A stretch of DNA of 59,878 nucleotides from Candidatus Nitrospira nitrificans (GTDB taxonomy: Bacteria; Nitrospirota; Nitrospiria; Nitrospirales; Nitrospiraceae): assembly GCF_001458775.1 (NCBI RefSeq), contig NZ_CZPZ01000015.1:1-59878 (forward strand), written 5' to 3'. Under the pieces are notes generated by a model that was given only the letters and a program-made list of their open reading frames with translations, did not search any database and had not been told where the DNA came from. Positions within the stretch are counted from its first letter, which is position 1, and every line of letters begins with the position of its first letter. A program made the position numbers and the translations under genes. This document shows positions 1 through 59,878 of the stretch, in pieces.

Positions 1-3000
1 TTGATGCGGAAGGGGTGGAAACAATGGGCCGACGACGGATCCCCGGAGTTAACCCCCGAAGCCAAGCGCAAATATAAGTTTGACAGTCGTTTTTTAGACG
101 ATATGCTTCGCGTTTCCTGGGATACGGCCTTTACCTATGCCGCCAAGGCCATGATTGTGATTGCCACGCGGTATAGTGGCGAGGCCGGCGCGCGACGCCT
201 TCGCGAGCAGGGTTATGCGCCGGAGATGATTGAAATGATGAAGGGCGCTGGAGTGCGCTGCTTCAAGCACCGGGCAGGCATGCCCATTCTCGGGTTCATC
301 GGCAAACACTCCAACACCCGTTTCAACAACAGCGTCCTGCCGTTGCTGGATACATGGATACGCAAGGTCGGGCCGGACCAAGCGCAAGGCGGTCGGTATT
401 GGAACAATTACACCTGGCATGGGGACCAAGATCCCTCACAGCCGTTTTGGAACGGCACGCAAAACTGCGACGTTGACTTGAGCGATATGCGCTTCACGAA
501 GTTCAACACGAGCTGGGGCAAGAATTTCGTCGAGAACAAGATGCCGGAAGCGCACTGGAAGCTCGAATCGATCGAGCGCGGCGCGCGCATCGCGGTGATC
601 ACTCCGGAGTACAATCCGACGGCCCAGCGAGCCGACTACTGGATTCCCCTTCGCCCGCAATCGGACGGGGCGTTGTTCCTCGGGGCCTGCAAAATCATTC
701 TCGATGAGAACATGCAGGACATCGACTATCTCAAGCAGTTCACGGATATGCCCCTGTTGGTCCGCACGGATACTCTCCAGTATCTGGACCCACGGGATGT
801 GATCCAGGATTATAAATTCCCTGATTTCTCACACAGTTATTCCGGCCGGATCCAAGCGTTGAAGCCGGAATACATCGAACGGCTAGGCGGTTTCATGGTG
901 TGGGACATGGCCAAGAAGCAGGCCGTCCCGCTTCATCGTGAGCAGGTCGGCTGGCATTTCGATAAGAGCGGGATTGAGCCGGCCTTGACGGGTACCTATC
1001 GAGTCAAGCTGCTGAACGGACGCGAAATCGACGCGCTGCCCATCTACCAGCTGTACCTGATCCACCTCCAAGACTACGATCTCGATACCACGCATCAGAT
1101 CACCCGCTCTCCCAAGGATCTCCTGGTCCGCTGGGCGCGCGACTCGGGCACCATTAAACCAGCCGCGATCCACAACGGCGAAGGAGTCTGTCACTATTTC
1201 CATATGACGGCGAACGGGCGGGCGGCTGCCCTTGTCCTGACCTTGACCGGCAATATCGGCAAGTTCGGCTCCGGTTGCCATACCTGGTCCGGCAATTACA
1301 AGGTGGGAATTTGGAATGCGACGCCCTGGTCTGGCGTCGGTGGCGGCGTACACTTATCGGAAGATCCCTGGCACATCAATTTGGACGCCAATGCCCATGG
1401 GAAAGAAATCAAGTACAGGAACTACTATTACGGCGAAGAGCCTGCGTACTGGAATCACGGGGATACCGCGTTGATTGTCAATACGCCGAAGTATGGACGC
1501 AAGGTCTTCACCGGCAAGACCCACATGCCGACGCCGAGCAAGTTCCGTTGGGTCGTCAACGTCAACCTGTTGAACAACGCCAAGCACCATTACGATATGG
1601 TGCGGAACGTCGACCCCAACATCGAATGTCTCATCACCCAGGACATCGAAATGACGTCCGACGTCAACCACGCCGACATCGCCTTTGCCGTGAACTCCTG
1701 GATGGAATTCACCTATCCGGAAATGACGGCCACCGTGTCGAATCCGTGGGTGCAGATTTGGAAGGGTGGGATCAGGCCGCTGTACGACACGCGGAACGAT
1801 GCAGATACGTTTGCGGGGGTGGCGGCAAAACTCGCCGAGATCACGGGCGAGAAACGAATGAGAGACGTCTTCCACTTTGTCTATGAGAATCGCGTGGACG
1901 TGTATGCACAACGCCTCCTTGACGCATCCAGCACGTTTTACGGCTACAGTGCCGATGTGCTCTTGAAGTCGGAAAAGGGCTGGATGGTGATGGTCAGGAC
2001 CTATCCGCGACATCCACTCTGGGAGGAGACCAACGAGTCGAAGCCGATGTGGACCAGATCAGGGCGCATCGAGAGCTATCGTATCGAACCGGAAGCCATC
2101 GAGTACGGCGAAAACTTTATCTCCCATCGGGAAGGTCCGGAGGCGACGCCCTACTTGCCGAACGCGATCTTCACGACGAACCCCTACGTTCGGCCGGACG
2201 ACTATGGCATTCCGATTGCGGCCCAACATCACGACGACAAAATGATTAGGAACATCAAGCTTGCGTGGCAGGAAATCAAACGCCACAGCAATCCCTTGTG
2301 GGAGAAGGGGTACCAGTTCTACTGCGTGACCCCGAAAACGCGCCATCGCGTGCACAGTCAGTGGTCGGTGAACGACTGGGTGCAGATTTACGAGTCCAAC
2401 TTCGGCGATCCGTACCGGATGGACAAGCGAACGCCGGGGGTCGGCGAACATCAGGTGCATATCAATCCTCAAGCGGCCAAAGATCGTGGGATCAACGACG
2501 GGGACTATGTCTACATCGACGGGAATCCGGTGGACCGGCCTTACCGCGGGTGGAAACCCAGCGATCCCTACTACAAGGTCGCGCGGTTGATGATTCGCGC
2601 GAAGTACAATCCGGCCTATCCGTACCACGTCACGATGGCCAAGCATGCGCCCTATGTGTCGACCGCGAAGTCCGTCAAGGGCCATGAAACCCGGCCGGAT
2701 GGGCGCGCGATCGCGATCGACACCGGGTATCAGTCGAACTTCCGGTATGGCGCGCAGCAGTCCTTTACGCGCAGCTGGCTGATGCCGATGCATCAAACCG
2801 ACTCGCTCCCCGGTAAATCTGCAAACGGGCTGAAGTTTAAGTGGGGGTTTGAAATCGATCACCACGCGGTCAATACGGTGCCGAAGGAATGTCTCATCCG
2901 GATCACCAAGGCGGAAGACGGCGGCATCGGGGCCCGTGGGCCGTGGGAACCGGTCCGGACGGGGTTCACGCCGGGGCAAGAAAACGAGTTCATGATCAAG

Positions 3001-3036
3001 TGGCTCAAGGGCGAACATATCAAGATTAAAGTCTGA
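1..3036 (+). CDS. nxrA: Nitrite oxidoreductase alpha subunit NxrA (5' end outside window)
   Basis: Catalytic molybdopterin subunit of nitrite oxidoreductase, which oxidises nitrite to nitrate and feeds electrons to the respiratory chain. Only about 1011 codons are visible. The frame is open from base 1, and I infer that a hundred or more N-terminal residues are missing, including any signal peptide and the N-terminal Fe-S motif. The visible part reads as a DMSO-reductase type II family protein rich in Trp, Tyr and His, with a C-terminal molybdopterin-dinucleotide-binding region. The TTG/ATG at bases 1-6 is probably internal rather than the true start. nxrB follows after 106 nt, the usual alpha-beta order. 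Family assignment is confident; the exact N terminus cannot be judged here. Confidence 0.95.
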   Translation: MMRKGWKQWADDGSPELTPEAKRKYKFDSRFLDDMLRVSWDTAFTYAAKAMIVIATRYSGEAGARRLREQGYAPEMIEMMKGAGVRCFKHRAGMPILGFIGKHSNTRFNNSVLPLLDTWIRKVGPDQAQGGRYWNNYTWHGDQDPSQPFWNGTQNCDVDLSDMRFTKFNTSWGKNFVENKMPEAHWKLESIERGARIAVITPEYNPTAQRADYWIPLRPQSDGALFLGACKIILDENMQDIDYLKQFTDMPLLVRTDTLQYLDPRDVIQDYKFPDFSHSYSGRIQALKPEYIERLGGFMVWDMAKKQAVPLHREQVGWHFDKSGIEPALTGTYRVKLLNGREIDALPIYQLYLIHLQDYDLDTTHQITRSPKDLLVRWARDSGTIKPAAIHNGEGVCHYFHMTANGRAAALVLTLTGNIGKFGSGCHTWSGNYKVGIWNATPWSGVGGGVHLSEDPWHINLDANAHGKEIKYRNYYYGEEPAYWNHGDTALIVNTPKYGRKVFTGKTHMPTPSKFRWVVNVNLLNNAKHHYDMVRNVDPNIECLITQDIEMTSDVNHADIAFAVNSWMEFTYPEMTATVSNPWVQIWKGGIRPLYDTRNDADTFAGVAAKLAEITGEKRMRDVFHFVYENRVDVYAQRLLDASSTFYGYSADVLLKSEKGWMVMVRTYPRHPLWEETNESKPMWTRSGRIESYRIEPEAIEYGENFISHREGPEATPYLPNAIFTTNPYVRPDDYGIPIAAQHHDDKMIRNIKLAWQEIKRHSNPLWEKGYQFYCVTPKTRHRVHSQWSVNDWVQIYESNFGDPYRMDKRTPGVGEHQVHINPQAAKDRGINDGDYVYIDGNPVDRPYRGWKPSDPYYKVARLMIRAKYNPAYPYHVTMAKHAPYVSTAKSVKGHETRPDGRAIAIDTGYQSNFRYGAQQSFTRSWLMPMHQTDSLPGKSANGLKFKWGFEIDHHAVNTVPKECLIRITKAEDGGIGARGPWEPVRTGFTPGQENEFMIKWLKGEHIKIKV

Positions 3037-3043
3037 GGAAGAC

Positions 3044-3097
3044 GTGAACCGTGAGGCGTGAACCGTGAAGCGCAGGAGTGGGTCTCCAACGGTTCAC
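3044..3097. repeat. Tandem and inverted repeat between nxrA and nxrB
   Basis: Two tandem 14-nt units (3044-3057 and 3058-3071) start with GTGAACCGTGA and differ at one base. An inverted copy of the core, ACGGTTCAC, lies at 3089-3097 and can pair with 3058-3066. An RNA stem could form in the 106-nt spacer of the nxrAB transcript. It may be a dispersed intergenic repeat or may set alpha/beta subunit stoichiometry; both are inference. Confidence 0.7.
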
Positions 3098-3142
3098 GAT
3101 TCACGCGTAACGAATAACGGTTGCGACTGAAAGGAGCACACG

Positions 3143-4432
3143 ATGCCGGAAGTCTATAATTGGCAGCTGGGCCGCAAGATGTTGTATCCCTACGAGGAAC
3201 GGCATCCGAAGTGGCAGTTTGCCTTTGTCTTCAACATCAATCGCTGTTTAGCCTGTCAGACCTGCAGCATGGCGGATAAGTCGACCTGGCTCTTTTCCAA
3301 AGGGCAGGAATACATGTGGTGGAACAACGTGGAAACCAAGCCCTATGGCGGGTATCCCCAGTTCTACGACGTCAAGATCACGCAGTTGATCGAGCAGGTG
3401 AATCCGGGGGGGCAAGTCTGGAACGTTCGGGTGGGGCGGAAACACCATGCGCCCTACGGCGTCTTTGAAGGGATGACCATTTTTGATGCCGGGGCCAAAG
3501 TGGGCCAGGCCGCCATCGGCTACATTCCGACGGACCAGGAGTGGCGGTTCGTCAACATCTACGAAGACACGGCCACCTCGATGCGAGCGTTGGTCGAAGG
3601 CATCGACAAGACCGGCTTCTCGCGGGATGAGCCGTGGAAAATGACCGGGAGCAGCTTGCCGGAGCACGAGACCTTCTTCTTCTATCTCCAGCGGATTTGC
3701 AATCACTGCACCTATCCGGGGTGCTTGGCGGCCTGCCCCCGCAAGGCCATTTACAAGCGGCCGGAGGACGGCATCGTCCTCATCGATCAGAACCGGTGCC
3801 GGGGCTACAAGAAGTGCGTCGAGCAGTGTCCCTATAAGAAGCCGATGTATCGCGGGACGACGCGGGTGAGCGAGAAGTGTATCGCCTGTTATCCCCGGAT
3901 CGAGGGCAAGGATCCGCTGACCGGCGGCGAGCCGATGGAGACGCGCTGTATGGCCGCCTGTGTCGGCAAGATTCGCATGCAGAGCTTGATGCGGATCGGC
4001 GAGGACGGCTTGTGGGCGGAAGATCGGTGGCATCCGCTGTACTACGCCATTCGGGTAGAGCAAGTCGCCTTGCCGCTGTACCCGCAATGGGGCACCGAGC
4101 CCAATGGCTTCTACATCCCCCCCCGGCATTCCCCGCGGGGCTATGCCCGGCAGATGTTCGGGCCCGGCGTGGACAATGCCATTGAGAAATACTTGGTCCC
4201 CAGTCGCGAACTGTTGGCCGTGCTGCAGCTCTGGCGGGCCAGTCAGCAGATTGTGTTCCGCTACGATGTCATCCCGGGGCCCAAAGTCTTTGAAACGCAG
4301 ATCCACGGGAAGCGGTTCGAAATGTACAACGACACCGTCTTGGGCTTCAATAAGTCGGGCAAGGAAGTGGCCCGGATTCAGGTCGAAGAGCCGATCTACA
4401 TCCGGCCGGCTGAACGGGTCACCTGGTTATAA
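3143..4432 (+). CDS. nxrB: Nitrite oxidoreductase beta subunit NxrB
   Basis: Electron-transfer subunit carrying Fe-S clusters from the NxrA molybdenum site. The 429-aa length fits Nitrospira NxrB. Cysteine groups are visible: CLACQTC (C35, C38, C41), C186/C189/C194/C198, C219/C225/C229, C246/C249 and C269/C273. This matches the four-cluster ferredoxin fold of NarH/NxrB. In the CRGYKKC group a Tyr sits where NarH-type proteins with a [3Fe-4S] cluster have a non-Cys residue, so one 3Fe cluster is likely. The start is an ATG behind AAAGGAG (from 3130). Cotranscription with nxrA is likely, and a strong terminator follows directly. Confidence 0.96.
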   Translation: MPEVYNWQLGRKMLYPYEERHPKWQFAFVFNINRCLACQTCSMADKSTWLFSKGQEYMWWNNVETKPYGGYPQFYDVKITQLIEQVNPGGQVWNVRVGRKHHAPYGVFEGMTIFDAGAKVGQAAIGYIPTDQEWRFVNIYEDTATSMRALVEGIDKTGFSRDEPWKMTGSSLPEHETFFFYLQRICNHCTYPGCLAACPRKAIYKRPEDGIVLIDQNRCRGYKKCVEQCPYKKPMYRGTTRVSEKCIACYPRIEGKDPLTGGEPMETRCMAACVGKIRMQSLMRIGEDGLWAEDRWHPLYYAIRVEQVALPLYPQWGTEPNGFYIPPRHSPRGYARQMFGPGVDNAIEKYLVPSRELLAVLQLWRASQQIVFRYDVIPGPKVFETQIHGKRFEMYNDTVLGFNKSGKEVARIQVEEPIYIRPAERVTWL

Positions 4433-4455
4433 TCTAACGCAGGTCTTGTGTATAA

Positions 4456-4499
4456 ATGGGGGCGGGGTCCCTTCGAAGAGGCTCCGCCCCCATGTTTTT
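4456..4499 (+). terminator. Rho-independent terminator after nxrB
   Basis: A perfect 10-bp GC-rich stem (4456-4465 with 4484-4493) surrounds an 18-nt loop and is followed by TTTTT at 4495-4499. It starts 23 nt past the nxrB stop codon, so it closes the nxrAB transcript. Confidence 0.88.
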
Positions 4500-4714
4500 C
4501 AGGAGCCTAAATTCTTAGTGGTCGGATCACACGCTTTCGGATCACATTTTTGAAGAGCTACGTATAGCGATATTTCCCCAAAAACGAATACCCTCAAGTC
4601 AAACTCGTCGCCAATTCCCAGCCTTTCAATATACCTACGGATCTTAAATCAGCTAGAGCCAACTATCCCTCTGTATCGGTCTTCTGGCTCAGCAGTACTG
4701 CTTCTTCTGTGCGC

Positions 4715-4743
4715 TTGACGAGACAGGCCATGTCCAGTACAGT
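4715..4743 (+). promoter_or_regulatory. Sigma-70-like promoter for the 109-aa gene
   Basis: TTGACG at 4715-4720 and TACAGT at 4738-4743 are separated by 17 nt. The predicted transcription start near 4750 lies about 38 nt before the GTG at 4788. This supports independent expression of the small gene after the nxrB terminator. Confidence 0.5.
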
Positions 4744-4772
4744 TTTCCCATGGTGTCCTTGCTATTGTATTA

Positions 4773-4784
4773 GGGAGTACTCCC
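4773..4784. promoter_or_regulatory. 12-bp perfect palindrome over the ribosome-binding site
   Basis: GGGAGTACTCCC is a perfect palindrome that contains the purine-rich ribosome-binding site (GGGAG) of the gene starting at 4788. It lies just downstream of the predicted transcription start. It could be an operator; chance is not excluded. Confidence 0.35.
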
Positions 4785-4787
4785 GGC

Positions 4788-5117
4788 GTGACATCACATC
4801 AGCAGCAAGCAGTTCCATTTGCTGCCCAAGCCATTCCATTTGATGAGTTTCTCGCCTCAGGTAAACTCCCAGATGGCTATCTGAATAGTGAATATGTCGC
4901 TCAACAATTCGTCGAGCGCCTTGTCCATTATATTCTCAGCGTTCCATCTGGCAGTTATTCCATGGCTCAGTTGAGCCAACTTTTGGAGCAGCTCGATCCA
5001 CGCACACAGGTTTTTTTCTTCAAACGGCTCAAGGAAACCAGCCCGGATTGCTTAAAGGATTTTGCGTCTCTCTACTATGGTTTCATGAACGAGTTTCATT
5101 CGCTCCTATTCACATAA
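4788..5117 (+). CDS. Small hypothetical protein downstream of nxrB
   Basis: A 109-aa protein with a GTG start behind AGGGAG. I recognise no family. There is no signal peptide or membrane segment. The N terminus is Gln/Ala-rich, and a helical segment follows with regularly spaced Leu and Phe (about residues 35-105), suggesting a small all-alpha fold. It has its own promoter candidate and lies 81 nt before a second small orphan gene. Reality is supported by the promoter, the ribosome-binding site and protein-like composition. Function is unknown; proximity to nxrAB is the only context. Confidence 0.65.
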   Translation: MTSHQQQAVPFAAQAIPFDEFLASGKLPDGYLNSEYVAQQFVERLVHYILSVPSGSYSMAQLSQLLEQLDPRTQVFFFKRLKETSPDCLKDFASLYYGFMNEFHSLLFT

Positions 5118-5141
5118 AAAGACCACGACAAAAAATACTCC

Positions 5142-5169
5142 TTGTCGGCACTCCAAACTGATGTATAAT
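5142..5169 (+). promoter_or_regulatory. Sigma-70 promoter for the 122-aa gene
   Basis: TTGTCG at 5142-5147, a 16-nt spacer and a consensus TATAAT at 5164-5169. The predicted start near 5176 gives a leader of about 22 nt containing a strong AAAGGAGAAGGAG site before the ATG at 5199. It is the best-matching promoter seen in the window. Confidence 0.75.
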
Positions 5170-5198
5170 TACGTCTCATTCAAAGGAGAAGGAGTATT

Positions 5199-5567
5199 AT
5201 GAATCCATCGTTACAAAGGGCCGTCACCAGTTTTTACAATTTGATTTACGAAGCACAGACCTTTGCCACCGCGATGGCAAGGATCGATACCGCTGAGCAG
5301 GAGCATTACGCCGGACGTATTGAAGGCCTCAATTGGGTTCTCGACCGCTGTCAGGAACTAGAGGACATGGACACGAACCTGACGCCTTCTTCTCTCCAGC
5401 GCATCCTTGGGGAAGTCAAATCCGATTTGGAACATGAACTTTCCGTTCAGCGAAGAGAAAAGGGACGACGGGCTGATGGGAGGGAGGAAGCCCTCAATTT
5501 CGTTGCAGATTATCTATCAAGCCTCATTACAGCCACTGAGATCGAGTCCGCCAAAACCACCGTCTGA
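5199..5567 (+). CDS. Small hypothetical helical protein
   Basis: A 122-aa protein of unknown family. It is predicted soluble and mostly alpha-helical, with a highly charged middle (Glu/Arg/Lys, about residues 75-95) and no signal peptide. The start is certain: an ATG seven nt after a long purine-rich ribosome-binding site, behind a near-consensus promoter. These signals suggest a well-expressed monocistronic gene, closed by a hairpin at 5588-5630. It is not obviously homologous to the 109-aa neighbour. I do not assign a function. Confidence 0.75.
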   Translation: MNPSLQRAVTSFYNLIYEAQTFATAMARIDTAEQEHYAGRIEGLNWVLDRCQELEDMDTNLTPSSLQRILGEVKSDLEHELSVQRREKGRRADGREEALNFVADYLSSLITATEIESAKTTV

Positions 5568-5587
5568 CCCAGATCCTTTCATATAAA

Positions 5588-5630
5588 CGGGGCGGCTGTC
5601 TCTCTTTGGCTCAGAAGAGGCACGGCCCCG
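5588..5630 (+). terminator. Terminator-like hairpin after the 122-aa gene
   Basis: CGGGGC (5588-5593) pairs with GCCCCG (5625-5630), and an imperfect inner stem extends it. It starts 20 nt after the stop. The U-tract is poor, so termination efficiency is uncertain. Confidence 0.5.
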
Positions 5631-5875
5631 CCTTCTCCAGTCAATCCCAGGGAAAACGGAATCGATCACCAGCCACCAGCTTAGGGTATCGTGCCCGGAC
5701 AGGGCAAGCGCACTTCTTAAAGCGACCTTGACCCCATAATGCCTTCTCAAGGTGTGACGACAGTTGGATCAACCTTCGGCCATACCAATTGCTATGTGGA
5801 CGCATCATTGGTCTGACTCATGCTAAAACTGATTAAGTCTTGACCAAGACTTCCACTTCTCACTAAGATAAATTC

Positions 5876-6163
5876 ATGTTTCCACCCACGCGCAGACCAG
5901 GCAAGCAATGGATTCCTGGGGTTGCCGGACCTCCCCAAAGACGGCAACGCCCTTCCACAAACGCTCCACAAGACCAATTCGGCTCACTCAATGCTTCTCT
6001 CCTGTTCTGTCCGCGATGCCGTGCGGCCACTCCGACAAGAGAGCGACTTCTCCTGGTGCTGCCAACGGGAAATCTGTATGAGTATCTCTGCATCCATTGT
6101 GGAACCTCGACGGGATCGAAGACGGACCATCCAGCGAACCCCCCTCAGATTGTCGCCCCCTAG
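5876..6163 (+). CDS. Possible small zinc-ribbon protein (low confidence)
   Basis: The only gene-like item in 5631-6430. The 95-aa frame has CPRC at about residues 45-48 and CIHC at about 72-75, the CxxC-(n)-CxxC pattern of a treble-clef or zinc ribbon. The first 40 residues look non-coding (Pro/Arg-rich), and there is no ribosome-binding site before the ATG at 5876. A TTGACC (5840-5845) plus TAAGAT (5864-5869) pair with an 18-nt spacer would start transcription almost at that ATG. Either a leaderless gene or a decayed fragment. The rest of this 0.8-kb interval shows nothing I can support. Confidence 0.3.
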   Translation: MFPPTRRPGKQWIPGVAGPPQRRQRPSTNAPQDQFGSLNASLLFCPRCRAATPTRERLLLVLPTGNLYEYLCIHCGTSTGSKTDHPANPPQIVAP

Positions 6164-6430
6164 CCTCTTCACACCTTCTCCAGTCACGGCCGTAGCATCC
6201 GAGACGCTTGCGAATCACTCTTCTTGCATAAGCAACTGAGTTCTTGATCAGAGGTCAATCACAACCCATGAATTCTGACTGAGAAAAGCCGTATCGTCCA
6301 AAAAGGCGAGACCCAACGACGGTCATATCACAGGGCATCATGAAAGAGAGCCTAAGCTTTGCGGCTTTGCTAGGACAATCGCCGGTCCGTCACAGAAATG
6401 CATGACCAAAAAGGTACGGGAACAGCTGGA

Positions 6431-6697
6431 TCAATGAAGTTGCTCGAGCGGAATGCCTTCTTCAATCAGCATCACTGGAATATGGTCACGGATGGGGTAG
6501 AGGATCGCCCGATCGGCGCGAATCAAACCACCGTCGAGCTCGCCGGACACTGGACGTTTTCCCACATTCTTCAATTCGCCTCGGGCCACCGCGGCATTGA
6601 GTTTCTGGATGAGAGACTCTTCCGCCAGACTCACCGTCTGTTTCGTCTCAGGGCAACAAAGGATTGCCAAGAGCTCTTTATCAATACTCATGACCAT
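6431..6697 (-). CDS. Trm112/YcaR (UPF0434) family small protein
   Basis: An 88-aa protein of the Trm112p-like family (UPF0434, E. coli YcaR). These are small zinc-ribbon or ribbon-like proteins that in eukaryotes and archaea activate methyltransferases; their bacterial role is unclear. The N-terminal motif LLAILCCPETKQ and the later LYPIRDHIPVML are diagnostic. The second Cys pair of the classical zinc site is absent, as in many bacterial members. I chose the ATG at 6697, four nt behind GGGAG, giving MVMSIDKEL; the ATG two codons later is equally possible. It stands alone, opposite in strand to its neighbours. Confidence 0.85.
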   Translation of the reverse strand: MVMSIDKELLAILCCPETKQTVSLAEESLIQKLNAAVARGELKNVGKRPVSGELDGGLIRADRAILYPIRDHIPVMLIEEGIPLEQLH

Positions 6698-6824
6698 CGA
6701 TCTCCCGATGTGTAACAACCGGTAGAATAATCGATAGGCATCTCAAGCGCAAGCCGTCAGAACGCACTCCTCATCCTCTATCAGATCTGCTAGACTGAAC
6801 AGGCATCCTCAAGGGTGTGTCGCT

Positions 6825-7433
6825 ATGATCAAAGCCTTCTCGAAAACATGCATGGCGGGCCTCATTATTCTGGTCCCGGCCTGGACTACGTTCTTAATTC
6901 TCACGACGCTCTTTACGACGCTTGACAGCTTGATCGGTCGATACATGTTGGATCCCCTCCCTGGACTCGGCCTGTTCCTCTTGGTGCTTCTGCTCATTCT
7001 AGCCGGCATCATCGGTGAACATATGGTCGGTCGAGACTGGTTGGCCAAGCTCGAGCACAGGATTGAGCAGATCCCACTCATCCAGAGCATCTATCTCACG
7101 TTGAAAGGCATGACGGATGTCCTGAATTTTCGCTCGCGCTTCGGGCGCAGCAAGGTCGTTGCCTTTCCGTTTCCGCGCGACGGCTGTTGGGCATTGGGAT
7201 TTGTGATGGGGACGGCGCCTCCATCCGTTCAAGTCGAGCCTTCCCACACCCTGTTCATGGTCTTCGTTCCCACCGCGATTCACCCCTTTACCGGTTTCCT
7301 GGCCTTTATCCCGGAACATGCGCTGCGGTCGATCAATCTTCCTGTCGAAGATGCGATGAAAATGGAGTTTTCAGCCGGATTCTATCGTCCCCCAAACGGT
7401 TGGCTCGACGCCTCGCCCTCACGTTCCACATGA
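6825..7433 (+). CDS. DUF502 family inner-membrane protein
   Basis: A 202-aa DUF502 protein. Two transmembrane helices are visible at about residues 8-29 and 48-66, followed by a conserved domain with the family signature around residues 86-100 (IPLIQSIYLTLKG). DUF502 members are widespread, and their function is not established. The ATG start is preceded by a weak purine stretch. The gene ends three nt before the GNAT gene, so the two are probably cotranscribed. Confidence 0.88.
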   Translation: MIKAFSKTCMAGLIILVPAWTTFLILTTLFTTLDSLIGRYMLDPLPGLGLFLLVLLLILAGIIGEHMVGRDWLAKLEHRIEQIPLIQSIYLTLKGMTDVLNFRSRFGRSKVVAFPFPRDGCWALGFVMGTAPPSVQVEPSHTLFMVFVPTAIHPFTGFLAFIPEHALRSINLPVEDAMKMEFSAGFYRPPNGWLDASPSRST

Positions 7434-7436
7434 TCT

Positions 7437-7937
7437 ATGACGCTTGAGAGCATCCACATCAGACCAGCGACCAAGGATGACGCGGAGACCATCATCGGAT
7501 TCAATAGAGCCATGGCACTCGAAACCGAGAATCGCCGGCTCCACCTACCAACACTGCGTCAGGGCATTCTCGCATTCTTAGAAAGTCCCGGGTATGGATC
7601 GTATGTCGTGGCGGAACTTCCAGAAGACACAAGATGCAAGCTGGTCGGTCAGCTTATGCTGACCTATGAATGGAGCGACTGGCGGAACGGGGTCTTTTGG
7701 TGGATCCAGAGTGTCTACGTCGAACCGGATCGGCGAGGCAGAGGGGTGTTTCGGGCCATGTACACGCATGTCCTGGCCAAGGCGAAAGCCGATCCAGGGG
7801 TCTGCGGGATTAGGTTGTATGTGGAACGGGAGAATCGCAGGGCTCAAACCGTGTACCAGCGTGTGGGACTCACTCCGTCCGTATACACGGTATTCGAGCA
7901 AGATTTCGTCCTGGGGCATGGGGCCGCCCAGAAATAG
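7437..7937 (+). CDS. GNAT family N-acetyltransferase
   Basis: A 166-aa single-domain GNAT acetyltransferase. Motif A, the acetyl-CoA pyrophosphate loop, is seen as VYVEPDRRGRGVFRAMY near residues 96-112. Motif B-like RLYVERENRRAQTVYQRVGL follows. The substrate cannot be read from the sequence. The start ATG lies three nt after the stop of the DUF502 gene, and the lipoprotein gene begins 13 nt after the stop, suggesting an operon of four genes up to 8764. Confidence 0.88.
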   Translation: MTLESIHIRPATKDDAETIIGFNRAMALETENRRLHLPTLRQGILAFLESPGYGSYVVAELPEDTRCKLVGQLMLTYEWSDWRNGVFWWIQSVYVEPDRRGRGVFRAMYTHVLAKAKADPGVCGIRLYVERENRRAQTVYQRVGLTPSVYTVFEQDFVLGHGAAQK

Positions 7938-7950
7938 ACAAGGAGTTCAC

Positions 7951-8337
7951 ATGAAAGTCGGTCGCTGTTTGCATGGCTTCGTTATCGCCGCGTTGTTGCT
8001 TCAAGGATGTGCCTTCAGTCGAGGGACGCTCGGCGATGACGTCAAAACCGAGATCGTCGCGACTATTCAGAAAGGTACGACGACGAAAACGGAAGTGGTC
8101 AACCTGCTGGGCGCGCCGGATCGGTTGCTGCAACTCAACGGACGGGACGTTTTCCACTATTATCGCTACGATGCAAAGGCGGGAAGCCTACTCCTGATCC
8201 TCCTCAATTTCACGCGCCTTTCAGTCAAGAGCGATGACGTATTTATCATCATGAATCGTGACGGGATCGTTGAAGACGTCATTTCATCGAAACGCACCGA
8301 TAGTTTGGGTTTTCGATTTTGGCCATTCGGGGAGTGA
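7951..8337 (+). CDS. BamE/SmpA-like outer-membrane lipoprotein, copy 1
   Basis: A 128-aa predicted lipoprotein. The signal peptide ends in the lipobox LLLQGC (Cys at about residue 20). The mature part begins with a helix carrying KTEVVNLLGAPDRLL, the helix-loop pattern of the SmpA/OmlA (BamE) fold, followed by beta-strands with HYYRYDAK. BamE-like domains occur in outer-membrane assembly and in unrelated small lipoproteins, so the precise role is open. The ATG start is preceded by AAGGAG. A related lipoprotein gene follows after one base. Confidence 0.8.
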   Translation: MKVGRCLHGFVIAALLLQGCAFSRGTLGDDVKTEIVATIQKGTTTKTEVVNLLGAPDRLLQLNGRDVFHYYRYDAKAGSLLLILLNFTRLSVKSDDVFIIMNRDGIVEDVISSKRTDSLGFRFWPFGE

Positions 8338-8338
8338 C

Positions 8339-8764
8339 GTGAAGCGCGTGGTGAAAAAGACCCTTCCCTCACTCGTGGCGGTGGTGGTGTGTCTGTCATT
8401 CATGGGTTGTAATGTGGTTCGTGTGACCCTCAATACGACGCTCACGCCGGAGAACGTCGCATTCATCGTCCCGGGAAAGACCACATTGACCGAGGTCATC
8501 ACCAAGCTCGGCACACCGGATACCCTCACGGATGCTGACTCAGGGGTTGTCGCGACATACCGGTTCCTCGACCTGAAATATTCACGTGTCAACTTCGGAT
8601 GGTTGGCGAAACCCTGGACACCCGTGGATCCGGATTTGATCTTTTCACGGACCGGACTTGGGGTCGATGAGTTCCAAGTGTTCTGTAATCCTGACTGGAT
8701 TGTTGTGCAGCAAGGTTTTCAACGCAGTCTCATCAGACCTCCGTTCCATCCCTATCCCTTTTAA
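8339..8764 (+). CDS. BamE/SmpA-like lipoprotein, copy 2
   Basis: A 141-aa predicted lipoprotein with the lipobox LSFMGC. The mature part again has the motif GKTTLTEVITKLGTPDTLT, matching the first copy's KTEVVNLLGAPDRLL, so the two genes look like a diverged tandem pair. I placed the start at the GTG at 8339, one base past the preceding stop and just after GGAG; GTG codons at 8348 or 8351 are alternatives. The C terminus (about residues 105-141) differs from copy 1. Probably outer-membrane anchored. Confidence 0.75.
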   Translation: MKRVVKKTLPSLVAVVVCLSFMGCNVVRVTLNTTLTPENVAFIVPGKTTLTEVITKLGTPDTLTDADSGVVATYRFLDLKYSRVNFGWLAKPWTPVDPDLIFSRTGLGVDEFQVFCNPDWIVVQQGFQRSLIRPPFHPYPF

Positions 8765-8798
8765 CAACACAAACGATCCCCTCCATAATACCTGTAGA

Positions 8799-9280
8799 TA
8801 GCAAGTTAAATTGTCCGGTGTATGGAGCACATGATCTGTCCGGTATGTCCTCTCAAATCATGTCAGCTGCGCGCTGAAATGTTTTCGCGCACAATTGACT
8901 TAGGAGCAATGATCGGTCGGGCGTCCGATCCATGGGGCGAGCCACGACGACCTGGCTGAGCCTTGTCCGGTTCGATCACCCACCCATCCGACTGATACCG
9001 CGCCAAGCACCGTGGGCCATGGAAGACGGCCAACGGGCCATCGGGGTATTCATAGACCCGCACGGTGACTTCCACGGTATTGTCGTTGGGGACGACGCGC
9101 TCTTCCTGGACACAGAGCACATCGGCGAGATCAGTCCCAATCCACGGGACGAAGGCCGTGCCCGCTTCAGTCGCCGCCACCTCCTGTAGGATCCGTGCCC
9201 GCGTCATGGTGTCCCTCCTTGAGGGCGCACCCTAAACCGGACACTTCATGTGCTACAAAAAGCGAACAGATGATGTGCTA
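8799..9280. mobile_element. Internally deleted IS remnant (ISNCY-like)
   Basis: A 19-bp inverted repeat with 17 matches flanks a short transposase remnant: AGCACATGATCTGTCCGGT at 8826-8844 and the complement of AGCACATGAAGTGTCCGGT at 9236-9254. Outer TAGCA ends at 8799 and 9280 suggest the full termini. The interior is far too short for a functional element. It may be mobilisable in trans, like a MITE. Confidence 0.75.
8863..9207 (-). pseudogene. Transposase remnant with in-frame internal deletions
   Basis: The 114-codon frame starts with an intact AAGGAGG ribosome-binding site and the typical N terminus MTRARILQEVAA. It then jumps to the C-terminal part of an ISNCY-type integrase-core transposase (LADVLCVQEERVV, YEYPDGPLAVFHGPRCLARY). 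A stretch of family sequence also appears missing between DNTV and VRVYEYPDG. Two in-frame deletions therefore left the ends and removed the whole DDE catalytic core. The product would be inactive as a transposase. The family name is from memory of these motifs. Confidence 0.75.
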
Positions 9281-9339
9281 GCCACATCCCCTCCATAATG
9301 AATTGCCGCTGTCCTCGACCGCAGCTATAATGGCGGACC

Positions 9340-10194
9340 GTGGAGCGACCATCTTCCGATCAAGCGGTGCCGTCACAGCCCGATATCACATCCTCCTCCT
9401 ATATTCCCGCCGATAAAGATACGGAGTTTCTCCAGCGCGATGAGCTTCGGCCGATTCGCATCGGACTCGAACTCCTGAAGCCGGAGCTGATTCAGCGCGA
9501 GGAACGCATACACTCAACCATCGTGGTCTTCGGAAGTGCCAGACTGCATGAGCCCACTGTGGCACAACAAGCGCTGCACCAAATCGAAGCGGAAGCCGCC
9601 CACAGGCCGAATGATCCCGCGTGCCGGCAGAAAGTCGCCATTGCCAAGCGGCAGCTCGAACTCGCCAAGTATTATGAGATCGCCCGAGAATTCAGCCGGT
9701 TGGTTTCGTCGACCTGCCAGATCGACGGCCATTGCGACTATGTCATCGTGACCGGCGGAGGGCCCGGCATCATGGAAGCGGCCAATCGTGGCGCGGCGGA
9801 TGTGAACGCCAAATCCATCGGGCTCAACATTACCCTGCCGCACGAACAATACCCGAACCCCTACATCACACCCAAGCTGAGCTTTCAGTTTCGCTATTTC
9901 GCCATCAGGAAAATGCATTTCCTCATCCGAGCGAAGGCGCTGGTCGCGTTTCCCGGAGGGTTCGGCACACTCGATGAGTTGTTCGAAACGCTCACCTTGC
10001 TCCAGACCGGGAAAACTGAGAGCGTGGTCGTCGTTCTGGTAGGACGGGACTTTTGGGGACGTCTGATCAACTGGCAACTGCTGGTCGAATGCGGCCTGAT
10101 CACACAGCAGGACCTGCAACTGTTTCACTATGCCGAGACAGCTCAGGAAATCTGGGATCTCATCTCACGCCACAATGGAGCACACGCCATATGA
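9340..10194 (+). CDS. LOG family protein (lysine-decarboxylase-like Rossmann fold)
   Basis: A 284-aa LOG-family protein. The two family motifs are present: GGGPGIMEAANRGA (about residues 143-156) and PGGFGTLDELFE (about 203-214), the catalytic PGGxGTxxE box. LOG proteins are nucleoside 5'-monophosphate phosphoribohydrolases, or in bacteria often of unknown substrate. The N-terminal extension of about 60 residues is longer than in minimal LOG proteins. The start is a GTG at 9340 with only a weak ribosome-binding site. The stop overlaps the next start by 4 nt, so translation is coupled. Confidence 0.88.
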   Translation: MERPSSDQAVPSQPDITSSSYIPADKDTEFLQRDELRPIRIGLELLKPELIQREERIHSTIVVFGSARLHEPTVAQQALHQIEAEAAHRPNDPACRQKVAIAKRQLELAKYYEIAREFSRLVSSTCQIDGHCDYVIVTGGGPGIMEAANRGAADVNAKSIGLNITLPHEQYPNPYITPKLSFQFRYFAIRKMHFLIRAKALVAFPGGFGTLDELFETLTLLQTGKTESVVVVLVGRDFWGRLINWQLLVECGLITQQDLQLFHYAETAQEIWDLISRHNGAHAI

Positions 10195-11588
10195 AACTCT
10201 CATTCCACGGCGCCGCCCGTTCGGTCACCGGGAGTCGACATATGTTAGAGGTGCCGGGGTTCCGCATGCTGTTGGATTGCGGAATGTTTCAGGGCCGCCG
10301 GGAGGAGGCATTCAGGCGGAACCGAGACTTCGGGTTTGAACCCAAGTCGCTGGGGGCGGTGCTGCTCTCCCATGCGCACATCGATCATTCCGGAGCACTT
10401 CCGGTGCTTCCTCGACAGGGATTTTCAGGAAAAGTCTATCTCACCAGAGCCACGGCTGATTTGGCCGGCATCATGCTCGAAGATTCCGCCCGTGTGCAGG
10501 AAAACGACTGCCGCTACGTCAACAAACAAGAGAAGCGGCGCGGGAGAACTTGTATTCAGCCGTTGTATGACGGCAACGATGTTCGGAAAATTGTCAGGAC
10601 ATTTGAAGGCGAACGATACGGAGCTCAACTGAAGCTCGCGCCGCGCGTGATGGCGTCGTTTCATGACGCCGGTCATATCTTGGGATCGGCGGCTATTCGC
10701 GTCAAGTATTCGGCACGGGGCAATAGCACCACCGTCTTGTTCAGCGGCGATCTGGGTCGGTCCCACATGCCGATCCTGCGTGATCCCGAACCGCCACCGG
10801 CCTGCGATATCCTGATTCTGGAATCCACCTACGGCGATCGCTTGCACGAACAGGCCGGCGAGGAAACGAAAAAGAAGGCCCAGGACCTGATTGCCCACGC
10901 GCGGCAACACAAGAGCAAGATCATCGTGCCGGCCTTTGCCGTGGGTCGCACCCAAGAGCTGGTGATGCGGATCAAGGAACTGGTCGGTGAGGGTCGCGTG
11001 GACCCCATTCCCATCTATATCGACTCACCGCTGGCTGATAAGGCCACGGAGGTGTTCAAGCGCCACCCGGAATGTTATGACGAAGAGACCATGAAGACCT
11101 TCTCATCCGGGGGCGATGTCTTCGCCTCGCGCTACATCCACTTCGTGTCGTCGCAGGAAGACAGCAAGCGGCTCAATGCCATGCGGGGGCCCTGTGTCAT
11201 CATTTCCTCGTCGGGGATGTGCGAGGGCGGCCGGGTCATTCACCATCTCAAACATGCGATTCTGGACGAGGCGAACATCATCGTGTTTGTCGGCTTTCAA
11301 GCGGAACATACACTTGGGCGCAAACTGGTCGAGGGTTGGGATGTGGTCCCGATCTTCGGCGTGCCGACGAAGCGCCGGGCCCAAATCGTCAAGTTCAACG
11401 GTCTGTCGGCCCATGCCGATCGCAATGATTTGTTGGCCTACGTGCGAGCGATCACTCCGCAGCCCAGCACCGTCTTCATCGTGCATGGTGAAGAGAAACA
11501 GGCCCTCTCCTTGGGCGCGGCGATCCAAGCAGAACATCCGAAGATCGATGTGCGAATTCCGCATCAGGGCAGCACGCATGACGTCTAG
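10191..11588 (+). CDS. MBL-fold beta-CASP RNA-processing exonuclease-like protein
   Basis: A 465-aa metallo-beta-lactamase/beta-CASP hydrolase of the RNA-specificity type (YsaA/RMMBL family). The zinc motif SHAHIDHSG gives H61, H63, D65 and H66. Later beta-CASP elements include FSGDLGRSHMPILRDP, PAFAVGRTQELV and the C-terminal NGLSAHADR of the RMMBL domain. Likely an RNA endo- or exonuclease in the cytoplasm. I chose the ATG at 10191, which overlaps the LOG stop as ATGA; a longer upstream frame lies inside the LOG gene and is not credible. The P1 peptidase gene overlaps its end by 11 nt. Confidence 0.9.
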   Translation: MKLSFHGAARSVTGSRHMLEVPGFRMLLDCGMFQGRREEAFRRNRDFGFEPKSLGAVLLSHAHIDHSGALPVLPRQGFSGKVYLTRATADLAGIMLEDSARVQENDCRYVNKQEKRRGRTCIQPLYDGNDVRKIVRTFEGERYGAQLKLAPRVMASFHDAGHILGSAAIRVKYSARGNSTTVLFSGDLGRSHMPILRDPEPPPACDILILESTYGDRLHEQAGEETKKKAQDLIAHARQHKSKIIVPAFAVGRTQELVMRIKELVGEGRVDPIPIYIDSPLADKATEVFKRHPECYDEETMKTFSSGGDVFASRYIHFVSSQEDSKRLNAMRGPCVIISSSGMCEGGRVIHHLKHAILDEANIIVFVGFQAEHTLGRKLVEGWDVVPIFGVPTKRRAQIVKFNGLSAHADRNDLLAYVRAITPQPSTVFIVHGEEKQALSLGAAIQAEHPKIDVRIPHQGSTHDV

Positions 11589-12807
11589 CGCCGGGCATTC
11601 TATCGAGGCGATAGGACAAGGGATCGCTCGGCTGATCACCCTGTCGTGCCTCACCATCGTGATCGCAGGGTGCGTCTCGCCTGCCACGGCTGAATCACCA
11701 CAAGAACGTCAACGCCTACGGGATCTTGGCATCGTGATCGGACAGTCTCAGCCCGGCCCTCTGAATGCGATTACCGACGTAGCCGGTGTGAAAGTCGGCC
11801 ACACGACCCTCATTCAAGGCGAGGGACCGCTTAAGCCGGGCCAAGGTCCCGTCCGCACAGGCGTGACCGTTGTGATTCCTCGCGAGGATGTCTGGCACAA
11901 GAAGGTCCCCGCCGGCTCGTTCGTGCTGAACGGCACCGGCGAAATGACCGGCCTCGCATGGGTCGCGGAGTCGGGCTTCCTCGAATATCCCATTGCCCTC
12001 ACGAACACGCTCAATATCCCCCGCGTGGCGAACGGCGTCATGAGCTGGATGATCATGCGGTATCCGGAGATCGGTATCTCCGATGACACGCTCACACCCG
12101 TCGTGGCCGAGTGCGACGACGGCCGATTGAACGACATCCAAGGCCGCCATGTATCCGAACCGGATGTGATCGCGGCGCTCAACGGCGCGAGCAGCGGCCC
12201 GGTGAAGGAAGGCACCGTTGGAGCCGGCACGGGCATGATCTCCTATGGATTCAAGGGCGGCATCGGCACCGCATCACGAAAGCTCTCGGAGAAGGAAGGC
12301 GGCTACACCATCGGAGTCCTCGTCAATGCGAATCATGGCCGTCGACCGGAATTGGTCATCGCGGGCGTACCGGTGGGAAGACTCTACGAACCATCACGAC
12401 AGATGTCTGAGGCGCTCTCGCCAGGCCAAAGCGAAGGGTCCATCATCGTCGTCATCGCCACCGATGCGCCGCTCGACAGCCGCCAGCTCACGCGCTTGGC
12501 CAAACGCGCGGCGCTCGGCCTGGCCCGCACCGGTTCCACTGCCCGCCACAGCAGCGGTGACTTCATGCTCGCTTTTTCCACCGCCAACGTCATTCCGCAT
12601 TATCCGAAAGAGCCAATCTACCAGCTGACCCATCTGGCCGATACCCACCTGAACCCGCTCATCACCGCCACGGTCGAGGCCACCGAAGAAGCCATTCTGA
12701 ACGCCCTCACCATGGCTTCCACGATGACGGGTCGAGACGGCCGGCGGGTCGAGGCCATCGACCTCATGCGCCTCCACACACTTCTGTCCGGTTCGCGAGG
12801 AAACTGA
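11578..12807 (+). CDS. P1 family (DmpA/BapA-type) aminopeptidase, predicted lipoprotein
   Basis: A 409-aa peptidase of family S58 (DmpA/BapA). These Ntn-type enzymes self-cleave and remove N-terminal D-, L- or beta-amino acids. Family motifs: DVAGVKVGHTTL, RTGVTVVIPR, EGTVGAGTGM and GFKGGIGTASR. In the family the autocleavage nucleophile lies in the last motif; here Thr231 or Ser233 are candidates (inference). The N terminus has a hydrophobic segment ending IVIAGC (Cys32), a lipobox, so an envelope location is likely. The start at 11578 overlaps the nuclease gene by 11 nt. Confidence 0.88.
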   Translation: MTSSAGHSIEAIGQGIARLITLSCLTIVIAGCVSPATAESPQERQRLRDLGIVIGQSQPGPLNAITDVAGVKVGHTTLIQGEGPLKPGQGPVRTGVTVVIPREDVWHKKVPAGSFVLNGTGEMTGLAWVAESGFLEYPIALTNTLNIPRVANGVMSWMIMRYPEIGISDDTLTPVVAECDDGRLNDIQGRHVSEPDVIAALNGASSGPVKEGTVGAGTGMISYGFKGGIGTASRKLSEKEGGYTIGVLVNANHGRRPELVIAGVPVGRLYEPSRQMSEALSPGQSEGSIIVVIATDAPLDSRQLTRLAKRAALGLARTGSTARHSSGDFMLAFSTANVIPHYPKEPIYQLTHLADTHLNPLITATVEATEEAILNALTMASTMTGRDGRRVEAIDLMRLHTLLSGSRGN

Positions 12808-12927
12808 TCACCTGAGGTTCTGAGCATTTGTTGACCGTCGCATCCTGCGCCCCATTGTAAGGTGAACCAAGCTTGCAAATGTGGCGATTCCCTCGTTATC
12901 CTGCGAATGGTACCCTGGAGGAATGGC

Positions 12928-13155
12928 ATGGGCGATTATCAGATCGGTGGCGGGCTCCAACTGCTGACAGCGGTGCAAAAGACAGAAGCCTTTGCCGAGT
13001 TCCTCAAGGCACGAATGATTCACGCGCTGGAAACGGAAGATCCGACCGAATTGCATTACCTCCTGGCGCAGGTGGACGATTATCATTCCTATCTGTGGCG
13101 CTATTATAAGAAGCTCGCGCAGACCCGAGCCCAGCGGATGGATCCAGGCGTCTGA
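12928..13155 (+). CDS. Small hypothetical protein
   Basis: A 75-aa protein of unknown family, predicted soluble and alpha-helical (LLTAVQKTEAFAEFL, LHYLLAQVDDYHSYLW). I chose the ATG at 12928 because GGAGG sits 6 nt upstream; a longer frame from 12862 has no ribosome-binding site. There is no signal peptide. It sits alone between the P1 peptidase and the FIST protein on the same strand. Confidence 0.6.
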   Translation: MGDYQIGGGLQLLTAVQKTEAFAEFLKARMIHALETEDPTELHYLLAQVDDYHSYLWRYYKKLAQTRAQRMDPGV

Positions 13156-13233
13156 TCCCCCGCTCGCTCCGAGGTTGTGCGATCCACACACATATCGGAC
13201 TCACCTAATCTGTCCCCATCATGAGGCGCAATC

Positions 13234-14403
13234 GTGCAATTTGCAGTAGCTCTCTCGAAAACGGCGGAGACGGAATCTGCGGCTCAGGCCGTAGCTGAAG
13301 ATATTCGAGCGCAGCTGGGTGCCGCGCCGGTCGACCTCGCCTGCGTCTTCTTTTCCGCTCATCATGCGGCCGAGGCCGATCTCTTGGCGCAGGCGCTGAC
13401 AAGCACGCTTCATCCGAACCTCCTGATCGGCTGCAGTGGAGAGGGGGTCATTGCCGGCGCGGAAGAAGTGGAAACGGCCCCGGCGGTGACCGTTTGGGCC
13501 GCGGCCCTTCCCGACGTCCATCTGCACCCATTGCGATTGTCGTTTTCACCGACCCAGGATCAATTTCACCTCTCGGGATGGCCTGAGCCTGGGACTCACG
13601 ACGCATCGTTCCTCCTGCTCGCCGATCCCTTCACCGCGCCTGTTCAAGACATCCTGGGGATGTTGGAAGAGCGTTACCCTGGAGCGAAGGCGGTCGGAGG
13701 ACTGGCCGGAGGCGGACAGGAGGCCGGCATGAACCGGCTGGTGCTCAACGACCAGGTCTTCGATGGCGGGCTTGTGGGGGTCCGGCTTTCGGGAGCGGTG
13801 GCAATTCGCCCAGTCATTTCTCAAGGCTGCCGCCTGATCGGCGAGCGATTCGTCGTGACGAAGGCGGAGCGCAATCTGCTACATGAACTCGGGGGCGCGC
13901 CGGCGTTGGAGCGGTTGCAGGCGGTCTTCGAATCCCTGTCGGAGGAAGACCGGTTACGCGCCAATCGGGCGCTTCACCTCGGGATCGTGATCGATGAACA
14001 TCGGAACCGGTTCGAACGCGGAGATTTTCTCATTCGCAATCTGCTCGGGGCCGACCGCGCCACCGGCGCCGTCGCGATCGGTGATGTGGTGCAAGAGGGG
14101 CAGACGGTGCAGTTCCATCTTCGCGATGCGGACTCAGCCACGGAAGATTTGAACGCCCTGTTGGCGACCGACCGAGCCGGTCATCGGCATCCTGTCCTCG
14201 GCGCACTCATGTTCAGCTGTTGCGGCCGTGGTCTGGGGCTCTTTGGACGGCCGAACCATGATGCGGCTGCGACCACGCAACAGCTGGGACCGATTCCGAT
14301 CGCGGGGTTCTTTGCGCAAGGCGAGATCGGCCCTATTGGCAACCGCAACTTCTTGCACGGGTACACGGCCAGTCTGGCGCTCTTTGCCGAACGGGACCGG
14401 TAA
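13234..14403 (+). CDS. FIST domain signal-transduction protein
   Basis: A 389-aa protein with an N-terminal FIST_N domain (about residues 30-215) and a FIST_C domain (about 220-370). FIST domains are predicted ligand sensors, proposed to bind small molecules such as amino acids, and often partner with two-component systems. Recognisable parts: the N-terminal LIGCSGEGVIAG, the central GGLAGGG and the C-terminal MFSCCGRG. No output domain is attached. The GTG start lies behind GAGG. The gene seems monocistronic. Confidence 0.88.
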   Translation: MQFAVALSKTAETESAAQAVAEDIRAQLGAAPVDLACVFFSAHHAAEADLLAQALTSTLHPNLLIGCSGEGVIAGAEEVETAPAVTVWAAALPDVHLHPLRLSFSPTQDQFHLSGWPEPGTHDASFLLLADPFTAPVQDILGMLEERYPGAKAVGGLAGGGQEAGMNRLVLNDQVFDGGLVGVRLSGAVAIRPVISQGCRLIGERFVVTKAERNLLHELGGAPALERLQAVFESLSEEDRLRANRALHLGIVIDEHRNRFERGDFLIRNLLGADRATGAVAIGDVVQEGQTVQFHLRDADSATEDLNALLATDRAGHRHPVLGALMFSCCGRGLGLFGRPNHDAAATTQQLGPIPIAGFFAQGEIGPIGNRNFLHGYTASLALFAERDR

Positions 14404-14465
14404 GTCCCAGTCCTGGTTGACCCAACCATCCTGACCATGCCATACAGTGTGAGGGAGGAGATCTT

Positions 14466-14894
14466 ATGAAATCATGGTTCTTTTCATCGCTCGTCGTGAT
14501 GCTGATGCTGATATTCTCATTGGGAGTAGGAGGTTCCATGGCTGAGAGCAATCAGGAAGTCACAACGCCCTCCGGGCTCAAATATGTGGATCAGGTAGTC
14601 GGCACCGGAGAGGTGGCGGTCGCCGGCAAGACGGTGAACGTCCATTATACCGGGTGGCTGGAGAACGGGAAAAAATTCGATAGCTCCGTCGATCGTGGAC
14701 AGCCCTTCTCGTTTCCCCTCGGCGCCGGGCGTGTCATCAAGGGGTGGGATGAAGGGGTCCAGGGCATGAAAGTGGGAGGCAAGCGGAAACTCACGATCTC
14801 CTCCGATTTGGGGTACGGCTCGCGCGGTGCCGGCGGAGTGATCCCACCGAACGCCACGCTGATTTTCGACGTCGAGCTCCTCGGAGTCCATTGA
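14466..14894 (+). CDS. Exported FKBP-type peptidyl-prolyl cis-trans isomerase
   Basis: A 142-aa protein made of a signal peptide (hydrophobic residues about 4-24, probable cleavage after SMA) and one FKBP domain from about residue 32. Diagnostic segments are [36 protein letters not shown] and [17 protein letters not shown]. It would catalyse proline isomerisation during folding of periplasmic proteins. The ATG is preceded by GGGAGGAG. Family and export are both well supported. Confidence 0.93.
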
Positions 14895-14985
14895 ACGTCA
14901 TCAGGTCTATCGGGTCAGAACGTCATCAAGTCCGGGTCTTCGAATTCTCTGACGTGACGGGTTGTCCGACGTTCGACTGATCATT

Positions 14986-16089
14986 ATGAAACAGACTCCG
15001 CTGCACGCGTGCCATCGGGCGGCCGGCGCCAAGCTCGTCGACTTCGCGGGATGGGAAATGCCCATCCAGTACAGCGGCGTGGTGGATGAATATCACACCG
15101 TCCGCAGCAAGGCCGGTCTCTTCGATGTCAGCCATATGGGCCGACTTGTCCTCGCCGGCTCCGGGGCCGAAGCACTGCTTCAACGCATGACGACGAATGA
15201 TCTGGCGGCGCTGCGGCCCATGCAGGCGCAGTACTCGATGGTCTGCAACGAGCAGGGCGGCATCAAGGACGACATATTCGTCTATCGATTGGCGAAGGCC
15301 GGAGTATTTCTTCTCTGCGTCAATGCGTCGAATCGAGCCAAGATCGTATCCTGGCTGACGGAGCACGGTCAGGCGTTTCCTGATTGTCAAATTTCCGACC
15401 GTTCGGCGGAGATCGCGCAAATCGCCTTGCAGGGCCAGGCTGCGCGGGCGATCGTCGCGTCGCTCGGGTTCTCACAACTGGAGCAGCTCAAGCTCAGAGA
15501 ATCCACGATGGTGCAAGTGGCGGATGTGGAGTGTCTGGTGGCGCGAACGGGTTATACCGGGGAGTTCGGCTATGAGTTCTATGTGTATGGGCCGGCCGAC
15601 CCAGTCTGGGACAAGCTCCTGCACGCAGGCAAGCCGTTCGGATTGAAGCCGGCTGGTCTGGGTGCGCGAGATCTCTTGCGCCTAGAGATGGGGTATTTGC
15701 TCTATGGCAACGATATCGATGAGCGAACGACGCCGATCGAGGCCGGAGCGGAATGGGCCGTGCGGTTCGAGAAAGGGGACTTTATCGGAAAACCTGTCCT
15801 GCTGGCTCAAAAGCAAGCAGGCCCGTCCAGGCGCTTCATCGGCTTTGAATTGCTGGAAAAAAGTGTCCCCCGCCACGGGTTCACGATTCTCTCTGTATCC
15901 TCACCCCAGACTCCCATCGGAGCAGTCACCAGCGGCAATCTTTCCCCGCTTCTCCAGAAGGGAATTGGCTTGGGGTACGTTGCTGCCGAGTATGCCGAGC
16001 CGGGAACGGACCTCTTCATCGACATTCGTGGAAAAGCGGTTCCGGCGAAGGTGGTGAAGCCGGCGTTCTATAAACGTCCCTCGAAGTAA
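14986..16089 (+). CDS. gcvT: Glycine cleavage system T protein (aminomethyltransferase)
   Basis: A 367-aa GcvT. It transfers the methylene group of aminomethyl-lipoyl-GcvH to tetrahydrofolate and releases ammonia. Motifs: the N-terminal HAAGAKLVDFAGWEMP-type segment (here CHRAAGAKLVDFAGWEMP), DVSHMGRL, GYTGEFGYEFY, and EKGDFIGKPVL in the barrel domain. The YgfZ signature KGCYTGQE is absent, which argues for true GcvT. The ATG at 14986 is preferred to an upstream TTG at 14962. No gcvH or gcvP is nearby. A Nudix gene follows after 68 nt. Confidence 0.92.
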   Translation: MKQTPLHACHRAAGAKLVDFAGWEMPIQYSGVVDEYHTVRSKAGLFDVSHMGRLVLAGSGAEALLQRMTTNDLAALRPMQAQYSMVCNEQGGIKDDIFVYRLAKAGVFLLCVNASNRAKIVSWLTEHGQAFPDCQISDRSAEIAQIALQGQAARAIVASLGFSQLEQLKLRESTMVQVADVECLVARTGYTGEFGYEFYVYGPADPVWDKLLHAGKPFGLKPAGLGARDLLRLEMGYLLYGNDIDERTTPIEAGAEWAVRFEKGDFIGKPVLLAQKQAGPSRRFIGFELLEKSVPRHGFTILSVSSPQTPIGAVTSGNLSPLLQKGIGLGYVAAEYAEPGTDLFIDIRGKAVPAKVVKPAFYKRPSK

Positions 16090-16157
16090 GTGACGCCCTA
16101 GTCGGAGGGGTCGCTCCCGGTTCAACCTGCACAGTGCTCAGCCGAGGAGAATCTCGA

Positions 16158-16679
16158 ATGGTTCGCAATATTTACACAGGGAAGGTTGTCACACTGAACG
16201 TCGACACCGTGCAATTACCGAACGGTGTGACGGTGGACCTCGAAACCATCCGTCATCCGGGGGCGGCCGCGGTCGTGCCGATCAAAGATGATGGGACCGT
16301 GGTCTTAATCCGGCAGTTCCGGCACGCGGCCGGGGGGTTCATTTACGAGATTCCTGCAGGAAAATTATCTCCGGGCGAAGATCCGTTGCATTGCGCGGCA
16401 CGCGAACTGGAGGAAGAGATCGGCTATCGCGCGGCCTCGTTTGAGTTGCTCTCGAGTATCTTCACGGCTCCGGGGTTTGCGGACGAGGTGATTCATGTCT
16501 ACAAGGCCACCGGTCTGACACAAGGGCGTCAGCAGTTGGATCACGACGAAGTGCTTGAGATCGTCGAAATGTCGCTGGAACAAGCGATCACAAGAATTCA
16601 GGACGGCACAATCCGAGATGGGAAAACGATCGTGGGATTACAAGCCGTCCATATCATGTCGAACTCGACTCGTCGCTGA
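16158..16679 (+). CDS. Nudix hydrolase, ADP-ribose pyrophosphatase type
   Basis: A 173-aa Nudix protein with a perfect Nudix box (G-x5-E-x7-REL-x-EE-x-GY), starting at GKLSPGED and ending at RELEEEIGY. The upstream VVLIRQFRHAAGGFIYEIPAG is characteristic of ADP-ribose pyrophosphatases (NudF type), which hydrolyse ADP-ribose to AMP and ribose 5-phosphate. The start is an ATG nine nt after GAGGAG; the frame's earlier start lacks support. It may be cotranscribed with gcvT. Confidence 0.9.
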   Translation: MVRNIYTGKVVTLNVDTVQLPNGVTVDLETIRHPGAAAVVPIKDDGTVVLIRQFRHAAGGFIYEIPAGKLSPGEDPLHCAARELEEEIGYRAASFELLSSIFTAPGFADEVIHVYKATGLTQGRQQLDHDEVLEIVEMSLEQAITRIQDGTIRDGKTIVGLQAVHIMSNSTRR

Positions 16680-16763
16680 CCAGGTAGTGTGCCGACGGAA
16701 GTTGAGGAAGTCGGTCAGGCCTGTCTGAGAGTATCCGCGGTAACGACTCCGTACAATAATTTG

Positions 16764-16794
16764 GGGGCACCTCCACACGATGTGGAAGTGCCCC
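16764..16794 (-). terminator. Terminator for the Lys/Glu-rich exported protein
   Basis: GGGGCAC (16764-16770) pairs with GTGCCCC (16788-16794), extended by an inner TCCACA/TGTGGA pair and a CGA loop, with one mismatch. On the minus strand it follows the stop at 16823 and is trailed by an AT-rich tract. It may also terminate the converging Nudix transcript. Confidence 0.75.
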
Positions 16795-16822
16795 TAAAGT
16801 TCCAACCTCACCAGACGGAGTC

Positions 16823-17056
16823 TTATTTTCCGCCCTTCTCGTCCTTCTTATCGCCAAAGGTGTCCGCATGGCCACCTTTCTTCTCTTCTTTCTTATCGCC
16901 GAAAGTCTCGTCGGCCTTGCCATCCTTCTTCTTCTCTTCAGCCATCACCACATGGCCGCCCTTCTTCTCTTCCTTCTTGTCTCCGGCGAACGCGGGCGCG
17001 CTGAAGGTTACCGCCACCGCCACTGCCATTACTGCCATTAACATGCTCTTCATCAT
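16823..17056 (-). CDS. Small exported Lys/Glu-rich repeat protein
   Basis: A 77-aa protein: a signal peptide (Met-rich core, cleavage predicted after SAPAFA) followed by about 53 residues made almost only of K, E, G, D and H. Repeat units GDKKEEKKGGH and ETFGDKKEEKKGGH/ADTFGDKKDEKGGK recur three times. The mature peptide is predicted disordered and very hydrophilic. The start at 17056 has a strong GGAGGAT site five nt upstream. The His/Glu/Lys content could suit metal binding or a stress role, but this is a guess. I know no named family. Confidence 0.75.
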   Translation of the reverse strand: MMKSMLMAVMAVAVAVTFSAPAFAGDKKEEKKGGHVVMAEEKKKDGKADETFGDKKEEKKGGHADTFGDKKDEKGGK

Positions 17057-17483
17057 GGATATCCTCCTTGTTTGCTGGTTTGTGTACCGACTATTGGGCA
17101 CCTATCGAAATAGGTGAGCAAGCTTGGTGCCATGCTTTCCTTTTCCGCCTCCCGGCTCTATAACGTTGAGGAATCATGAAGTCTTCGTGCAGTGCCACGG
17201 TCCTCTACGCGCGGTTGGCAGAAGGTTTTTTGGGGTGAATTCTTGGGGCAGAATGGAGTCAGCCTCAACTAAACCGCCTCACGATGGTTTGCCGGACTCC
17301 TGCGAACCTGTCGTATTTCACAGCAAGACAGAATCGTGCTATCTTCCGTCCCCTAGGCTGGAACGCTTTTTCTGACCCGAGCTCTATTTGTAGGGTGCGC
17401 GAAAGCCAGGTATCTGGGAATGGGAATTCCGGTCAACGTGCCATGCGCTGACCACTCCCGTCGATCTTCAACAAAGGAGAACT
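17057..17483. other. Intergenic region between divergent genes
   Basis: This 427-bp stretch separates the exported repeat protein (minus) from fabI (plus). Apart from the two ribosome-binding sites at its ends I see no convincing gene, hairpin or promoter. Both promoters must lie here. Confidence 0.6.
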
Positions 17484-18281
17484 GTGCCGATGTTACTCAC
17501 TGGTAAAAAAGGACTCGTGATCGGCGTGGCCAATAAGCACAGCATCGCCTGGGCCATCGCCCAATCGGTTGCCGGTCAAGGAGCTCAGCTCCTCTTCAAT
17601 TATCAAAACGAACGGCTGAAGCAAAACGTGGAGGAGTTGGCCGCCACCTTGCCCGGCTCGAAGGCGTTTCCCTGCGATGTGAGCAACGACGGAGAGATTA
17701 CGTCGCTCATGCAGCAGGTTCAAAAGGAAGTCGGTCAGATCGATTTCCTCGTCCACTCCCTGGCGTTCGCGCCTCGAGAAGAGCTGAGCGGACAATTCGT
17801 GAATACCAGTCGGCAAGGGTTTGCAATGGCGCTCGACATCAGCGCCTATTCGCTCGTGGCCGTCACCAGGGCCGCCTTGCCGTTGATGACCGCCGGGGGC
17901 TCCATCATCACACTCACCTATCTGGGAAGCGAACGCGTTGTGCCTCATTATAACGTGATGGGTGTCGCCAAAGCCGCGCTGGAGGCCACGGTCCGCTATT
18001 TGGCCTATGATCTCGGCCGTCTGAATGTCCGGGTGAATGCGATCTCTGCCGGGCCGATCAAGACCCTCGCCGCCCGTGGCGTCTCCGGGATCACGAAGAT
18101 GGTCGATCTCCATAAGGAGTTTGCGCCGCTCCGTCGTCCGACCGAACAGGGTGAGGTCGGCGACACGGCCTTGTTCCTGGTCAGCTCCTTGGGGCGGGGC
18201 ATTACCGGGGAAGTGATTTACGTTGATGGCGGATTCAACATTCTGGGCATGATGGCTCCCGATGAACAGGTTGGTTCCTGA
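17484..18281 (+). CDS. fabI: Enoyl-[acyl-carrier-protein] reductase FabI
   Basis: A 265-aa short-chain dehydrogenase of the FabI type, performing the last reductive step of each fatty-acid elongation cycle with NAD(P)H. The cofactor loop reads GVANKHSIAWAIAQ. The catalytic pair is in YNVMGVAKAALEA, a Tyr-x6-Lys spacing diagnostic of FabI. Later INAISAGPIKTLAA is the substrate-loop region and GEVIYVDGGFNILGM the C terminus. The GTG at 17484 lies six nt after AAGGAG; the ATG at 17490 is the alternative. Confidence 0.95.
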   Translation: MPMLLTGKKGLVIGVANKHSIAWAIAQSVAGQGAQLLFNYQNERLKQNVEELAATLPGSKAFPCDVSNDGEITSLMQQVQKEVGQIDFLVHSLAFAPREELSGQFVNTSRQGFAMALDISAYSLVAVTRAALPLMTAGGSIITLTYLGSERVVPHYNVMGVAKAALEATVRYLAYDLGRLNVRVNAISAGPIKTLAARGVSGITKMVDLHKEFAPLRRPTEQGEVGDTALFLVSSLGRGITGEVIYVDGGFNILGMMAPDEQVGS

Positions 18282-18440
18282 GCGCACGTTTTGTAGGGAT
18301 GTTGACGAATGGTGCATATACCGAAGAGAATCAGCCGTGCAAAGGGGGATGGTGACGATCAGTCGCATCTCGCGTGACGGTGGTAGAATTAGGACGACGG
18401 GTCGATCGAAAGGCAATCTCCGGTAACAGCGCAGCTCATC

Positions 18441-19103
18441 ATGCGGATAACGTCATTTCTTCTGGTAGGCATCGTCTCGAGTGGCGTTTCTCTCGTTACG
18501 ATGTCAGCGTCGGCACAAGACGCGCACCCGTCCCTTGCGAAACAGGCGCTTGAAGAGTGCGCCAAAGGAAGACTCGCGACTGAGCGTGAGAAGCGGCAGG
18601 CGCATTTTCAACAAGGACAGAGTTTAGGCGAACGGGCGGTCGCGGCCGATGAAGGGAATGCCGATGCCCACTTTGCGCTGTTTTGCAACCTGGGAGAGCT
18701 GCTCCGCATCGACGGAGAATCCCTCACCTCGCTCTTCGGACTTCGCCGCATGATGCACGAACTCGACCGGGCTCTCGAGATCAATCCAGCCCATATCGAC
18801 GCGCTCTCGGCGAAAGGGACCTTGTTGGTGAAGCTGCCGAGCCTCTTGGGGGGCGATGCCGAGAAAGGGGAGGCGCTCTTAGAACATGTTGTGAACAAGG
18901 CGCCGAAAGCCGTCAATGCTCGACTATCTCTTGCCAAAGTGCGGTGCGAGCATGGCCGACATCAGGAAGCCGTCACGCTGGCGACAGATGCCCTCGTCCT
19001 CGCTCAACAACACGACCGGGCCGACTTTATCCCCGAAGCGCGAGCGGTACTCGAGCAGCTCCAGGCCAATGCCGCTAAAGCCGGCTACAAAGCTCAATTC
19101 TAA
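18441..19103 (+). CDS. Exported TPR-like protein
   Basis: A 220-aa protein with a signal peptide (cleavage probably after SASA near residue 25) and helical repeats. Residues about 50-205 show TPR-like spacing (ADAHFALFCNLGELL, RALEINPAHIDALSAKGTLL, ARLSLAKVRCEHGRHQEA). Most likely periplasmic and acting as a protein-interaction scaffold; no partner is evident. It is the last plus-strand gene before a region of small genes. Confidence 0.75.
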   Translation: MRITSFLLVGIVSSGVSLVTMSASAQDAHPSLAKQALEECAKGRLATEREKRQAHFQQGQSLGERAVAADEGNADAHFALFCNLGELLRIDGESLTSLFGLRRMMHELDRALEINPAHIDALSAKGTLLVKLPSLLGGDAEKGEALLEHVVNKAPKAVNARLSLAKVRCEHGRHQEAVTLATDALVLAQQHDRADFIPEARAVLEQLQANAAKAGYKAQF

Positions 19104-19147
19104 TCTTCTGCCGCCACATCGGTCTTGATCGCGTCCGGAGCAAGACC

Positions 19148-19216
19148 CATCGAGTGTTCTCCGCAACGTCTTCACGGGTCCTCGCCGCTTCTTCGACGCA
19201 ATTCGTCGATCGTGAA
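19148..19216 (-). pseudogene. Orphan C-terminal fragment of an ArfB-like gene
   Basis: On the minus strand about 23 codons read RRIASKKRRGPVKTLRRTLD, matching the end of the intact ArfB 300 bp away (RRIEGKKRQGRLKALRRTLD). DNA identity looks clearly below 80 percent, so it is an old duplicate or a decayed second gene. No upstream ArfB domain is attached. The frame continues past the point where ArfB stops. Confidence 0.55.
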
Positions 19217-19285
19217 CACTCCGAAATCTCACGCCTGCATGCATGTCATGATTGACTGAGTCCGGAGGAGATCGCACTCGTCGAA

Positions 19286-19513
19286 ATGAAGGTAAATTTG
19301 AGCCGATCATTGCGGGCTCGTCGTGAGGCTCGTGGGCTTTCTCAGCTGGCCCTCGCAAAGCGACTTCGATCGAGCCAATCTCGCGTGGAAAAGATGGAGG
19401 CAGCAGACCGGACTGTTTCGATTGATTTGCTGATACGCGGCCTCGTGATTCTCGGCGCAAGACCGCGAGACATCGCACAAGCTCTTGGCCGAGAGACCGG
19501 TGCCGCGGCCTAA
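19286..19513 (+). CDS. Small XRE-type helix-turn-helix protein
   Basis: A 75-aa protein consisting almost only of a lambda-repressor/Cro-type HTH: RREARGLSQLALAKRLRSSQSRVEKME, then a short helical tail. Such single-domain regulators often serve as antitoxins or phage-type repressors, but no toxin gene is beside it. The ATG at 19286 follows GGAGGAG at a long spacing of about 15 nt. It sits exactly between the ArfB C-terminal fragment and intact arfB. Confidence 0.75.
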   Translation: MKVNLSRSLRARREARGLSQLALAKRLRSSQSRVEKMEAADRTVSIDLLIRGLVILGARPRDIAQALGRETGAAA

Positions 19514-19521
19514 TCTACTTG

Positions 19522-19932
19522 CTAGTCAAGAGTTCTTCGCAATGCCTTGAGACGTCCCTGCCGTTTCTTTCCCTCAATCCGCCGATTCTGCGAACCCTTC
19601 GTCGGCTTGGTCGGCCTTCGCTTCTTGCGCAGGATCGCCACGCTCTGAATCAACAGGCGCAGTCGATCCAAGGCATCCTCGCGGTTACGCTCCTGGGTTC
19701 TGTGTTGTTGCGCTTTGATGGTAATCACGCCGTCGGCGGAAATGCGGTGATCTTGAAGCTTCAGCAGTTCCTCTTTATAGAATGGCGGCAGGGAAGAGGC
19801 ACGAATATCGAACCGTAGATGTATGGCGGTCGAGACCTTGTTGACGTTTTGCCCGCCGGCGCCTTGCGACCGTATGGCGTGTATGTCGATCTCGTGATCC
19901 GGGACAGCGATAGACGATGAAACACGCAGCAT
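19522..19932 (-). CDS. arfB: Alternative ribosome-rescue factor / peptidyl-tRNA hydrolase ArfB
   Basis: A 136-aa ArfB (YaeJ). It enters stalled ribosomes lacking a stop codon and hydrolyses the peptidyl-tRNA. The catalytic GGQ is in SQGAGGQNVNKVSTAIHLRF. The C-terminal tail is strongly basic (RKKRRPTKPTKGSQNRRIEG and beyond), as needed to fill the mRNA channel. Length is typical. The start is an ATG at 19932. The gene is convergent with the XRE gene, with 8 nt between their stops. Confidence 0.92.
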   Translation of the reverse strand: MLRVSSSIAVPDHEIDIHAIRSQGAGGQNVNKVSTAIHLRFDIRASSLPPFYKEELLKLQDHRISADGVITIKAQQHRTQERNREDALDRLRLLIQSVAILRKKRRPTKPTKGSQNRRIEGKKRQGRLKALRRTLD

Positions 19933-20187
19933 GATGAGTAGCTAGCACAATCTCGTGACAGGTGGCAATCTCCGGCACCCACTGGTGGGAGTCACAAAAT
20001 TTTTAGCTGGCGTTTCTTGTGCGGGAAGAGGTACAAAATTGGCCCAAGACGAAGCAAGGACCTGCCGACCTCAGCCCGACAAGAACCCATGGTGAGGTGA
20101 GGATTGCGGAGAAGGCTCGCCCTTGCCTCGGGAACAACGTGCGGGGTTTTCTCGAGTGTCGGACATGCGCCCGCTTGAGGAGGAATC

Positions 20188-20949
20188 ATGCAGCGTGCAA
20201 CGGCCAATAAACGAATGCGCAAGTGGGGACGACGGATCGCAATCGTGACCATCGCCTGGAGTCTTCTGATCGGAGGAGAAACCTTTGCTCAATCCACCTC
20301 GACATTCAACCAGGACTTTCGCCTCTGGGCACCGGTTTTCCTCACGGTGAAGCTGCCCTCATCCTTTCTTGCCTACATGGAAGTCAACACCCGCTTCGCG
20401 GATCTAGACGATGCCGGCCATATCGATCAACTGCTGCTCCGTCCGGCGCTTGGCTATCAACTGACGGATAATCTCTCCATTTGGCAAGGCTACGCGTGGG
20501 TCGGCAACTTTAATCAGCCGCATACCCCACCGCAGTCTTCCTTCTTCGAAGAAAGCCGGATCTATCAACAGATCAACTATGCGAGCAAATTCGAATCCTT
20601 CAGGATTCTCAGCCGCTTCCGCCTTGAGGAACGTTGGATCGAACATGCCGACGGTACTGCTCTGAGGTTCCGTCTGATGCTGCGGGGGGTGTACCCGTTG
20701 CCGTTTGCTCCTGAATGGGCGCTCGCGACCTACGACGAAATCTTTGTCAACCTCAACACGGTCGGCACGCGCGGGCCCGAGGCGGGTTTTGATCAAAATC
20801 GATTCTTTCTCGGCATCAATCGCACGTTTTCAAAATATTTCAATATGGACTTCGGTTACCAAAATCAGCTCCTCAACAGCCGGTCGATTCCCGACCTTGC
20901 GAACCAGATGAACCATGTCATCTTATTCCAGTTTTACATCAATCTGTAA
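20188..20949 (+). CDS. DUF2490 outer-membrane beta-barrel-like protein
   Basis: A 253-aa protein with an N-terminal signal segment (about residues 15-35, ending TFAQ) and a DUF2490 domain: FNQDFRLWAPVFLTVKL, LRPALGYQLTDNLSIWQGY, RLEERWIEH and a C-terminal strand ending in FYINL. Alternating aromatic strands suggest an outer-membrane barrel. DUF2490 has no established activity. The ATG start follows GAGGAATC. Confidence 0.85.
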   Translation: MQRATANKRMRKWGRRIAIVTIAWSLLIGGETFAQSTSTFNQDFRLWAPVFLTVKLPSSFLAYMEVNTRFADLDDAGHIDQLLLRPALGYQLTDNLSIWQGYAWVGNFNQPHTPPQSSFFEESRIYQQINYASKFESFRILSRFRLEERWIEHADGTALRFRLMLRGVYPLPFAPEWALATYDEIFVNLNTVGTRGPEAGFDQNRFFLGINRTFSKYFNMDFGYQNQLLNSRSIPDLANQMNHVILFQFYINL

Positions 20950-21113
20950 TCTCTTGAGGCGCAATGCACTATTTCCTCGATCCTCAAGACCACACTAGGC
21001 CCGGAAAAGAAGTTGTCGGCAACTGCGGGCCGATCCGAGAACGATCAGGCAGGGCATCCTGACCGCCAAATATTCAAGCCGATGTCTGTTCTTGCGCGTA
21101 ATTGGGTGACATG

Positions 21114-21148
21114 CACCAGCTTTACGGGACCAACCCGTAAAGCTGGTG
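21114..21148. repeat. Perfect 15-bp inverted repeat between convergent genes
   Basis: CACCAGCTTTACGGG (21114-21128) is followed after five nt by its exact complement (21134-21148). It sits in the 324-bp space between the convergent DUF2490 and carbonic anhydrase genes. There is no T-run on either side, so it is a factor-assisted bidirectional terminator or an mRNA 3'-end stabiliser. Nothing else is seen in this interval. Confidence 0.8.
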
Positions 21149-21273
21149 AAGTGATCAGAGAGGAAAAGACCGGCGAATCCCTATAGACGGTAACATGCTC
21201 TGTGAATCTGTCGAGATCTTCCATGCAGGATCGAGATGGATGTCCGTAACATAGCCTTCGTGCGACGACATAC

Positions 21274-22167
21274 TTATTTTTTCGTCGCGGTCGTTGTAGT
21301 TGGGAGATTCGTCTCCAGCACGAAGCGTTTATGCAAAGGTTGCGTCGGTCGCGCATTGTCGTGTTTCACGAGAGCGCGAAACTTTTTGATCTGTTCAGCG
21401 GAGACCTCGATGGGGTCTTGCATAACCGCCCAAATAACACCTTCGGAACAGGGCGGCGTGGTAAAGGAACCGGAGTAGCGATAGTAGGATTTCCGCTCAG
21501 GCAAGAGGTTCATCGGATTGACGGTGTGATTATGGTCGTCATTGACTTCTCCCACCTTGGTGGGCGCATGCTCCAAGAAGGTTTCGAAAAACTGATTGTG
21601 TTTGCCTTCTTCCATAAAGACGGCAACCACCGCCACCTCATGACGCTCGTTGTGATGCACCAGATGCAGTTCCATCGGGTAATGCTTCTGATCTATCGTG
21701 TGCTCACTCGGAACATGGAAATGGAACTGTTCAAGTAAGTAGAGGTCCTCGTCGAACACGATGGTGCTGTCCTTATCAAAATGGAGGACCGTCTGTCCGT
21801 GTTTGGGATAACGGGATTTGACCGTTTCTGAAAGCGGCTCGACTTCTTGTAATGTATGTCCATTATTCACCACATGAAAAGGAGCATCTCGATAAGAAAA
21901 CTGAATGTCGTCGAGCGTCGTCTTATGAGCGCGCAACAAATCGATCGGTGATTGGGCCATGCCTTTTTCACAGATGGAGAACTCGGGCCCAAGCTCGCTC
22001 CAATGAAGCGGTCCATGAGGACCATCATATCCCCATGTGCTATGCCCTGTTTCTCCCGCATGCACGCATGCGACCGGCAGCGTCAACGTCAGCATGATCA
22101 GCAGGCTTCTGATCGAAATCCTCATCATACTCGAGTGACTCGATACGGCAACCATTGATCCCTTCAT
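21274..22167 (-). CDS. Exported alpha-type carbonic anhydrase
   Basis: A 297-aa protein: an N-terminal hydrophobic signal (about residues 18-37) and a full alpha-carbonic anhydrase domain from about residue 43. It interconverts CO2 and bicarbonate. Zinc ligands are H149 and H151 in FHFH and H168 in ELHLVHH. The N-terminal motif QSPIDL and the substrate-pocket SFTTPPCSEGV are intact. The start at 22167 is chosen for the GGGGGAGGAA site upstream. An exported enzyme fits inorganic carbon supply at the cell surface, consistent with the DabA-type locus at 35-44 kb. Confidence 0.94.
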   Translation of the reverse strand: MKGSMVAVSSHSSMMRISIRSLLIMLTLTLPVACVHAGETGHSTWGYDGPHGPLHWSELGPEFSICEKGMAQSPIDLLRAHKTTLDDIQFSYRDAPFHVVNNGHTLQEVEPLSETVKSRYPKHGQTVLHFDKDSTIVFDEDLYLLEQFHFHVPSEHTIDQKHYPMELHLVHHNERHEVAVVAVFMEEGKHNQFFETFLEHAPTKVGEVNDDHNHTVNPMNLLPERKSYYRYSGSFTTPPCSEGVIWAVMQDPIEVSAEQIKKFRALVKHDNARPTQPLHKRFVLETNLPTTTTATKK

Positions 22168-22698
22168 GACATTCCTCCCCCTTCTATGCGGATTGACCAC
22201 TGAGTCATCTGTCGACAACCAATCTTGAAGTGAAACTGTTGCTACCCGGGGCGCAATTATAGGTTCGCGTCGATCCATTTCTCAATAGTTTACCTGTAGG
22301 ATTCGCCTGGGTAAATCGTATAAAGATCGGTATACGAACTAATTCAGGAATAGAAGATCAGGACTTTCGTGGCATGGCTGTTCGTCGACGTCGATTGAAC
22401 AAACGAAGCAGGTGATCTCCATAGCGAGAGGCTTATGAAGCCTCTCCATTTCTCAACTCAGTCCCTTCCCTGTGCCTTTGTGACATACCATGCCAGGCTG
22501 TCACGAATCCATTTCTGATTTCCCGCCATATCGGATAGGACCATAGGCGAAATCGTTGACGAATTCTTTCAGGCGATAGGCCGCAAGGAGCTTCTCAGAT
22601 GGCATCGGGCTTGCTGTTGCTCATAACAGGCGGTTCAGAAATCCAGGAAGTCGTTCCGACCGAGGCTCAGGTGGCGGCTGTCTCACGAAGGAGCCGAT
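22168..22698. other. Intergenic region with a short hairpin
   Basis: This 531-bp region holds the promoter side of the carbonic anhydrase gene. A perfect 9-bp stem with a 3-nt loop lies at 22426-22446 (GAGAGGCTT/AAGCCTCTC). An imperfect operator-like CGTATA/TATACG repeat lies at 22317-22336. No gene is convincing. Confidence 0.5.
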
Positions 22699-22929
22699 AT
22701 GGAATTGACGCCATACATATTGATCCATGATCAGGGCGAATGGTGCGGTTATCGAAAAGACCATCCGAACTATCGGGTGCATGGAAAGTCGTTCGAAGAT
22801 CTGCGATTGAAGCTCTATCGAATGCTTCTCGATATAAGTTGTTCAACGTCCTCTCCCGGCGGTTCCAACACGACAGGCTGTACTGCTATTGGCCACGACC
22901 AATTTCTCAAATTACGTAATGAGGGGTAA
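22699..22929 (+). CDS. HicB-like small protein
   Basis: A 76-aa protein. The N-terminal half reads like the partial RNase-H fold of HicB-type antitoxins: YILIHDQGEWCGYRKDHPNY, then GKSFEDLRLKLYRMLLD. The C-terminal 28 residues (Ser/Gly/Thr-rich) do not resemble the HicB DNA-binding tail. No HicA toxin is adjacent. The start is an ATG after GGAGCC. The next small gene begins 4 nt after its stop, so the two are cotranscribed. Confidence 0.55.
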   Translation: MELTPYILIHDQGEWCGYRKDHPNYRVHGKSFEDLRLKLYRMLLDISCSTSSPGGSNTTGCTAIGHDQFLKLRNEG

Positions 22930-22933
22930 GACA

Positions 22934-23116
22934 ATGGCGGACACGAGATATTCAAAGAAACAGATTGCCACCACGCGACGACAACGACAAATTGAGCTGG
23001 CCGACAAAAGGCTGCGCAAGCTTCTGGCGGATCTCTCTTTTGACGAGATCATCGTGCTGCAAGAGTTATGGGAGAGACAACACCAAGCGATCGGGGCAAA
23101 ACGGACTTTCAATTAG
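22934..23116 (+). CDS. Small basic hypothetical protein
   Basis: A 60-aa, very basic, helical peptide (KKQIATTRRQRQIELADKRL, then LRKLLADLSFDEIIVLQELW). The ATG at 22934 sits behind GAGGGG and four nt after the stop of the HicB-like gene. It is not HicA-like: the HicA double-stranded-RNA-binding His motif is absent. Function unknown; a nucleic-acid-binding partner of the upstream protein is possible. Confidence 0.55.
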   Translation: MADTRYSKKQIATTRRQRQIELADKRLRKLLADLSFDEIIVLQELWERQHQAIGAKRTFN

Positions 23117-23468
23117 GAGCACCGCCATTGAATCGCGCCACGATCCTCGGCAGTTTCAATGCGTAAAACGAACGAGTCGGCATCAAGATCGGATGAATGA
23201 GATCGGACGGATGAACAGCTGTCGCTCTGTCAATTCTACTGCTTTTGACGCCGGAGCATCCGACATGAACGGCTCAATGACTCAACATTCCAGCGTGAGT
23301 AGAGCACGCCGGCGGCCGGAACATCACGAAGGAAGCGACATGTGTGGGACGTTGTAGAAGGTTCATGATGGCTGAGTGAAGGAGCGCGTGCGGCATGGCT
23401 ATTCCGCTTGCTCTGTGACCATCCGCACGTGTCAGGACCTGTGATTTATCCAAGAAGGAGATTCACCC
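23117..23468. other. Intergenic region
   Basis: In these 352 bp I see no supported gene or strong hairpin. The frames that cross it are out of register with the genes on each side and have poor composition. AAGGAGAT at its right end is the ribosome-binding site of the Slp gene. Confidence 0.5.
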
Positions 23469-24059
23469 ATGCGTATCGTCGGCCTATTCGCAATATATGT
23501 ATTGCTTGCGGCATGTACAACTACGCCGATGTTTCCTCCGGAAATCATGAAAGACGTCGAAAAGGATACCTTTGATTTCAAGACATGGAAAGAGCAGGCG
23601 TATCATCCTTCCAACGCCCATTTCGTCCCTCACAAAGTGGAATTGGGAGGACGGATCATCAAAGTGGTTCAGAAGCCGGAAGGCGTTCTCATTCTTGCCG
23701 AAAAACAGCCCGTCGAGAAATATCCTGGGTATGGCCCCCGTAGCGCCGAACAGGAAAGCCCATTGATGTACGCCATCCTCTTCAATGGTTTTCCAGAGTC
23801 CGGCATGTTGCAGGTCGGCAATCGACTCGCCGTTGTCGGCGCGACGGATAAGGCCGGAACAGAAGTGATCGGATGGACTCCCACAACCATGCCGCATCTT
23901 CTGGCGCAATGTCTTCACATTTGGAATACCCAGGGAGTGAAAACCGTCGACGATTTTCCCTATGAAGGCATGATGGGATATTACCCTCCGGAAGAGAGAA
24001 CCTTCTGTGTTGAAGAGAACGAGCGAGGGTCATTGTCCGCCAGTGGCACGGGTTCCTGA
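23469..24059 (+). CDS. Slp family outer-membrane lipoprotein
   Basis: A 196-aa lipoprotein of the Slp (starvation-inducible) family. The lipobox is LLAAC with Cys16. The domain continues with VELGGRIIKVVQKPEGVLIL and ends in an extended tail. Slp proteins are outer-membrane lipoproteins induced by carbon starvation or acid stress in enterobacteria; their mechanism is unclear. The ATG follows AAGGAGAT. A response regulator gene begins 47 nt downstream. Confidence 0.85.
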   Translation: MRIVGLFAIYVLLAACTTTPMFPPEIMKDVEKDTFDFKTWKEQAYHPSNAHFVPHKVELGGRIIKVVQKPEGVLILAEKQPVEKYPGYGPRSAEQESPLMYAILFNGFPESGMLQVGNRLAVVGATDKAGTEVIGWTPTTMPHLLAQCLHIWNTQGVKTVDDFPYEGMMGYYPPEERTFCVEENERGSLSASGTGS

Positions 24060-24106
24060 AGTGGAGGGGCGAAGAGTCCGTCCAGAATTGAGCGAAGGAG
24101 GCTGAG

Positions 24107-24526
24107 ATGACCGGGTATGGGAAACGAGTGTTGATTGCCGAAGACGAGCAGGATCAGCGAACCTGGCTGGGCGTGGTTCTAGAGAGTGCGGGATACAGCG
24201 TTCATGTGGCCTGTAATGGACGCCACGCATTGGAAGAAATGAAACGTCGTCGGTTCGATGCCGTGGTGACTGATGATCGCATGCCCCATATCGATGGATT
24301 TCAACTCCTTTTGCTCGGGCGGCTGGTTTGGCCGGAGACGCCGATGATTCTGTTATCGAGCGAGGATGCAACGTTGTCCGACATGGTCGAACAAGGAGAA
24401 GCGCGCCGTTGTCTCCGTAAACCGTACGATGCCGGCGACTTATTGAAAGTGATAGAAACCGCCATTGAAACAGGAGGCGAAAGGCGATCGCACACGTCGG
24501 GATCTATGGCGTTGTCTCTACGATGA
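24107..24526 (+). CDS. Single-domain response regulator
   Basis: A 139-aa CheY-like receiver domain with no output domain. The acidic pocket is EDE at residues 12-14, the phospho-acceptor Asp56 lies in VTDDRMPHIDG, and the conserved Lys is in LRKPYD near residue 109. The C-terminal 20 residues are a basic Ser-rich tail. It may relay signals for the hybrid or NtrB-like kinases in this window, but no pairing is shown. The ATG is preceded by GGAGG. Confidence 0.88.
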   Translation: MTGYGKRVLIAEDEQDQRTWLGVVLESAGYSVHVACNGRHALEEMKRRRFDAVVTDDRMPHIDGFQLLLLGRLVWPETPMILLSSEDATLSDMVEQGEARRCLRKPYDAGDLLKVIETAIETGGERRSHTSGSMALSLR

Positions 24527-24806
24527 AGCATGTTCAATCTACCGTACCATTTTTATGTGCTTTGCATTGGAAGCGAGCCGAGCCTATCAGCGAGCCGCTG
24601 TAGGAGCACGCTCTAACTTTGCGCACGGTTCTCGAGATACTCACCGTCTGTACGCCGAGCGATCTGATCCCGTCTAGCAATCCGAGCTGACATGATCCCG
24701 GCACCTTCATTCAACGCCGCGATGATTCACTGAAGATGTAAACGAGACCGATACCGTTCCCAGGGGACGCCAGGTCTGTTTGTCCCCTTCATGAAGCTGC
24801 ACCGCG

Positions 24807-26216
24807 TCAGGACCCGTTATGATCCGACGTGTTGGTCTCGGTCCACGCCTGAGTTTTGCCGAGATTATATCGTTCGAGAAGACGATAAAGTGTTCGCCTG
24901 CTGATGCCGAGCAAACGCGCCGTCCGCTCCTTGTTGCCGTGCGCCGATTCCAGCATTTTGAGTACCTGGTCCCTCTGCAGCGCCTTAAGAGTTCCCGGGG
25001 AAATGTTCATGGGATCAGAACTGCGCCCGTTTTTGTGAAGCACTTCGGGAGGAAGATCGTCGATTGAGAGAATCGCGTGTGAGGCCAGTGCCACCGCGCG
25101 CTCTACGACATGTTCCAGCTCACGCACGTTTCCCGGCCAGAAATACTGGACCAACGCGTGCATCGCGGTGGAAGAAAAAGACGTGACGGGAATTTCTTTT
25201 TGGTCGCCGTACCGCGCGAGAAAGAACTCAGCCAGTAAAGGAATGTCTTCAGGCCGTTCCCGAAGCGGAGGCAGGAGGACCGTCACCGTGTTCAACCGGT
25301 AGAGCAAATCTTCACGAAACCGGCCGGAGGCGGTCAATTCGGGTAGGTTCCGACGGGAGGCCGCAATAATCCTCAAATCGACCCGCACCGACTCATTGCT
25401 TCCGATTCTTCGGATTTCTCCTTCTTGAAGGACACGCAAAAGTTTAGCCTGTCCCGCCGGTGAGAGATCCCCGACTTCATCCAAAAAGAATGTGCCGCCG
25501 CTTGCTTCTTCGAGCAGGCCGCGCCGCATGGCATGGGCGCCGGTAAACGAGCCCTTGGTGTGGCCGAACAGTTCGCTTTCGAGCAGAGAATCCGGGATGG
25601 CGCTACAGTTGATGGCCACGAACCGGTGAGCCGCGCGCGGGCTGTTGTCGTGAATGGCGCGGGCGATCAATTCCTTGCCGGTGCCGCTCTCGCCTTGGAT
25701 CAATACCGCTGTCCGACTGCGAGAGACCTTCCCGACGAGTTTGAAGACCTCCACCATCTTCTTACATTGTCCGATCAGAGATGCCGCTCGTGGCCGTTCG
25801 CAGAATGCGCGCTGAAGCGTGCGATTGTCGTCGATCAGGCGCCGGTGTTCGACGGCTCGTTTCATCGTGAGGACAAGTTCGTCGAGATTCACGGGCTTGG
25901 CGATATAATCGAACGCTCCTTGTTTCATGGCTTGGATCGCAGTGTCGACGGAACCGAATGCGGTCAAGAGCACAATGGGCATCTCCGGCATGGTTTTGTG
26001 AAGCGAGTCTAAAAGGTCTAATCCTGAAAACGGCACCATGCGGATGTCGCTCAATACGGCGTCATAGGTGACCGCGCCGGCCTTGCTCACGGCCTCCAGG
26101 CCGTCAGAGGCGATGTCCACCCCAAAGCCGGCTTGGCTTAAGGCCTCGGCCAACATCTCCCGATTCCGCTGGTCGTCATCCACGACGAGGATTGAAGGCA
26201 GGCCATTTAGTGACAT
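24807..26216 (-). CDS. Sigma-54-dependent NtrC-family response regulator
   Basis: A 469-aa activator: receiver (Asp57 in LSDIRM), AAA+ domain with Walker A GESGTGKE, and a Fis-type HTH (NKERTARLLGISRRTLYRLL) near residues 425-455. The sigma-54-contact loop reads GSFTGA instead of the usual GAFTGA. It activates sigma-54 promoters when phosphorylated. The start at 26216 lies inside the kinase 3' end (10-nt overlap) with GGGAGG upstream, so the pair is translationally coupled. Targets cannot be read here. Confidence 0.93.
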   Translation of the reverse strand: MSLNGLPSILVVDDDQRNREMLAEALSQAGFGVDIASDGLEAVSKAGAVTYDAVLSDIRMVPFSGLDLLDSLHKTMPEMPIVLLTAFGSVDTAIQAMKQGAFDYIAKPVNLDELVLTMKRAVEHRRLIDDNRTLQRAFCERPRAASLIGQCKKMVEVFKLVGKVSRSRTAVLIQGESGTGKELIARAIHDNSPRAAHRFVAINCSAIPDSLLESELFGHTKGSFTGAHAMRRGLLEEASGGTFFLDEVGDLSPAGQAKLLRVLQEGEIRRIGSNESVRVDLRIIAASRRNLPELTASGRFREDLLYRLNTVTVLLPPLRERPEDIPLLAEFFLARYGDQKEIPVTSFSSTAMHALVQYFWPGNVRELEHVVERAVALASHAILSIDDLPPEVLHKNGRSSDPMNISPGTLKALQRDQVLKMLESAHGNKERTARLLGISRRTLYRLLERYNLGKTQAWTETNTSDHNGS

Positions 26217-27925
26217 TCCCGGACCTCCCGCTTCTTCCAAATAGGCAGATCGACAGTGAATTCCGTTCCCTGCCCCACCTCACTTTTTACGGCGAGCCGG
26301 CCGCCGCTGTCGGTCACCACCCGGTGACAAATCGCCAAGCCGAGTCCGGTTCCGCCATGCTTGTGCCGTGTCGTGAAAAACGGCTCGAAGATTCGAGACA
26401 AGTGTTCCGGAGGGATTCCATACCCCGTATCGACGATTGTCAGGCGAACCGCCGTGCCGTTAATGAGAGCTCCTTCACTCACAACGACCGTGCCGGGAAG
26501 CTCGGTGCCGCACGCGGCGCGTGTTCGGATCGTCAATTCCCCCCCGGACGGCATCGCTTGTTTGGCATTGGAGACCAAGTTGAACACCAGTCCGTGCAAG
26601 GCATTTGGGTCGCCGGCGACCAGTGGGAGATCTCCTTGCAAGTCGGTCTTGAAGGTAACCTGTCGTCTCGTCATTCCCGGTGAGAGCAGGGACAGCACTT
26701 CGTGGATGGTGCTGTTGAGGTTCAGGGGAGCCGACCGGAGACGCACGCGGGTTTGATTCAACACCTGTCTGATGACGGCCACCATGCGGTCGACCTCGGA
26801 TCGGATGATGGCAAGATGTCGTTGCCGGCTCGAGGAATCGTTCGCATGATTGAGCATTTGTAGATGACCGGAGAGGGCATTTAAGGGGTTGCCCAATTCA
26901 TGAGCCACCGTCGCGGACAACTCGCCCAGCGCCGCCAAGCGCTGGCTGCGTTCGATCGCGATCCTTGCCTCGACCAGTTCCAGGTTGGCTTGCTGCAGTT
27001 CCTCGGTCGCGTCCGCCACCCGCTTCTGAAGCGTCTCGTTGAAATGCCGAACTTCCATCAGAAGACGATCTTTTTCCGACCACGCTCGCCTGCGCGCGGA
27101 CAGCATGCGATTGAACTGAGTCGTCAGTTCTTTGATTTCGACGGGGCCTTCGATCGACACATCGCTTGACAAGTTTCCAGACTCCACATTTCGCATGGCG
27201 ATCAACAATCGCTGAACCGGCCGATGGAGCTTGATCCGGATCAGGAACAAAAAGGTCACCGATGTGATGATGACGACGCCGATGCCGATTGTTTCGGACA
27301 AAGCCAGTTCCTGTTTGATGAGATCATCATACTCCTTTACCGAATAGAGACCCCGCAATGCTCCGACAACCTTGCCGTCGATCGTAATCGGGGCTGTAAT
27401 GCGCCAACCGCGCTCCGTCGACGATTCATCGAGCTGCATGACCGAGCGTCCTGCCTGAACCTCGGTCCTTTCATGAAGATCCAACGCGTGGGGCACCGCC
27501 TTCGGGTCGGTGGAGAAAATGAGGGGGCTGGAGTCGGGCGTGATTTCGAATACCGAAAGACGCTTCACACCGGCTCGGATCTCATGAACGTCTTGGATAA
27601 GCTCCTGTAGTTTCGCAACGTCTCGGATTCCTCCCGTCTTGCCGATCATGTCGCCCATAAACTCCGCGATGCGGAGAAACGCAACTTGTCGATTATGCGC
27701 TCCCGCCTTATTGACAACCTCACTTTCAAGCAGCGCCATGACGACGATCGACAGCGCGACAAGCATGGCTCCGGTGACGATGAACCAGGCCATGATACCG
27801 TCGAGCTTAAACCACTTCCTGAACATCTCGGCCTCGTCGAATCGGTCGACCAGTGTCGTACTGTGCATCATACTATGTTGTGAGGTTGTCTGCATCCGCA
27901 TGTCTTGACGCATGTTCGCTTCCAT
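26207..27925 (-). CDS. Membrane sensor histidine kinase (NtrB/ZraS-like)
   Basis: A 572-aa kinase. Transmembrane helices at about residues 44-66 and 205-225 enclose a periplasmic sensor region of about 140 residues. A HAMP domain follows (RLLIAMRNVESGNLSSDV), then a coiled-coil linker. The phospho-acceptor is His342 in TVAHELGNPLNALSGH. The ATPase domain has NLVSNAKQAMPSG, DTGYGIP and GGTGLGLAICH. The start may be Met1 (27925) or Met5 (27913). It phosphorylates the sigma-54 activator encoded just downstream; the ligand is unknown. Confidence 0.92.
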   Translation of the reverse strand: MEANMRQDMRMQTTSQHSMMHSTTLVDRFDEAEMFRKWFKLDGIMAWFIVTGAMLVALSIVVMALLESEVVNKAGAHNRQVAFLRIAEFMGDMIGKTGGIRDVAKLQELIQDVHEIRAGVKRLSVFEITPDSSPLIFSTDPKAVPHALDLHERTEVQAGRSVMQLDESSTERGWRITAPITIDGKVVGALRGLYSVKEYDDLIKQELALSETIGIGVVIITSVTFLFLIRIKLHRPVQRLLIAMRNVESGNLSSDVSIEGPVEIKELTTQFNRMLSARRRAWSEKDRLLMEVRHFNETLQKRVADATEELQQANLELVEARIAIERSQRLAALGELSATVAHELGNPLNALSGHLQMLNHANDSSSRQRHLAIIRSEVDRMVAVIRQVLNQTRVRLRSAPLNLNSTIHEVLSLLSPGMTRRQVTFKTDLQGDLPLVAGDPNALHGLVFNLVSNAKQAMPSGGELTIRTRAACGTELPGTVVVSEGALINGTAVRLTIVDTGYGIPPEHLSRIFEPFFTTRHKHGGTGLGLAICHRVVTDSGGRLAVKSEVGQGTEFTVDLPIWKKREVRECH

Positions 27926-28535
27926 CGGATGAACAATCAGTTCCGTCTTCTCACGATAGCGAGGCGTTCATGTTTTAGTGCCCGGTGCCGTCGGTTCACA
28001 TAATCGGTACCGCAAAAAGACTTGCAAATTACGGTCCTTCCAAACATTCAGGAGCGACTCATGTTCCTGCTTGTTCTCCACAGAGTGAACGGTTGGATTT
28101 TTATGGGAACTACATCCTGCCCGACACGACAAGTCTACAAAGGCAGCATGAATGACAGCCGGCGCATGACTTCTAGGCCGCCATCAATGTGCGAGATGAA
28201 TGTCTCCGACGGTCTTCTACGCTCTGCAGTCGCCCGCCGAGCCGGTTACCTTTGGCACACCTGTGTAATTGTGGCACGACGATTCCTCGCCTTGTCTCAA
28301 GCCGCTTACTCTTCTCTTTAACGAATCCTTCATGATTTCGCGTTTTGCCACGTCAGGCAAACACCTTGCTTAGTGTGTGGCTCATGAACATGACCTACGA
28401 TTTCTCCCTCAGCGGATGGCGATGTCTCGTAGAGGCTTCTTCGGAAGCGCATCCTGGTAGGTCGTCACGGAGAGCGGTGATTCGGAAACTACGTCTCGGA
28501 AACCAACATGAAAGAAGTATAGGGAGACTCCTCGT
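27926..28535. other. Intergenic region between divergent kinase and RND operon
   Basis: 610 bp with no gene I can support. One 99-codon frame exists at 28022-28321, but its composition is unlike a protein and it lacks a ribosome-binding site. Promoters of both the two-component pair and the efflux operon should lie here. I could not identify a clear sigma-54 (GG-N10-GC) box by eye. Confidence 0.5.
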
Positions 28536-31500
28536 ATGAACAATCTCGTCCAGATTGCCTTGAAAAGACCATATACGTTCGTGGTCTTGGCTATCCTCAT
28601 CCTGGTGTTCGGGGCGATGGCGGTCGTTGAGGCACCGACCGATGTCTTTCCAAATATTCAGCTGCCGGTCAGTTCCGTAGTGTGGCTTTATGATGGCTTG
28701 ATGCCGCAAGAAACCGAGGGGCGAGTTACACGCGTCTTCGAACAACTGCTGACGAGTACGGTCGAAGGCATCAAGACCATCGTGAGCACGTCGTACTTCG
28801 GCCACTCCATCATCAATATCTTTCTTCAGGACGGCGTTGATCTGGCCGGCAGCGAAGCCGATATCGTGGCGATATCGCAGACCGCCGTTAAAGCGCTCCC
28901 GCCTGATGTTGCCGCGCCCATGGTGATGCGGCTGTTCCCCTCCCAAGTGCCGGTGGCCGTATTGCAAGTCGAATCAGAGGTGCAAACACCGGCGGAGCTC
29001 TACAATCTCTGCATCATGAGAATACGACCCATGCTCGTCACGATACCCGGCGCGATCCTGCCGCATCCCTACGGGGGGCAAGACATGCAGGTCATGATCA
29101 ATGTCGATCAGCAGAAATTGCTGGCCCGCCACCTCACCACGGAGGACGTGCATCAAGCGATCGAGAAACAAAACCTCGTGTTGCCCGGCGGGGACATGAA
29201 GATCAAGGAGACCGATTGGCTCGTCTTGACGAACGCATCGCCGCTGAAGATTGAAGAGTTCGACGACATCCCGATCAAGCGAGACGGCAACTCCTTCATC
29301 CACCTGCGCGACGTCGCCACGGTTCGCCTCGCCGGCCGGGTACAAACGAACTCCGTCCTGGTCGACGGCAAACAGGCGGTCATCGTCGTCGTCATGAAAA
29401 GCAGCGAAGCGTCGACGTTGGACATCGTGGATGGAATCAAAAAAATGCTCCCTCGCATCCAGGAGGTCGTGCCTCCCGATGTAAAGGTCAGTCTCCTCAG
29501 CGATTCCTCGGTCTTCGTCAGAGATGCCATTGCCGACGTGGTGCATGAAATGGTCATCGCCGCCGCCCTGGTCGGCTTCATCGTGCTGCTGATGCTCGGC
29601 TCCTGGCGCCCGACGGTCATCGTTCTCACCTCGATTCCACTTTCCATCCTTTGCTCCATCATAGGACTCCATCTGCTCGGAGAATCGATCAATATCATGA
29701 CCCTAGGCGGGCTGGCGTTGGCCGTCGGCATTCTCGTCGACAACGCCGCAGTCATGATCGAGAATATCGATACGCACCTCGCCATGGGTAAGCCGTTGGA
29801 GACGTCGATCATCGACGCCGCCAATCAGATCATTCTCCCGACGTTCGTCGCCACGCTTGCCATCACAATCGTGTGGGTCCCCCTCTTTCACTTAAGCGGC
29901 ATTGCCGGGTGGGTGTTCCCGGCGATGGCCGAGGCCGTCGTCTTCGCGATGCTGGCTTCCTTTATCTTGACCTATACCCTCGTCCCGACGATGGCGAAGT
30001 ATATTCTGAAGGCTCATCACGCGACCGAATCCGGAGGCGGCGCCTTTGCCCGCTTCCAGCGTGGATTCCAGGAATCCTTCGACCGCTTCCGCGATCGCTA
30101 TGCCGCATTGCTGGAGCGCGTGATCGCCCACCGGGCGCGATTCGTCATGATCTCCATGGTGTTCGCGCTGGGATCGCTCGTTCTGTTTTACTTCAACGGA
30201 CGAGAGTTTTTCCCTCAGATCAAGGGCGGCTTGTTGCAGATGCACATGCGGGCGCCGCTCGGGTTGCGGATCGAGGCGGCAGGGCGTGTGGCTACCCTCG
30301 TCTCAAACGACATCAGGGAGATGCTGCCCGGCAACGTCGACACGATCGTCAGCAATTGCGGCCTTCCGGTCGGAGCCCATAACCTCGCCTTTATTCCATC
30401 GCCGACGATCGGCACTCAGGATTGCGACCTCACCATCACGCTGAAGGATGGACAGTCGCCGGTGTGGGAGTATCGGAACCTGCTCCGCAAAAACCTGACG
30501 AAGCGTTATCCAGGAACGGAATTCACCTTTCAGCCGGCGGATCTGACGGATAAGATTCTCAACTTCGGCTCGCTCGCGCCGATCGACCTGCAGATCAATG
30601 GGCCGGATCTTTACGCCAATTACGCGTACGGCCAAAAACTGGCGAGCAAATTCCGCCAGATCCCCGGCGCCGCGGATGTGTACATCTATCAGACGATGTT
30701 TCAGCCGACGATCCTGGTCGAAGGCAACCGGAGATTCGCGCTCGGCCTGAATCTGAACCAGAAGGACTTCGGCTTCAACATGCTCCTCGCAACCGCGGGC
30801 AGCCAGCAGATCGATCAGAAATATTGGCTCGACCGCTCGACACGGCAGTCGTATCGACTCAATGTCTATACCCCGCAACCGCAGCTGACGAGCGTGAAAG
30901 ATCTCATGTCGATCCCGGTTGCTCCGGAGGTGCGCGACCATGAGGAAGGCTCGGACGACGCCGTGCATTTGCTCGGCAATATGACCAACCTCTCGCTGAT
31001 CGGAACACCGGGAGTGGTGACGCACCGGAATCTCCTGCCGATGATCGATGTCTTGGTGTCGGCGGAGGGACGCGATCTCGGCGGTGTGTTGGCGGATGTC
31101 CGAACAATAGCGGCCTCCATGAAGGACGAGCTGCCGCGCGGCTCGGAAGTGGAAATCCATGGCCAATCCGAAGTCATGCACGAAGCCTTTATCGAACTCG
31201 GTGGCGGTCTTCTTGTCGCGATCCTACTGGTCTATCTGTTGATCGTCGTCAATTTTCAATCCTGGCTTGATCCCTTCATTATCATTACGGCCTTGGTGGG
31301 CGCATTCGCGGGCATCGCATGGTCGCTCTTCGCGACCCATACGAATATCTCCGTGCCTGCGCTGACCGGAGCCATCATGACGATGGGCACGGCCACCGCC
31401 AATTCGATCCTGCTCGTCGCCTACGCCCGTGAGCGGCTTGCGGTTCACGGTGACGCGCTGCGGGCCGCGATCGAGGCGGGGAAGGGCCGCATTCGCCCGG

Positions 31501-31691
31501 TACTCATGACGGCGGCGGCCATGATCATCGGCATGCTTCCCATGGCCATGGCGAATTCGCAGAATGCGCCGCTTGGCCGCGCCGTCATGGGAGGATTGGC
31601 CGTTGCCACCCTGTTCACGTTGTTTTTCGTTCCCTGCATTTACGCCATCATCTATAACCGTCGAACTGTTCTCCAAAAGGAGTGTGATTAA
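28536..31691 (+). CDS. RND (HAE1-type) efflux transporter permease
   Basis: A 1051-aa inner-membrane RND pump, the full length for the family. N-terminal TM1 is ALKRPYTFVVLAILILVFG, and large periplasmic loops sit after TM1 and TM7. The TM4 proton-relay segment is LAVGILVDNAAVMIEN, with one Asp. The typical second half-repeat ends with GKGRIRPVLMTAAAMIIGML. The substrate is not evident; no metal-type His/Met signature was seen. It is the first gene of a four-gene operon with adaptor, outer-membrane factor and a PII-like protein. Confidence 0.93.
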   Translation: MNNLVQIALKRPYTFVVLAILILVFGAMAVVEAPTDVFPNIQLPVSSVVWLYDGLMPQETEGRVTRVFEQLLTSTVEGIKTIVSTSYFGHSIINIFLQDGVDLAGSEADIVAISQTAVKALPPDVAAPMVMRLFPSQVPVAVLQVESEVQTPAELYNLCIMRIRPMLVTIPGAILPHPYGGQDMQVMINVDQQKLLARHLTTEDVHQAIEKQNLVLPGGDMKIKETDWLVLTNASPLKIEEFDDIPIKRDGNSFIHLRDVATVRLAGRVQTNSVLVDGKQAVIVVVMKSSEASTLDIVDGIKKMLPRIQEVVPPDVKVSLLSDSSVFVRDAIADVVHEMVIAAALVGFIVLLMLGSWRPTVIVLTSIPLSILCSIIGLHLLGESINIMTLGGLALAVGILVDNAAVMIENIDTHLAMGKPLETSIIDAANQIILPTFVATLAITIVWVPLFHLSGIAGWVFPAMAEAVVFAMLASFILTYTLVPTMAKYILKAHHATESGGGAFARFQRGFQESFDRFRDRYAALLERVIAHRARFVMISMVFALGSLVLFYFNGREFFPQIKGGLLQMHMRAPLGLRIEAAGRVATLVSNDIREMLPGNVDTIVSNCGLPVGAHNLAFIPSPTIGTQDCDLTITLKDGQSPVWEYRNLLRKNLTKRYPGTEFTFQPADLTDKILNFGSLAPIDLQINGPDLYANYAYGQKLASKFRQIPGAADVYIYQTMFQPTILVEGNRRFALGLNLNQKDFGFNMLLATAGSQQIDQKYWLDRSTRQSYRLNVYTPQPQLTSVKDLMSIPVAPEVRDHEEGSDDAVHLLGNMTNLSLIGTPGVVTHRNLLPMIDVLVSAEGRDLGGVLADVRTIAASMKDELPRGSEVEIHGQSEVMHEAFIELGGGLLVAILLVYLLIVVNFQSWLDPFIIITALVGAFAGIAWSLFATHTNISVPALTGAIMTMGTATANSILLVAYARERLAVHGDALRAAIEAGKGRIRPVLMTAAAMIIGMLPMAMANSQNAPLGRAVMGGLAVATLFTLFFVPCIYAIIYNRRTVLQKECD

Positions 31692-31692
31692 C

Positions 31693-32913
31693 ATGGATAA
31701 CTTGGGCAGGAAAGTCTTTCTGATTGTAGTTGTCATCGTGGTGCTCGCGTTTCTCGGTTATCGGTTTAGCGCGAACCAGCAGGAGGCGGCCGCGTTGCAA
31801 ACGGACACCGTGGACCGCACCGTTACTCCGGTAGCGATCACGCATGCCAAGCTGTCGGATGCGACCGACACCATTACACTCCCCGGCAATATCGTCGGTT
31901 GGAACGAGGCGCCCATCTACGCGCGTGTCACCGGCTACGTGAAGGAGTGGCACAAGGACTACGGCCATGAGGTGAAGAAGGGAGAGGTCCTCGCCGAAAT
32001 AACCACTCCGGATTTGGATGCGGAATACCGACAGGCCGTTGCGGATCTGCAATCGGAACGCGCCAAGAACGAGCTGGCCGACCTGACCGCAAAACGTTAC
32101 GTGGCGATGCGGCACAATCAAGCGCTCTCGGAACAAGCGATTTCCGTACAGGTGGCCGAGGCAAAGGCCCAGGCCGCGAAAGTGAAAGCGGCGGAGCAAA
32201 AGGTGAAGAACATTGAAGCGTTCATCGGGTTTAAACAGGTCACGGCTCCCTTCGACGGCGTCGTGATCCAGCGCAATATCAGCGTCGGAGATTTGGTCGG
32301 CAAAGAGGGCAACCTCAACACACCCAATGCAAAGAACAATCTCTTTACCGTGGCCGTCGTCGATAAGTTGCGCCTCTTCGTGAGTGTCCCTGAGTCCTTC
32401 GGAGCCTTCCTCAGTCCCGGCCTGACGGCCGACGTGACCGTGCCTCAATTCCCCAATCGCCATTTCACGTTCGAATTTCTGACCGTCTCGAAGGGATTTG
32501 ATACGAACACACGCACCGCGGTGGCGGTCTTTACCATCGACAACAAGGACCGCGTGCTTTGGCCGGGATCCTATGCCACCGTTCATTTGACCGCTCCCGT
32601 GGACCTCGGGGTGATGACGATTCCGACGAGCGCGATGGTGTTCCAGGAGCACGGCACGCAGGTGGCCGTCGTGGGAGAAGACGACCGGCTTCACTTTAAG
32701 CCGATCGTGGTGGCCAAAATTCTCGACAACGTCATCGAAGTGACACAGGGCATTTCCGAGAGCGATCGCATCGTGAATAATCCCGGCGCCGCGCTGCTGG
32801 AAGGAGACAAGGTGCGCATCGTCAAAGCCGCCGGAGGCTATGACCTTGTGACTCGAGAAGCCCCAGCTTCAGAAGCCAGTACGCAGAAGAAACAATCGAC
32901 GAAATCTTTATGA
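31693..32913 (+). CDS. RND efflux periplasmic adaptor (membrane fusion protein)
   Basis: A 406-aa HlyD/AcrA-type adaptor. An N-terminal membrane anchor lies at about residues 8-24. The lipoyl half-motifs are split by a helical hairpin (YARVTGYVKEWHKDYGHEVK ... VTAPFDGVVIQRNISVGDLV), and beta-barrel and membrane-proximal domains follow. It links the inner-membrane pump to the outer-membrane channel. The ATG at 31693 lies one base after the permease stop, behind AAGGAGTG. The stop overlaps the frame of the next gene. Confidence 0.93.
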   Translation: MDNLGRKVFLIVVVIVVLAFLGYRFSANQQEAAALQTDTVDRTVTPVAITHAKLSDATDTITLPGNIVGWNEAPIYARVTGYVKEWHKDYGHEVKKGEVLAEITTPDLDAEYRQAVADLQSERAKNELADLTAKRYVAMRHNQALSEQAISVQVAEAKAQAAKVKAAEQKVKNIEAFIGFKQVTAPFDGVVIQRNISVGDLVGKEGNLNTPNAKNNLFTVAVVDKLRLFVSVPESFGAFLSPGLTADVTVPQFPNRHFTFEFLTVSKGFDTNTRTAVAVFTIDNKDRVLWPGSYATVHLTAPVDLGVMTIPTSAMVFQEHGTQVAVVGEDDRLHFKPIVVAKILDNVIEVTQGISESDRIVNNPGAALLEGDKVRIVKAAGGYDLVTREAPASEASTQKKQSTKSL

Positions 32914-32948
32914 CATCCGATCCTCTTGAGAGGGGAGACTGTGCACAA

Positions 32949-34535
32949 ATGACGATGAATATGATCCCCACAAAACGCATCGGGGCATGGCAAAGCGGCT
33001 TGTTGGTCTTGGCCCTGCAGGTTTCGGCCTGCGACTCCCTTCCGCGGGTCGATTTGGCCCCGACCTATGAGCCGCCACAATACGTCGTGCCCGTCTCCTG
33101 GCATGGCTCGAGTCCCTTCGTGGAGGCGAAACCGTCGGATGACGAAGTTCGCCCCGATTGGTGGAAATTGTATAACGATCCGGTTCTGAATAAGCTCGTC
33201 GAACAAGCCATGGACGCCAATCCGGATCTCCAGGCCGCCGCCGAGCGCTTCGTGCAGGCGCGGGATGTGATGATGAAGGCCCGGTCGCAGTTATATCCAC
33301 AGCTCGGCATCGGGTTCGGCGGTCGGCACGCCAGACAGTCGGTCGACAAACTCTTTCGCCCCGACAATATCCCGATCCAGGGAAGCACCATGGAGCTGGG
33401 AGGCATTGCGGCATGGGAGCCGGATTTCTGGTCGGCCCTCCGCAATGCCATGCGGGTGGAGACCTACACCGCCCAGGAACGCGCCGCCGATTGGGCGCTT
33501 GCGCGTCTCAGCCTGCAAGCGGAGGTGGCATCGGACTATTTCATCCTCCGGGGTTTCGATGCGCAAACCGCCACGTATAGCCAATCGATCGACCTTTACA
33601 AACGATCGTTGGCGCTCGTCAAGGCGCAGTTCGCCGGCAAACTCGCCTCGGCGCTGGACGTCGCCCGTGTCGAATCCTTGTTGTTCAGCACAGAGACAAG
33701 ATTGGCGCAGATCCAAGGCCAGCGCCAACTGACGGAACAGGCGATCGCCATTCTGGTCAATATGGCGCCGGCTAGTTTCACGGTTGAACCGGTCGATGAC
33801 CTTCGTGTCGCAAGCTTTACGATTCCGCGCACCATCCCGTCCACCCTGCTGGAGCGTAGGCCGGACATTGCCGCGAGCGAGCGAAGGGTCGCACAGGCGA
33901 GCCGCACCGTCGGCATCGCCAAGGCGGCGTTTTACCCCAATGTCGCGTTCCGCGCGGACGGCGGATTCGAAGACGGCTTTCATTTGATCGAACTGGCCCA
34001 TACGTTTTGGACCTACGGCGCAGAGGTGTCGCTGCCGGTCTTTCGTGGAGGATATCGCCGCGCTCAATTGCAACAGGCATGGTCGGCGTTTCGCGAAGCG
34101 GAAGATGTCTATCGTTCGACCGTGCTCAATGCCTTTCGTGAGGTCGAGAACAATTTGAGCTTGACGAATCGGCTGACCCTCGCGGCGGATCGGCAAGATG
34201 CCGCGGTGGAGGCGACGTTCAAAACGCAAAATTTGACCACCGATCTGTATCGGGGCGGGCTCGCCTCGAGCCTGGAGCTCATTTTCGCGCAGGTCAATAC
34301 ACTTGAGGCCCGCATCGATTCCATCACCATCAAGGCGGACTTGCTCAAATCCTCGGTGGCCCTCATTCGGGCGCTCGGGGGAGGCTGGAACAGAAAGCAA
34401 TTGCCCTCCGACGACCAGATTCAACCGTTCGGCACGCTTCAATATGTCAATCTTGACAAACCTGCTCCCGCCGGAGGAATTGATGTCCCCGCAGAGAATA
34501 ACCATTTATACAATGATCTGACGAAGCGCCCTTAG
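32949..34535 (+). CDS. Outer-membrane efflux channel (OprM/NodT family lipoprotein)
   Basis: A 528-aa outer-membrane factor with two OEP repeats. The signal peptide ends in LQVSAC, a lipobox. Family motifs: DWWKLYNDPVLNKLVEQAM, the LERRPDIAASERRVAQA segment near the middle, and the C-terminal TLEARIDSITIKADLLKSS. I preferred the ATG at 32949, behind GGGGAG; an upstream ATG at 32910 overlaps the adaptor stop as ATGA and would add 13 residues. It completes the tripartite pump. Confidence 0.9.
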   Translation: MTMNMIPTKRIGAWQSGLLVLALQVSACDSLPRVDLAPTYEPPQYVVPVSWHGSSPFVEAKPSDDEVRPDWWKLYNDPVLNKLVEQAMDANPDLQAAAERFVQARDVMMKARSQLYPQLGIGFGGRHARQSVDKLFRPDNIPIQGSTMELGGIAAWEPDFWSALRNAMRVETYTAQERAADWALARLSLQAEVASDYFILRGFDAQTATYSQSIDLYKRSLALVKAQFAGKLASALDVARVESLLFSTETRLAQIQGQRQLTEQAIAILVNMAPASFTVEPVDDLRVASFTIPRTIPSTLLERRPDIAASERRVAQASRTVGIAKAAFYPNVAFRADGGFEDGFHLIELAHTFWTYGAEVSLPVFRGGYRRAQLQQAWSAFREAEDVYRSTVLNAFREVENNLSLTNRLTLAADRQDAAVEATFKTQNLTTDLYRGGLASSLELIFAQVNTLEARIDSITIKADLLKSSVALIRALGGGWNRKQLPSDDQIQPFGTLQYVNLDKPAPAGGIDVPAENNHLYNDLTKRP

Positions 34536-34571
34536 TTGGACAGGCGTTCAGAAGAGAGAGGATATAGGCAC

Positions 34572-34877
34572 ATGAAAACTCTCATCATTGTGGCTCGGGA
34601 CTCGATGATAAGCGACCTGGAGGAACTCCTGCAGAGTAATGGCGTCAAAGCCTACACCATCATGAGCAACGTCATGGGCAAGGGAGTAACGGGTAGAGTG
34701 TTCGGGACTTTCCTCAACCCCGACACCAATGCGATCATTTTTGCGGTCCTTCCACCCGACCAGGCGGACAAGGCGGTCAGTGCGCTTCAAACTCTTCATG
34801 CCACGCGAAAAGCGTCTTCATGTGACACGCCTATCCCTCTCAAGGTGTTTTCTTTTCCTTGTGAGGAACATGTGTAG
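34572..34877 (+). CDS. PII-like small protein of the RND operon
   Basis: A 101-aa protein with the ferredoxin-like PII fold: first strand KTLIIVARDSM, helix, second strand YTIMSNVMGKGVTGRVFG with a Gly-rich turn, and an IIFAVLPPDQADKAVSAL segment. Small PII-like proteins (DUF3240-type and relatives) are known beside RND metal pumps, where they are thought to sense ligands. The start is the ATG at 34572, behind AGAGAGG. It resembles the PII-like gene of the DabA operon, with which it is convergent. Confidence 0.75.
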   Translation: MKTLIIVARDSMISDLEELLQSNGVKAYTIMSNVMGKGVTGRVFGTFLNPDTNAIIFAVLPPDQADKAVSALQTLHATRKASSCDTPIPLKVFSFPCEEHV

Positions 34878-35084
34878 CGTCATGGGCTAAAAGCTGTCCG
34901 GTGTCTGCTTGGCGGTCTTGCAAATAGGGGCGGCTCAGGGAGGGGCTCGCAAGCGGTTCTCCACGATGAGTTCGGTGGAAGGGCCGTCGTCGTACTCATC
35001 GGTCGTCGCGGCGTCAATGGGAAATGAACATCAGGGAAGTGACGAGCTCAGGCCGACCTCTCCTCGTGTAGACGGAAGCGGCAG

Positions 35085-35426
35085 TCAGGATTTGGCGCCC
35101 TTCTTCCCGAAATATTCCTGGCGGCCCACGGCGACATCGGCGACATACATGAAACCGGAGTGCCGATCGAAGAGCGGACGAAGGCCGGCAAGAATGGGTT
35201 CGACCTTTTCTTCCGGCACGACCGTGAGGATCATTTCGAGGCTCTCCTGCTCGCTGAACATGAAGTGCGCCTCCCGCACCCCATGGTGTCCCTTGCCGGA
35301 TATATTGCCGATGATCGTGTATCCCGAGGCGTGGACACGGTCCAGCAGGTCGGTTACGAACGCGCGATGCTCGCCCGCGACAATCACACGAATTTCCTTC
35401 ATCGGATGCAAACTTAAACCGCCCAT
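35085..35426 (-). CDS. PII-like protein of the DabA operon
   Basis: A 113-aa PII-like signalling protein: KEIRVIVAGEHRAFVTDLL, ASGYTIIGNISGKGHHGVRE and MILTVVPEEKVEPILAGLRP form the ferredoxin-like pattern. PII-family proteins bind nucleotides or bicarbonate-related signals and commonly regulate inorganic carbon transporters (SbtB/CPII types). The ATG at 35426 is chosen for AAAGGAG upstream and begins 4 nt after the dabA stop, so it is the last gene of that operon. Regulation of the carbon system by this protein is inference. Confidence 0.8.
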   Translation of the reverse strand: MGGLSLHPMKEIRVIVAGEHRAFVTDLLDRVHASGYTIIGNISGKGHHGVREAHFMFSEQESLEMILTVVPEEKVEPILAGLRPLFDRHSGFMYVADVAVGRQEYFGKKGAKS

Positions 35427-35430
35427 CGAG

Positions 35431-38400
35431 TCACTCCTTTCCAGCCTCGGGTTGTACCGTCGAAACCGGTTGCTTCTGTTCCCTTGAGACATCCTCGGCG
35501 ATGCGCGCCCATTCTCCGTTCGGTCGATATCGATACCAGCCACCGTCTCGCGGATCCAGCACGATCAAATGCACCCACTCATTGTGATAATAATGCTGAA
35601 GCACTTCATGTCGCGCAATGAGTTTCTCGATTCCTGTACGAGGGGCTTCAACGATGGTCAATAACCGCATCGGCTCGTGGTACGGCATTTCCCCGTTCAT
35701 GACGGTTTGTCGAGCCAATCCCAGCCGGAGATCGCTCCAGGGGCCGGACATGATGCCAAGCCGCCCGACGACATTATGGTAGATCTTGCTCCCGCTGCCG
35801 TACACGTCGTTGTCCACGGCGGAGAAATAATGTTCCATATTGATCCACTGCGCCACCACCTGCGGCGCGGTGAGCAGCACTTCGAGTAGTCGATGGTTCG
35901 GATCTTCGCGATAGTCGTATGAATGCAGGAATACACGCCCGCCCAAGTCCAGTCCTTTCGTCAGCTCGCGGCGTCCGATCAGGAACGAGGTATTGTTCGA
36001 GAGACCCCACTCCGGCCGGACTTGGCTCCAGTCGACGCTCCGCTTGCGGACCTGTGCCTCGGCGCTGGTTCGTTTGAGTACCCGGCGGATATCGGGAAAG
36101 CGCAGACAACGCTCTTGGCTGGTGAGGACGGAGGCCTCTTTGAGGTCTTCTTGGAGTCGGGCGATGTCCGCGCGATGGGTCGGCGGGGCGTCTTCGAGGT
36201 CGAACAGCTGTATGGCATCGGTCGTCGTGTCCATCTGGCCGGCGACAAAATGCGTATCGGCGGGGATATTGATTCCCAGTTTGGGGATTCGCTCGCGGAC
36301 CTTGGGATTGTTCGCCATCATCGCGAGGGCGCGAGCATTGGGTTTACCCTCATTGCCGCCGCAGGCTCCGCAATCGAGCGCGGACTCGTAGGGATTGTTG
36401 TCCGACGTGCTGCCATGGGCGCAGAACAGGACCAGACGCGCAAAGTTCTTGGTCAGTCCCATCATGCGGAGGGCGGTATCGACGGTCAGGACTTGCTCTT
36501 CCAAGGTGAAACCGGTCCTGGTGAGCCGTTCTTTGTGTCGTGACGCGGATCGCGCCGTCAGGTCATATTGCCGTCGCAAGGTGTCGACGAACGCGGTGAT
36601 CGTCTCCTGTGTGAGTCCGGCCCGCTCGAGTTCCTCGTCCGCGATAGGCGGCGCTGGGTCTCCTTCCACCATCAGAGCCCGCTGACGGAGACTTTCGACG
36701 AGCGTCGGCGTGATGCGAAAGCTGCGGAGCCCGAGGTGTTCGTGCAAGGCTTCCTTGATCACGGCTTGTTGCTCGGCTGCCAGCATTTCCGCTGTTTCCC
36801 CAGGCGCCAGCTTGTCTATCGTCAACGTGGTGGCCAAAGAGGGGACGAACAGGCGCCGCAACCAGGTGGTCCATCGCTGGTAGAGCTTCGGAACCAACGT
36901 CTTGCCGAATATCGGCAGGCTGTAAAACCAGCCCAGCGATTCCACCATGACATAAGGAGTCACGACGTTCTCTTTCAGATCGTGCAAGAGCGTGTGACCC
37001 GCCTGCACCCACTTGGCCCTCGCCGTGTGCAGCGAGACCTTATCGTCGAGATAGCTGCGGGGAATTTCCCGGACCTCGTTCTTCGCCCGCATGATCACGG
37101 GGAATTGTTCCGTGTCGTGTTCCTTGCCCCAGGCCCGATAGCGGATGAAGGCGGCGAAGAAACCGGCAAAGCCGAACGTTTCGTGTGGGCCGATTGCTTC
37201 AAGGTGGCGGCGGAACGGTTCGGAGCGCACGTCGATGCAGTAGACCGACTGTGAGTACGGGCGAGCCGTCTCAGAGGGAGGGGTGTTCCTGGCGCGCGCG
37301 CGCAAGGATCCTAACAGCTCCTCCTGGTAGCCGGCTTCCAGGGCCTTGAGCCATACCGGCCCATGGTCCGATTCGGGGAACGTCTCCATCCAATCGACGA
37401 CTTGCTTGAGGTCCGTGGGAGCGCTTTCAACGAGCGCGGTTGCCTTGATGTTCACTGAATGGGCCAGGGCGAGAAGCCGGCGCGCGGCCCCGCGACGGGC
37501 GGCAGCTTGCAGCCGGGGAATGACCTCGGCGCGGTATCGTGCGAGGATATTGTTCCAGCTTTGTCCCTTCCGATGCGAGAGCCGGTCGACTTCCTCGGCA
37601 TAGAGGGCGGGCAACCGGCCGGCCACCCGCTGCCGTCGAAGATAGTATTCTTCCGGATAGTCGCGCATGAAGGCCATCACGGCTTCGTATCGCCCGTCGA
37701 TCCCGAGACGGTCCTTGCAAGCCTGTTGGACCAATTCACGCGCGTACCAGAGACGAATCGCGAGAAACTTCACCAGCCCGACGGGGTGAGTTTGCTGCCA
37801 TGGATAGTCACGTTCTTCCGCGCGCCATTTGATGAAGCCGGCCCATCCGGGCAGCGCCGTCAATTGTAACGATAAGTAATTTTGTAGAAGTTCCGCGGGA
37901 ATCCCCAGCGCATCCAGGCTTTCGAGGAGCGCATCCTCGGGGTAGTCCGGCAGCTGGGCGATCTTCCGGCGGCTGTCTTTGATTCCACAGGGAGACCATT
38001 CGTGGGAGGTCATGGCCCTCCACGCTTCATACAGGCCCTTGTCGCGTCCCGGCATCACCCACGTGGCATGTCCCTCGTCCAGGAAGGCCCCGCACCATTT
38101 GATCATTTGCTCGTTGATCTGCTGGACGATCTGTGTGCCGAGTGTGTCGTCGCACCAGTGCGAAAGCGTCAGCCACCGGCAAAGCGCGGCTTGATTTTCA
38201 TCCACGACTTTACGGATTCGATCGTCCAACGAAAAAGGGAGCAGCGCGCCTTCCAGCTTACGAGCAAGCGCGTCGATCAGCGGCCTGTCGGGATCTTCCA
38301 GTTGATCATCGAGCGGTTCCATGGTCGGCGCACACAGTCCGTCGGCCAGACAGGCGCGCAGGACCGACCCATGCGTGATGGTATGCGATCCGATCGCCAC

Positions 38401-38697
38401 CTGCTTATCGAGGACATGAGGCTTGAGCGCGTCATCGAGATGAGTTGACCGGATACGACCGGCCTTGAGGTACTCGCGATACAGAGAATTGGGAAGATAT
38501 CCGTTGCCGCCCATGAACTGCTTCCCGCGCTTGACGGCTTCCTCGAACGGCAAATATTCAATGCTGTGCAAGGGATTGTGGTGGACGAAGGTCCGCATCG
38601 GCCAGTACTGCGCAATGACTTCCCCGGCAAGGCGGACGACCCCGCGCAATTCCATTCGCCTGGATTCCATGTCCGCCACGCGCTCTAGCGATTCCAT
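35431..38697 (-). CDS. dabA: DabA/MpsB-type (DUF2309) inorganic carbon transport subunit
   Basis: A 1088-aa DUF2309 protein, the carbonic-anhydrase-like partner of DabAB/MpsAB systems, which take up or vectorially hydrate CO2 using membrane energy. Zinc-site residues fit the family: C487 and D489 (YCIDVRSEP), H761 (FCAHGST) and C776 (LDCGACGG). The 15-residue His-Cys spacing equals that of characterised DabA. It is at the long end of the family. The ATG at 38697 overlaps the upstream membrane gene by 13 nt and has GAGAGG upstream. Peripheral to the inner membrane. Confidence 0.93.
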   Translation of the reverse strand: MESLERVADMESRRMELRGVVRLAGEVIAQYWPMRTFVHHNPLHSIEYLPFEEAVKRGKQFMGGNGYLPNSLYREYLKAGRIRSTHLDDALKPHVLDKQVAIGSHTITHGSVLRACLADGLCAPTMEPLDDQLEDPDRPLIDALARKLEGALLPFSLDDRIRKVVDENQAALCRWLTLSHWCDDTLGTQIVQQINEQMIKWCGAFLDEGHATWVMPGRDKGLYEAWRAMTSHEWSPCGIKDSRRKIAQLPDYPEDALLESLDALGIPAELLQNYLSLQLTALPGWAGFIKWRAEERDYPWQQTHPVGLVKFLAIRLWYARELVQQACKDRLGIDGRYEAVMAFMRDYPEEYYLRRQRVAGRLPALYAEEVDRLSHRKGQSWNNILARYRAEVIPRLQAAARRGAARRLLALAHSVNIKATALVESAPTDLKQVVDWMETFPESDHGPVWLKALEAGYQEELLGSLRARARNTPPSETARPYSQSVYCIDVRSEPFRRHLEAIGPHETFGFAGFFAAFIRYRAWGKEHDTEQFPVIMRAKNEVREIPRSYLDDKVSLHTARAKWVQAGHTLLHDLKENVVTPYVMVESLGWFYSLPIFGKTLVPKLYQRWTTWLRRLFVPSLATTLTIDKLAPGETAEMLAAEQQAVIKEALHEHLGLRSFRITPTLVESLRQRALMVEGDPAPPIADEELERAGLTQETITAFVDTLRRQYDLTARSASRHKERLTRTGFTLEEQVLTVDTALRMMGLTKNFARLVLFCAHGSTSDNNPYESALDCGACGGNEGKPNARALAMMANNPKVRERIPKLGINIPADTHFVAGQMDTTTDAIQLFDLEDAPPTHRADIARLQEDLKEASVLTSQERCLRFPDIRRVLKRTSAEAQVRKRSVDWSQVRPEWGLSNNTSFLIGRRELTKGLDLGGRVFLHSYDYREDPNHRLLEVLLTAPQVVAQWINMEHYFSAVDNDVYGSGSKIYHNVVGRLGIMSGPWSDLRLGLARQTVMNGEMPYHEPMRLLTIVEAPRTGIEKLIARHEVLQHYYHNEWVHLIVLDPRDGGWYRYRPNGEWARIAEDVSREQKQPVSTVQPEAGKE

Positions 38698-39998
38698 GCG
38701 AGGGACCTCTCCATGGCGATGGTTCTACTTGAGGCCTGATCCGGCGCATATAAGCTGGTCGGGGCCAAGCCAAGCGCCAGCAAGGTCAGCACCGCGATCA
38801 ACAGCGATGCCAACTCGGGATACCGGAGGTCGGCATAGCGTAAATCCGGCCGGCGAGCGCCGAAGAGCAGTTGTTGCACCATCTGCATGATGTACCAGGA
38901 AGCGGCAAGCCAGGCGGTGAGCGCAATGAACAGGCCGATCGTTGAAGAGGGCGGCGCGGTCAGCAGCAACCCCATGAATCCCGCAAACACTCCGAAGGGT
39001 GGAAGACCCATCGCAGCCAGGGCGAGCAGCGACAGCAGGACCCCGTAGCTCGGCATGGACGAGGCCAATCCACTGATCGACTGCGGGTCCACATCGTCGC
39101 CGTATCTCGTGCGGATCACCTGCCAGGCAACCAACAGTCCACCGGTGGCAAGGCCGACCGCTCCGGCCAGCACGGCCGCGCGCGGCGTCGCCGTGTGGGC
39201 TCCGGCCACAAACCACCAGAGGATCGAAAAGAAGGAGACGCTGCCGTAGCCCAGCAAGAGACGGACGCGCGACTGGGCCAACGCCTTGATCGCGCCGTAC
39301 AGCGAGCTGACCAGGGCCAAGAAGCTGACGACCGTCACGAATTCATTCGGCATCGTCGGCATGGCTTTCGCCAGTCCGTGAAGGCCAAGCAGGGGCAGCA
39401 GCAACACAATGAACGGCGGCAAGCTGCCCGGCAGTCTGGTCAGCGCCGTGAGGTATCCGTCATGAAAGGGCATGAGCGGCAACAGCACGGCACAGGTCGC
39501 CAAGGAGGCCACCGATGAGATGGGCGGTTCAGCCGCGAGGGACACACCCGCGCCGACGACGCCGACACCGAAGGAGCCGATGCCCCACCAGGAGATGGGC
39601 CAGAGCGTGGTGTGGTGGCGGTATAGCAGGAACATGATCGTCAGCATGAGTGAGATCAGGCACAGGAGGCCGAAATTCTCGGCGGTGAGCGCGCCCATCC
39701 CCAAACCGAGAAACACCAACGTCATGATCCAGGAGAGCCGATGGTTCTCGTGAACGGGCTGGCCTAATACGGACACCATGGCCGCGATCGGGAGTAAATA
39801 GAGCGGTAAGAACCCATCGGGCGGGGTCGGAAGATAGTTGGCAATGGCGACGATCGACGCGAGGCTGATGACAGAGCAGACGATCGCATACATTTTCACC
39901 CGATAGGGATCCGACGACCGGGTCAGGCTCACGAGCGCTCCCAGGAAAGGAATCCCGGTGACGAGCCATGGGAGGAAAGCTTCCATCATCGCGACCAC
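38685..39998 (-). CDS. MrpA/NuoL-like membrane protein, third subunit of the Dab locus
   Basis: A 437-aa polytopic protein with about 11-13 helices and antiporter-type similarity, diverged from its two neighbours. It carries charged residues inside helices, such as HDGYLTALTRLPGSLPPF and LLGYGSVSFFSILWW. It resembles the proton-channel family (Proton_antipo_M) used by DabB/MpsA, but its conserved Lys/Glu pattern is weaker. It overlaps the NuoL-like gene before it by 13 nt and dabA after it by 13 nt, so all three are translationally coupled. Likely part of the same complex. Confidence 0.8.
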   Translation of the reverse strand: MVAMMEAFLPWLVTGIPFLGALVSLTRSSDPYRVKMYAIVCSVISLASIVAIANYLPTPPDGFLPLYLLPIAAMVSVLGQPVHENHRLSWIMTLVFLGLGMGALTAENFGLLCLISLMLTIMFLLYRHHTTLWPISWWGIGSFGVGVVGAGVSLAAEPPISSVASLATCAVLLPLMPFHDGYLTALTRLPGSLPPFIVLLLPLLGLHGLAKAMPTMPNEFVTVVSFLALVSSLYGAIKALAQSRVRLLLGYGSVSFFSILWWFVAGAHTATPRAAVLAGAVGLATGGLLVAWQVIRTRYGDDVDPQSISGLASSMPSYGVLLSLLALAAMGLPPFGVFAGFMGLLLTAPPSSTIGLFIALTAWLAASWYIMQMVQQLLFGARRPDLRYADLRYPELASLLIAVLTLLALGLAPTSLYAPDQASSRTIAMERSLAWNR

Positions 39999-41692
39999 CC
40001 GCGTTCCAGTTTGTCGATTCGATGAACCAGCTGCGTCGTCGTCGAGCCGAGCAGTTGATAGAGCTCATCGGCATACATCCGATTGAGGAACACCGTATAA
40101 AGCCGAATCCTCATCGCTTCGATCCAGACCGGCATCCAGACCGTCCGACCGTGGGCGCGCAGGTAGAGATAGGTCCAGCCGAAGATCGTCATGATCGCGG
40201 CCATCACGACAATGAGGTCGAAGAGCCAGTCCGGGAGATCGGCGGCCTTGAAATACGACGCCACCTCTTCCGGGTTGGGATAGAGGAACGCGGTGAACGA
40301 TTCGACGGCGAACAGATAGACGAACACGGTGAACAGAAGCGTCAGCAGCATGATGGCCGATACTTTCCAGGACGCCACGGCACGCAGCCGTGTGAGCGTC
40401 AAGATCGCTTGCGACGAGGTGATCCAGATGAAAAACAGGATAATGACGGTTCCCTGGGATTCCAAGAGTGGAATGCGCAGGACTCCGTGCGTGACCAAGA
40501 GAATAAGCAGCGGGATGAACAGCGTCGTCACAAACCCGGTCAGCCAGGCCAAGCGAGAGAATCCCGCCTCGTCATTCTCATGGTCCGTATGGGGGAAATG
40601 CGGCTCCTGGCGCGCCTTATGGATGACATTTCCACAATTGAGGAAGACCGTGGCCTTGAAAAGGCCATGGGCGATCAAATGAAAGACGGCCAGCGAAAAG
40701 GCTCCTAAGCCGCATTCCATGATCATGTAGCCCATCTGCCCGATCGTCGAGAAGCCGAGCGTCTTCTTGATGTCGTTTTGCGCCAGCATCATCGTTGCGC
40801 CGAGGGCGGCCGTCAGCGTCCCGATCACGAAGGCCACGTGCAAGGTGGTGGAACTCATGCCGAAGAGCGGCGCCAGGCGGTTGATGAGAAAGCCTCCGGC
40901 GTTGATGATACCCGCATGCAGCAAGGCGTGGACCGGCGTGGGAGCGAAGAGCGATCCGGGCAGCCACAGATGCAGAGGAAACTGCGCTGACTTCCCCATC
41001 GCGCCGATAAACAGGAGGAAGGTGACTGCCGTCACGGCGCTGACGTCCATCCCGGGCAGAATCGACAGCGTCACGGGGATGTCGGCCGCTCTGGCAAACA
41101 GTTCTTGGAATTCGAGGGTGCCGTACAGTTGATACGCGAGGACAATGCCGGCTAGAAACGCCGTATCGGCAACGCGCAACAGCGTAAACGTCTTGAATGC
41201 GCCCGCCAGCGTCGCGGCATGGACATGGTTGTGCGCAAGCAGGTAGAGCAGATAGCTGAGGATTTGCCAAAAGAGAAACAGCATCATGAGGTTGCCGCTC
41301 GAGACCATGCAGATCAACACGAAGTCGGTCAGGCAAATCAACGTCAGATACCGGCGCGTATGACGGTCCTGATACATATATCTCGTGGAGTAGTAATAGA
41401 TGATGGTGGAGACACCCGTGATCAATGTCATCATGACCGCGCTCAAGCGGTCGACATAGAAGCCGATGGGAATAATGAAGGATACGACGGAGGAAGGGTC
41501 GTAGAATCGAACGGTGACGGGACCTTGCGAGGTGACCAGGACCAGGATGCCGATGGCGCCGAGGAATGCCGATCCAATGGGATAGGCGGCCGCCTTCGCG
41601 CGGGTGGAACGCGGCGCCTCGCCGCCGGTCATGACGATGCCGGCGGCGATGAGCAGCAGCAGCGGGACGCATAGTACGAGCGACAGAAGCAC
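39986..41692 (-). CDS. NuoL-like DabB/MpsA-type membrane subunit, copy 2
   Basis: A 568-aa proton-channel-type protein of the NuoL/MrpA family. Family segments: GVSTIIYYYSTRYMY, MGKSAQFPLHLWLPGS, PTPVHALLHAGIINAGGFLI and GFSTIGQMGYMIMECGLGAF. It pairs with DabA to energise CO2 hydration by proton or sodium flux. It is highly similar over its length to the gene at 41914-43617, with long identical stretches such as VASWKVSA and ESFTAFLYPNPEEV. The GTG start lies one base after a 52-codon ORF. Confidence 0.9.
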   Translation of the reverse strand: MLLSLVLCVPLLLLIAAGIVMTGGEAPRSTRAKAAAYPIGSAFLGAIGILVLVTSQGPVTVRFYDPSSVVSFIIPIGFYVDRLSAVMMTLITGVSTIIYYYSTRYMYQDRHTRRYLTLICLTDFVLICMVSSGNLMMLFLFWQILSYLLYLLAHNHVHAATLAGAFKTFTLLRVADTAFLAGIVLAYQLYGTLEFQELFARAADIPVTLSILPGMDVSAVTAVTFLLFIGAMGKSAQFPLHLWLPGSLFAPTPVHALLHAGIINAGGFLINRLAPLFGMSSTTLHVAFVIGTLTAALGATMMLAQNDIKKTLGFSTIGQMGYMIMECGLGAFSLAVFHLIAHGLFKATVFLNCGNVIHKARQEPHFPHTDHENDEAGFSRLAWLTGFVTTLFIPLLILLVTHGVLRIPLLESQGTVIILFFIWITSSQAILTLTRLRAVASWKVSAIMLLTLLFTVFVYLFAVESFTAFLYPNPEEVASYFKAADLPDWLFDLIVVMAAIMTIFGWTYLYLRAHGRTVWMPVWIEAMRIRLYTVFLNRMYADELYQLLGSTTTQLVHRIDKLERGWSR

Positions 41693-41693
41693 G

Positions 41694-41852
41694 TTATTCC
41701 CACGGAAGGTTGAAAAGCGCTCGTTCGTTCTCGGTCAGGCAGTCGGGCACACCCTGCCGTAACGGCGGCAGGCTAACCATTAATACGGGGTCTCCATACT
41801 CGTCAAGCAGGGACTGATCGTCGGTTTCCGCTCTTGTGCTTTTGCGGACCAA
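41694..41852 (-). CDS. Hidden 52-residue ORF between the NuoL-like genes
   Basis: The 221-bp space between the two NuoL-like genes holds a minus-strand frame of 53 codons from a TTG at 41852 to a TAA at 41694-41696. The TAA is followed by one base and then the GTG of the next gene, a typical coupling distance. The residues look protein-like, e.g. SLLDEYGDPVLMVSLPPLRQ and LTENERALFNLPWE, with a soluble acidic character. The start codon is uncertain: TTG with a weak ribosome-binding site. I recognise no family. Confidence 0.45.
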   Translation of the reverse strand: MVRKSTRAETDDQSLLDEYGDPVLMVSLPPLRQGVPDCLTENERALFNLPWE

Positions 41853-41913
41853 GCGCCTATGTCGTCTCCGCAGAATCCGGCAGTCTCATCTCCACGTCGT
41901 CGGGCCCGGTCAG

Positions 41914-43617
41914 TCAAAGCGCGCGTTCCTGGGCGCGCTTATCCAAGCGCTGAATGACGGACGTCAGTCTGTGCCCCACTCGATGTAAGACCACGTCGAC
42001 ATACAGTCGATTGAGGAACAGCACATAGAGGCGGATCCGGACGCTGGTGATCCACGATGGCGTCCACAGGGTCCGGCCATGGGCCCGCATGTACACATAG
42101 ATCCAGCCTACGATCGTCACCAGCGTCGACACCACGAGAAGAAGGTCAAAGAGCCAGTCCGGAAGATCACCGGCCTTGAAGTACGAGGTCACTTCCTCCG
42201 GGTTAGGGTACAGGAATGCCGTGAACGATTCGACGGCAAACAAATACACGAATACGATGAACAAAAGCGTCAGCAACATCGCCGCGGACACCTTCCAGGA
42301 CGCGACGGCCCGCAACCGGGTCAGCGTCAAGATCGCTTGCGACGAGGTGATCCAGATGAAAAAGAGAAAGATGACGGTACCCTGGGACTCCAGCAGGGGA
42401 ATCCGTAACACGCCGTGAGTCGCCAGCAAGATGAGCAAGGGGATCAGCAAGGTCGTGAGAACCCCCGTCATCCACGTCAGGGGTGAATAGCTTTCTTCCT
42501 CCGCCTCTTGTCCTCGATAGGGGAAGACGGGTTCCTGTCTCGCCTTGTGGATGACATTTCCGCTGTACAAGAACACCGTGGCCTTGAACAGACCGTGCGC
42601 GATCAAGTGAAAGACCGCGAGCGAAAACGCCCCGAGACCGCATTCCATCACCATGTAGCCCATTTGACCGATCGTCGAAAAGCCGAGCATGTTCTTGATG
42701 TCGTTTTGCACCAGCATCATGGTCGCGCCGAGGATGGCCGTCAGCGTGCCGATCACGAGAGCGACGTGCAAAGTGGTCGAGCTCATCCCGAAGAGCGGGG
42801 CCAGGCGGTTGATGAGAAAGCCCGCGGCATTGATAATGCCCGCGTGCAGTAAGGCGGTCACGGATGTGGGGGCATAGAGATACCGGGGAAGCCAGCCGTA
42901 AAACGGAAATTGGGCTGATTTACTCATTCCGCCGACAAGGAGCAGGAGAGTGACCGCTGTCGCGCCGTTGAATTCGACACCGGGGATCAGGGAGACGGTC
43001 GCCGTCGATTGCGCGGCGGCGGCAAACAGATCAGGAAATTCCAATGTGCCGTACAGCGAGTAAGCCAGCACGGTCCCACCCAAGAAGGCGACATCACCGA
43101 CCCGCAAGAGCGTGAAGGTGCGAAACGCGCTTTTCAGTGTTTCTTGGTGGCTATGATTGTGGACGAGGAGGTAGAGGAGGTAACTCAGCAACTGCCACAG
43201 CACGAACAGCATCAGCAAGTTCGCGCTGGACACCAGGCACAGGAGGACAAACACGGTCAACCCGATCAAGGCAAGATACCGGCGCTCGTGCAAGTCTTGG
43301 TACATATATTCGACGGAGTACGTGTAGATGATCGTGCCGATGCCGGAGATCAAGACCATCATGACCGCGCTCAGCCGATCAATATACAGGCCGATCGGAA
43401 CGGCCAATACGGTGGAAGCCACCGGATCGTAGAGTCGAAGCGTAATCGGGCCTTCCGTGGCCACGGCGTACAGCGTGGCGATGGCGCCACAGAAGGCCAC
43501 ACCGATCGGCCAGGCGGCAATTTTTGCGCGAGTGTGGCGCGTGACGTCGCTACCGACGCCCACGATAAGGGCGGCGATCAATGGAAGCAGGTGTACCAGC
43601 AACACCGCGGACATCAT
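41914..43617 (-). CDS. NuoL-like DabB/MpsA-type membrane subunit, copy 1
   Basis: A 567-aa NuoL/MrpA-type protein and the first gene of the minus-strand carbon operon. Motifs: SGIGTIIYTYSVEYMYQDLH, MSKSAQFPFYGWLPRYLYAP, LLHAGIINAAGFLINRLAP and GFSTIGQMGYMVMECG. The HisLys antiporter positions in these helices match copy 2, indicating a tandem duplication. I start at the ATG at 43617 (the next codon is also ATG) because GAGG precedes it and upstream residues are not membrane-like. It would form the ion path for DabA. Confidence 0.9.
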   Translation of the reverse strand: MMSAVLLVHLLPLIAALIVGVGSDVTRHTRAKIAAWPIGVAFCGAIATLYAVATEGPITLRLYDPVASTVLAVPIGLYIDRLSAVMMVLISGIGTIIYTYSVEYMYQDLHERRYLALIGLTVFVLLCLVSSANLLMLFVLWQLLSYLLYLLVHNHSHQETLKSAFRTFTLLRVGDVAFLGGTVLAYSLYGTLEFPDLFAAAAQSTATVSLIPGVEFNGATAVTLLLLVGGMSKSAQFPFYGWLPRYLYAPTSVTALLHAGIINAAGFLINRLAPLFGMSSTTLHVALVIGTLTAILGATMMLVQNDIKNMLGFSTIGQMGYMVMECGLGAFSLAVFHLIAHGLFKATVFLYSGNVIHKARQEPVFPYRGQEAEEESYSPLTWMTGVLTTLLIPLLILLATHGVLRIPLLESQGTVIFLFFIWITSSQAILTLTRLRAVASWKVSAAMLLTLLFIVFVYLFAVESFTAFLYPNPEEVTSYFKAGDLPDWLFDLLLVVSTLVTIVGWIYVYMRAHGRTLWTPSWITSVRIRLYVLFLNRLYVDVVLHRVGHRLTSVIQRLDKRAQERAL

Positions 43618-43989
43618 TACCTCGAAAAACACAAAAGCCAACCGGTATGCTCGACACCTGTCGATGCAGCTCAGTTGGCTTGTACTGCGACCGGCCTCTC
43701 GCATGAACTGCCGGTCACCCTACGATCCATGACATGGAACACTCGGGGTCCCACCGATCCGTAACCATGTTACAGTACCAGGACCGGCAGCATCGCCGTG
43801 TGTTCAAAACAGTTCTTGCATAATATGGATGAACGAGCAGCGTCAAGGACGAATAGGAAGACAGGTCTCTCAACCGGAGATTCTTGGCCCGAAAGGCCCA
43901 TGATTATGGATTGATTAAGACAAAAGGCCCAGCGCGACACGTATCCTTACTTGTCATGCGATCCTAGAGGATGATAGTGAAGGTGAGTC
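43618..43989. other. Divergent control region of the Dab/Mps locus
   Basis: 372 bp between the NuoL-like operon (minus) and the MpsC-type gene (plus). It must contain both promoters. A weak plus-strand TTGTCA/TAGTGA pair with an 18-nt spacer ends just before 43990. I found no clear minus-strand promoter or regulator site. No gene is supported. Confidence 0.5.
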
Positions 43990-44334
43990 ATGGAAAATTC
44001 AATTCGCAATGCCATTATCAAGTTCGAACAAGAGTTCTTGGGGCGAGGCCCTGATGAAGTCCGTGCGCTCGTGGCTCGGGATCTCGTTGTCGTTCGGCTC
44101 AAAGGCGTGCTGACACCCGCTGAACGCCAGCTCGCGAAAACCTCGGAAGGTGTCGAGATGGTGAAACGCCTGCGGCAAAACTTGATCGCGCAGGGTCGTG
44201 ACAAGCTCTGTGAGCAAGTCGGCGAGATCACCGGAGCCAAGATTCTCGGTCTCTTCACCGATATCGATGTGCAGCTCGGAGAACGGGTCTTCGTGTTTAC
44301 GTTGGATCGGGAACTGCAAAACGGTGGCCGATAG
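43990..44334 (+). CDS. DUF2294 (MpsC-type) protein
   Basis: A 114-aa DUF2294 protein, very typical of the family: N-terminal IIKFEQEFLGRGPDEVRA, central VVVRLKGVLTPAERQLAKT and C-terminal ITGAKILGLFTDIDVQLGER. In staphylococci mpsC of this family sits in one operon with mpsA (NuoL-like) and mpsB (DabA-like), a membrane-potential and bicarbonate-uptake system. Here it is divergent from the equivalent operon, supporting a functional link. Its biochemical role is unknown. The ATG at 43990 follows GAAGGTG. Confidence 0.88.
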   Translation: MENSIRNAIIKFEQEFLGRGPDEVRALVARDLVVVRLKGVLTPAERQLAKTSEGVEMVKRLRQNLIAQGRDKLCEQVGEITGAKILGLFTDIDVQLGERVFVFTLDRELQNGGR

Positions 44335-44347
44335 GATATCGTCTTCC

Positions 44348-45823
44348 ATGACTCGGCGCACACTGGAAACGCTCGCTTTCGACAACACCTACGCCCGTCT
44401 TCCCTCAGCCTTCTACGCGCGATTGAGTCCGACTCCATTTACCGCCCCTCCCTATCTGGTTCATGCCGACCCGGCCGCGGCCGAGCTGATCGATCTCGAT
44501 CCGGAACAATTTATCCGGCCGGAATTCACGGCGCTCTTCGGCGGGAGCGCGTTGGCGCCGGGCATGGAGCCGCTGGCCATGCTGTACTCCGGCCATCAGT
44601 TCGGGGTCTATGTGCCGCAGCTTGGCGACGGACGAGCGATTCTCCTCGGGGAAGTCAAGAACGAACGAGGAGAGCGGTGGGACCTGCACCTCAAAGGTGC
44701 GGGGATGACGCCGTTTTCGCGGGACGGAGACGGCCGGGCGGTGCTGCGCTCGACGATCCGCGAGTATCTTTGTTGCGCGGCGATGCAGGGACTCGGTATC
44801 CCGACCACGCGGGCCTTGTGCCTGGTGGGCAGCGACGACAAGGTCTACCGCGAGCAGATCGAAACCGGCGCGACGGTGGTCCGGATGGCGCCTTCACATG
44901 TCCGCTTCGGCATGTTTGAAGTCTTCTATTACCGAAAGCAGCATGAACATCTACAGACGCTGGCCGATTACGTGATCGAGCACCATTTCCCGCGTCTTCG
45001 TGATGATGACGACAAATACGCCCGGTGCTTCACCGAGGTCGTCGAGCGCACCGCACGGTTGATCGCTCAATGGCAGGCGGTCGGTTGGGCGCATGGGGTC
45101 ATGAACACCGACAATATGTCGATCCTCGGTCTGACGCTGGACTATGGGCCGTACGGCTTCATGGACGATTACGACGCCGGCTTTATCTGTAATCACTCCG
45201 ACCACAATGGCCGCTATGCCTTCAACCAGCAGCCCTACATCGGGCTCTGGAATCTGAGCTGCTTGGCGCAAGCCTTGTTGCCGTTGGCGGAAAAAGAGGC
45301 GTTGAAAGCCGGTCTGGATACCTATCAACCCCTGTTTGAGTCCGAATATCAGATGCGCATGCGGGCGAAATTCGGATTGGTCGAGGCGCAGGCGGAAGAC
45401 GACGAACTCATCCGCGACTTCCTGGGGCTCCTCCAGGGCAGCCATGCGGATTACACGATCGTATTCCGGGAATTGGCCACCGTGTCATCGGCGGAGAATG
45501 CCCCGAACGACAGGCTGCGAGAACACTTCCTCACCCCAAACCGGTTCGATGAGTGGGCGGCGCGTTACCGAGATCGACTGCGGAACGAGCATAGCCGTGA
45601 CGGCGACCGGCGGGACCGGATGAATCGCGTGAATCCCAAGTATGTGCTCCGGAATTATCTTGCTCAAACGGCGATTGAGAAGGCGCAACACAAGGACTTC
45701 TCCGAGATCGCCCGCCTCTTCACTCTTCTGCAAGATCCTTTCAACGACCAGCCGGGTATGGAGGCCTATGCGCTGCCTCCTCCGAACTGGGGCAAGCACC
45801 TGTCCGTAAGCTGCTCATCTTAG
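44348..45823 (+). CDS. selO: SelO family protein adenylyltransferase (YdiU)
   Basis: A 491-aa SelO pseudokinase that transfers AMP to Ser/Thr/Tyr side chains, linked to redox homeostasis. Motifs: MLYSGHQFGVYVPQLGDGRA, HLKGAGMTPFSRDGDGRAVL (nucleotide site) and WAHGVMNTDNMSILG in the catalytic loop. The C terminus is SCSS, the conserved redox Cys motif that is Sec in some eukaryotic SelO. The ATG at 44348 is the natural start, 13 nt after the DUF2294 stop; an upstream extension overlaps that gene and is rejected. Probably cotranscribed with the MpsC-type gene. Confidence 0.94.
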   Translation: MTRRTLETLAFDNTYARLPSAFYARLSPTPFTAPPYLVHADPAAAELIDLDPEQFIRPEFTALFGGSALAPGMEPLAMLYSGHQFGVYVPQLGDGRAILLGEVKNERGERWDLHLKGAGMTPFSRDGDGRAVLRSTIREYLCCAAMQGLGIPTTRALCLVGSDDKVYREQIETGATVVRMAPSHVRFGMFEVFYYRKQHEHLQTLADYVIEHHFPRLRDDDDKYARCFTEVVERTARLIAQWQAVGWAHGVMNTDNMSILGLTLDYGPYGFMDDYDAGFICNHSDHNGRYAFNQQPYIGLWNLSCLAQALLPLAEKEALKAGLDTYQPLFESEYQMRMRAKFGLVEAQAEDDELIRDFLGLLQGSHADYTIVFRELATVSSAENAPNDRLREHFLTPNRFDEWAARYRDRLRNEHSRDGDRRDRMNRVNPKYVLRNYLAQTAIEKAQHKDFSEIARLFTLLQDPFNDQPGMEAYALPPPNWGKHLSVSCSS

Positions 45824-45951
45824 TCGGCCGTGACCTTTGCAATTGCGTTGTGAGGGACCTCGGCTTCACTCTCAGAGCGGTCTGTTGTAGAGTGGCGCGC
45901 GCGGCAGCTGCATGCATGGCTCTTTGACGCATCACCTCTCTAAGAAGCGAG

Positions 45952-48900
45952 ATGGCGAAAAAACAAAGCGATTCCAAGATAGCGGTGGCCGGCGCCCTCA
46001 CGCTCGTGCTGGGGTTGGCCGGCGTCCTGCTGGTGAAAGAGCCGCTGCGCAGCTCTCGACCAGTCGGGACGGGACTGGACATGAGAGCAACCGTCGAGGA
46101 GCAAACAGTGCGTGCCCGTTTATGGGAAGACCCCGTCGCGGCGGTTCAGCGGGGCCTCCGGGAAGTCAAAACGAACCGACCTGCCGCCACTCCTCTTCCA
46201 CCGCTCACCCAGCGGCTTCGATCACTCCGCCAAGCGATCGCGGACCGGGTCAAGGATGGTCATCACGTGACAGTCTTGGTGGTGACGACCAGTGGAGGAC
46301 CCTATGTCGAAAGTGCCGAGTCGCGGGTTCGTGATCGCTATGCCGTCGGAACGGCCCTCGGAGTGGCCTGTTATGTGCCGGAACAGGAGGGCCAACTGTC
46401 GTTTGTCGAGTGGGACCAAGGTTCTCTTTCAGCCTTGCCGTACGAATGGTACCGACTCCGGAAGACGAGGGTGTGCGGCGAGGAAGGGGCGCGTGCTCAG
46501 GACGTGCTGGTGGTCTGGTTTTCGGACGAAACGCTGAGCCGGGGATTTTTCGCGAGTCTGACATCGTTCTCGCAAGCGCTCGTCTGCCGAGAAACCGCGA
46601 AGAAAAGCGAGTGCCTCCTCACGGAGGATTCACGCAGGCTCGTTCGGTTGAATCCGAACCTGCAACAGGCCGTCACCTTCAAGATCCTGGGACCTCGTAC
46701 CTCTTCGGCCTTTCGGGCGCTGCTGGCCGAGGCGGGTGAGTCGTATGCCGAGCCCCACGAAGGAATCGGGGTCTGGCCGAATGCCGACGGCTGGATCGAG
46801 CTGTACTCCCCATGGAGCAGCGCGATGAAAGGGCTTCTGGCCTACGGCCTCAAAACAGGTGGTGGGAAAGGCGCGGCCTGTGCCACGTATGCCTCCTGCG
46901 AGCAGGAATTCGCTCGACGGCTGTCGGATGCGAATATCCGGTTGACCTATGATATCGGGTCCGACGATCAATTGTTCGACGCGTTAGTCGAGGAGTTGGA
47001 GCGTCGGCAGGTGCGGCTTGGGTGGGACGCCGTAATCTTGATCGGGGAATGGGATTCGTTCTATGGGCGAGCCCTTCCCATTGAATTTCGGGCCGCCGCC
47101 TGCGCGAAAGTCGCGATGTTGCCTGAGAGGGACCTGGAACGTATCAAGGTGCCGGTGGAGATCAAGAGTTGGTGTTCCACGATTCCGCAGGCCGTCGACC
47201 TCCAGATTCAACGACAGGCCGACTATGAATCACTGACCCTCAACGTCCATCGGTATAGCTATCTGAGCGGTCTTGATGGGGAAGTCCCGGGGGAGGACAG
47301 AGGGAAGGCCGCTCGGGCCGATAATGGCAAGGAGAGCCAGAGGGATCGTCCGGAAGGGACGAGCCAGATCGATTATGTACGGGCCTTGGTGGATCGAATC
47401 CATGACGAGGGGGAGGGGGCTCGAGCCATCGGCATCTTCGGAACGGACCCCTATGATTCCTTGCTGATCATCAAAGCGCTTCGTCCCGCGTTTCCTCACG
47501 CCATTTTCTTTACGGTCGGCCTTGATGCCCGGCATCTGCACCCGAGCGAGTATAAGTGGACACGCAACATGGTCATCGCCTCTCCCTTCGGGTTGCAGTT
47601 GGATGGCGGTCTGCAGCGAGATGTCCCGCCCTTCCGCAGCAGCTATCAGACCTCCACCTATTTCGCCACGCTGCAGGCGGTCGGCCATGTCATGTGCCGC
47701 CGTGACGAGCCAGTGGGAGCTTCGGGCGGTCCCTGCATGGCCACCTACCATGCGGCATTGACACCCGACGACCGTCTCTACGATGCGGGATCTCATAGCA
47801 GACTATTCGAGGTAGGCCGGAGTGGAGCGGTGGACGTGAGCATCGTGAAGCAAGAAGGGGTGCGCACCATTCACCCTTTGCGCGCCGATCTGGCCCATAC
47901 GGATGGATACGGCCAGCTGAAACAAGGCGTCGGATTTGACAATGCCGCCGTGGCCGCCGCGACCGCGGTGGGATTTGTCCTCGTGGTGGTGGTGGCCTGG
48001 AGCAACCAACGCCTCTGGTCGGGCATCGTGCGGTCTCCGCGCGCGCTGAGCACCGCGGCAGTGACTCTTGTGGCGTTGTTCGCGGTCTTTGTGTCGGCCG
48101 GAGGGGCCGATGCCTTGCTGGCTGGGCATGACGAAGGGGAGCCGTTCTCGTGGACGGCCGGCGTCAGCATCTGGCCGAGCGAGCTGTTGCGGCTCTTCGT
48201 GGTGGTCCTGTCCGTCTTATTATTTGTGAAAGGTGCCCGCGATCTTCAGAAAAACGGTGAACAGATCGGCGAGAAGTTTCAGTTCATCGCGACATCGGGA
48301 CGGTACCGCTTCTCTCCTCGGACCGTCTGGACGAATCTTCAGCGGGTCTACCATCCCATCGCCACCATCGCCTCGATGAAGGTGGACCAGGCCTGGGCCC
48401 GGTATCGAGAAGCCGGTCGGCTGAGCCAGGGGATCGCTCGCACGTTTCTGTTGTTCCTCATCTACGCGGGAGCGATGTGGGCCATCGGCTATTTTGTGCT
48501 GGACGAGGAATATATCCATCCCTGCCGTGGGTTCCTGAGTTGCAATGTGGACTCGGTCATGACGCTCGCCAGCGTCGGCATCGTGGTGCTGCTGAATCTG
48601 GCGGTATTTGACGCGGTGATGCTCTGCCGCCGGTGGATCGGATGGGTCATCAACTCGACCGGAGGGTGGTCCGACCACATCCAGGACGAATATCTGCGCA
48701 ACTACGGAGTGGGAGACGCGCAGAAAACAGAGTTCGAGAAATTTCAGTATCTCGCCGTGGTCGACCTCATCGCGCAGCGGACGGAGGTGGTCAATCGGCT
48801 GATCCGGTATCCGTTCATCGCGCTCTTGATCATGATCGCGGCGCGCAACGAGTATTTCGACATCTGGAATTATCCGCTGCTGCTTTTGCTCTCTTGGTCG

Positions 48901-49173
48901 GTGAATGTGTTGGTGGCGCTTCTCGGCGCCTTCCTCCTCTATCAATCGGCAAGCCGGGCCAAAGCGGCGATGCTGGCCGGGCTCAACCGGCAAATCGTCA
49001 GGACCTTGGGCATCGGGAAGGATCACGACGTGCGAGTGAAACAGATTCAGCATGTCATCGGCGAGGTAGAAGACAACGAACAGGGCGCCTTTGTCCCGCT
49101 CTATCAACAGCCGGTCGTCGAATCGTCCCTGTACGGTTTGGTGGCGTTGCTTCAATATCTGTATCTCCGTTAG
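45952..49173 (+). CDS. Large unrecognised membrane protein
   Basis: A 1073-aa protein I do not recognise. An N-terminal transmembrane helix lies at about residues 10-28. A long extracytoplasmic or soluble part (about 40-660) follows, with a segment resembling a type-1 periplasmic-binding fold (GIFGTDPYDSLLIIKAL, then FTVGLDARHL). Six or seven helices fill about residues 665-1040 (VLVVVVAW, LLRLFVVVLSVLLF, LLFLIYAGAMWAIGYF and others). The conserved-looking VRARLWEDPVAAVQ lies near residue 54. The last residues are cytoplasmic. It ends 8 nt before the next gene. Possibly a receptor; the function is unknown. Confidence 0.75.
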   Translation: MAKKQSDSKIAVAGALTLVLGLAGVLLVKEPLRSSRPVGTGLDMRATVEEQTVRARLWEDPVAAVQRGLREVKTNRPAATPLPPLTQRLRSLRQAIADRVKDGHHVTVLVVTTSGGPYVESAESRVRDRYAVGTALGVACYVPEQEGQLSFVEWDQGSLSALPYEWYRLRKTRVCGEEGARAQDVLVVWFSDETLSRGFFASLTSFSQALVCRETAKKSECLLTEDSRRLVRLNPNLQQAVTFKILGPRTSSAFRALLAEAGESYAEPHEGIGVWPNADGWIELYSPWSSAMKGLLAYGLKTGGGKGAACATYASCEQEFARRLSDANIRLTYDIGSDDQLFDALVEELERRQVRLGWDAVILIGEWDSFYGRALPIEFRAAACAKVAMLPERDLERIKVPVEIKSWCSTIPQAVDLQIQRQADYESLTLNVHRYSYLSGLDGEVPGEDRGKAARADNGKESQRDRPEGTSQIDYVRALVDRIHDEGEGARAIGIFGTDPYDSLLIIKALRPAFPHAIFFTVGLDARHLHPSEYKWTRNMVIASPFGLQLDGGLQRDVPPFRSSYQTSTYFATLQAVGHVMCRRDEPVGASGGPCMATYHAALTPDDRLYDAGSHSRLFEVGRSGAVDVSIVKQEGVRTIHPLRADLAHTDGYGQLKQGVGFDNAAVAAATAVGFVLVVVVAWSNQRLWSGIVRSPRALSTAAVTLVALFAVFVSAGGADALLAGHDEGEPFSWTAGVSIWPSELLRLFVVVLSVLLFVKGARDLQKNGEQIGEKFQFIATSGRYRFSPRTVWTNLQRVYHPIATIASMKVDQAWARYREAGRLSQGIARTFLLFLIYAGAMWAIGYFVLDEEYIHPCRGFLSCNVDSVMTLASVGIVVLLNLAVFDAVMLCRRWIGWVINSTGGWSDHIQDEYLRNYGVGDAQKTEFEKFQYLAVVDLIAQRTEVVNRLIRYPFIALLIMIAARNEYFDIWNYPLLLLLSWSVNVLVALLGAFLLYQSASRAKAAMLAGLNRQIVRTLGIGKDHDVRVKQIQHVIGEVEDNEQGAFVPLYQQPVVESSLYGLVALLQYLYLR

Positions 49174-49181
49174 GGGGCTGC

Positions 49182-49898
49182 ATGCGTGAAATGTCAGTAG
49201 GTGGATTGAAGGTCAGGCTCGCCGGCGGCATAGACGGGCAGGGAGGCGGTGACGGTCCGGTCATTCTGCTGCTCCACGGATTCGGCGCGCCGGGGGACGA
49301 TCTGGTCCCCCTCGCGGATGTGATCCACGTTCCCACCGGGACCCGCTGGCTCTTCCCGGAAGCGCCGCTCTCGCTCAATATGGGGCTCGGCGATTCGCGC
49401 GCCTGGTGGATCATCGACTTCGCCCGCATCCAAGCCGATCGTGAGGCCGGTCGCATTCGTGATTTATCGATCGAAGTTCCGCAGGGCTTGGCCCTGGCAC
49501 GAGAACGTATGCTGGGATTTCTCAAGGGACTTCCGCGGCAGTTCCCGATCGATTACAAGAAGACGGTCATCGGCGGGTTTTCACAGGGAGCGATGCTTAC
49601 GTGTGATGCCATCTTGCAGACCGACTATCCATTCGCGGGGTTGGTGCAGCTCTCCGGCAACTTGCTGGCTCAGGCGGTCTGGGGGCCGCGTATGGCTCAA
49701 CGAAGAAGGCTGCCGGTTTTTCAAAGTCATGGCACCCAGGACGAGATCCTTCCCTCTATCGGGGCAGAACGGCTCCGCGACGCGCTGACTCAATCGGGCC
49801 TTGCCGTAGAGTGGCACAGTTTTCGAGGCGGACATGAGATTCCGGAGGCAGTGCTTCGGCGGTTAAGCTCGTTTATCACGAACGTTCTCGCGGCCTGA
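49182..49898 (+). CDS. Phospholipase/carboxylesterase family hydrolase
   Basis: A 238-aa alpha/beta hydrolase of the Abhydrolase_2 (carboxylesterase/phospholipase) type. The oxyanion region is LLLHGFGAPGDDL, the nucleophile is the Ser of GGFSQGAM, the Asp is in SHGTQDEILP and the His is in RGGHEIPEA. Cytoplasmic, no signal peptide. The start is the ATG at 49182; the Met three codons later is possible. The gene begins 8 nt after the large membrane protein and ends 2 nt before the next hydrolase. Confidence 0.9.
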   Translation: MREMSVGGLKVRLAGGIDGQGGGDGPVILLLHGFGAPGDDLVPLADVIHVPTGTRWLFPEAPLSLNMGLGDSRAWWIIDFARIQADREAGRIRDLSIEVPQGLALARERMLGFLKGLPRQFPIDYKKTVIGGFSQGAMLTCDAILQTDYPFAGLVQLSGNLLAQAVWGPRMAQRRRLPVFQSHGTQDEILPSIGAERLRDALTQSGLAVEWHSFRGGHEIPEAVLRRLSSFITNVLAA

Positions 49899-49900
49899 TC

Positions 49901-50647
49901 ATGCAACCACTTGAACTCATCGGCGCGGACGGCAAACGCATCAAGGGCGATCGAGCCCATGGGATCGACCGCCAGATCCTCTTCATCACGGGCTTCTTAT
50001 CCAAGCGCTGGGGCAACAAGAGCAAGGCGTTGGCGCAATGGTGCCAGGAGGAAGGGTGGGGGTTTTGTTGTTACGATGTGCGTGGGTTCGGAGAATCGGA
50101 GGGCCAGTTCACGGACTACACGCTCTCCGATTGGATTGCCGATGCGCGAACGGTGTTGCGGTCGATCGAGGCCGGGCCACCCGTCACCATTGTGGGCAAT
50201 TCGCTCGGCAGTTGGATCGCATGGCTGGTCGCGCAGGAATTCTCAGCCGTAGAAGAACTGATTTTGATCGCGCCGGCGTTCAATATGATGGGCGAGCGGG
50301 CCAAGACCATTTCCCAGGTCCGGCTCCATGACTGGCATACTGCCGGATGGATGCCGTGGGACGACGACCCGGTGCATGGGAAGTGGCCATTGTCCTGGAA
50401 GTGGGTGGAGGAGAGCGAACTGTATTGGGCCAAGACGTTCGAGCATCTGCGTCCCGTAAAGACGACCATTCTCCACGGGGAGCAAGATATTGTCATTTCG
50501 CCGGATGGAAGCCGGCGGTTCACCCAAGAACTCCTTCGTCGCGATGCCGGTTTTCCACTTGATCTCAGACTGATTCCGGGCGACCATCGGTTGAGTAGTC
50601 CCGAACACCTGGAGCTCTTTCGCCGATTGGTCGGGAGGCGAGCCTGA
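49901..50647 (+). CDS. Alpha/beta hydrolase
   Basis: A 248-aa alpha/beta-fold hydrolase. Nucleophile elbow GNSLGSW, acid in LHGEQDIVISP, His in GDHRLSSPEH. The first half has YDVRGFGESEGQFTDY. It resembles YcfP/YqiA-like esterases or small acyl-hydrolases; the substrate is unknown. The stop codon overlaps the start of the 55-aa Cys-rich gene by one base (TGATG), so the two are translationally coupled. Confidence 0.88.
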   Translation: MQPLELIGADGKRIKGDRAHGIDRQILFITGFLSKRWGNKSKALAQWCQEEGWGFCCYDVRGFGESEGQFTDYTLSDWIADARTVLRSIEAGPPVTIVGNSLGSWIAWLVAQEFSAVEELILIAPAFNMMGERAKTISQVRLHDWHTAGWMPWDDDPVHGKWPLSWKWVEESELYWAKTFEHLRPVKTTILHGEQDIVISPDGSRRFTQELLRRDAGFPLDLRLIPGDHRLSSPEHLELFRRLVGRRA

Positions 50648-50812
50648 TGCTGGTGTTGATTCACAAAGAATGCGGCGGACCGGCGCTGGAAGAATCACCG
50701 GTCGGTGAAGTCTGTGCCATCCCCGTCGATCGCTTTCCCTTCCCCTGCTTCACCTGCCTGGAAGAGATCGTCGACGAGTCCGAGGTGCGGCTGTCGGAAG
50801 AGCTGGGGATCT
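50646..50812 (+). repeat. 167-bp perfect direct repeat, copy 1
   Basis: Identical base for base to 51911-52077 and covering the whole coding part of a 55-aa gene. The identity stops one base into the stop codon (TAG here, TGA there). Confidence 0.95.
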
Positions 50813-50814
50813 AG
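50647..50814 (+). CDS. Small Cys-rich protein, copy 1
   Basis: A 55-aa acidic protein with Cys residues in KECGGP, EVCAIP and PCFTCLEEI, a plausible small zinc-binding knuckle or redox peptide. It begins at an ATG that overlaps the stop of the alpha/beta hydrolase gene, so this is probably the ancestral copy in its native operon. It is too small for a named family that I know. An identical protein is encoded at 51912-52079. Confidence 0.7.
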   Translation: MLVLIHKECGGPALEESPVGEVCAIPVDRFPFPCFTCLEEIVDESEVRLSEELGI

Positions 50815-50835
50815 CCACACTTCAGGCACGGTATG

Positions 50836-51124
50836 TCAGGCCGCCTGCAGTAAAAACTCAACTTTCACGGCATCAAATGGGAACTCGACCCCACCTCTTT
50901 GTGCAGGGATAAGCAGCTCGGCCGAGAGGAGAGCTGTGATATCACCATGTACGGTCTTCACATCCCGGTGCACTCGACGAGCCGCCTCACGAATCGACAT
51001 CGGCTCGGCTCAGCATAATGCCTTGAGCAATTCCCAACGCTTGGCCGTGAACACCTGCCAGAGCCTGTGGGAAGTCTGCCATTGCATCGGATGGTGAGCG
51101 AACATCAAGTAGGACGGTTTTCAT
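50836..51124 (-). pseudogene. Decayed HTH regulator (HVO_A0114-type DNA-binding family)
   Basis: The start (ATG at 51124, GAGGCGG upstream) reads KTVLLDVRSPSDAMADF. After a frameshifting loss of about 20 residues it continues as QVFTAKRWELLKALC. An in-frame TGA interrupts it, then MSIREAARRVHRDVKTVHGD and FPFDAVKVEFLLQAA finish the family. It is clearly a pseudogene of the antitoxin-like HTH that pairs with DUF6516. Confidence 0.72.
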
Positions 51125-51227
51125 GGTTTCCGCCTCGCAATATCGTCTGAAAATCACCAATCAGCGTATCCGGGCCTGAGAACTCGTAGGCACGTTCCTT
51201 CGCATCATAGTGGCGATGGTCACCCTG
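51105..51227 (-). pseudogene. C-terminal remnant of a DUF6516 toxin-like gene
   Basis: About 40 codons read QGDHRHYDAKERAYEFSGPD and LIGDFQTILRGG before a stop that overlaps the start of the HTH pseudogene. This matches the end of DUF6516 proteins, the usual upstream partner of that HTH. The N-terminal part is gone. Confidence 0.6.
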
Positions 51228-51264
51228 CACTGATTACATGCCAAGGCGGAGTGCATCTGAATGC

Positions 51265-51519
51265 TCAGGTGAGGAGTGCTACACCCTTTTCCTTGATCTC
51301 CCGGTACATCGCATCCGGCGCTAAATCGATGTGCCCAGGCCATGCGATCGCACCATGATCAAGGAACACCTGTTTGAAGAAAGTCGGATTTTTCAGGGGT
51401 TCGAATACGCCGGTGAGATGTTCGAGCGTAAAGCGGACCTCGCCGGATAGCCCATCAGCGAATTGCACAAAGAGTCCTAGATTTTCCAATGGCTTCACAT
51501 CCACCACATCCCAGTACAT
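51265..51519 (-). CDS. DUF2442 domain protein
   Basis: An 84-aa DUF2442 protein (VKPLENLGLFVQFADGLSGE, YREIKEKG). DUF2442 genes commonly follow DUF4160 genes in two-gene modules thought to be toxin-antitoxin-like; the activity is not proven. It begins 12 nt after the DUF4160 stop. The frame is intact, unlike its neighbours. Its location between perfect direct repeats suggests it came with the inserted segment. Confidence 0.8.
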   Translation of the reverse strand: MYWDVVDVKPLENLGLFVQFADGLSGEVRFTLEHLTGVFEPLKNPTFFKQVFLDHGAIAWPGHIDLAPDAMYREIKEKGVALLT

Positions 51520-51531
51520 GGCGGGATCCCC

Positions 51532-51792
51532 CTATAGCAATGGCGCGATGGGTTTTGGAGATTCCTTTGTCCGGCAGAGACTCCAATCATCGAGCAATTC
51601 TTGCTGGTGCAATTCGGCCCAGTCGAGCACAAGCTCTAGCGCTCGACGAGGCAGCTCGCCTTCCAAGACACGCAACTGCCGAATGTCTACGGTAGCTGTG
51701 AACTCTGCATACTCGGCATGGAAATGAGGAGGCGCATGGTCATTGAAGAACATTTTAATCAGAATCCCATAGAACGTACTGATCGTCGGCAT
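51532..51792 (-). CDS. DUF4160 domain protein
   Basis: An 86-aa DUF4160 protein, recognised by MPTISTFYGILIKMFFNDH and PPHFHAEY, then a helix DWAELHQQELLDDW. The start is the ATG at 51792 (GGAG about nine nt upstream). It forms a module with DUF2442 downstream, the usual order. The pair lies inside the segment bounded by the 167-bp repeats and is the only intact part of it. Confidence 0.85.
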   Translation of the reverse strand: MPTISTFYGILIKMFFNDHAPPHFHAEYAEFTATVDIRQLRVLEGELPRRALELVLDWAELHQQELLDDWSLCRTKESPKPIAPLL

Positions 51793-51910
51793 TGCTGAGT
51801 GCTCCGCTCGATTCTGCCATCCACAGGTCAAATTCTATGCCGACATTCTTCACAAAGCAATGCAATGAGCACTACAGAGCTCTTTCCCGGAGTGGTGATG
51901 AAAGAAGTTA

Positions 51911-52077
51911 GATGCTGGTGTTGATTCACAAAGAATGCGGCGGACCGGCGCTGGAAGAATCACCGGTCGGTGAAGTCTGTGCCATCCCCGTCGATCGCTT
52001 TCCCTTCCCCTGCTTCACCTGCCTGGAAGAGATCGTCGACGAGTCCGAGGTGCGGCTGTCGGAAGAGCTGGGGATCT
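51911..52077 (+). repeat. 167-bp perfect direct repeat, copy 2
   Basis: An exact copy of 50646-50812. The segment between the two copies is 1098 bp and carries the toxin-antitoxin scar. Confidence 0.95.
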
Positions 52078-52079
52078 GA
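51912..52079 (+). CDS. Small Cys-rich protein, copy 2
   Basis: It encodes the same 55 residues as 50647-50814 but ends in TGA. No hydrolase gene precedes it, and no ribosome-binding site is clear (AAAGAAGTTAG upstream). Expression is doubtful, and it may be a by-product of the insertion or duplication event. Confidence 0.55.
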   Translation: MLVLIHKECGGPALEESPVGEVCAIPVDRFPFPCFTCLEEIVDESEVRLSEELGI

Positions 52080-52090
52080 CAGATCCTAGA

Positions 52091-52441
52091 TTATGGTGAT
52101 GGCTTTTTCTCAAGGGACGTGAGAAGTTGTGCGATCCTGATCTCCAACATCGGTAAGTCTCGCTCGACCACATCCCAGACCAGTTGCAGATTAATGCCGA
52201 AATAGTCGTGGATGAGTTTGTCCCGCATCCCGGCGATGGGCTTCCACGAAATGTCTGGATGAGCGTCTTTGAGTGCCTGGGACAGGTGTTTGTCGCTTCG
52301 CCGATAATTTCCAGATTACGCACAACTGCATCCTGGATCTTACGGTCGGCACAGAAGCTATCCCCGGCCGGCTTCAGTGTAGGTGAGAATATGCTGAATG
52401 GCGTCCCGAATGTGGAAGAGGTAGATGCAATCGTCCTTCAT
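52091..52441 (-). pseudogene. Frameshifted HepT (DUF86) RNase toxin gene
   Basis: The minus-strand start (ATG at 52441) reads KDDCIYLFHIRDAIQHIL. A +1 shift in a GGGG run near 52363 leads to DSFCADRKIQDAVVRNLE. A second shift near 52288 leads to DISWKPIAGMRDKLIHDYFG and LVWDVVERDLPML. All three pieces match HEPN-domain HepT. The active-site RxxxxHxY survives in RDKLIHDY. The start overlaps the MntA stop as ATGA, the normal mntA-hepT arrangement. Confidence 0.75.
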
Positions 52442-52580
52442 AGTGGGGCGGCTTCGGCCTGGATGCGTTCTTTCAGATAGGGCTGAGGCCTTCATCCGTG
52501 AGGACATCGACTTTGCGCTGCAGGATGGATTCCAGTTCCTCACTCGGTCAATCAAATCGAATAGGCTGCACATAATTCCC
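52438..52580 (-). pseudogene. C-terminal remnant of an MntA nucleotidyltransferase antitoxin
   Basis: Pieces SLFDLID, EELESILQRKVDVLTDEGLS and YLKERIQAEAAPL occur in successive frames before the HepT start. They match the C-terminal half of MNT-domain antitoxins. At least two frameshifts are present, and the catalytic GSx10DxD part is absent. Confidence 0.6.
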
Positions 52581-52666
52581 TGCTCCGACCGCTCTCAGTG
52601 GAAATGTCCGACAGATCCAGGGTAATGTGTCACATAATTCATTGAGTGTCGGCACACGATCATTTC

Positions 52667-53473
52667 ATGTCTTCATCACGACAACATAACAGCGGGCCGG
52701 ATTCAGACGGTCCTGATGTTCCAGAACCATCCCATGCCGAGCGGGCGAAGACACTGGTGTACTTGCAACAGACCGGCAGTCTCTCGACACTCTCGCGCAA
52801 GCAGCCAGGCTGGCCTTTTGGATCGGTGATGCCCTATGGATTGGATGCCCAGGGACAACCGGTCTTTCTCCTCAGCACGATGGCGATGCATACGCAAAAC
52901 CTCCTGGGCGATCCACGCGCCAGCTTGCTGGTGGCTCCGCCTGAAAGCAGGATCGATCCCCTTGGAGCGGCCAGGGTCACGTTGATGGGTTCCGTGACCA
53001 AGGTGCCGAAAGAGGAGTACGCCGAGGTTCGCGCGTGCTACCTGGATCGCCATGCCAACGCGTCCTACTGGGTGGACTACCAAGATTTCGGTTTCTTCCG
53101 CATGGCTCTCGCGGAGATGTACTTTGTCGGAGGGTTCGGGTCGATGGGCTGGGTGACAAGGGCTGACTATATAGCGGCATCCGTGGACCCGCTTGCTGAC
53201 GAAGCCTCGAATCTGATCCGCGAGCTCAATAGCGAGCAAGCGGAGACGTTATTGCTGCTGGCTCGCGCGTTAGGCGATGTGGACGCGCAGCAGGCCACGG
53301 TGACCGCGCTGGATCGGTTGGGATTTCATCTTCGGTTTACCACTCCCGGCCGGATGCAGGGCGGGCGCGTGGCATTTACCGATCCTGTTCGTAATGAGTC
53401 AGAAGTCAGAGCGGGCTTGGCCGGCTTGGCCGCTCAGGTGAACGCCGGACTCCACGTCCTGCATTCGCTGTAG
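52667..53473 (+). CDS. HugZ-like pyridoxamine-phosphate-oxidase family protein
   Basis: A 268-aa protein with a flavin-reductase-like split barrel (about residues 25-160: GWPFGSVMPYGLDAQGQPVF, LLGDPRASLLV, ARVTLMGSV) and a C-terminal DUF2470 domain (about 185-268). This is the HugZ/HutZ layout, linked in some bacteria to haem binding or degradation. A key His for haem is not clear to me. The ATG at 52667 is chosen; a GTG at 52646 is possible. Confidence 0.85.
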   Translation: MSSSRQHNSGPDSDGPDVPEPSHAERAKTLVYLQQTGSLSTLSRKQPGWPFGSVMPYGLDAQGQPVFLLSTMAMHTQNLLGDPRASLLVAPPESRIDPLGAARVTLMGSVTKVPKEEYAEVRACYLDRHANASYWVDYQDFGFFRMALAEMYFVGGFGSMGWVTRADYIAASVDPLADEASNLIRELNSEQAETLLLLARALGDVDAQQATVTALDRLGFHLRFTTPGRMQGGRVAFTDPVRNESEVRAGLAGLAAQVNAGLHVLHSL

Positions 53474-53549
53474 GCGACTCGGGCATCATTTCTGGCGGAG
53501 AGTGTGCCGTTCAGCGCGCCTGTAGGTCATTAGCGAGATAGGGGAGCGT

Positions 53550-55229
53550 ATGGCAACGAACGATAAGCAGGTTATTTTTTCACTCGTCAATGTCGGGAAG
53601 GTCTATCCGCCGAAGCGGCAGGTACTGCGAGAGATCTATCTCGGCTTCTACTATGGCGCGAAGATCGGGGTCTTGGGTCTGAACGGTTCCGGCAAGAGCT
53701 CGTTGCTCAAGATCATTGCAGGCGTCGATCCGAACTACACGGGCGAGATTATGAGATCCAAGGGCTACAGCGTCGGTCTGCTGGAACAGGAACCGCAGCT
53801 GGACCCGAACAAGACGGTCAAGGAAGTGGTCGAAGAGGGCAAGGCCGAACTGGTCGCCCTGATGCACGAATATGAGGCCGTCAGCAATAAGATCGGTGAA
53901 GTCGGCCCCGATGAGATGGAGAAGCTGCTCGACAAGCAGGCGCAGCTGCAAGAGAAGATCGAAGCCGCCAATGGGTGGGAGCTGGAAAGCCAGCTTGACC
54001 TTGCCATGGATGCATTGCGTTGCCCTCCTGCCGATCAGAAGGTCGGGACACTGTCGGGAGGAGAGAAACGCCGGGTGGCGCTCTGTCGCCTGATGATCCA
54101 AGAGCCGGACATTCTGTTGCTCGATGAGCCGACGAACCATCTGGATGCCGAGTCGGTCCAGTGGCTTGAACAGCATCTCCAACAGTACAAGGGCACCGTC
54201 ATTGCCGTGACCCACGACCGGTACTTTCTCGACAACGTGGCCGGATGGATTTTGGAACTGGACCGGGGGCACGGAATTCCGTTCCAAGGCAATTACAGCT
54301 CCTGGTTGGAGCAAAAGAAAGACAGGCTGGAAAAAGAGGAAAAGGCGGAGTCGAAACGGAAGAAGACGCTGGAACATGAGCTGGAATGGATTCGGATGTC
54401 GCCGAAGGCCCGGCAATCGAAGGGGAAGGCGCGGTTGAACCGCTATGAGGAACTGGTCAATCAGAAGCAGGACCAAGTGGCGGATGATCTGGAGATTTAT
54501 ATTCCGCCGGGACCGCGGCTCGGGGATGTCGTCATCGAAGCCAACGAGATCAGCAAAGCCTTCGGCGACAACGTGCTCTATGAGCATGTGAATTTCAACC
54601 TGCCGAAAGGTGGCATCGTGGGGGTGGTCGGGCCGAACGGCGCCGGGAAGACGACGATGTTCAAGATGATCATCGGCAAGGAAAAGCCGGATGCGGGAAC
54701 GATTAGGGTCGGCGAGACCGTCAAGCTCGGCTATGTCGATCAGGACCGGAGCCTCGACCCCACCAAGTCCGTGTATGACGTGATTTCTGACGGACAGGAT
54801 ACGATCAAGCTGGGAAAGGCGGAGGTCAATGCCCGAGGCTACTGCGCCCGCTTCAACTTCGCCGGGACGGATCAGCAGAAGAAGGTGAAGGACCTCTCAG
54901 GCGGGGAACGCAATCGGGTGCATCTCGCGCGCATGCTGAAAGAGGGCGCGAATCTGATCATTCTCGACGAGCCGACGAACGATCTGGACGTGAATACTCT
55001 GCGGGCTCTTGAGGAAGGGCTGGAGAATTTCGCCGGCTGCGCCGTCATCAGCAGCCACGATCGCTGGTTCCTCGACCGGCTCGCCACCCACATCCTCGCC
55101 TTTGAAGGCGACAGCAAGGTGGTCTGGTTTGAAGGAAATTATAGCGACTACGAAGCGGATCGGAAGAGGCGTTTGGGCAAAGACGCCGATCAGCCTCACC
55201 GGATTCGGTACCGCAAGCTCACCCGCTAA
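53550..55229 (+). CDS. ettA: Energy-dependent translational throttle protein EttA (ABC-F)
   Basis: A 559-aa ABC-F protein with two ATPase domains. Walker [14 protein letters not shown] and [13 protein letters not shown]; signatures [15 protein letters not shown] and [15 protein letters not shown]; Walker [13 protein letters not shown] and [11 protein letters not shown]. The linker of charged helices (about 240-310) and the arm motif fit EttA, which binds the ribosomal E site and gates elongation by energy state. No transmembrane part. The ATG follows ATAGGGGAG. It seems monocistronic. Confidence 0.95.
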
Positions 55230-55757
55230 GAGAGTACGTCTCGGTACTTCCTTAACTATCCTTAACCATACGGTAAAGTTGAGTGGGGGGGCCGCATCAG
55301 CGGGTCCCCCCACCGTCTAACCCCACGTCGTCCACGTTGACTCTTAACTTATCCGCCTTCCATCGGTTAGGGTCGAAAGGCATCAGAATATGTCGGAGCG
55401 TAAGGGAAAAGATAGAAAAGTCTGGCTCCAATCCATTCAAGCTGTTTCGTGATCTTGCCGATATGAATGGTGCGCAGAGAAGAGCACCATCGAGTCTTCC
55501 ATGACAGGCGATGGCATCCGTGGCCGGCGGTATGCAGCTCAGGTCTCTGCCGGTTGGTGTGAGCCGGACATGGCTCAGCATCGCCCGGGCAGGTGATCCA
55601 CGGAGCGACGCATGGACGCAGGTTCGTTCAGGAATCGATACCGTTCCCGCTTGTCCCGCCCTTCCCGGAAAGAACCTATCCCCATTCAACGTGCGCATTT
55701 TCCCTCCGATGCGGTGTCCCCGTGACTGATTGGAATGGGGGCCAAGCCGCTACGCGG
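55230..55757. other. Intergenic region after ettA
   Basis: This region holds the ettA terminator-like hairpin and the start region of the hybrid kinase. Frames within 55320-55700 lack support. The kinase frame is open upstream to a GTG at 55593, so the true start could lie within this interval. Confidence 0.5.
55283..55313 (+). terminator. Terminator-like hairpin after ettA
   Basis: GTGGGGGG (55283-55290) pairs with CCCCCCAC (55306-55313), and an inner CCG/CGG pair extends the stem. It starts 54 nt after the stop. The T-run is missing, so it may act as an mRNA 3'-end stem. Confidence 0.65.
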
Positions 55758-58736
55758 ATGTTACCGATCAACGACGAGTACTGGGCGTTCGCCTTGGAAG
55801 GCAACAGTATCGGACTATGGGATTGGGATGTCGCCACGAACAGGATCGTCTTCTCAAAGGGGTGGAGGGATCTGTTCGGATATACACAGGGTGATGTCGG
55901 AGACCGCTTCGACGAATGGTGTGCTCTGATCCATTCGGACGATCGCTCGAAAGCCCAGGCCGCTATTCAGCGACTGGTCCAGGGCGAGAGTCCCATGTGC
56001 GCCACTGAATATCGGATGCGCTGCAAGGATGGGTCATACAAGTGGATTGCCGCGCGAGGGAAGATCTTTTTGCGGACTCAGGATGGCGTCCCCCTCCGCA
56101 TCCTCGGCACCCATACGGATATCACCGAGCAAAAGCAACTCGAACGGCGGCTGACGCTCCAGCACGAAGTTGCCGATGTCTTAACCGGTGTATCCGGATT
56201 GGATACCGCCATTTCCGCGATTCTCAAACCGGTTTGCGAGACATTGGGGTGGGAGGAAGGCTTACTCTGGGTCGTGGATGAATCGGCTCAACGACTTCGC
56301 TGCCGCTCAATTTGGGCTGCGCCCCGTATCGTAAGGAACGAGTATGGCATTGCGAGCCGCGAGATGACGTTTGCCATGGGGGTTGGGCTACCAGGTCGGG
56401 TCTGGGCGAGTACAAAACCAGAATGGATTGCAGATGTGACCCATGACCGGAATTTCCCTCGAGCGGCTTTAGCCGAGCAGGCGGGGTTCCATGCGGCGGC
56501 GGCCTTTCCCGTCAGAACGGCCGGTCGTATCTACGCGGTGCTGGAATTTTTCCATCATGAGATCATGCCCACGGATCGATCGCAGCTCGCGACGTTCCAA
56601 GCCGTGGCCGACCAACTCAGCCGATTCTGCGCGCATGAGCAGGCAGAGGGGCGGTTGCGTCAAACCCAGTTCGCCATGGAACAGGCGGTCGATGCCATTT
56701 ACTGGATTGATCCTCGAGCCAAGATCCTCTACGCGAATAGGGCCGCGAGCCTCATGGTGGGCTACTCAAGAGAAGAACTCCTCGGCATGACGGTCCACGA
56801 TCTCAATCCGGACTTTCCCGCTTCCATGTGGCCGGACTTCTGGGATGAGACGCGTCGAAACAAGACGATGTCGCTCGAAACCAACCATCGCACCAAGGAT
56901 GGGAGGCTCGTCCCGATCGACATTCGAGTCAGTTTTCTTGCCTATGAAGGACAGGAATTCCACTGCGCCTTCGTGCGCGACATCACCGAACGCAAGCGGG
57001 CGAAGGAAGCCCTCGAACACATTATGCACCGTTACAAAGACCTGATCGAATCGATCAACGGCATGGTGTGGGAAGCCGACGCCTCGACGATGCAGTTTAC
57101 CTTCATCAGCAAACAAGCCGAGGCCATCCTCGGGTATCCGGTCGAACAATGGCTCTCCTCGCCGACCTTCTGGGTGGACCATATCCATCCCGAGGATCGG
57201 AACTGGGCGCCGCAGTACTGTCTTGAGGAGACCCGCAAACATCGTGGGCACACCTTCGAATACCGCATGCTGGCCGCCGACGGCCGCACCGTCTGGATTC
57301 GAGACCTTGTAGCCGTGCTCCTGGAGAATGGACGGGTCACGAAATTGCGCGGCATCATGGAGGATATCACCGCCCGCAAGCTTTCGGAGGCCAAACTGGC
57401 CAAAGCCTCACAGGACCTGGAACAGAAAAACCGGGAGCTCGAGGAGGCCCGAGATAAGGCGCTTGAGGCTGTGAAGATCAAGGCCGAGTTTCTCGCCACG
57501 ATGAGCCACGAGATTCGGACCCCGATGAACGGTGTCATCGGGATGACAGGGCTGTTGCTCGACACCCCTCTGAACCCGGAGCAGCGTGAATATGCCGAGA
57601 CGGTTCGGCTGTCCGGGGAACACTTGTTGGGCATCATCAATGACATTCTTGACTTCTCCAAAATTGAGACGGGAAAGCTCGACTTAGAAGATCTCAACTT
57701 CGATCTCCATGCGACGGTGGAGGAGGCCATCGGTCTGTTCGGCGAGCGGGCCTATGCCAAAGGGCTGGAACTGACCTGTCTCGTGCAGGCAGGCGTGCCG
57801 ACGGCCCTTCAGGGAGACCCTGGCCGTCTGCGGCAAATCTTGGTGAATTTGATCGGCAATGCCATCAAATTTACGAATCAGGGCGAGGTCGTGGTCACCG
57901 TCAGCATGGAGGAGGAACCTGACGCGGAGACGGCAGAGGTGAATGCAGCTTGTCGGACGCTGCGATTCGAGGTGTCAGACACCGGAATCGGAATCGCGCC
58001 GGAGCAACAAGCGAAGCTGTTTCAGCCGTTTACTCAAGCCGACGGCTCCATGACCAGGAAATACGGAGGAACAGGCCTTGGGCTTGCCATCTGTAAACAG
58101 CTCGTAGAGATAATGGGAGGGCGGATCGGTCTGACCAGCAAGGTCGGAGAAGGCAGTGTCTTTTGGCTCACGATGCGGTTTCCACTCCAACCGGAAAACA
58201 CTCAACCGATCGTGACGATTCCGGTGGCGCTCCAAGGCCGCCATGTTTTGATCGTGGACGACCACGCCACAAACCGGCGAGTGCTTGAGCAGAGTCTACG
58301 AGGACAAGGTGTCATGTGCGAAAGCGCGGAAGACGGATATCAAGCGTTGGAGCGTTTGCGCAGCGCGGCTGGTCGCCAATCGCTTTTCGACTTGGCCATT
58401 TTGGATATGCAAATGCCGGGCATGGACGGCCTGGAATTGGCCCGTCGCATTAAAGCCGAACCGACGATCAGCGCGACTCGCCTGGTGCTTCTGACATCGG
58501 TCGGTCAGCGCGGCGATGCCAAAGCGGCTCAAAGCGCCGGAATCGCCGCCTATCTGACGAAACCGATCCGGCAGTCTCTCTTGTATGAGTGTCTCAGTCT
58601 TGTTTTGGGAAGCGTGCCCACTGCTGTTGCTCCAACCCTCCAGACTGTGGCTCCGATCATTACCCGGCATAGCCTGTCGGAAGCGCAGGCGCGATCTAGG
58701 GAAGGTCTGATTTATTCTTCCCGCGGGATGTGCTAA
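55758..58736 (+). CDS. PAS/GAF hybrid histidine kinase, 3' end cut by IS5-type insertion
   Basis: About 992 aa. Order: PAS (about 5-130, EGNSIGLWDWDVATNR), GAF (about 150-290), two more PAS domains (about 300-550), a coiled coil, HisKA with His584 in MSHEIRTPMNGVIGM, HATPase with NLIGNAIKF and GGTGLGLAICKQL, and a receiver with Asp883 in LDMQMPGMDG. After SLSEAQARSR the reading frame enters the IS at 58700 and ends with eleven IS-encoded residues (EGLIYSSRGMC). Family members usually continue with another receiver or Hpt domain, so the phosphorelay is truncated. The start is uncertain: GTG at 55593 or 55722 is possible, and none has a good ribosome-binding site. Confidence 0.85.
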   Translation: MLPINDEYWAFALEGNSIGLWDWDVATNRIVFSKGWRDLFGYTQGDVGDRFDEWCALIHSDDRSKAQAAIQRLVQGESPMCATEYRMRCKDGSYKWIAARGKIFLRTQDGVPLRILGTHTDITEQKQLERRLTLQHEVADVLTGVSGLDTAISAILKPVCETLGWEEGLLWVVDESAQRLRCRSIWAAPRIVRNEYGIASREMTFAMGVGLPGRVWASTKPEWIADVTHDRNFPRAALAEQAGFHAAAAFPVRTAGRIYAVLEFFHHEIMPTDRSQLATFQAVADQLSRFCAHEQAEGRLRQTQFAMEQAVDAIYWIDPRAKILYANRAASLMVGYSREELLGMTVHDLNPDFPASMWPDFWDETRRNKTMSLETNHRTKDGRLVPIDIRVSFLAYEGQEFHCAFVRDITERKRAKEALEHIMHRYKDLIESINGMVWEADASTMQFTFISKQAEAILGYPVEQWLSSPTFWVDHIHPEDRNWAPQYCLEETRKHRGHTFEYRMLAADGRTVWIRDLVAVLLENGRVTKLRGIMEDITARKLSEAKLAKASQDLEQKNRELEEARDKALEAVKIKAEFLATMSHEIRTPMNGVIGMTGLLLDTPLNPEQREYAETVRLSGEHLLGIINDILDFSKIETGKLDLEDLNFDLHATVEEAIGLFGERAYAKGLELTCLVQAGVPTALQGDPGRLRQILVNLIGNAIKFTNQGEVVVTVSMEEEPDAETAEVNAACRTLRFEVSDTGIGIAPEQQAKLFQPFTQADGSMTRKYGGTGLGLAICKQLVEIMGGRIGLTSKVGEGSVFWLTMRFPLQPENTQPIVTIPVALQGRHVLIVDDHATNRRVLEQSLRGQGVMCESAEDGYQALERLRSAAGRQSLFDLAILDMQMPGMDGLELARRIKAEPTISATRLVLLTSVGQRGDAKAAQSAGIAAYLTKPIRQSLLYECLSLVLGSVPTAVAPTLQTVAPIITRHSLSEAQARSREGLIYSSRGMC

Positions 58737-59878
58737 AGGACACGCAGTCCTGATGAGGAGGCGCATCTATGCAGCAATCGACGTTTGCCGAGGTCACGTT
58801 TGAGCAATATCGCAAGCCCACCCGCCGTGAGCAGTTCCTCGACGAGATGAATCGCGTGGTGCCATGGGCGGAATTAGTGGCCGTGATCGAGCCGGTTTAT
58901 CCCAAGGCCGATGGGCCGGGGCGTCCACCGGTCGGGATCGAACGCATGCTGCGCCTCCATTGCCTGCAACAGTGGTTTAACCTGTCGGACCCAGCTGTGG
59001 AAGAAGCGCTGTATGACTCACGGGCCATGCGACAGTTCGTCGGGATTGATCTGGGCCGTGAGCCCGTACCCGATGAGACGACGATCTGCAAGTTTCGCCA
59101 CCTCCTGGAAGCCCACCAGTTGGGTGAGCAGCTCTTTGCACAGATCGGTGCGTATCTGACGAAGCAAGGGCTCCAGGTGAGCCGCGGCACCATCGTCGAT
59201 GCGACCATCATCAGTGCGCCCAGTTCGACGAAGAACCGGACAAAGGAGCGGGATCCCGAGATGCATCAGACCAAGAAGGGCAATCAGTGGTATTTCGGTA
59301 TGAAGGCCCATATCGGCGTGGACAGCCAGACGAAACTGATTCATTCGGTCGCGGCGACCGCTGCCAATGTGCATGACAGTCAGATGTTACCGGAGTTGCT
59401 GCATGGCCAGGAGACTCGGGTGTGGGGCGATGCCGCCTACAGTGGGCAACGCGAGGTGATCCGGCAGCATGCGCCTAAGGCCAAGAGTTTCATCCAGGCG
59501 AAAGCATACCGCTATCGACCGCTGAGTGAGGAGGAGCGGGCCAGGAACCGGACGAAATCGAAAGTGCGGGCCAAAGTGGAGCATACGTTCTTGGTGATCA
59601 AGCGCATCTTCGGCTGGGCCAAAGTCCGCTATCGCGGGTTGGCGAAGAATACCCATTGGCTGCATATCAGCTGCGGGTTGGCGAATCTGTACGTAGCGCG
59701 ACGGCGGCTCATGGCGGGGACGTAGAAGACGTGTGTCCGGAGGCGGACAGCGGGCCATCGGACGGTGGGTGCGCCCGATAAAAAGGCTTCCGAGCCAGCG
59801 GATGCCCACCGAATTCACCCTGGTGATCACCCCAGAAACAGATTGCCGAGTGGAAACGTGAATTAATCAGATCTTCCC
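58700..59878 (+). mobile_element. Complete IS5-family insertion sequence
   Basis: The left inverted repeat GGGAAGGTCTGATTTATTC (58700-58718) matches the complement of 59860-59878 at 17 of 19 positions. One transposase gene lies between. The left flank ends CTAG (58697-58700), the type of short site IS5 elements target. If the IS starts at 58701, the final base C of the window could begin the second CTAG. It interrupts the hybrid kinase. Confidence 0.9.
58769..59725 (+). CDS. IS5 family transposase
   Basis: A 318-aa DDE transposase. An N-terminal DUF772-type domain (VGIERMLRLHCLQQWFNLSD, SRAMRQFVGIDL) precedes the catalytic triad: Asp in IVDATIISAP, Asp in VWGDAAYSGQ and Glu in KVEHTFLVIKRIFGW. 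All parts are intact, so it is probably active. The ATG at 58769 follows GAGGAGG. Full length for the IS5 group. Confidence 0.95.
   Translation: MQQSTFAEVTFEQYRKPTRREQFLDEMNRVVPWAELVAVIEPVYPKADGPGRPPVGIERMLRLHCLQQWFNLSDPAVEEALYDSRAMRQFVGIDLGREPVPDETTICKFRHLLEAHQLGEQLFAQIGAYLTKQGLQVSRGTIVDATIISAPSSTKNRTKERDPEMHQTKKGNQWYFGMKAHIGVDSQTKLIHSVAATAANVHDSQMLPELLHGQETRVWGDAAYSGQREVIRQHAPKAKSFIQAKAYRYRPLSEEERARNRTKSKVRAKVEHTFLVIKRIFGWAKVRYRGLAKNTHWLHISCGLANLYVARRRLMAGT

Follow-up and report, generated by a model that had tools for sequence, protein, structure and literature searches.

A predicted DAB1-type CO2-hydration gene cluster with a duplicated DabB in Candidatus Nitrospira nitrificans

A cluster of six genes in Candidatus Nitrospira nitrificans is, judged from its sequence, a variant of the DAB1 type in which DabB is duplicated and not a new architecture (Table 1; the window is the whole 59,878-nucleotide stretch that was analyzed, contig NZ_CZPZ01000015.1). 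The doubled DabB is the new element and the cluster is otherwise of DAB1 type; we file it as a variant because two DabBs are present here in place of the one of strict DAB1 composition. The initial annotation had proposed an expanded architecture on the premise that known systems have a single NuoL-like protein. That premise is outdated, as two reports describe, for the DAB1 system of Halothiobacillus, a further PF00361 gene lying between dabB1 and dabA1 (PMC7714395; PMC13144422). The best explanation of the cluster as a whole, which we consider probable, is a PMF-driven vectorial CO2 hydrase of DAB1 type with the antiporter-like protein M3 as a scaffold and with PII-type control.

Table 1. 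Features of the Dab gene cluster and its flank, in window coordinates.
Feature	Coordinates	Strand	Remarks
PII-like protein	35085..35417	-	PF00543 72 bits, 8e-20
DabA, 1088 aa, beta-carbonic-anhydrase-like catalytic subunit	35431..38697	-	PF10070 885 bits
M3, antiporter-like, 437 aa	38685..39998	-	PF00361 37 bits
DabB-b, second NuoL-like subunit	39986..41692	-	PF00361 161 bits; 13-bp overlap with M3
Gap between DabB-a and DabB-b	41693..41913	-	221 bp, intergenic
DabB-a, first NuoL-like (DabB1-type) subunit	41914..43704	-	PF00361 152 bits and PF00662
MpsC (DUF2294), divergent from operon	43990..44334	+	PF10057 115 bits
SelO, next gene after MpsC	44198..45823	+	PF02696 490 bits

All six genes have Pfam matches where the initial annotation had placed them (P-II, DabA, MpsC, and Proton_antipo_M for the three membrane proteins), and these matches together with the conserved order rule out chance open reading frames. 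Overlaps are confined to the DabB-b/M3 and M3/DabA junctions, at 13 bp each; the coupling by overlapping genes that had been proposed thus holds for DabB-b, M3 and DabA and fails for DabB-a, which is set apart by 221 bp and probably starts at 43617 in preference to the annotated 43704. The alpha-carbonic anhydrase gene noted earlier at 21274-22167 is confirmed by a PF00194 match (7e-47). A second PII-like gene (34536-34877) lies 3′ of the efflux genes encoded on the opposite strand, with which it probably belongs, and SelO, found within the fetched stretch of 26 of the 55 M3 loci, is probably not part of the Dab system. Rfam gave no match in the window at gathering scores, and searches for PF10057, PF00484, PF16114 and narG were used as context only.

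The conserved gene order on which the initial annotation had staked its proposal was found: of 99 Nitrospirota DabA rows sampled, 55 have a confirmed DabB-M3-DabA order. Because the order is conserved, and because DabB and M3 form one protein in seven of the 55 rows, the products likely form one multi-subunit complex, as had been suggested. Where flank is available (53 M3-confirmed rows), PII lies 3′ of DabA in 52; in the remaining row, L104, DabA is split. We also assembled 17 gammaproteobacterial M3 loci (from Guyparkeria, Halothiobacillus other than H. neapolitanus, and further genera), in 16 of which PII follows dabA, and in the 17th it is one gene further on. Two marks of DAB1, a PF00361 gene between dabB and dabA (here M3) and a PII gene after dabA, are both present in this cluster. 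Halothiobacillus DAB1 (dabB1, hneap_0908, dabA1, PII) has the same DabB-M3-DabA-PII order, the same DabA length class, a homologous M3 core and a homologous PII; however, the M3 fold is full-length in Nitrospira (437 aa, against 247-268 aa in DAB1), and this Nitrospira genome has two DabBs and a divergent MpsC. The H. neapolitanus dabAB1 genes with the unnamed interstitial PF00361 gene are reported to complement carbonic-anhydrase-free E. coli (PMC7714395).

DabA matches the DabA2 structure chain 9rd0_A at 7e-112 and carries PF10070 with the Cys2His zinc site and Asp-Arg dyad expected of a DAB1-type system (C487, D489, R491, H761, C776). The zinc pattern C487, D489, H761 and C776, correctly recognized as intact in the initial annotation, aligns with C351, D353, H524 and C539 of DabA2; also kept are R491 and, at the place of DabA2 E444, the finger glutamate E586, and L899 is aligned to DabA2. 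The protein had been described as long, but 1088 aa is, from sequence comparison, the normal DAB1 length class (1038-1066 aa in 16 of the 17 gammaproteobacterial M3 loci); the DabA2 of the solved entry is 870 residues long. Of 59 DabA rows from M3-confirmed loci, 39 carry Met, Val or Ile at the position of DabA2 H585, so that proton exit in M3-type DabA may differ from that in DabA2. Several DabA reading frames of 1496-1536 aa (L042, L053, L054, L068, L078 and L081) resembled M3-DabA fusions; this was ruled out, since M3 is a separate reading frame overlapping those stretches and no DabA reading frame has an M3 match.

The AlphaFold2 model of M3 (pLDDT 92.4) matches the best NuoM chains in a fold search with TMq 0.81-0.83 and E about 1e-11, and M3 is thus predicted to have the antiporter fold over its whole length, as the initial annotation had asked of it. 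A sequencing-error product was rejected, as 48 Nitrospirota M3s were aligned, this one included, and the model has a pLDDT of 92. Profile comparison identifies a homologue of M3 in the interstitial dabB-dabA gene of Halothiobacillus, Guyparkeria and other gammaproteobacteria (hhalign E 3.8e-16 over 240 columns; for NuoM-like proteins 1.2e-4 over 124 columns). The similarity of M3 to the NuoM group (5e-19) is at least equal to that with this gammaproteobacterial counterpart. A model of a DabB-M3 fusion (pLDDT 81, pTM 0.87) matched NuoL and MrpA chains, and DabB2 was not among the best 50 matches listed for that fold search.

All 48 Nitrospirota M3s are without Lys or Arg at TM7 or TM8 and without Glu or Lys at TM12, and the same three sites are empty in all 17 gammaproteobacterial counterparts and all five aligned DabB-M3 fusions; we take the sites to be the TM7 and TM8 Lys and the TM12 Glu/Lys of working antiporter subunits. 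None of the 48 has the residues of a working Mrp or complex I antiporter subunit, contrary to the earlier picture of three working antiporter-like subunits, and since M3 is without the three NuoM residues it is probably a non-conducting scaffold. That M3 is instead a third working ion channel we consider highly improbable. Its fold over the entire length would fit such a role, and Lys is likewise missing at the aligned TM8 column from two of the genome's own NuoN-type proteins, so that this column alone is no mark of a dead subunit. However, M3 has lost all three sites, and only its C-terminal part matches in the fusions and gammaproteobacteria. The antiporters of DabA clusters that are perhaps clade C of PMC5700660 mostly keep the three residues, with Lys or Arg at TM7 and Lys at TM8 in 19 of 19, and Glu at TM12 in 11 of 19.

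DabB is duplicated in part of the Nitrospiraceae, as judged from the 55 M3-confirmed rows, 39 of which have a single DabB and 13 a doubled one (this locus and 12 others). Eleven positions tested by mutation in DabB2 were checked. R182, D185, K235, H260, K310, S316, H339, H343 and K347 are kept in DabB-a and DabB-b, and these nine are identical in 26 of 26 paralogue copies (13 of 13 two-copy loci). The I151 position is Gln in both proteins, and the functionally important S256 position is Thr in all 13 a copies and His in all 13 b copies. Both copies, as PF00361/PF00662 genes upstream with nine of eleven DabB2 residues, belong with DabB. DabB-b matches the DabB2 chain 9rd0_B at 3e-37 across residues 5-531; in phmmer mitochondrial Nad5 scores higher than DabB2 (204 versus 132 bits), but the DabB2 match alone reaches near the C terminus. 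In the DabB tree all a copies group together (SH-aLRT 88) and the b copies fall into two groups; a single duplication origin is favoured.

The two DabBs may be interchangeable, competing for one DabA (and M3) to give two pumps differing in ion affinity or regulation and not one larger complex, a reading that we take seriously while leaning somewhat against it. DabB-b residues 420-480 are 85-98% identical between copies in all 13 pairs though fourfold sites in this stretch have diverged (identity only 0.12-0.74); in the alignment its DabB2 counterpart runs from residue 410 to about 460, presumably the TM11-14 part touching the DabA finger. DabA has one finger Glu, DabB-a is without translational coupling (measured from ORF starts, the gap is 57-320 bp in the 13 loci with two copies), and only three positions separate every a copy from every b copy. 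However, the copies resemble each other about as closely in the channel core at 240-360 (0.82-0.95), which means that the finger part does not stand out, and a and b are adjacent and in the same order in all 13 loci. In most pairs the divergence at fourfold sites leads us to reject recent gene conversion as the sole cause of the alike C-terminal parts, but it may be acting in L079-L081, where fourfold identity is 0.84-0.90 in part of the DabB gene, and may account for part of the identity there.

Less likely, in our judgment, is one enlarged complex in which two conducting DabBs side by side and M3 would make a complex I-like antiporter chain moving two ions per CO2. Channel residues are kept in both DabB copies, multi-antiporter DabA clusters occur elsewhere (clade C and DabA-Mrp loci), and PMC5700660 has already put forward that additional membrane subunits would move additional ions. 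Against this, M3 is without Lys or Glu at three sites, and, if DAB2 is a guide, the outer half channel of a second conducting DabB would have no DabA finger and so stay incomplete. More doubtful again is a scheme with one DabA served by two fully conducting DabBs, M3 as a pure scaffold, a changed or switchable ion-to-CO2 ratio and MpsC as an overlooked regulator.

The vectorial hydrase that we prefer would work as follows, with the mechanism and direction taken from DAB2 as described in PMC13144422. DabA, a buried-zinc beta-carbonic-anhydrase-like enzyme, would be seated on the cytoplasmic face with its finger helices (E586) pushed into the DabB channel, and inward protons through DabB would drive one-way conversion of CO2 to bicarbonate. 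M3, its own ion path lost, would dock beside DabB as a scaffold; DabB-b, M3 and DabA would be the core, with DabB-a an added or alternative channel; and the PII-like protein might tune activity or assembly by carbon or adenylate state. The kept DabA active site and finger Glu, the channel residues in 26 of 26 copies, the homology of M3 to the gammaproteobacterial interstitial gene, the complementation by the H. neapolitanus set, the residues missing from M3, the DabB-M3 fusions and PII in 52 of 53 rows count for this explanation. The replacements of DabA2 H585, the higher Nad5 score of DabB-b, the similarity of M3 to the NuoM group and the NuoN-type proteins without the TM8 Lys count against it. 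The PII-like protein has its best solved-structure matches in 5d4n and 5d4l (2.8e-31 over residues 1-96, the 5d4n match beginning at the Met at 35402), which we take to be carboxysome-associated PII (CPII), and its sequence similarity predicts a relation to CPII.

Also counting against proton-driven hydration is the proposal, given in PMC13144422, that S. aureus MpsAB is a Na+/bicarbonate symporter. Na+-coupled bicarbonate uptake of this kind seems to us quite improbable here. Of the 50 loci whose flank is long enough, 36 do have MpsC next to the cluster, though mpsC has been reported not to lie beside dab genes outside staphylococci, and PMC6689103 reports that mpsABC complements an E. coli deficient in Na+/H+ antiport; however, DAB2 is described as failing to rescue a Na+/H+ antiporter mutant and working sodium-free (PMC13144422), and DabA keeps its carbonic-anhydrase-type site. 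The MpsC gene is the sole PF10057 match in the 4.1-Mb genome. Its suggested place as a complex subunit is unsupported, as PMC6689103 reports no growth effect of mpsC deletion in S. aureus.

Other known systems can be compared as well. DAB2 (DabA2/DabB2, PDB 9rd0) shares with Nitrospira the zinc site, Asp-Arg dyad, finger Glu, Leu658 and nine of eleven DabB residues, but is a two-gene dabB-dabA unit, whereas M3, a second DabB and PII are present here; no M3 and no PII turned up in any of the 49 named rows of DabA2 type (DabB counted in 40, more than 700 bp downstream in 48). MpsAB(C) of S. aureus likewise has a NuoL-like and DabA-family pair with an mpsC gene nearby, there downstream and dispensable, and the part of PMC6689103 used here mentions no M3 or PII. 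The clade C clusters (NuoM-like, DabA, NuoL, NuoM, NuoM) also join several antiporter-like genes to DabA, but there most of the antiporter Lys/Glu are kept, the genes are ordered differently, PII was not found and the DabA L658 position is His in eight of eight. Cyanobacterial NDH-1MS shares energy-coupled CO2 hydration and several antiporter-like subunits (PMC13144422) but is ferredoxin driven with Cup proteins in place of DabA; no electron-transfer genes were seen in this Nitrospira cluster. An ATP-citrate-lyase-type citrate-binding match in genome G000 suggests the reverse TCA cycle in place of the Calvin cycle, a further difference from Halothiobacillus DAB1.

DAB complexes are a carbon-gathering route for non-photosynthetic autotrophs, and the solved DAB structures that we found are of the two-subunit form. 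By our comparisons the third subunit of DAB1, so far unnamed, would be a conserved protein of antiporter type whose ion path has been lost, and the DabB-M3 fusions provide cases in which it is joined to DabB in nature. With the duplicated DabB it becomes possible to test how many ions are spent per CO2. Nitrospira oxidise nitrite and have little energy to spend, and the price per bicarbonate therefore matters to them. Complex I variants with extra pumps exist, and a two-channel DabB/M3 pump, if true, would be their carbon-uptake counterpart.

The genes for DabA, two NuoL-like copies (DabB-a and DabB-b), the 437-aa antiporter-like protein M3 lying between DabB-b and DabA, and a PII-like protein form a minus-strand cluster. 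The initial annotation proposed that DabA is coupled to three antiporter-like subunits by overlapping genes, which is true of DabB-b/M3 and M3/DabA (13 bp each) but not of the upstream DabB-a, which is separated from DabB-b by 221 bp. The genome (G000; 4.1 Mb in 36 contigs) has one match to DabA and one to MpsC, the only copy found, ten to Proton_antipo_M, three of which are DabB-a, DabB-b and M3, two to beta-type carbonic anhydrase, and one to the ATP-citrate-lyase-type citrate-binding domain.

Genes of the DabA cluster and other features of the window
Feature	Coordinates	Strand	Remark
DabB-a	41914-43704	-	start probably 43617
DabB-b	39986-41692	-	overlaps M3
M3	38685-39998	-	overlaps DabA
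DabA	35431-38697	-	M3 directly upstream
PII-like gene	35085-35417	-	last of minus-strand cluster
MpsC	43990-44334	+	divergent from cluster
Second PII-like gene	34536-34877	+	after RND efflux genes
Alpha-type carbonic anhydrase	21274-22278	-	PF00194, 7e-47
1073-aa protein	45952-49173	+	after SelO; no Pfam match at E 0.001

The second PII-like gene resembles the PG0541 transporter-associated family, scoring just short of its cut-off (43.7 bits against 45). Several relatives, too, carry ORFs of similar size (~1050-1115 aa) after SelO. The window opens with a cut gene and then another gene, resembling the alpha and beta subunits of type II DMSO reductases. Such subunits are expected of the Nitrospira nitrite oxidoreductase, and these genes fit, without proving, a nitrite oxidiser.

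To place M3, we compared 17 loci from Halothiobacillus, Guyparkeria and other gammaproteobacteria, with no identified H. neapolitanus record among them. Each has the order DabB (~560 aa; the L205 copy is cut by a contig end), a 247-268-aa protein, DabA (1038-1066 aa in 16/17) and PII (≤700 bp away in 16/17), so that these DAB1-type loci share with the Nitrospira cluster the order DabB, PF00361-type protein, DabA, PII. The match of the 247-268-aa protein to M3 is confined to the C-terminal region of the latter (profile positions ~156-404). Profile comparisons give E 3.8e-16 over 240 columns to M3, versus only 1.2e-4 over 124 columns to NuoM-like proteins; M3 itself also shows kinship with the NuoM group (5e-19). 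M3 is thus the putative third DAB1 subunit. The cluster had been set apart from systems with one DabA and one NuoL protein, a contrast that fails because DAB1 is already described as three-subunit (PMC13144422) and its interstitial protein is homologous to M3.

PF10070 is present in 83 of 198 Nitrospirota genomes. From a subset of these matches (80 fetched stretches plus 13 further) we obtained 100 DabA rows longer than 690 aa, or 99 once L207, a duplicate of L206, is removed. With M3 scored as confirmed when a match above 200 bits lies just upstream of DabA (thresholds of our choosing), 55 of the 99 rows contain it; 23 others have DabB and DabA with no M3 hit, 17 lack an upstream DabB and four have weak M3 hits. 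The M3 rows have one DabB in 39 cases, two in 13 and none counted in three, which we read as contig ends or broken frames. The 13 two-DabB loci, the window included, belong to the window's genus g1 (nine) and genera g4 (one) and g7 (three). A class with DabB, DabA and PII, in which M3 was not found, includes L052, L056, L060, L062, L064, L071 and similar loci; in L052 a PAS/GAF histidine kinase and a sigma-54 response regulator follow. One relative (L045, G145) has a CitMHS citrate-transporter-family gene at 4123-5541 between MpsC and DabB-a.

An antiporter fold of M3 is borne out by prediction: an AlphaFold2 model from 39 sequences (pLDDT 92.4, pTM 0.92) matches complex I, NDH-1 and Mrp antiporter-like chains in Foldseek, with TM-scores of 0.81-0.83 to the best NuoM chains; the assignment of chains as NuoM, NdhD or MrpD is partly our assumption. 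In alignments, using helix names carried over from complex I, all 48 Nitrospirota M3s have Leu/Ala/Phe at the TM7 Lys position, Leu/Val/Ala/Ser/Ile/Thr/Met at TM8 Lys and Phe/Leu/Ile at TM12 Glu/Lys. These residues are likewise present in 0/17 gammaproteobacterial counterparts, 0/5 fusions and 0/2 weaker proteins of family f18. The genome's own two NuoM-type proteins have all three, and its two of NuoN type carry the TM7 and TM12 Lys and Ala in the TM8 column; all 19 proteins examined from clade C, a separate class of DabA clusters, carry Lys or Arg at TM7 and keep the TM8 Lys, and 11 of the 19 have the TM12 Glu. DabB is fused to the M3 core in seven rows (L099, L103, L104, L106, L213, L214 and L105, the last cut by a contig end), supporting a DabB-M3 contact, and we infer that M3 is a scaffold.

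Window DabA matches H. neapolitanus DabA2 (9rd0_A) at 7e-112. The zinc ligand pattern reported as intact (C487, D489, H761, C776) aligns with its DabA2 counterparts: ligands C351, H524 and C539 correspond to C487, H761 and C776, the dyad D353-R355 to D489-R491, finger residue E444 to E586, and L658 to L899 (roles of these residues, and of H585, from PMC13144422). Across 59 DabA rows from M3-confirmed loci, second DabAs of some loci included, the first Cys, Asp and Arg are kept in all, the His and second Cys in 58 with one gap, and the finger residue is Glu in 57 and Asp in two. The position of DabA2 H585, Met in the window, is Met/Val/Ile in 39, His in 19 and a gap in one.

Both DabB copies keep the DabB2 residues R182, D185, K235, H260, K310, S316, H339, H343 and K347 in 13/13 loci each, and all have Gln at I151. 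Three positions split all a from all b copies. At S256, where alanine impairs DAB2 (PMC13144422), every a copy has Thr and every b copy His; the 39 one-DabB M3 loci have His (24), Ser (11), Thr (3) or a gap (one) there. Overall a/b identity is 67-82%, rising to 85-98% at b residues ~420-480 (fourfold-site match 0.12-0.74) and similarly to 82-95% in the channel core (240-360); given the diverged fourfold sites, it is mostly selection that maintains the two stretches. In L079-L081 gene conversion appears to have affected a portion of the core. Between the window and L048, DabB-a is 93% identical in amino acids (fourfold 0.71) and DabB-b 90% (0.67), which places the copies under similar constraint. 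In a quick tree with long-branch warnings all a copies group (SH-aLRT 88) and b copies form two groups. Residues 420-480 of b align with DabB2 410 to ~460, a stretch that we tentatively place within TM11-14, the region reported to contact the finger of DabA, and the a/b likeness there suggests that each DabB can hold a finger. This slightly favours DabB-a and DabB-b as alternative partners over one large complex.

The terminal PII-like and divergent MpsC genes were correctly recognized initially. PII follows DabA in 52 of 53 M3 rows with >700 bp downstream; in the exception, L104 (G181), a frameshift or an assembly error divides DabA at 4378-7802 into overlapping frames of 868 and 289 aa, and PII follows the second piece. 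The closest solved structures (2.8e-31) are 5d4n/5d4l, presumably CPII, a bicarbonate-responsive PII. Of the 50 M3 loci with enough flank, 36 have MpsC ≤2.5 kb upstream, divergently in 33 (one with a second, co-directional copy) and only co-directionally in three. MpsC is commoner there than at other Nitrospirota DabA rows (2/21 with DabB and no M3; 5/15 without upstream DabB), and adjoins 1/49 named DabA2-type rows. In L109 (G019, f18) and L131 (a MAG named Nitrospirae) a tandem pair of MpsC genes immediately precedes DabB and DabA, and a gene of ~1215 aa comes after DabA; the L131 DabA is in two pieces.

In L244-L248 (G165, in the window's genus, G177, G155, G123 and G189) a DabA of another class is the first gene of an Mrp-type operon, with the order DabA, MnhE, MrpF, MnhG, MbhD/E, MnhB, a chain-4L-like gene (MnhC position), and MrpD-like, NuoL-like and NuoM-like genes. 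Six small Mrp genes are named by Pfam in L245 and three in L244, the rest being assigned from their size and order. In these operons the TM7 Lys is retained by the antiporters, DabA has Asp in place of the finger Glu, and four of the five loci have MpsC immediately upstream of DabA. These loci possibly encode a DabA-Mrp complex.

NuoL-YbcC(DabA)-PII operons were described already in 2017, with the suggestion that additional membrane genes might raise the number of ions (PMC5700660). The accessible part of PMC7784846 deals with Mrp, BicA and additional NuoL/M genes of Nitrospira and has no mention of DabA. Titles and abstract openings, which say little since few subscription journals are covered, gave no published description of this cluster in Nitrospira or of a DabB duplication. 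With functions assigned from relatives, the cluster is a conserved DAB1-type complex in which DabB is duplicated in a subset of Nitrospiraceae; the DabB duplication, residue loss in M3, DabB-M3 fusions and MpsC linkage are new.
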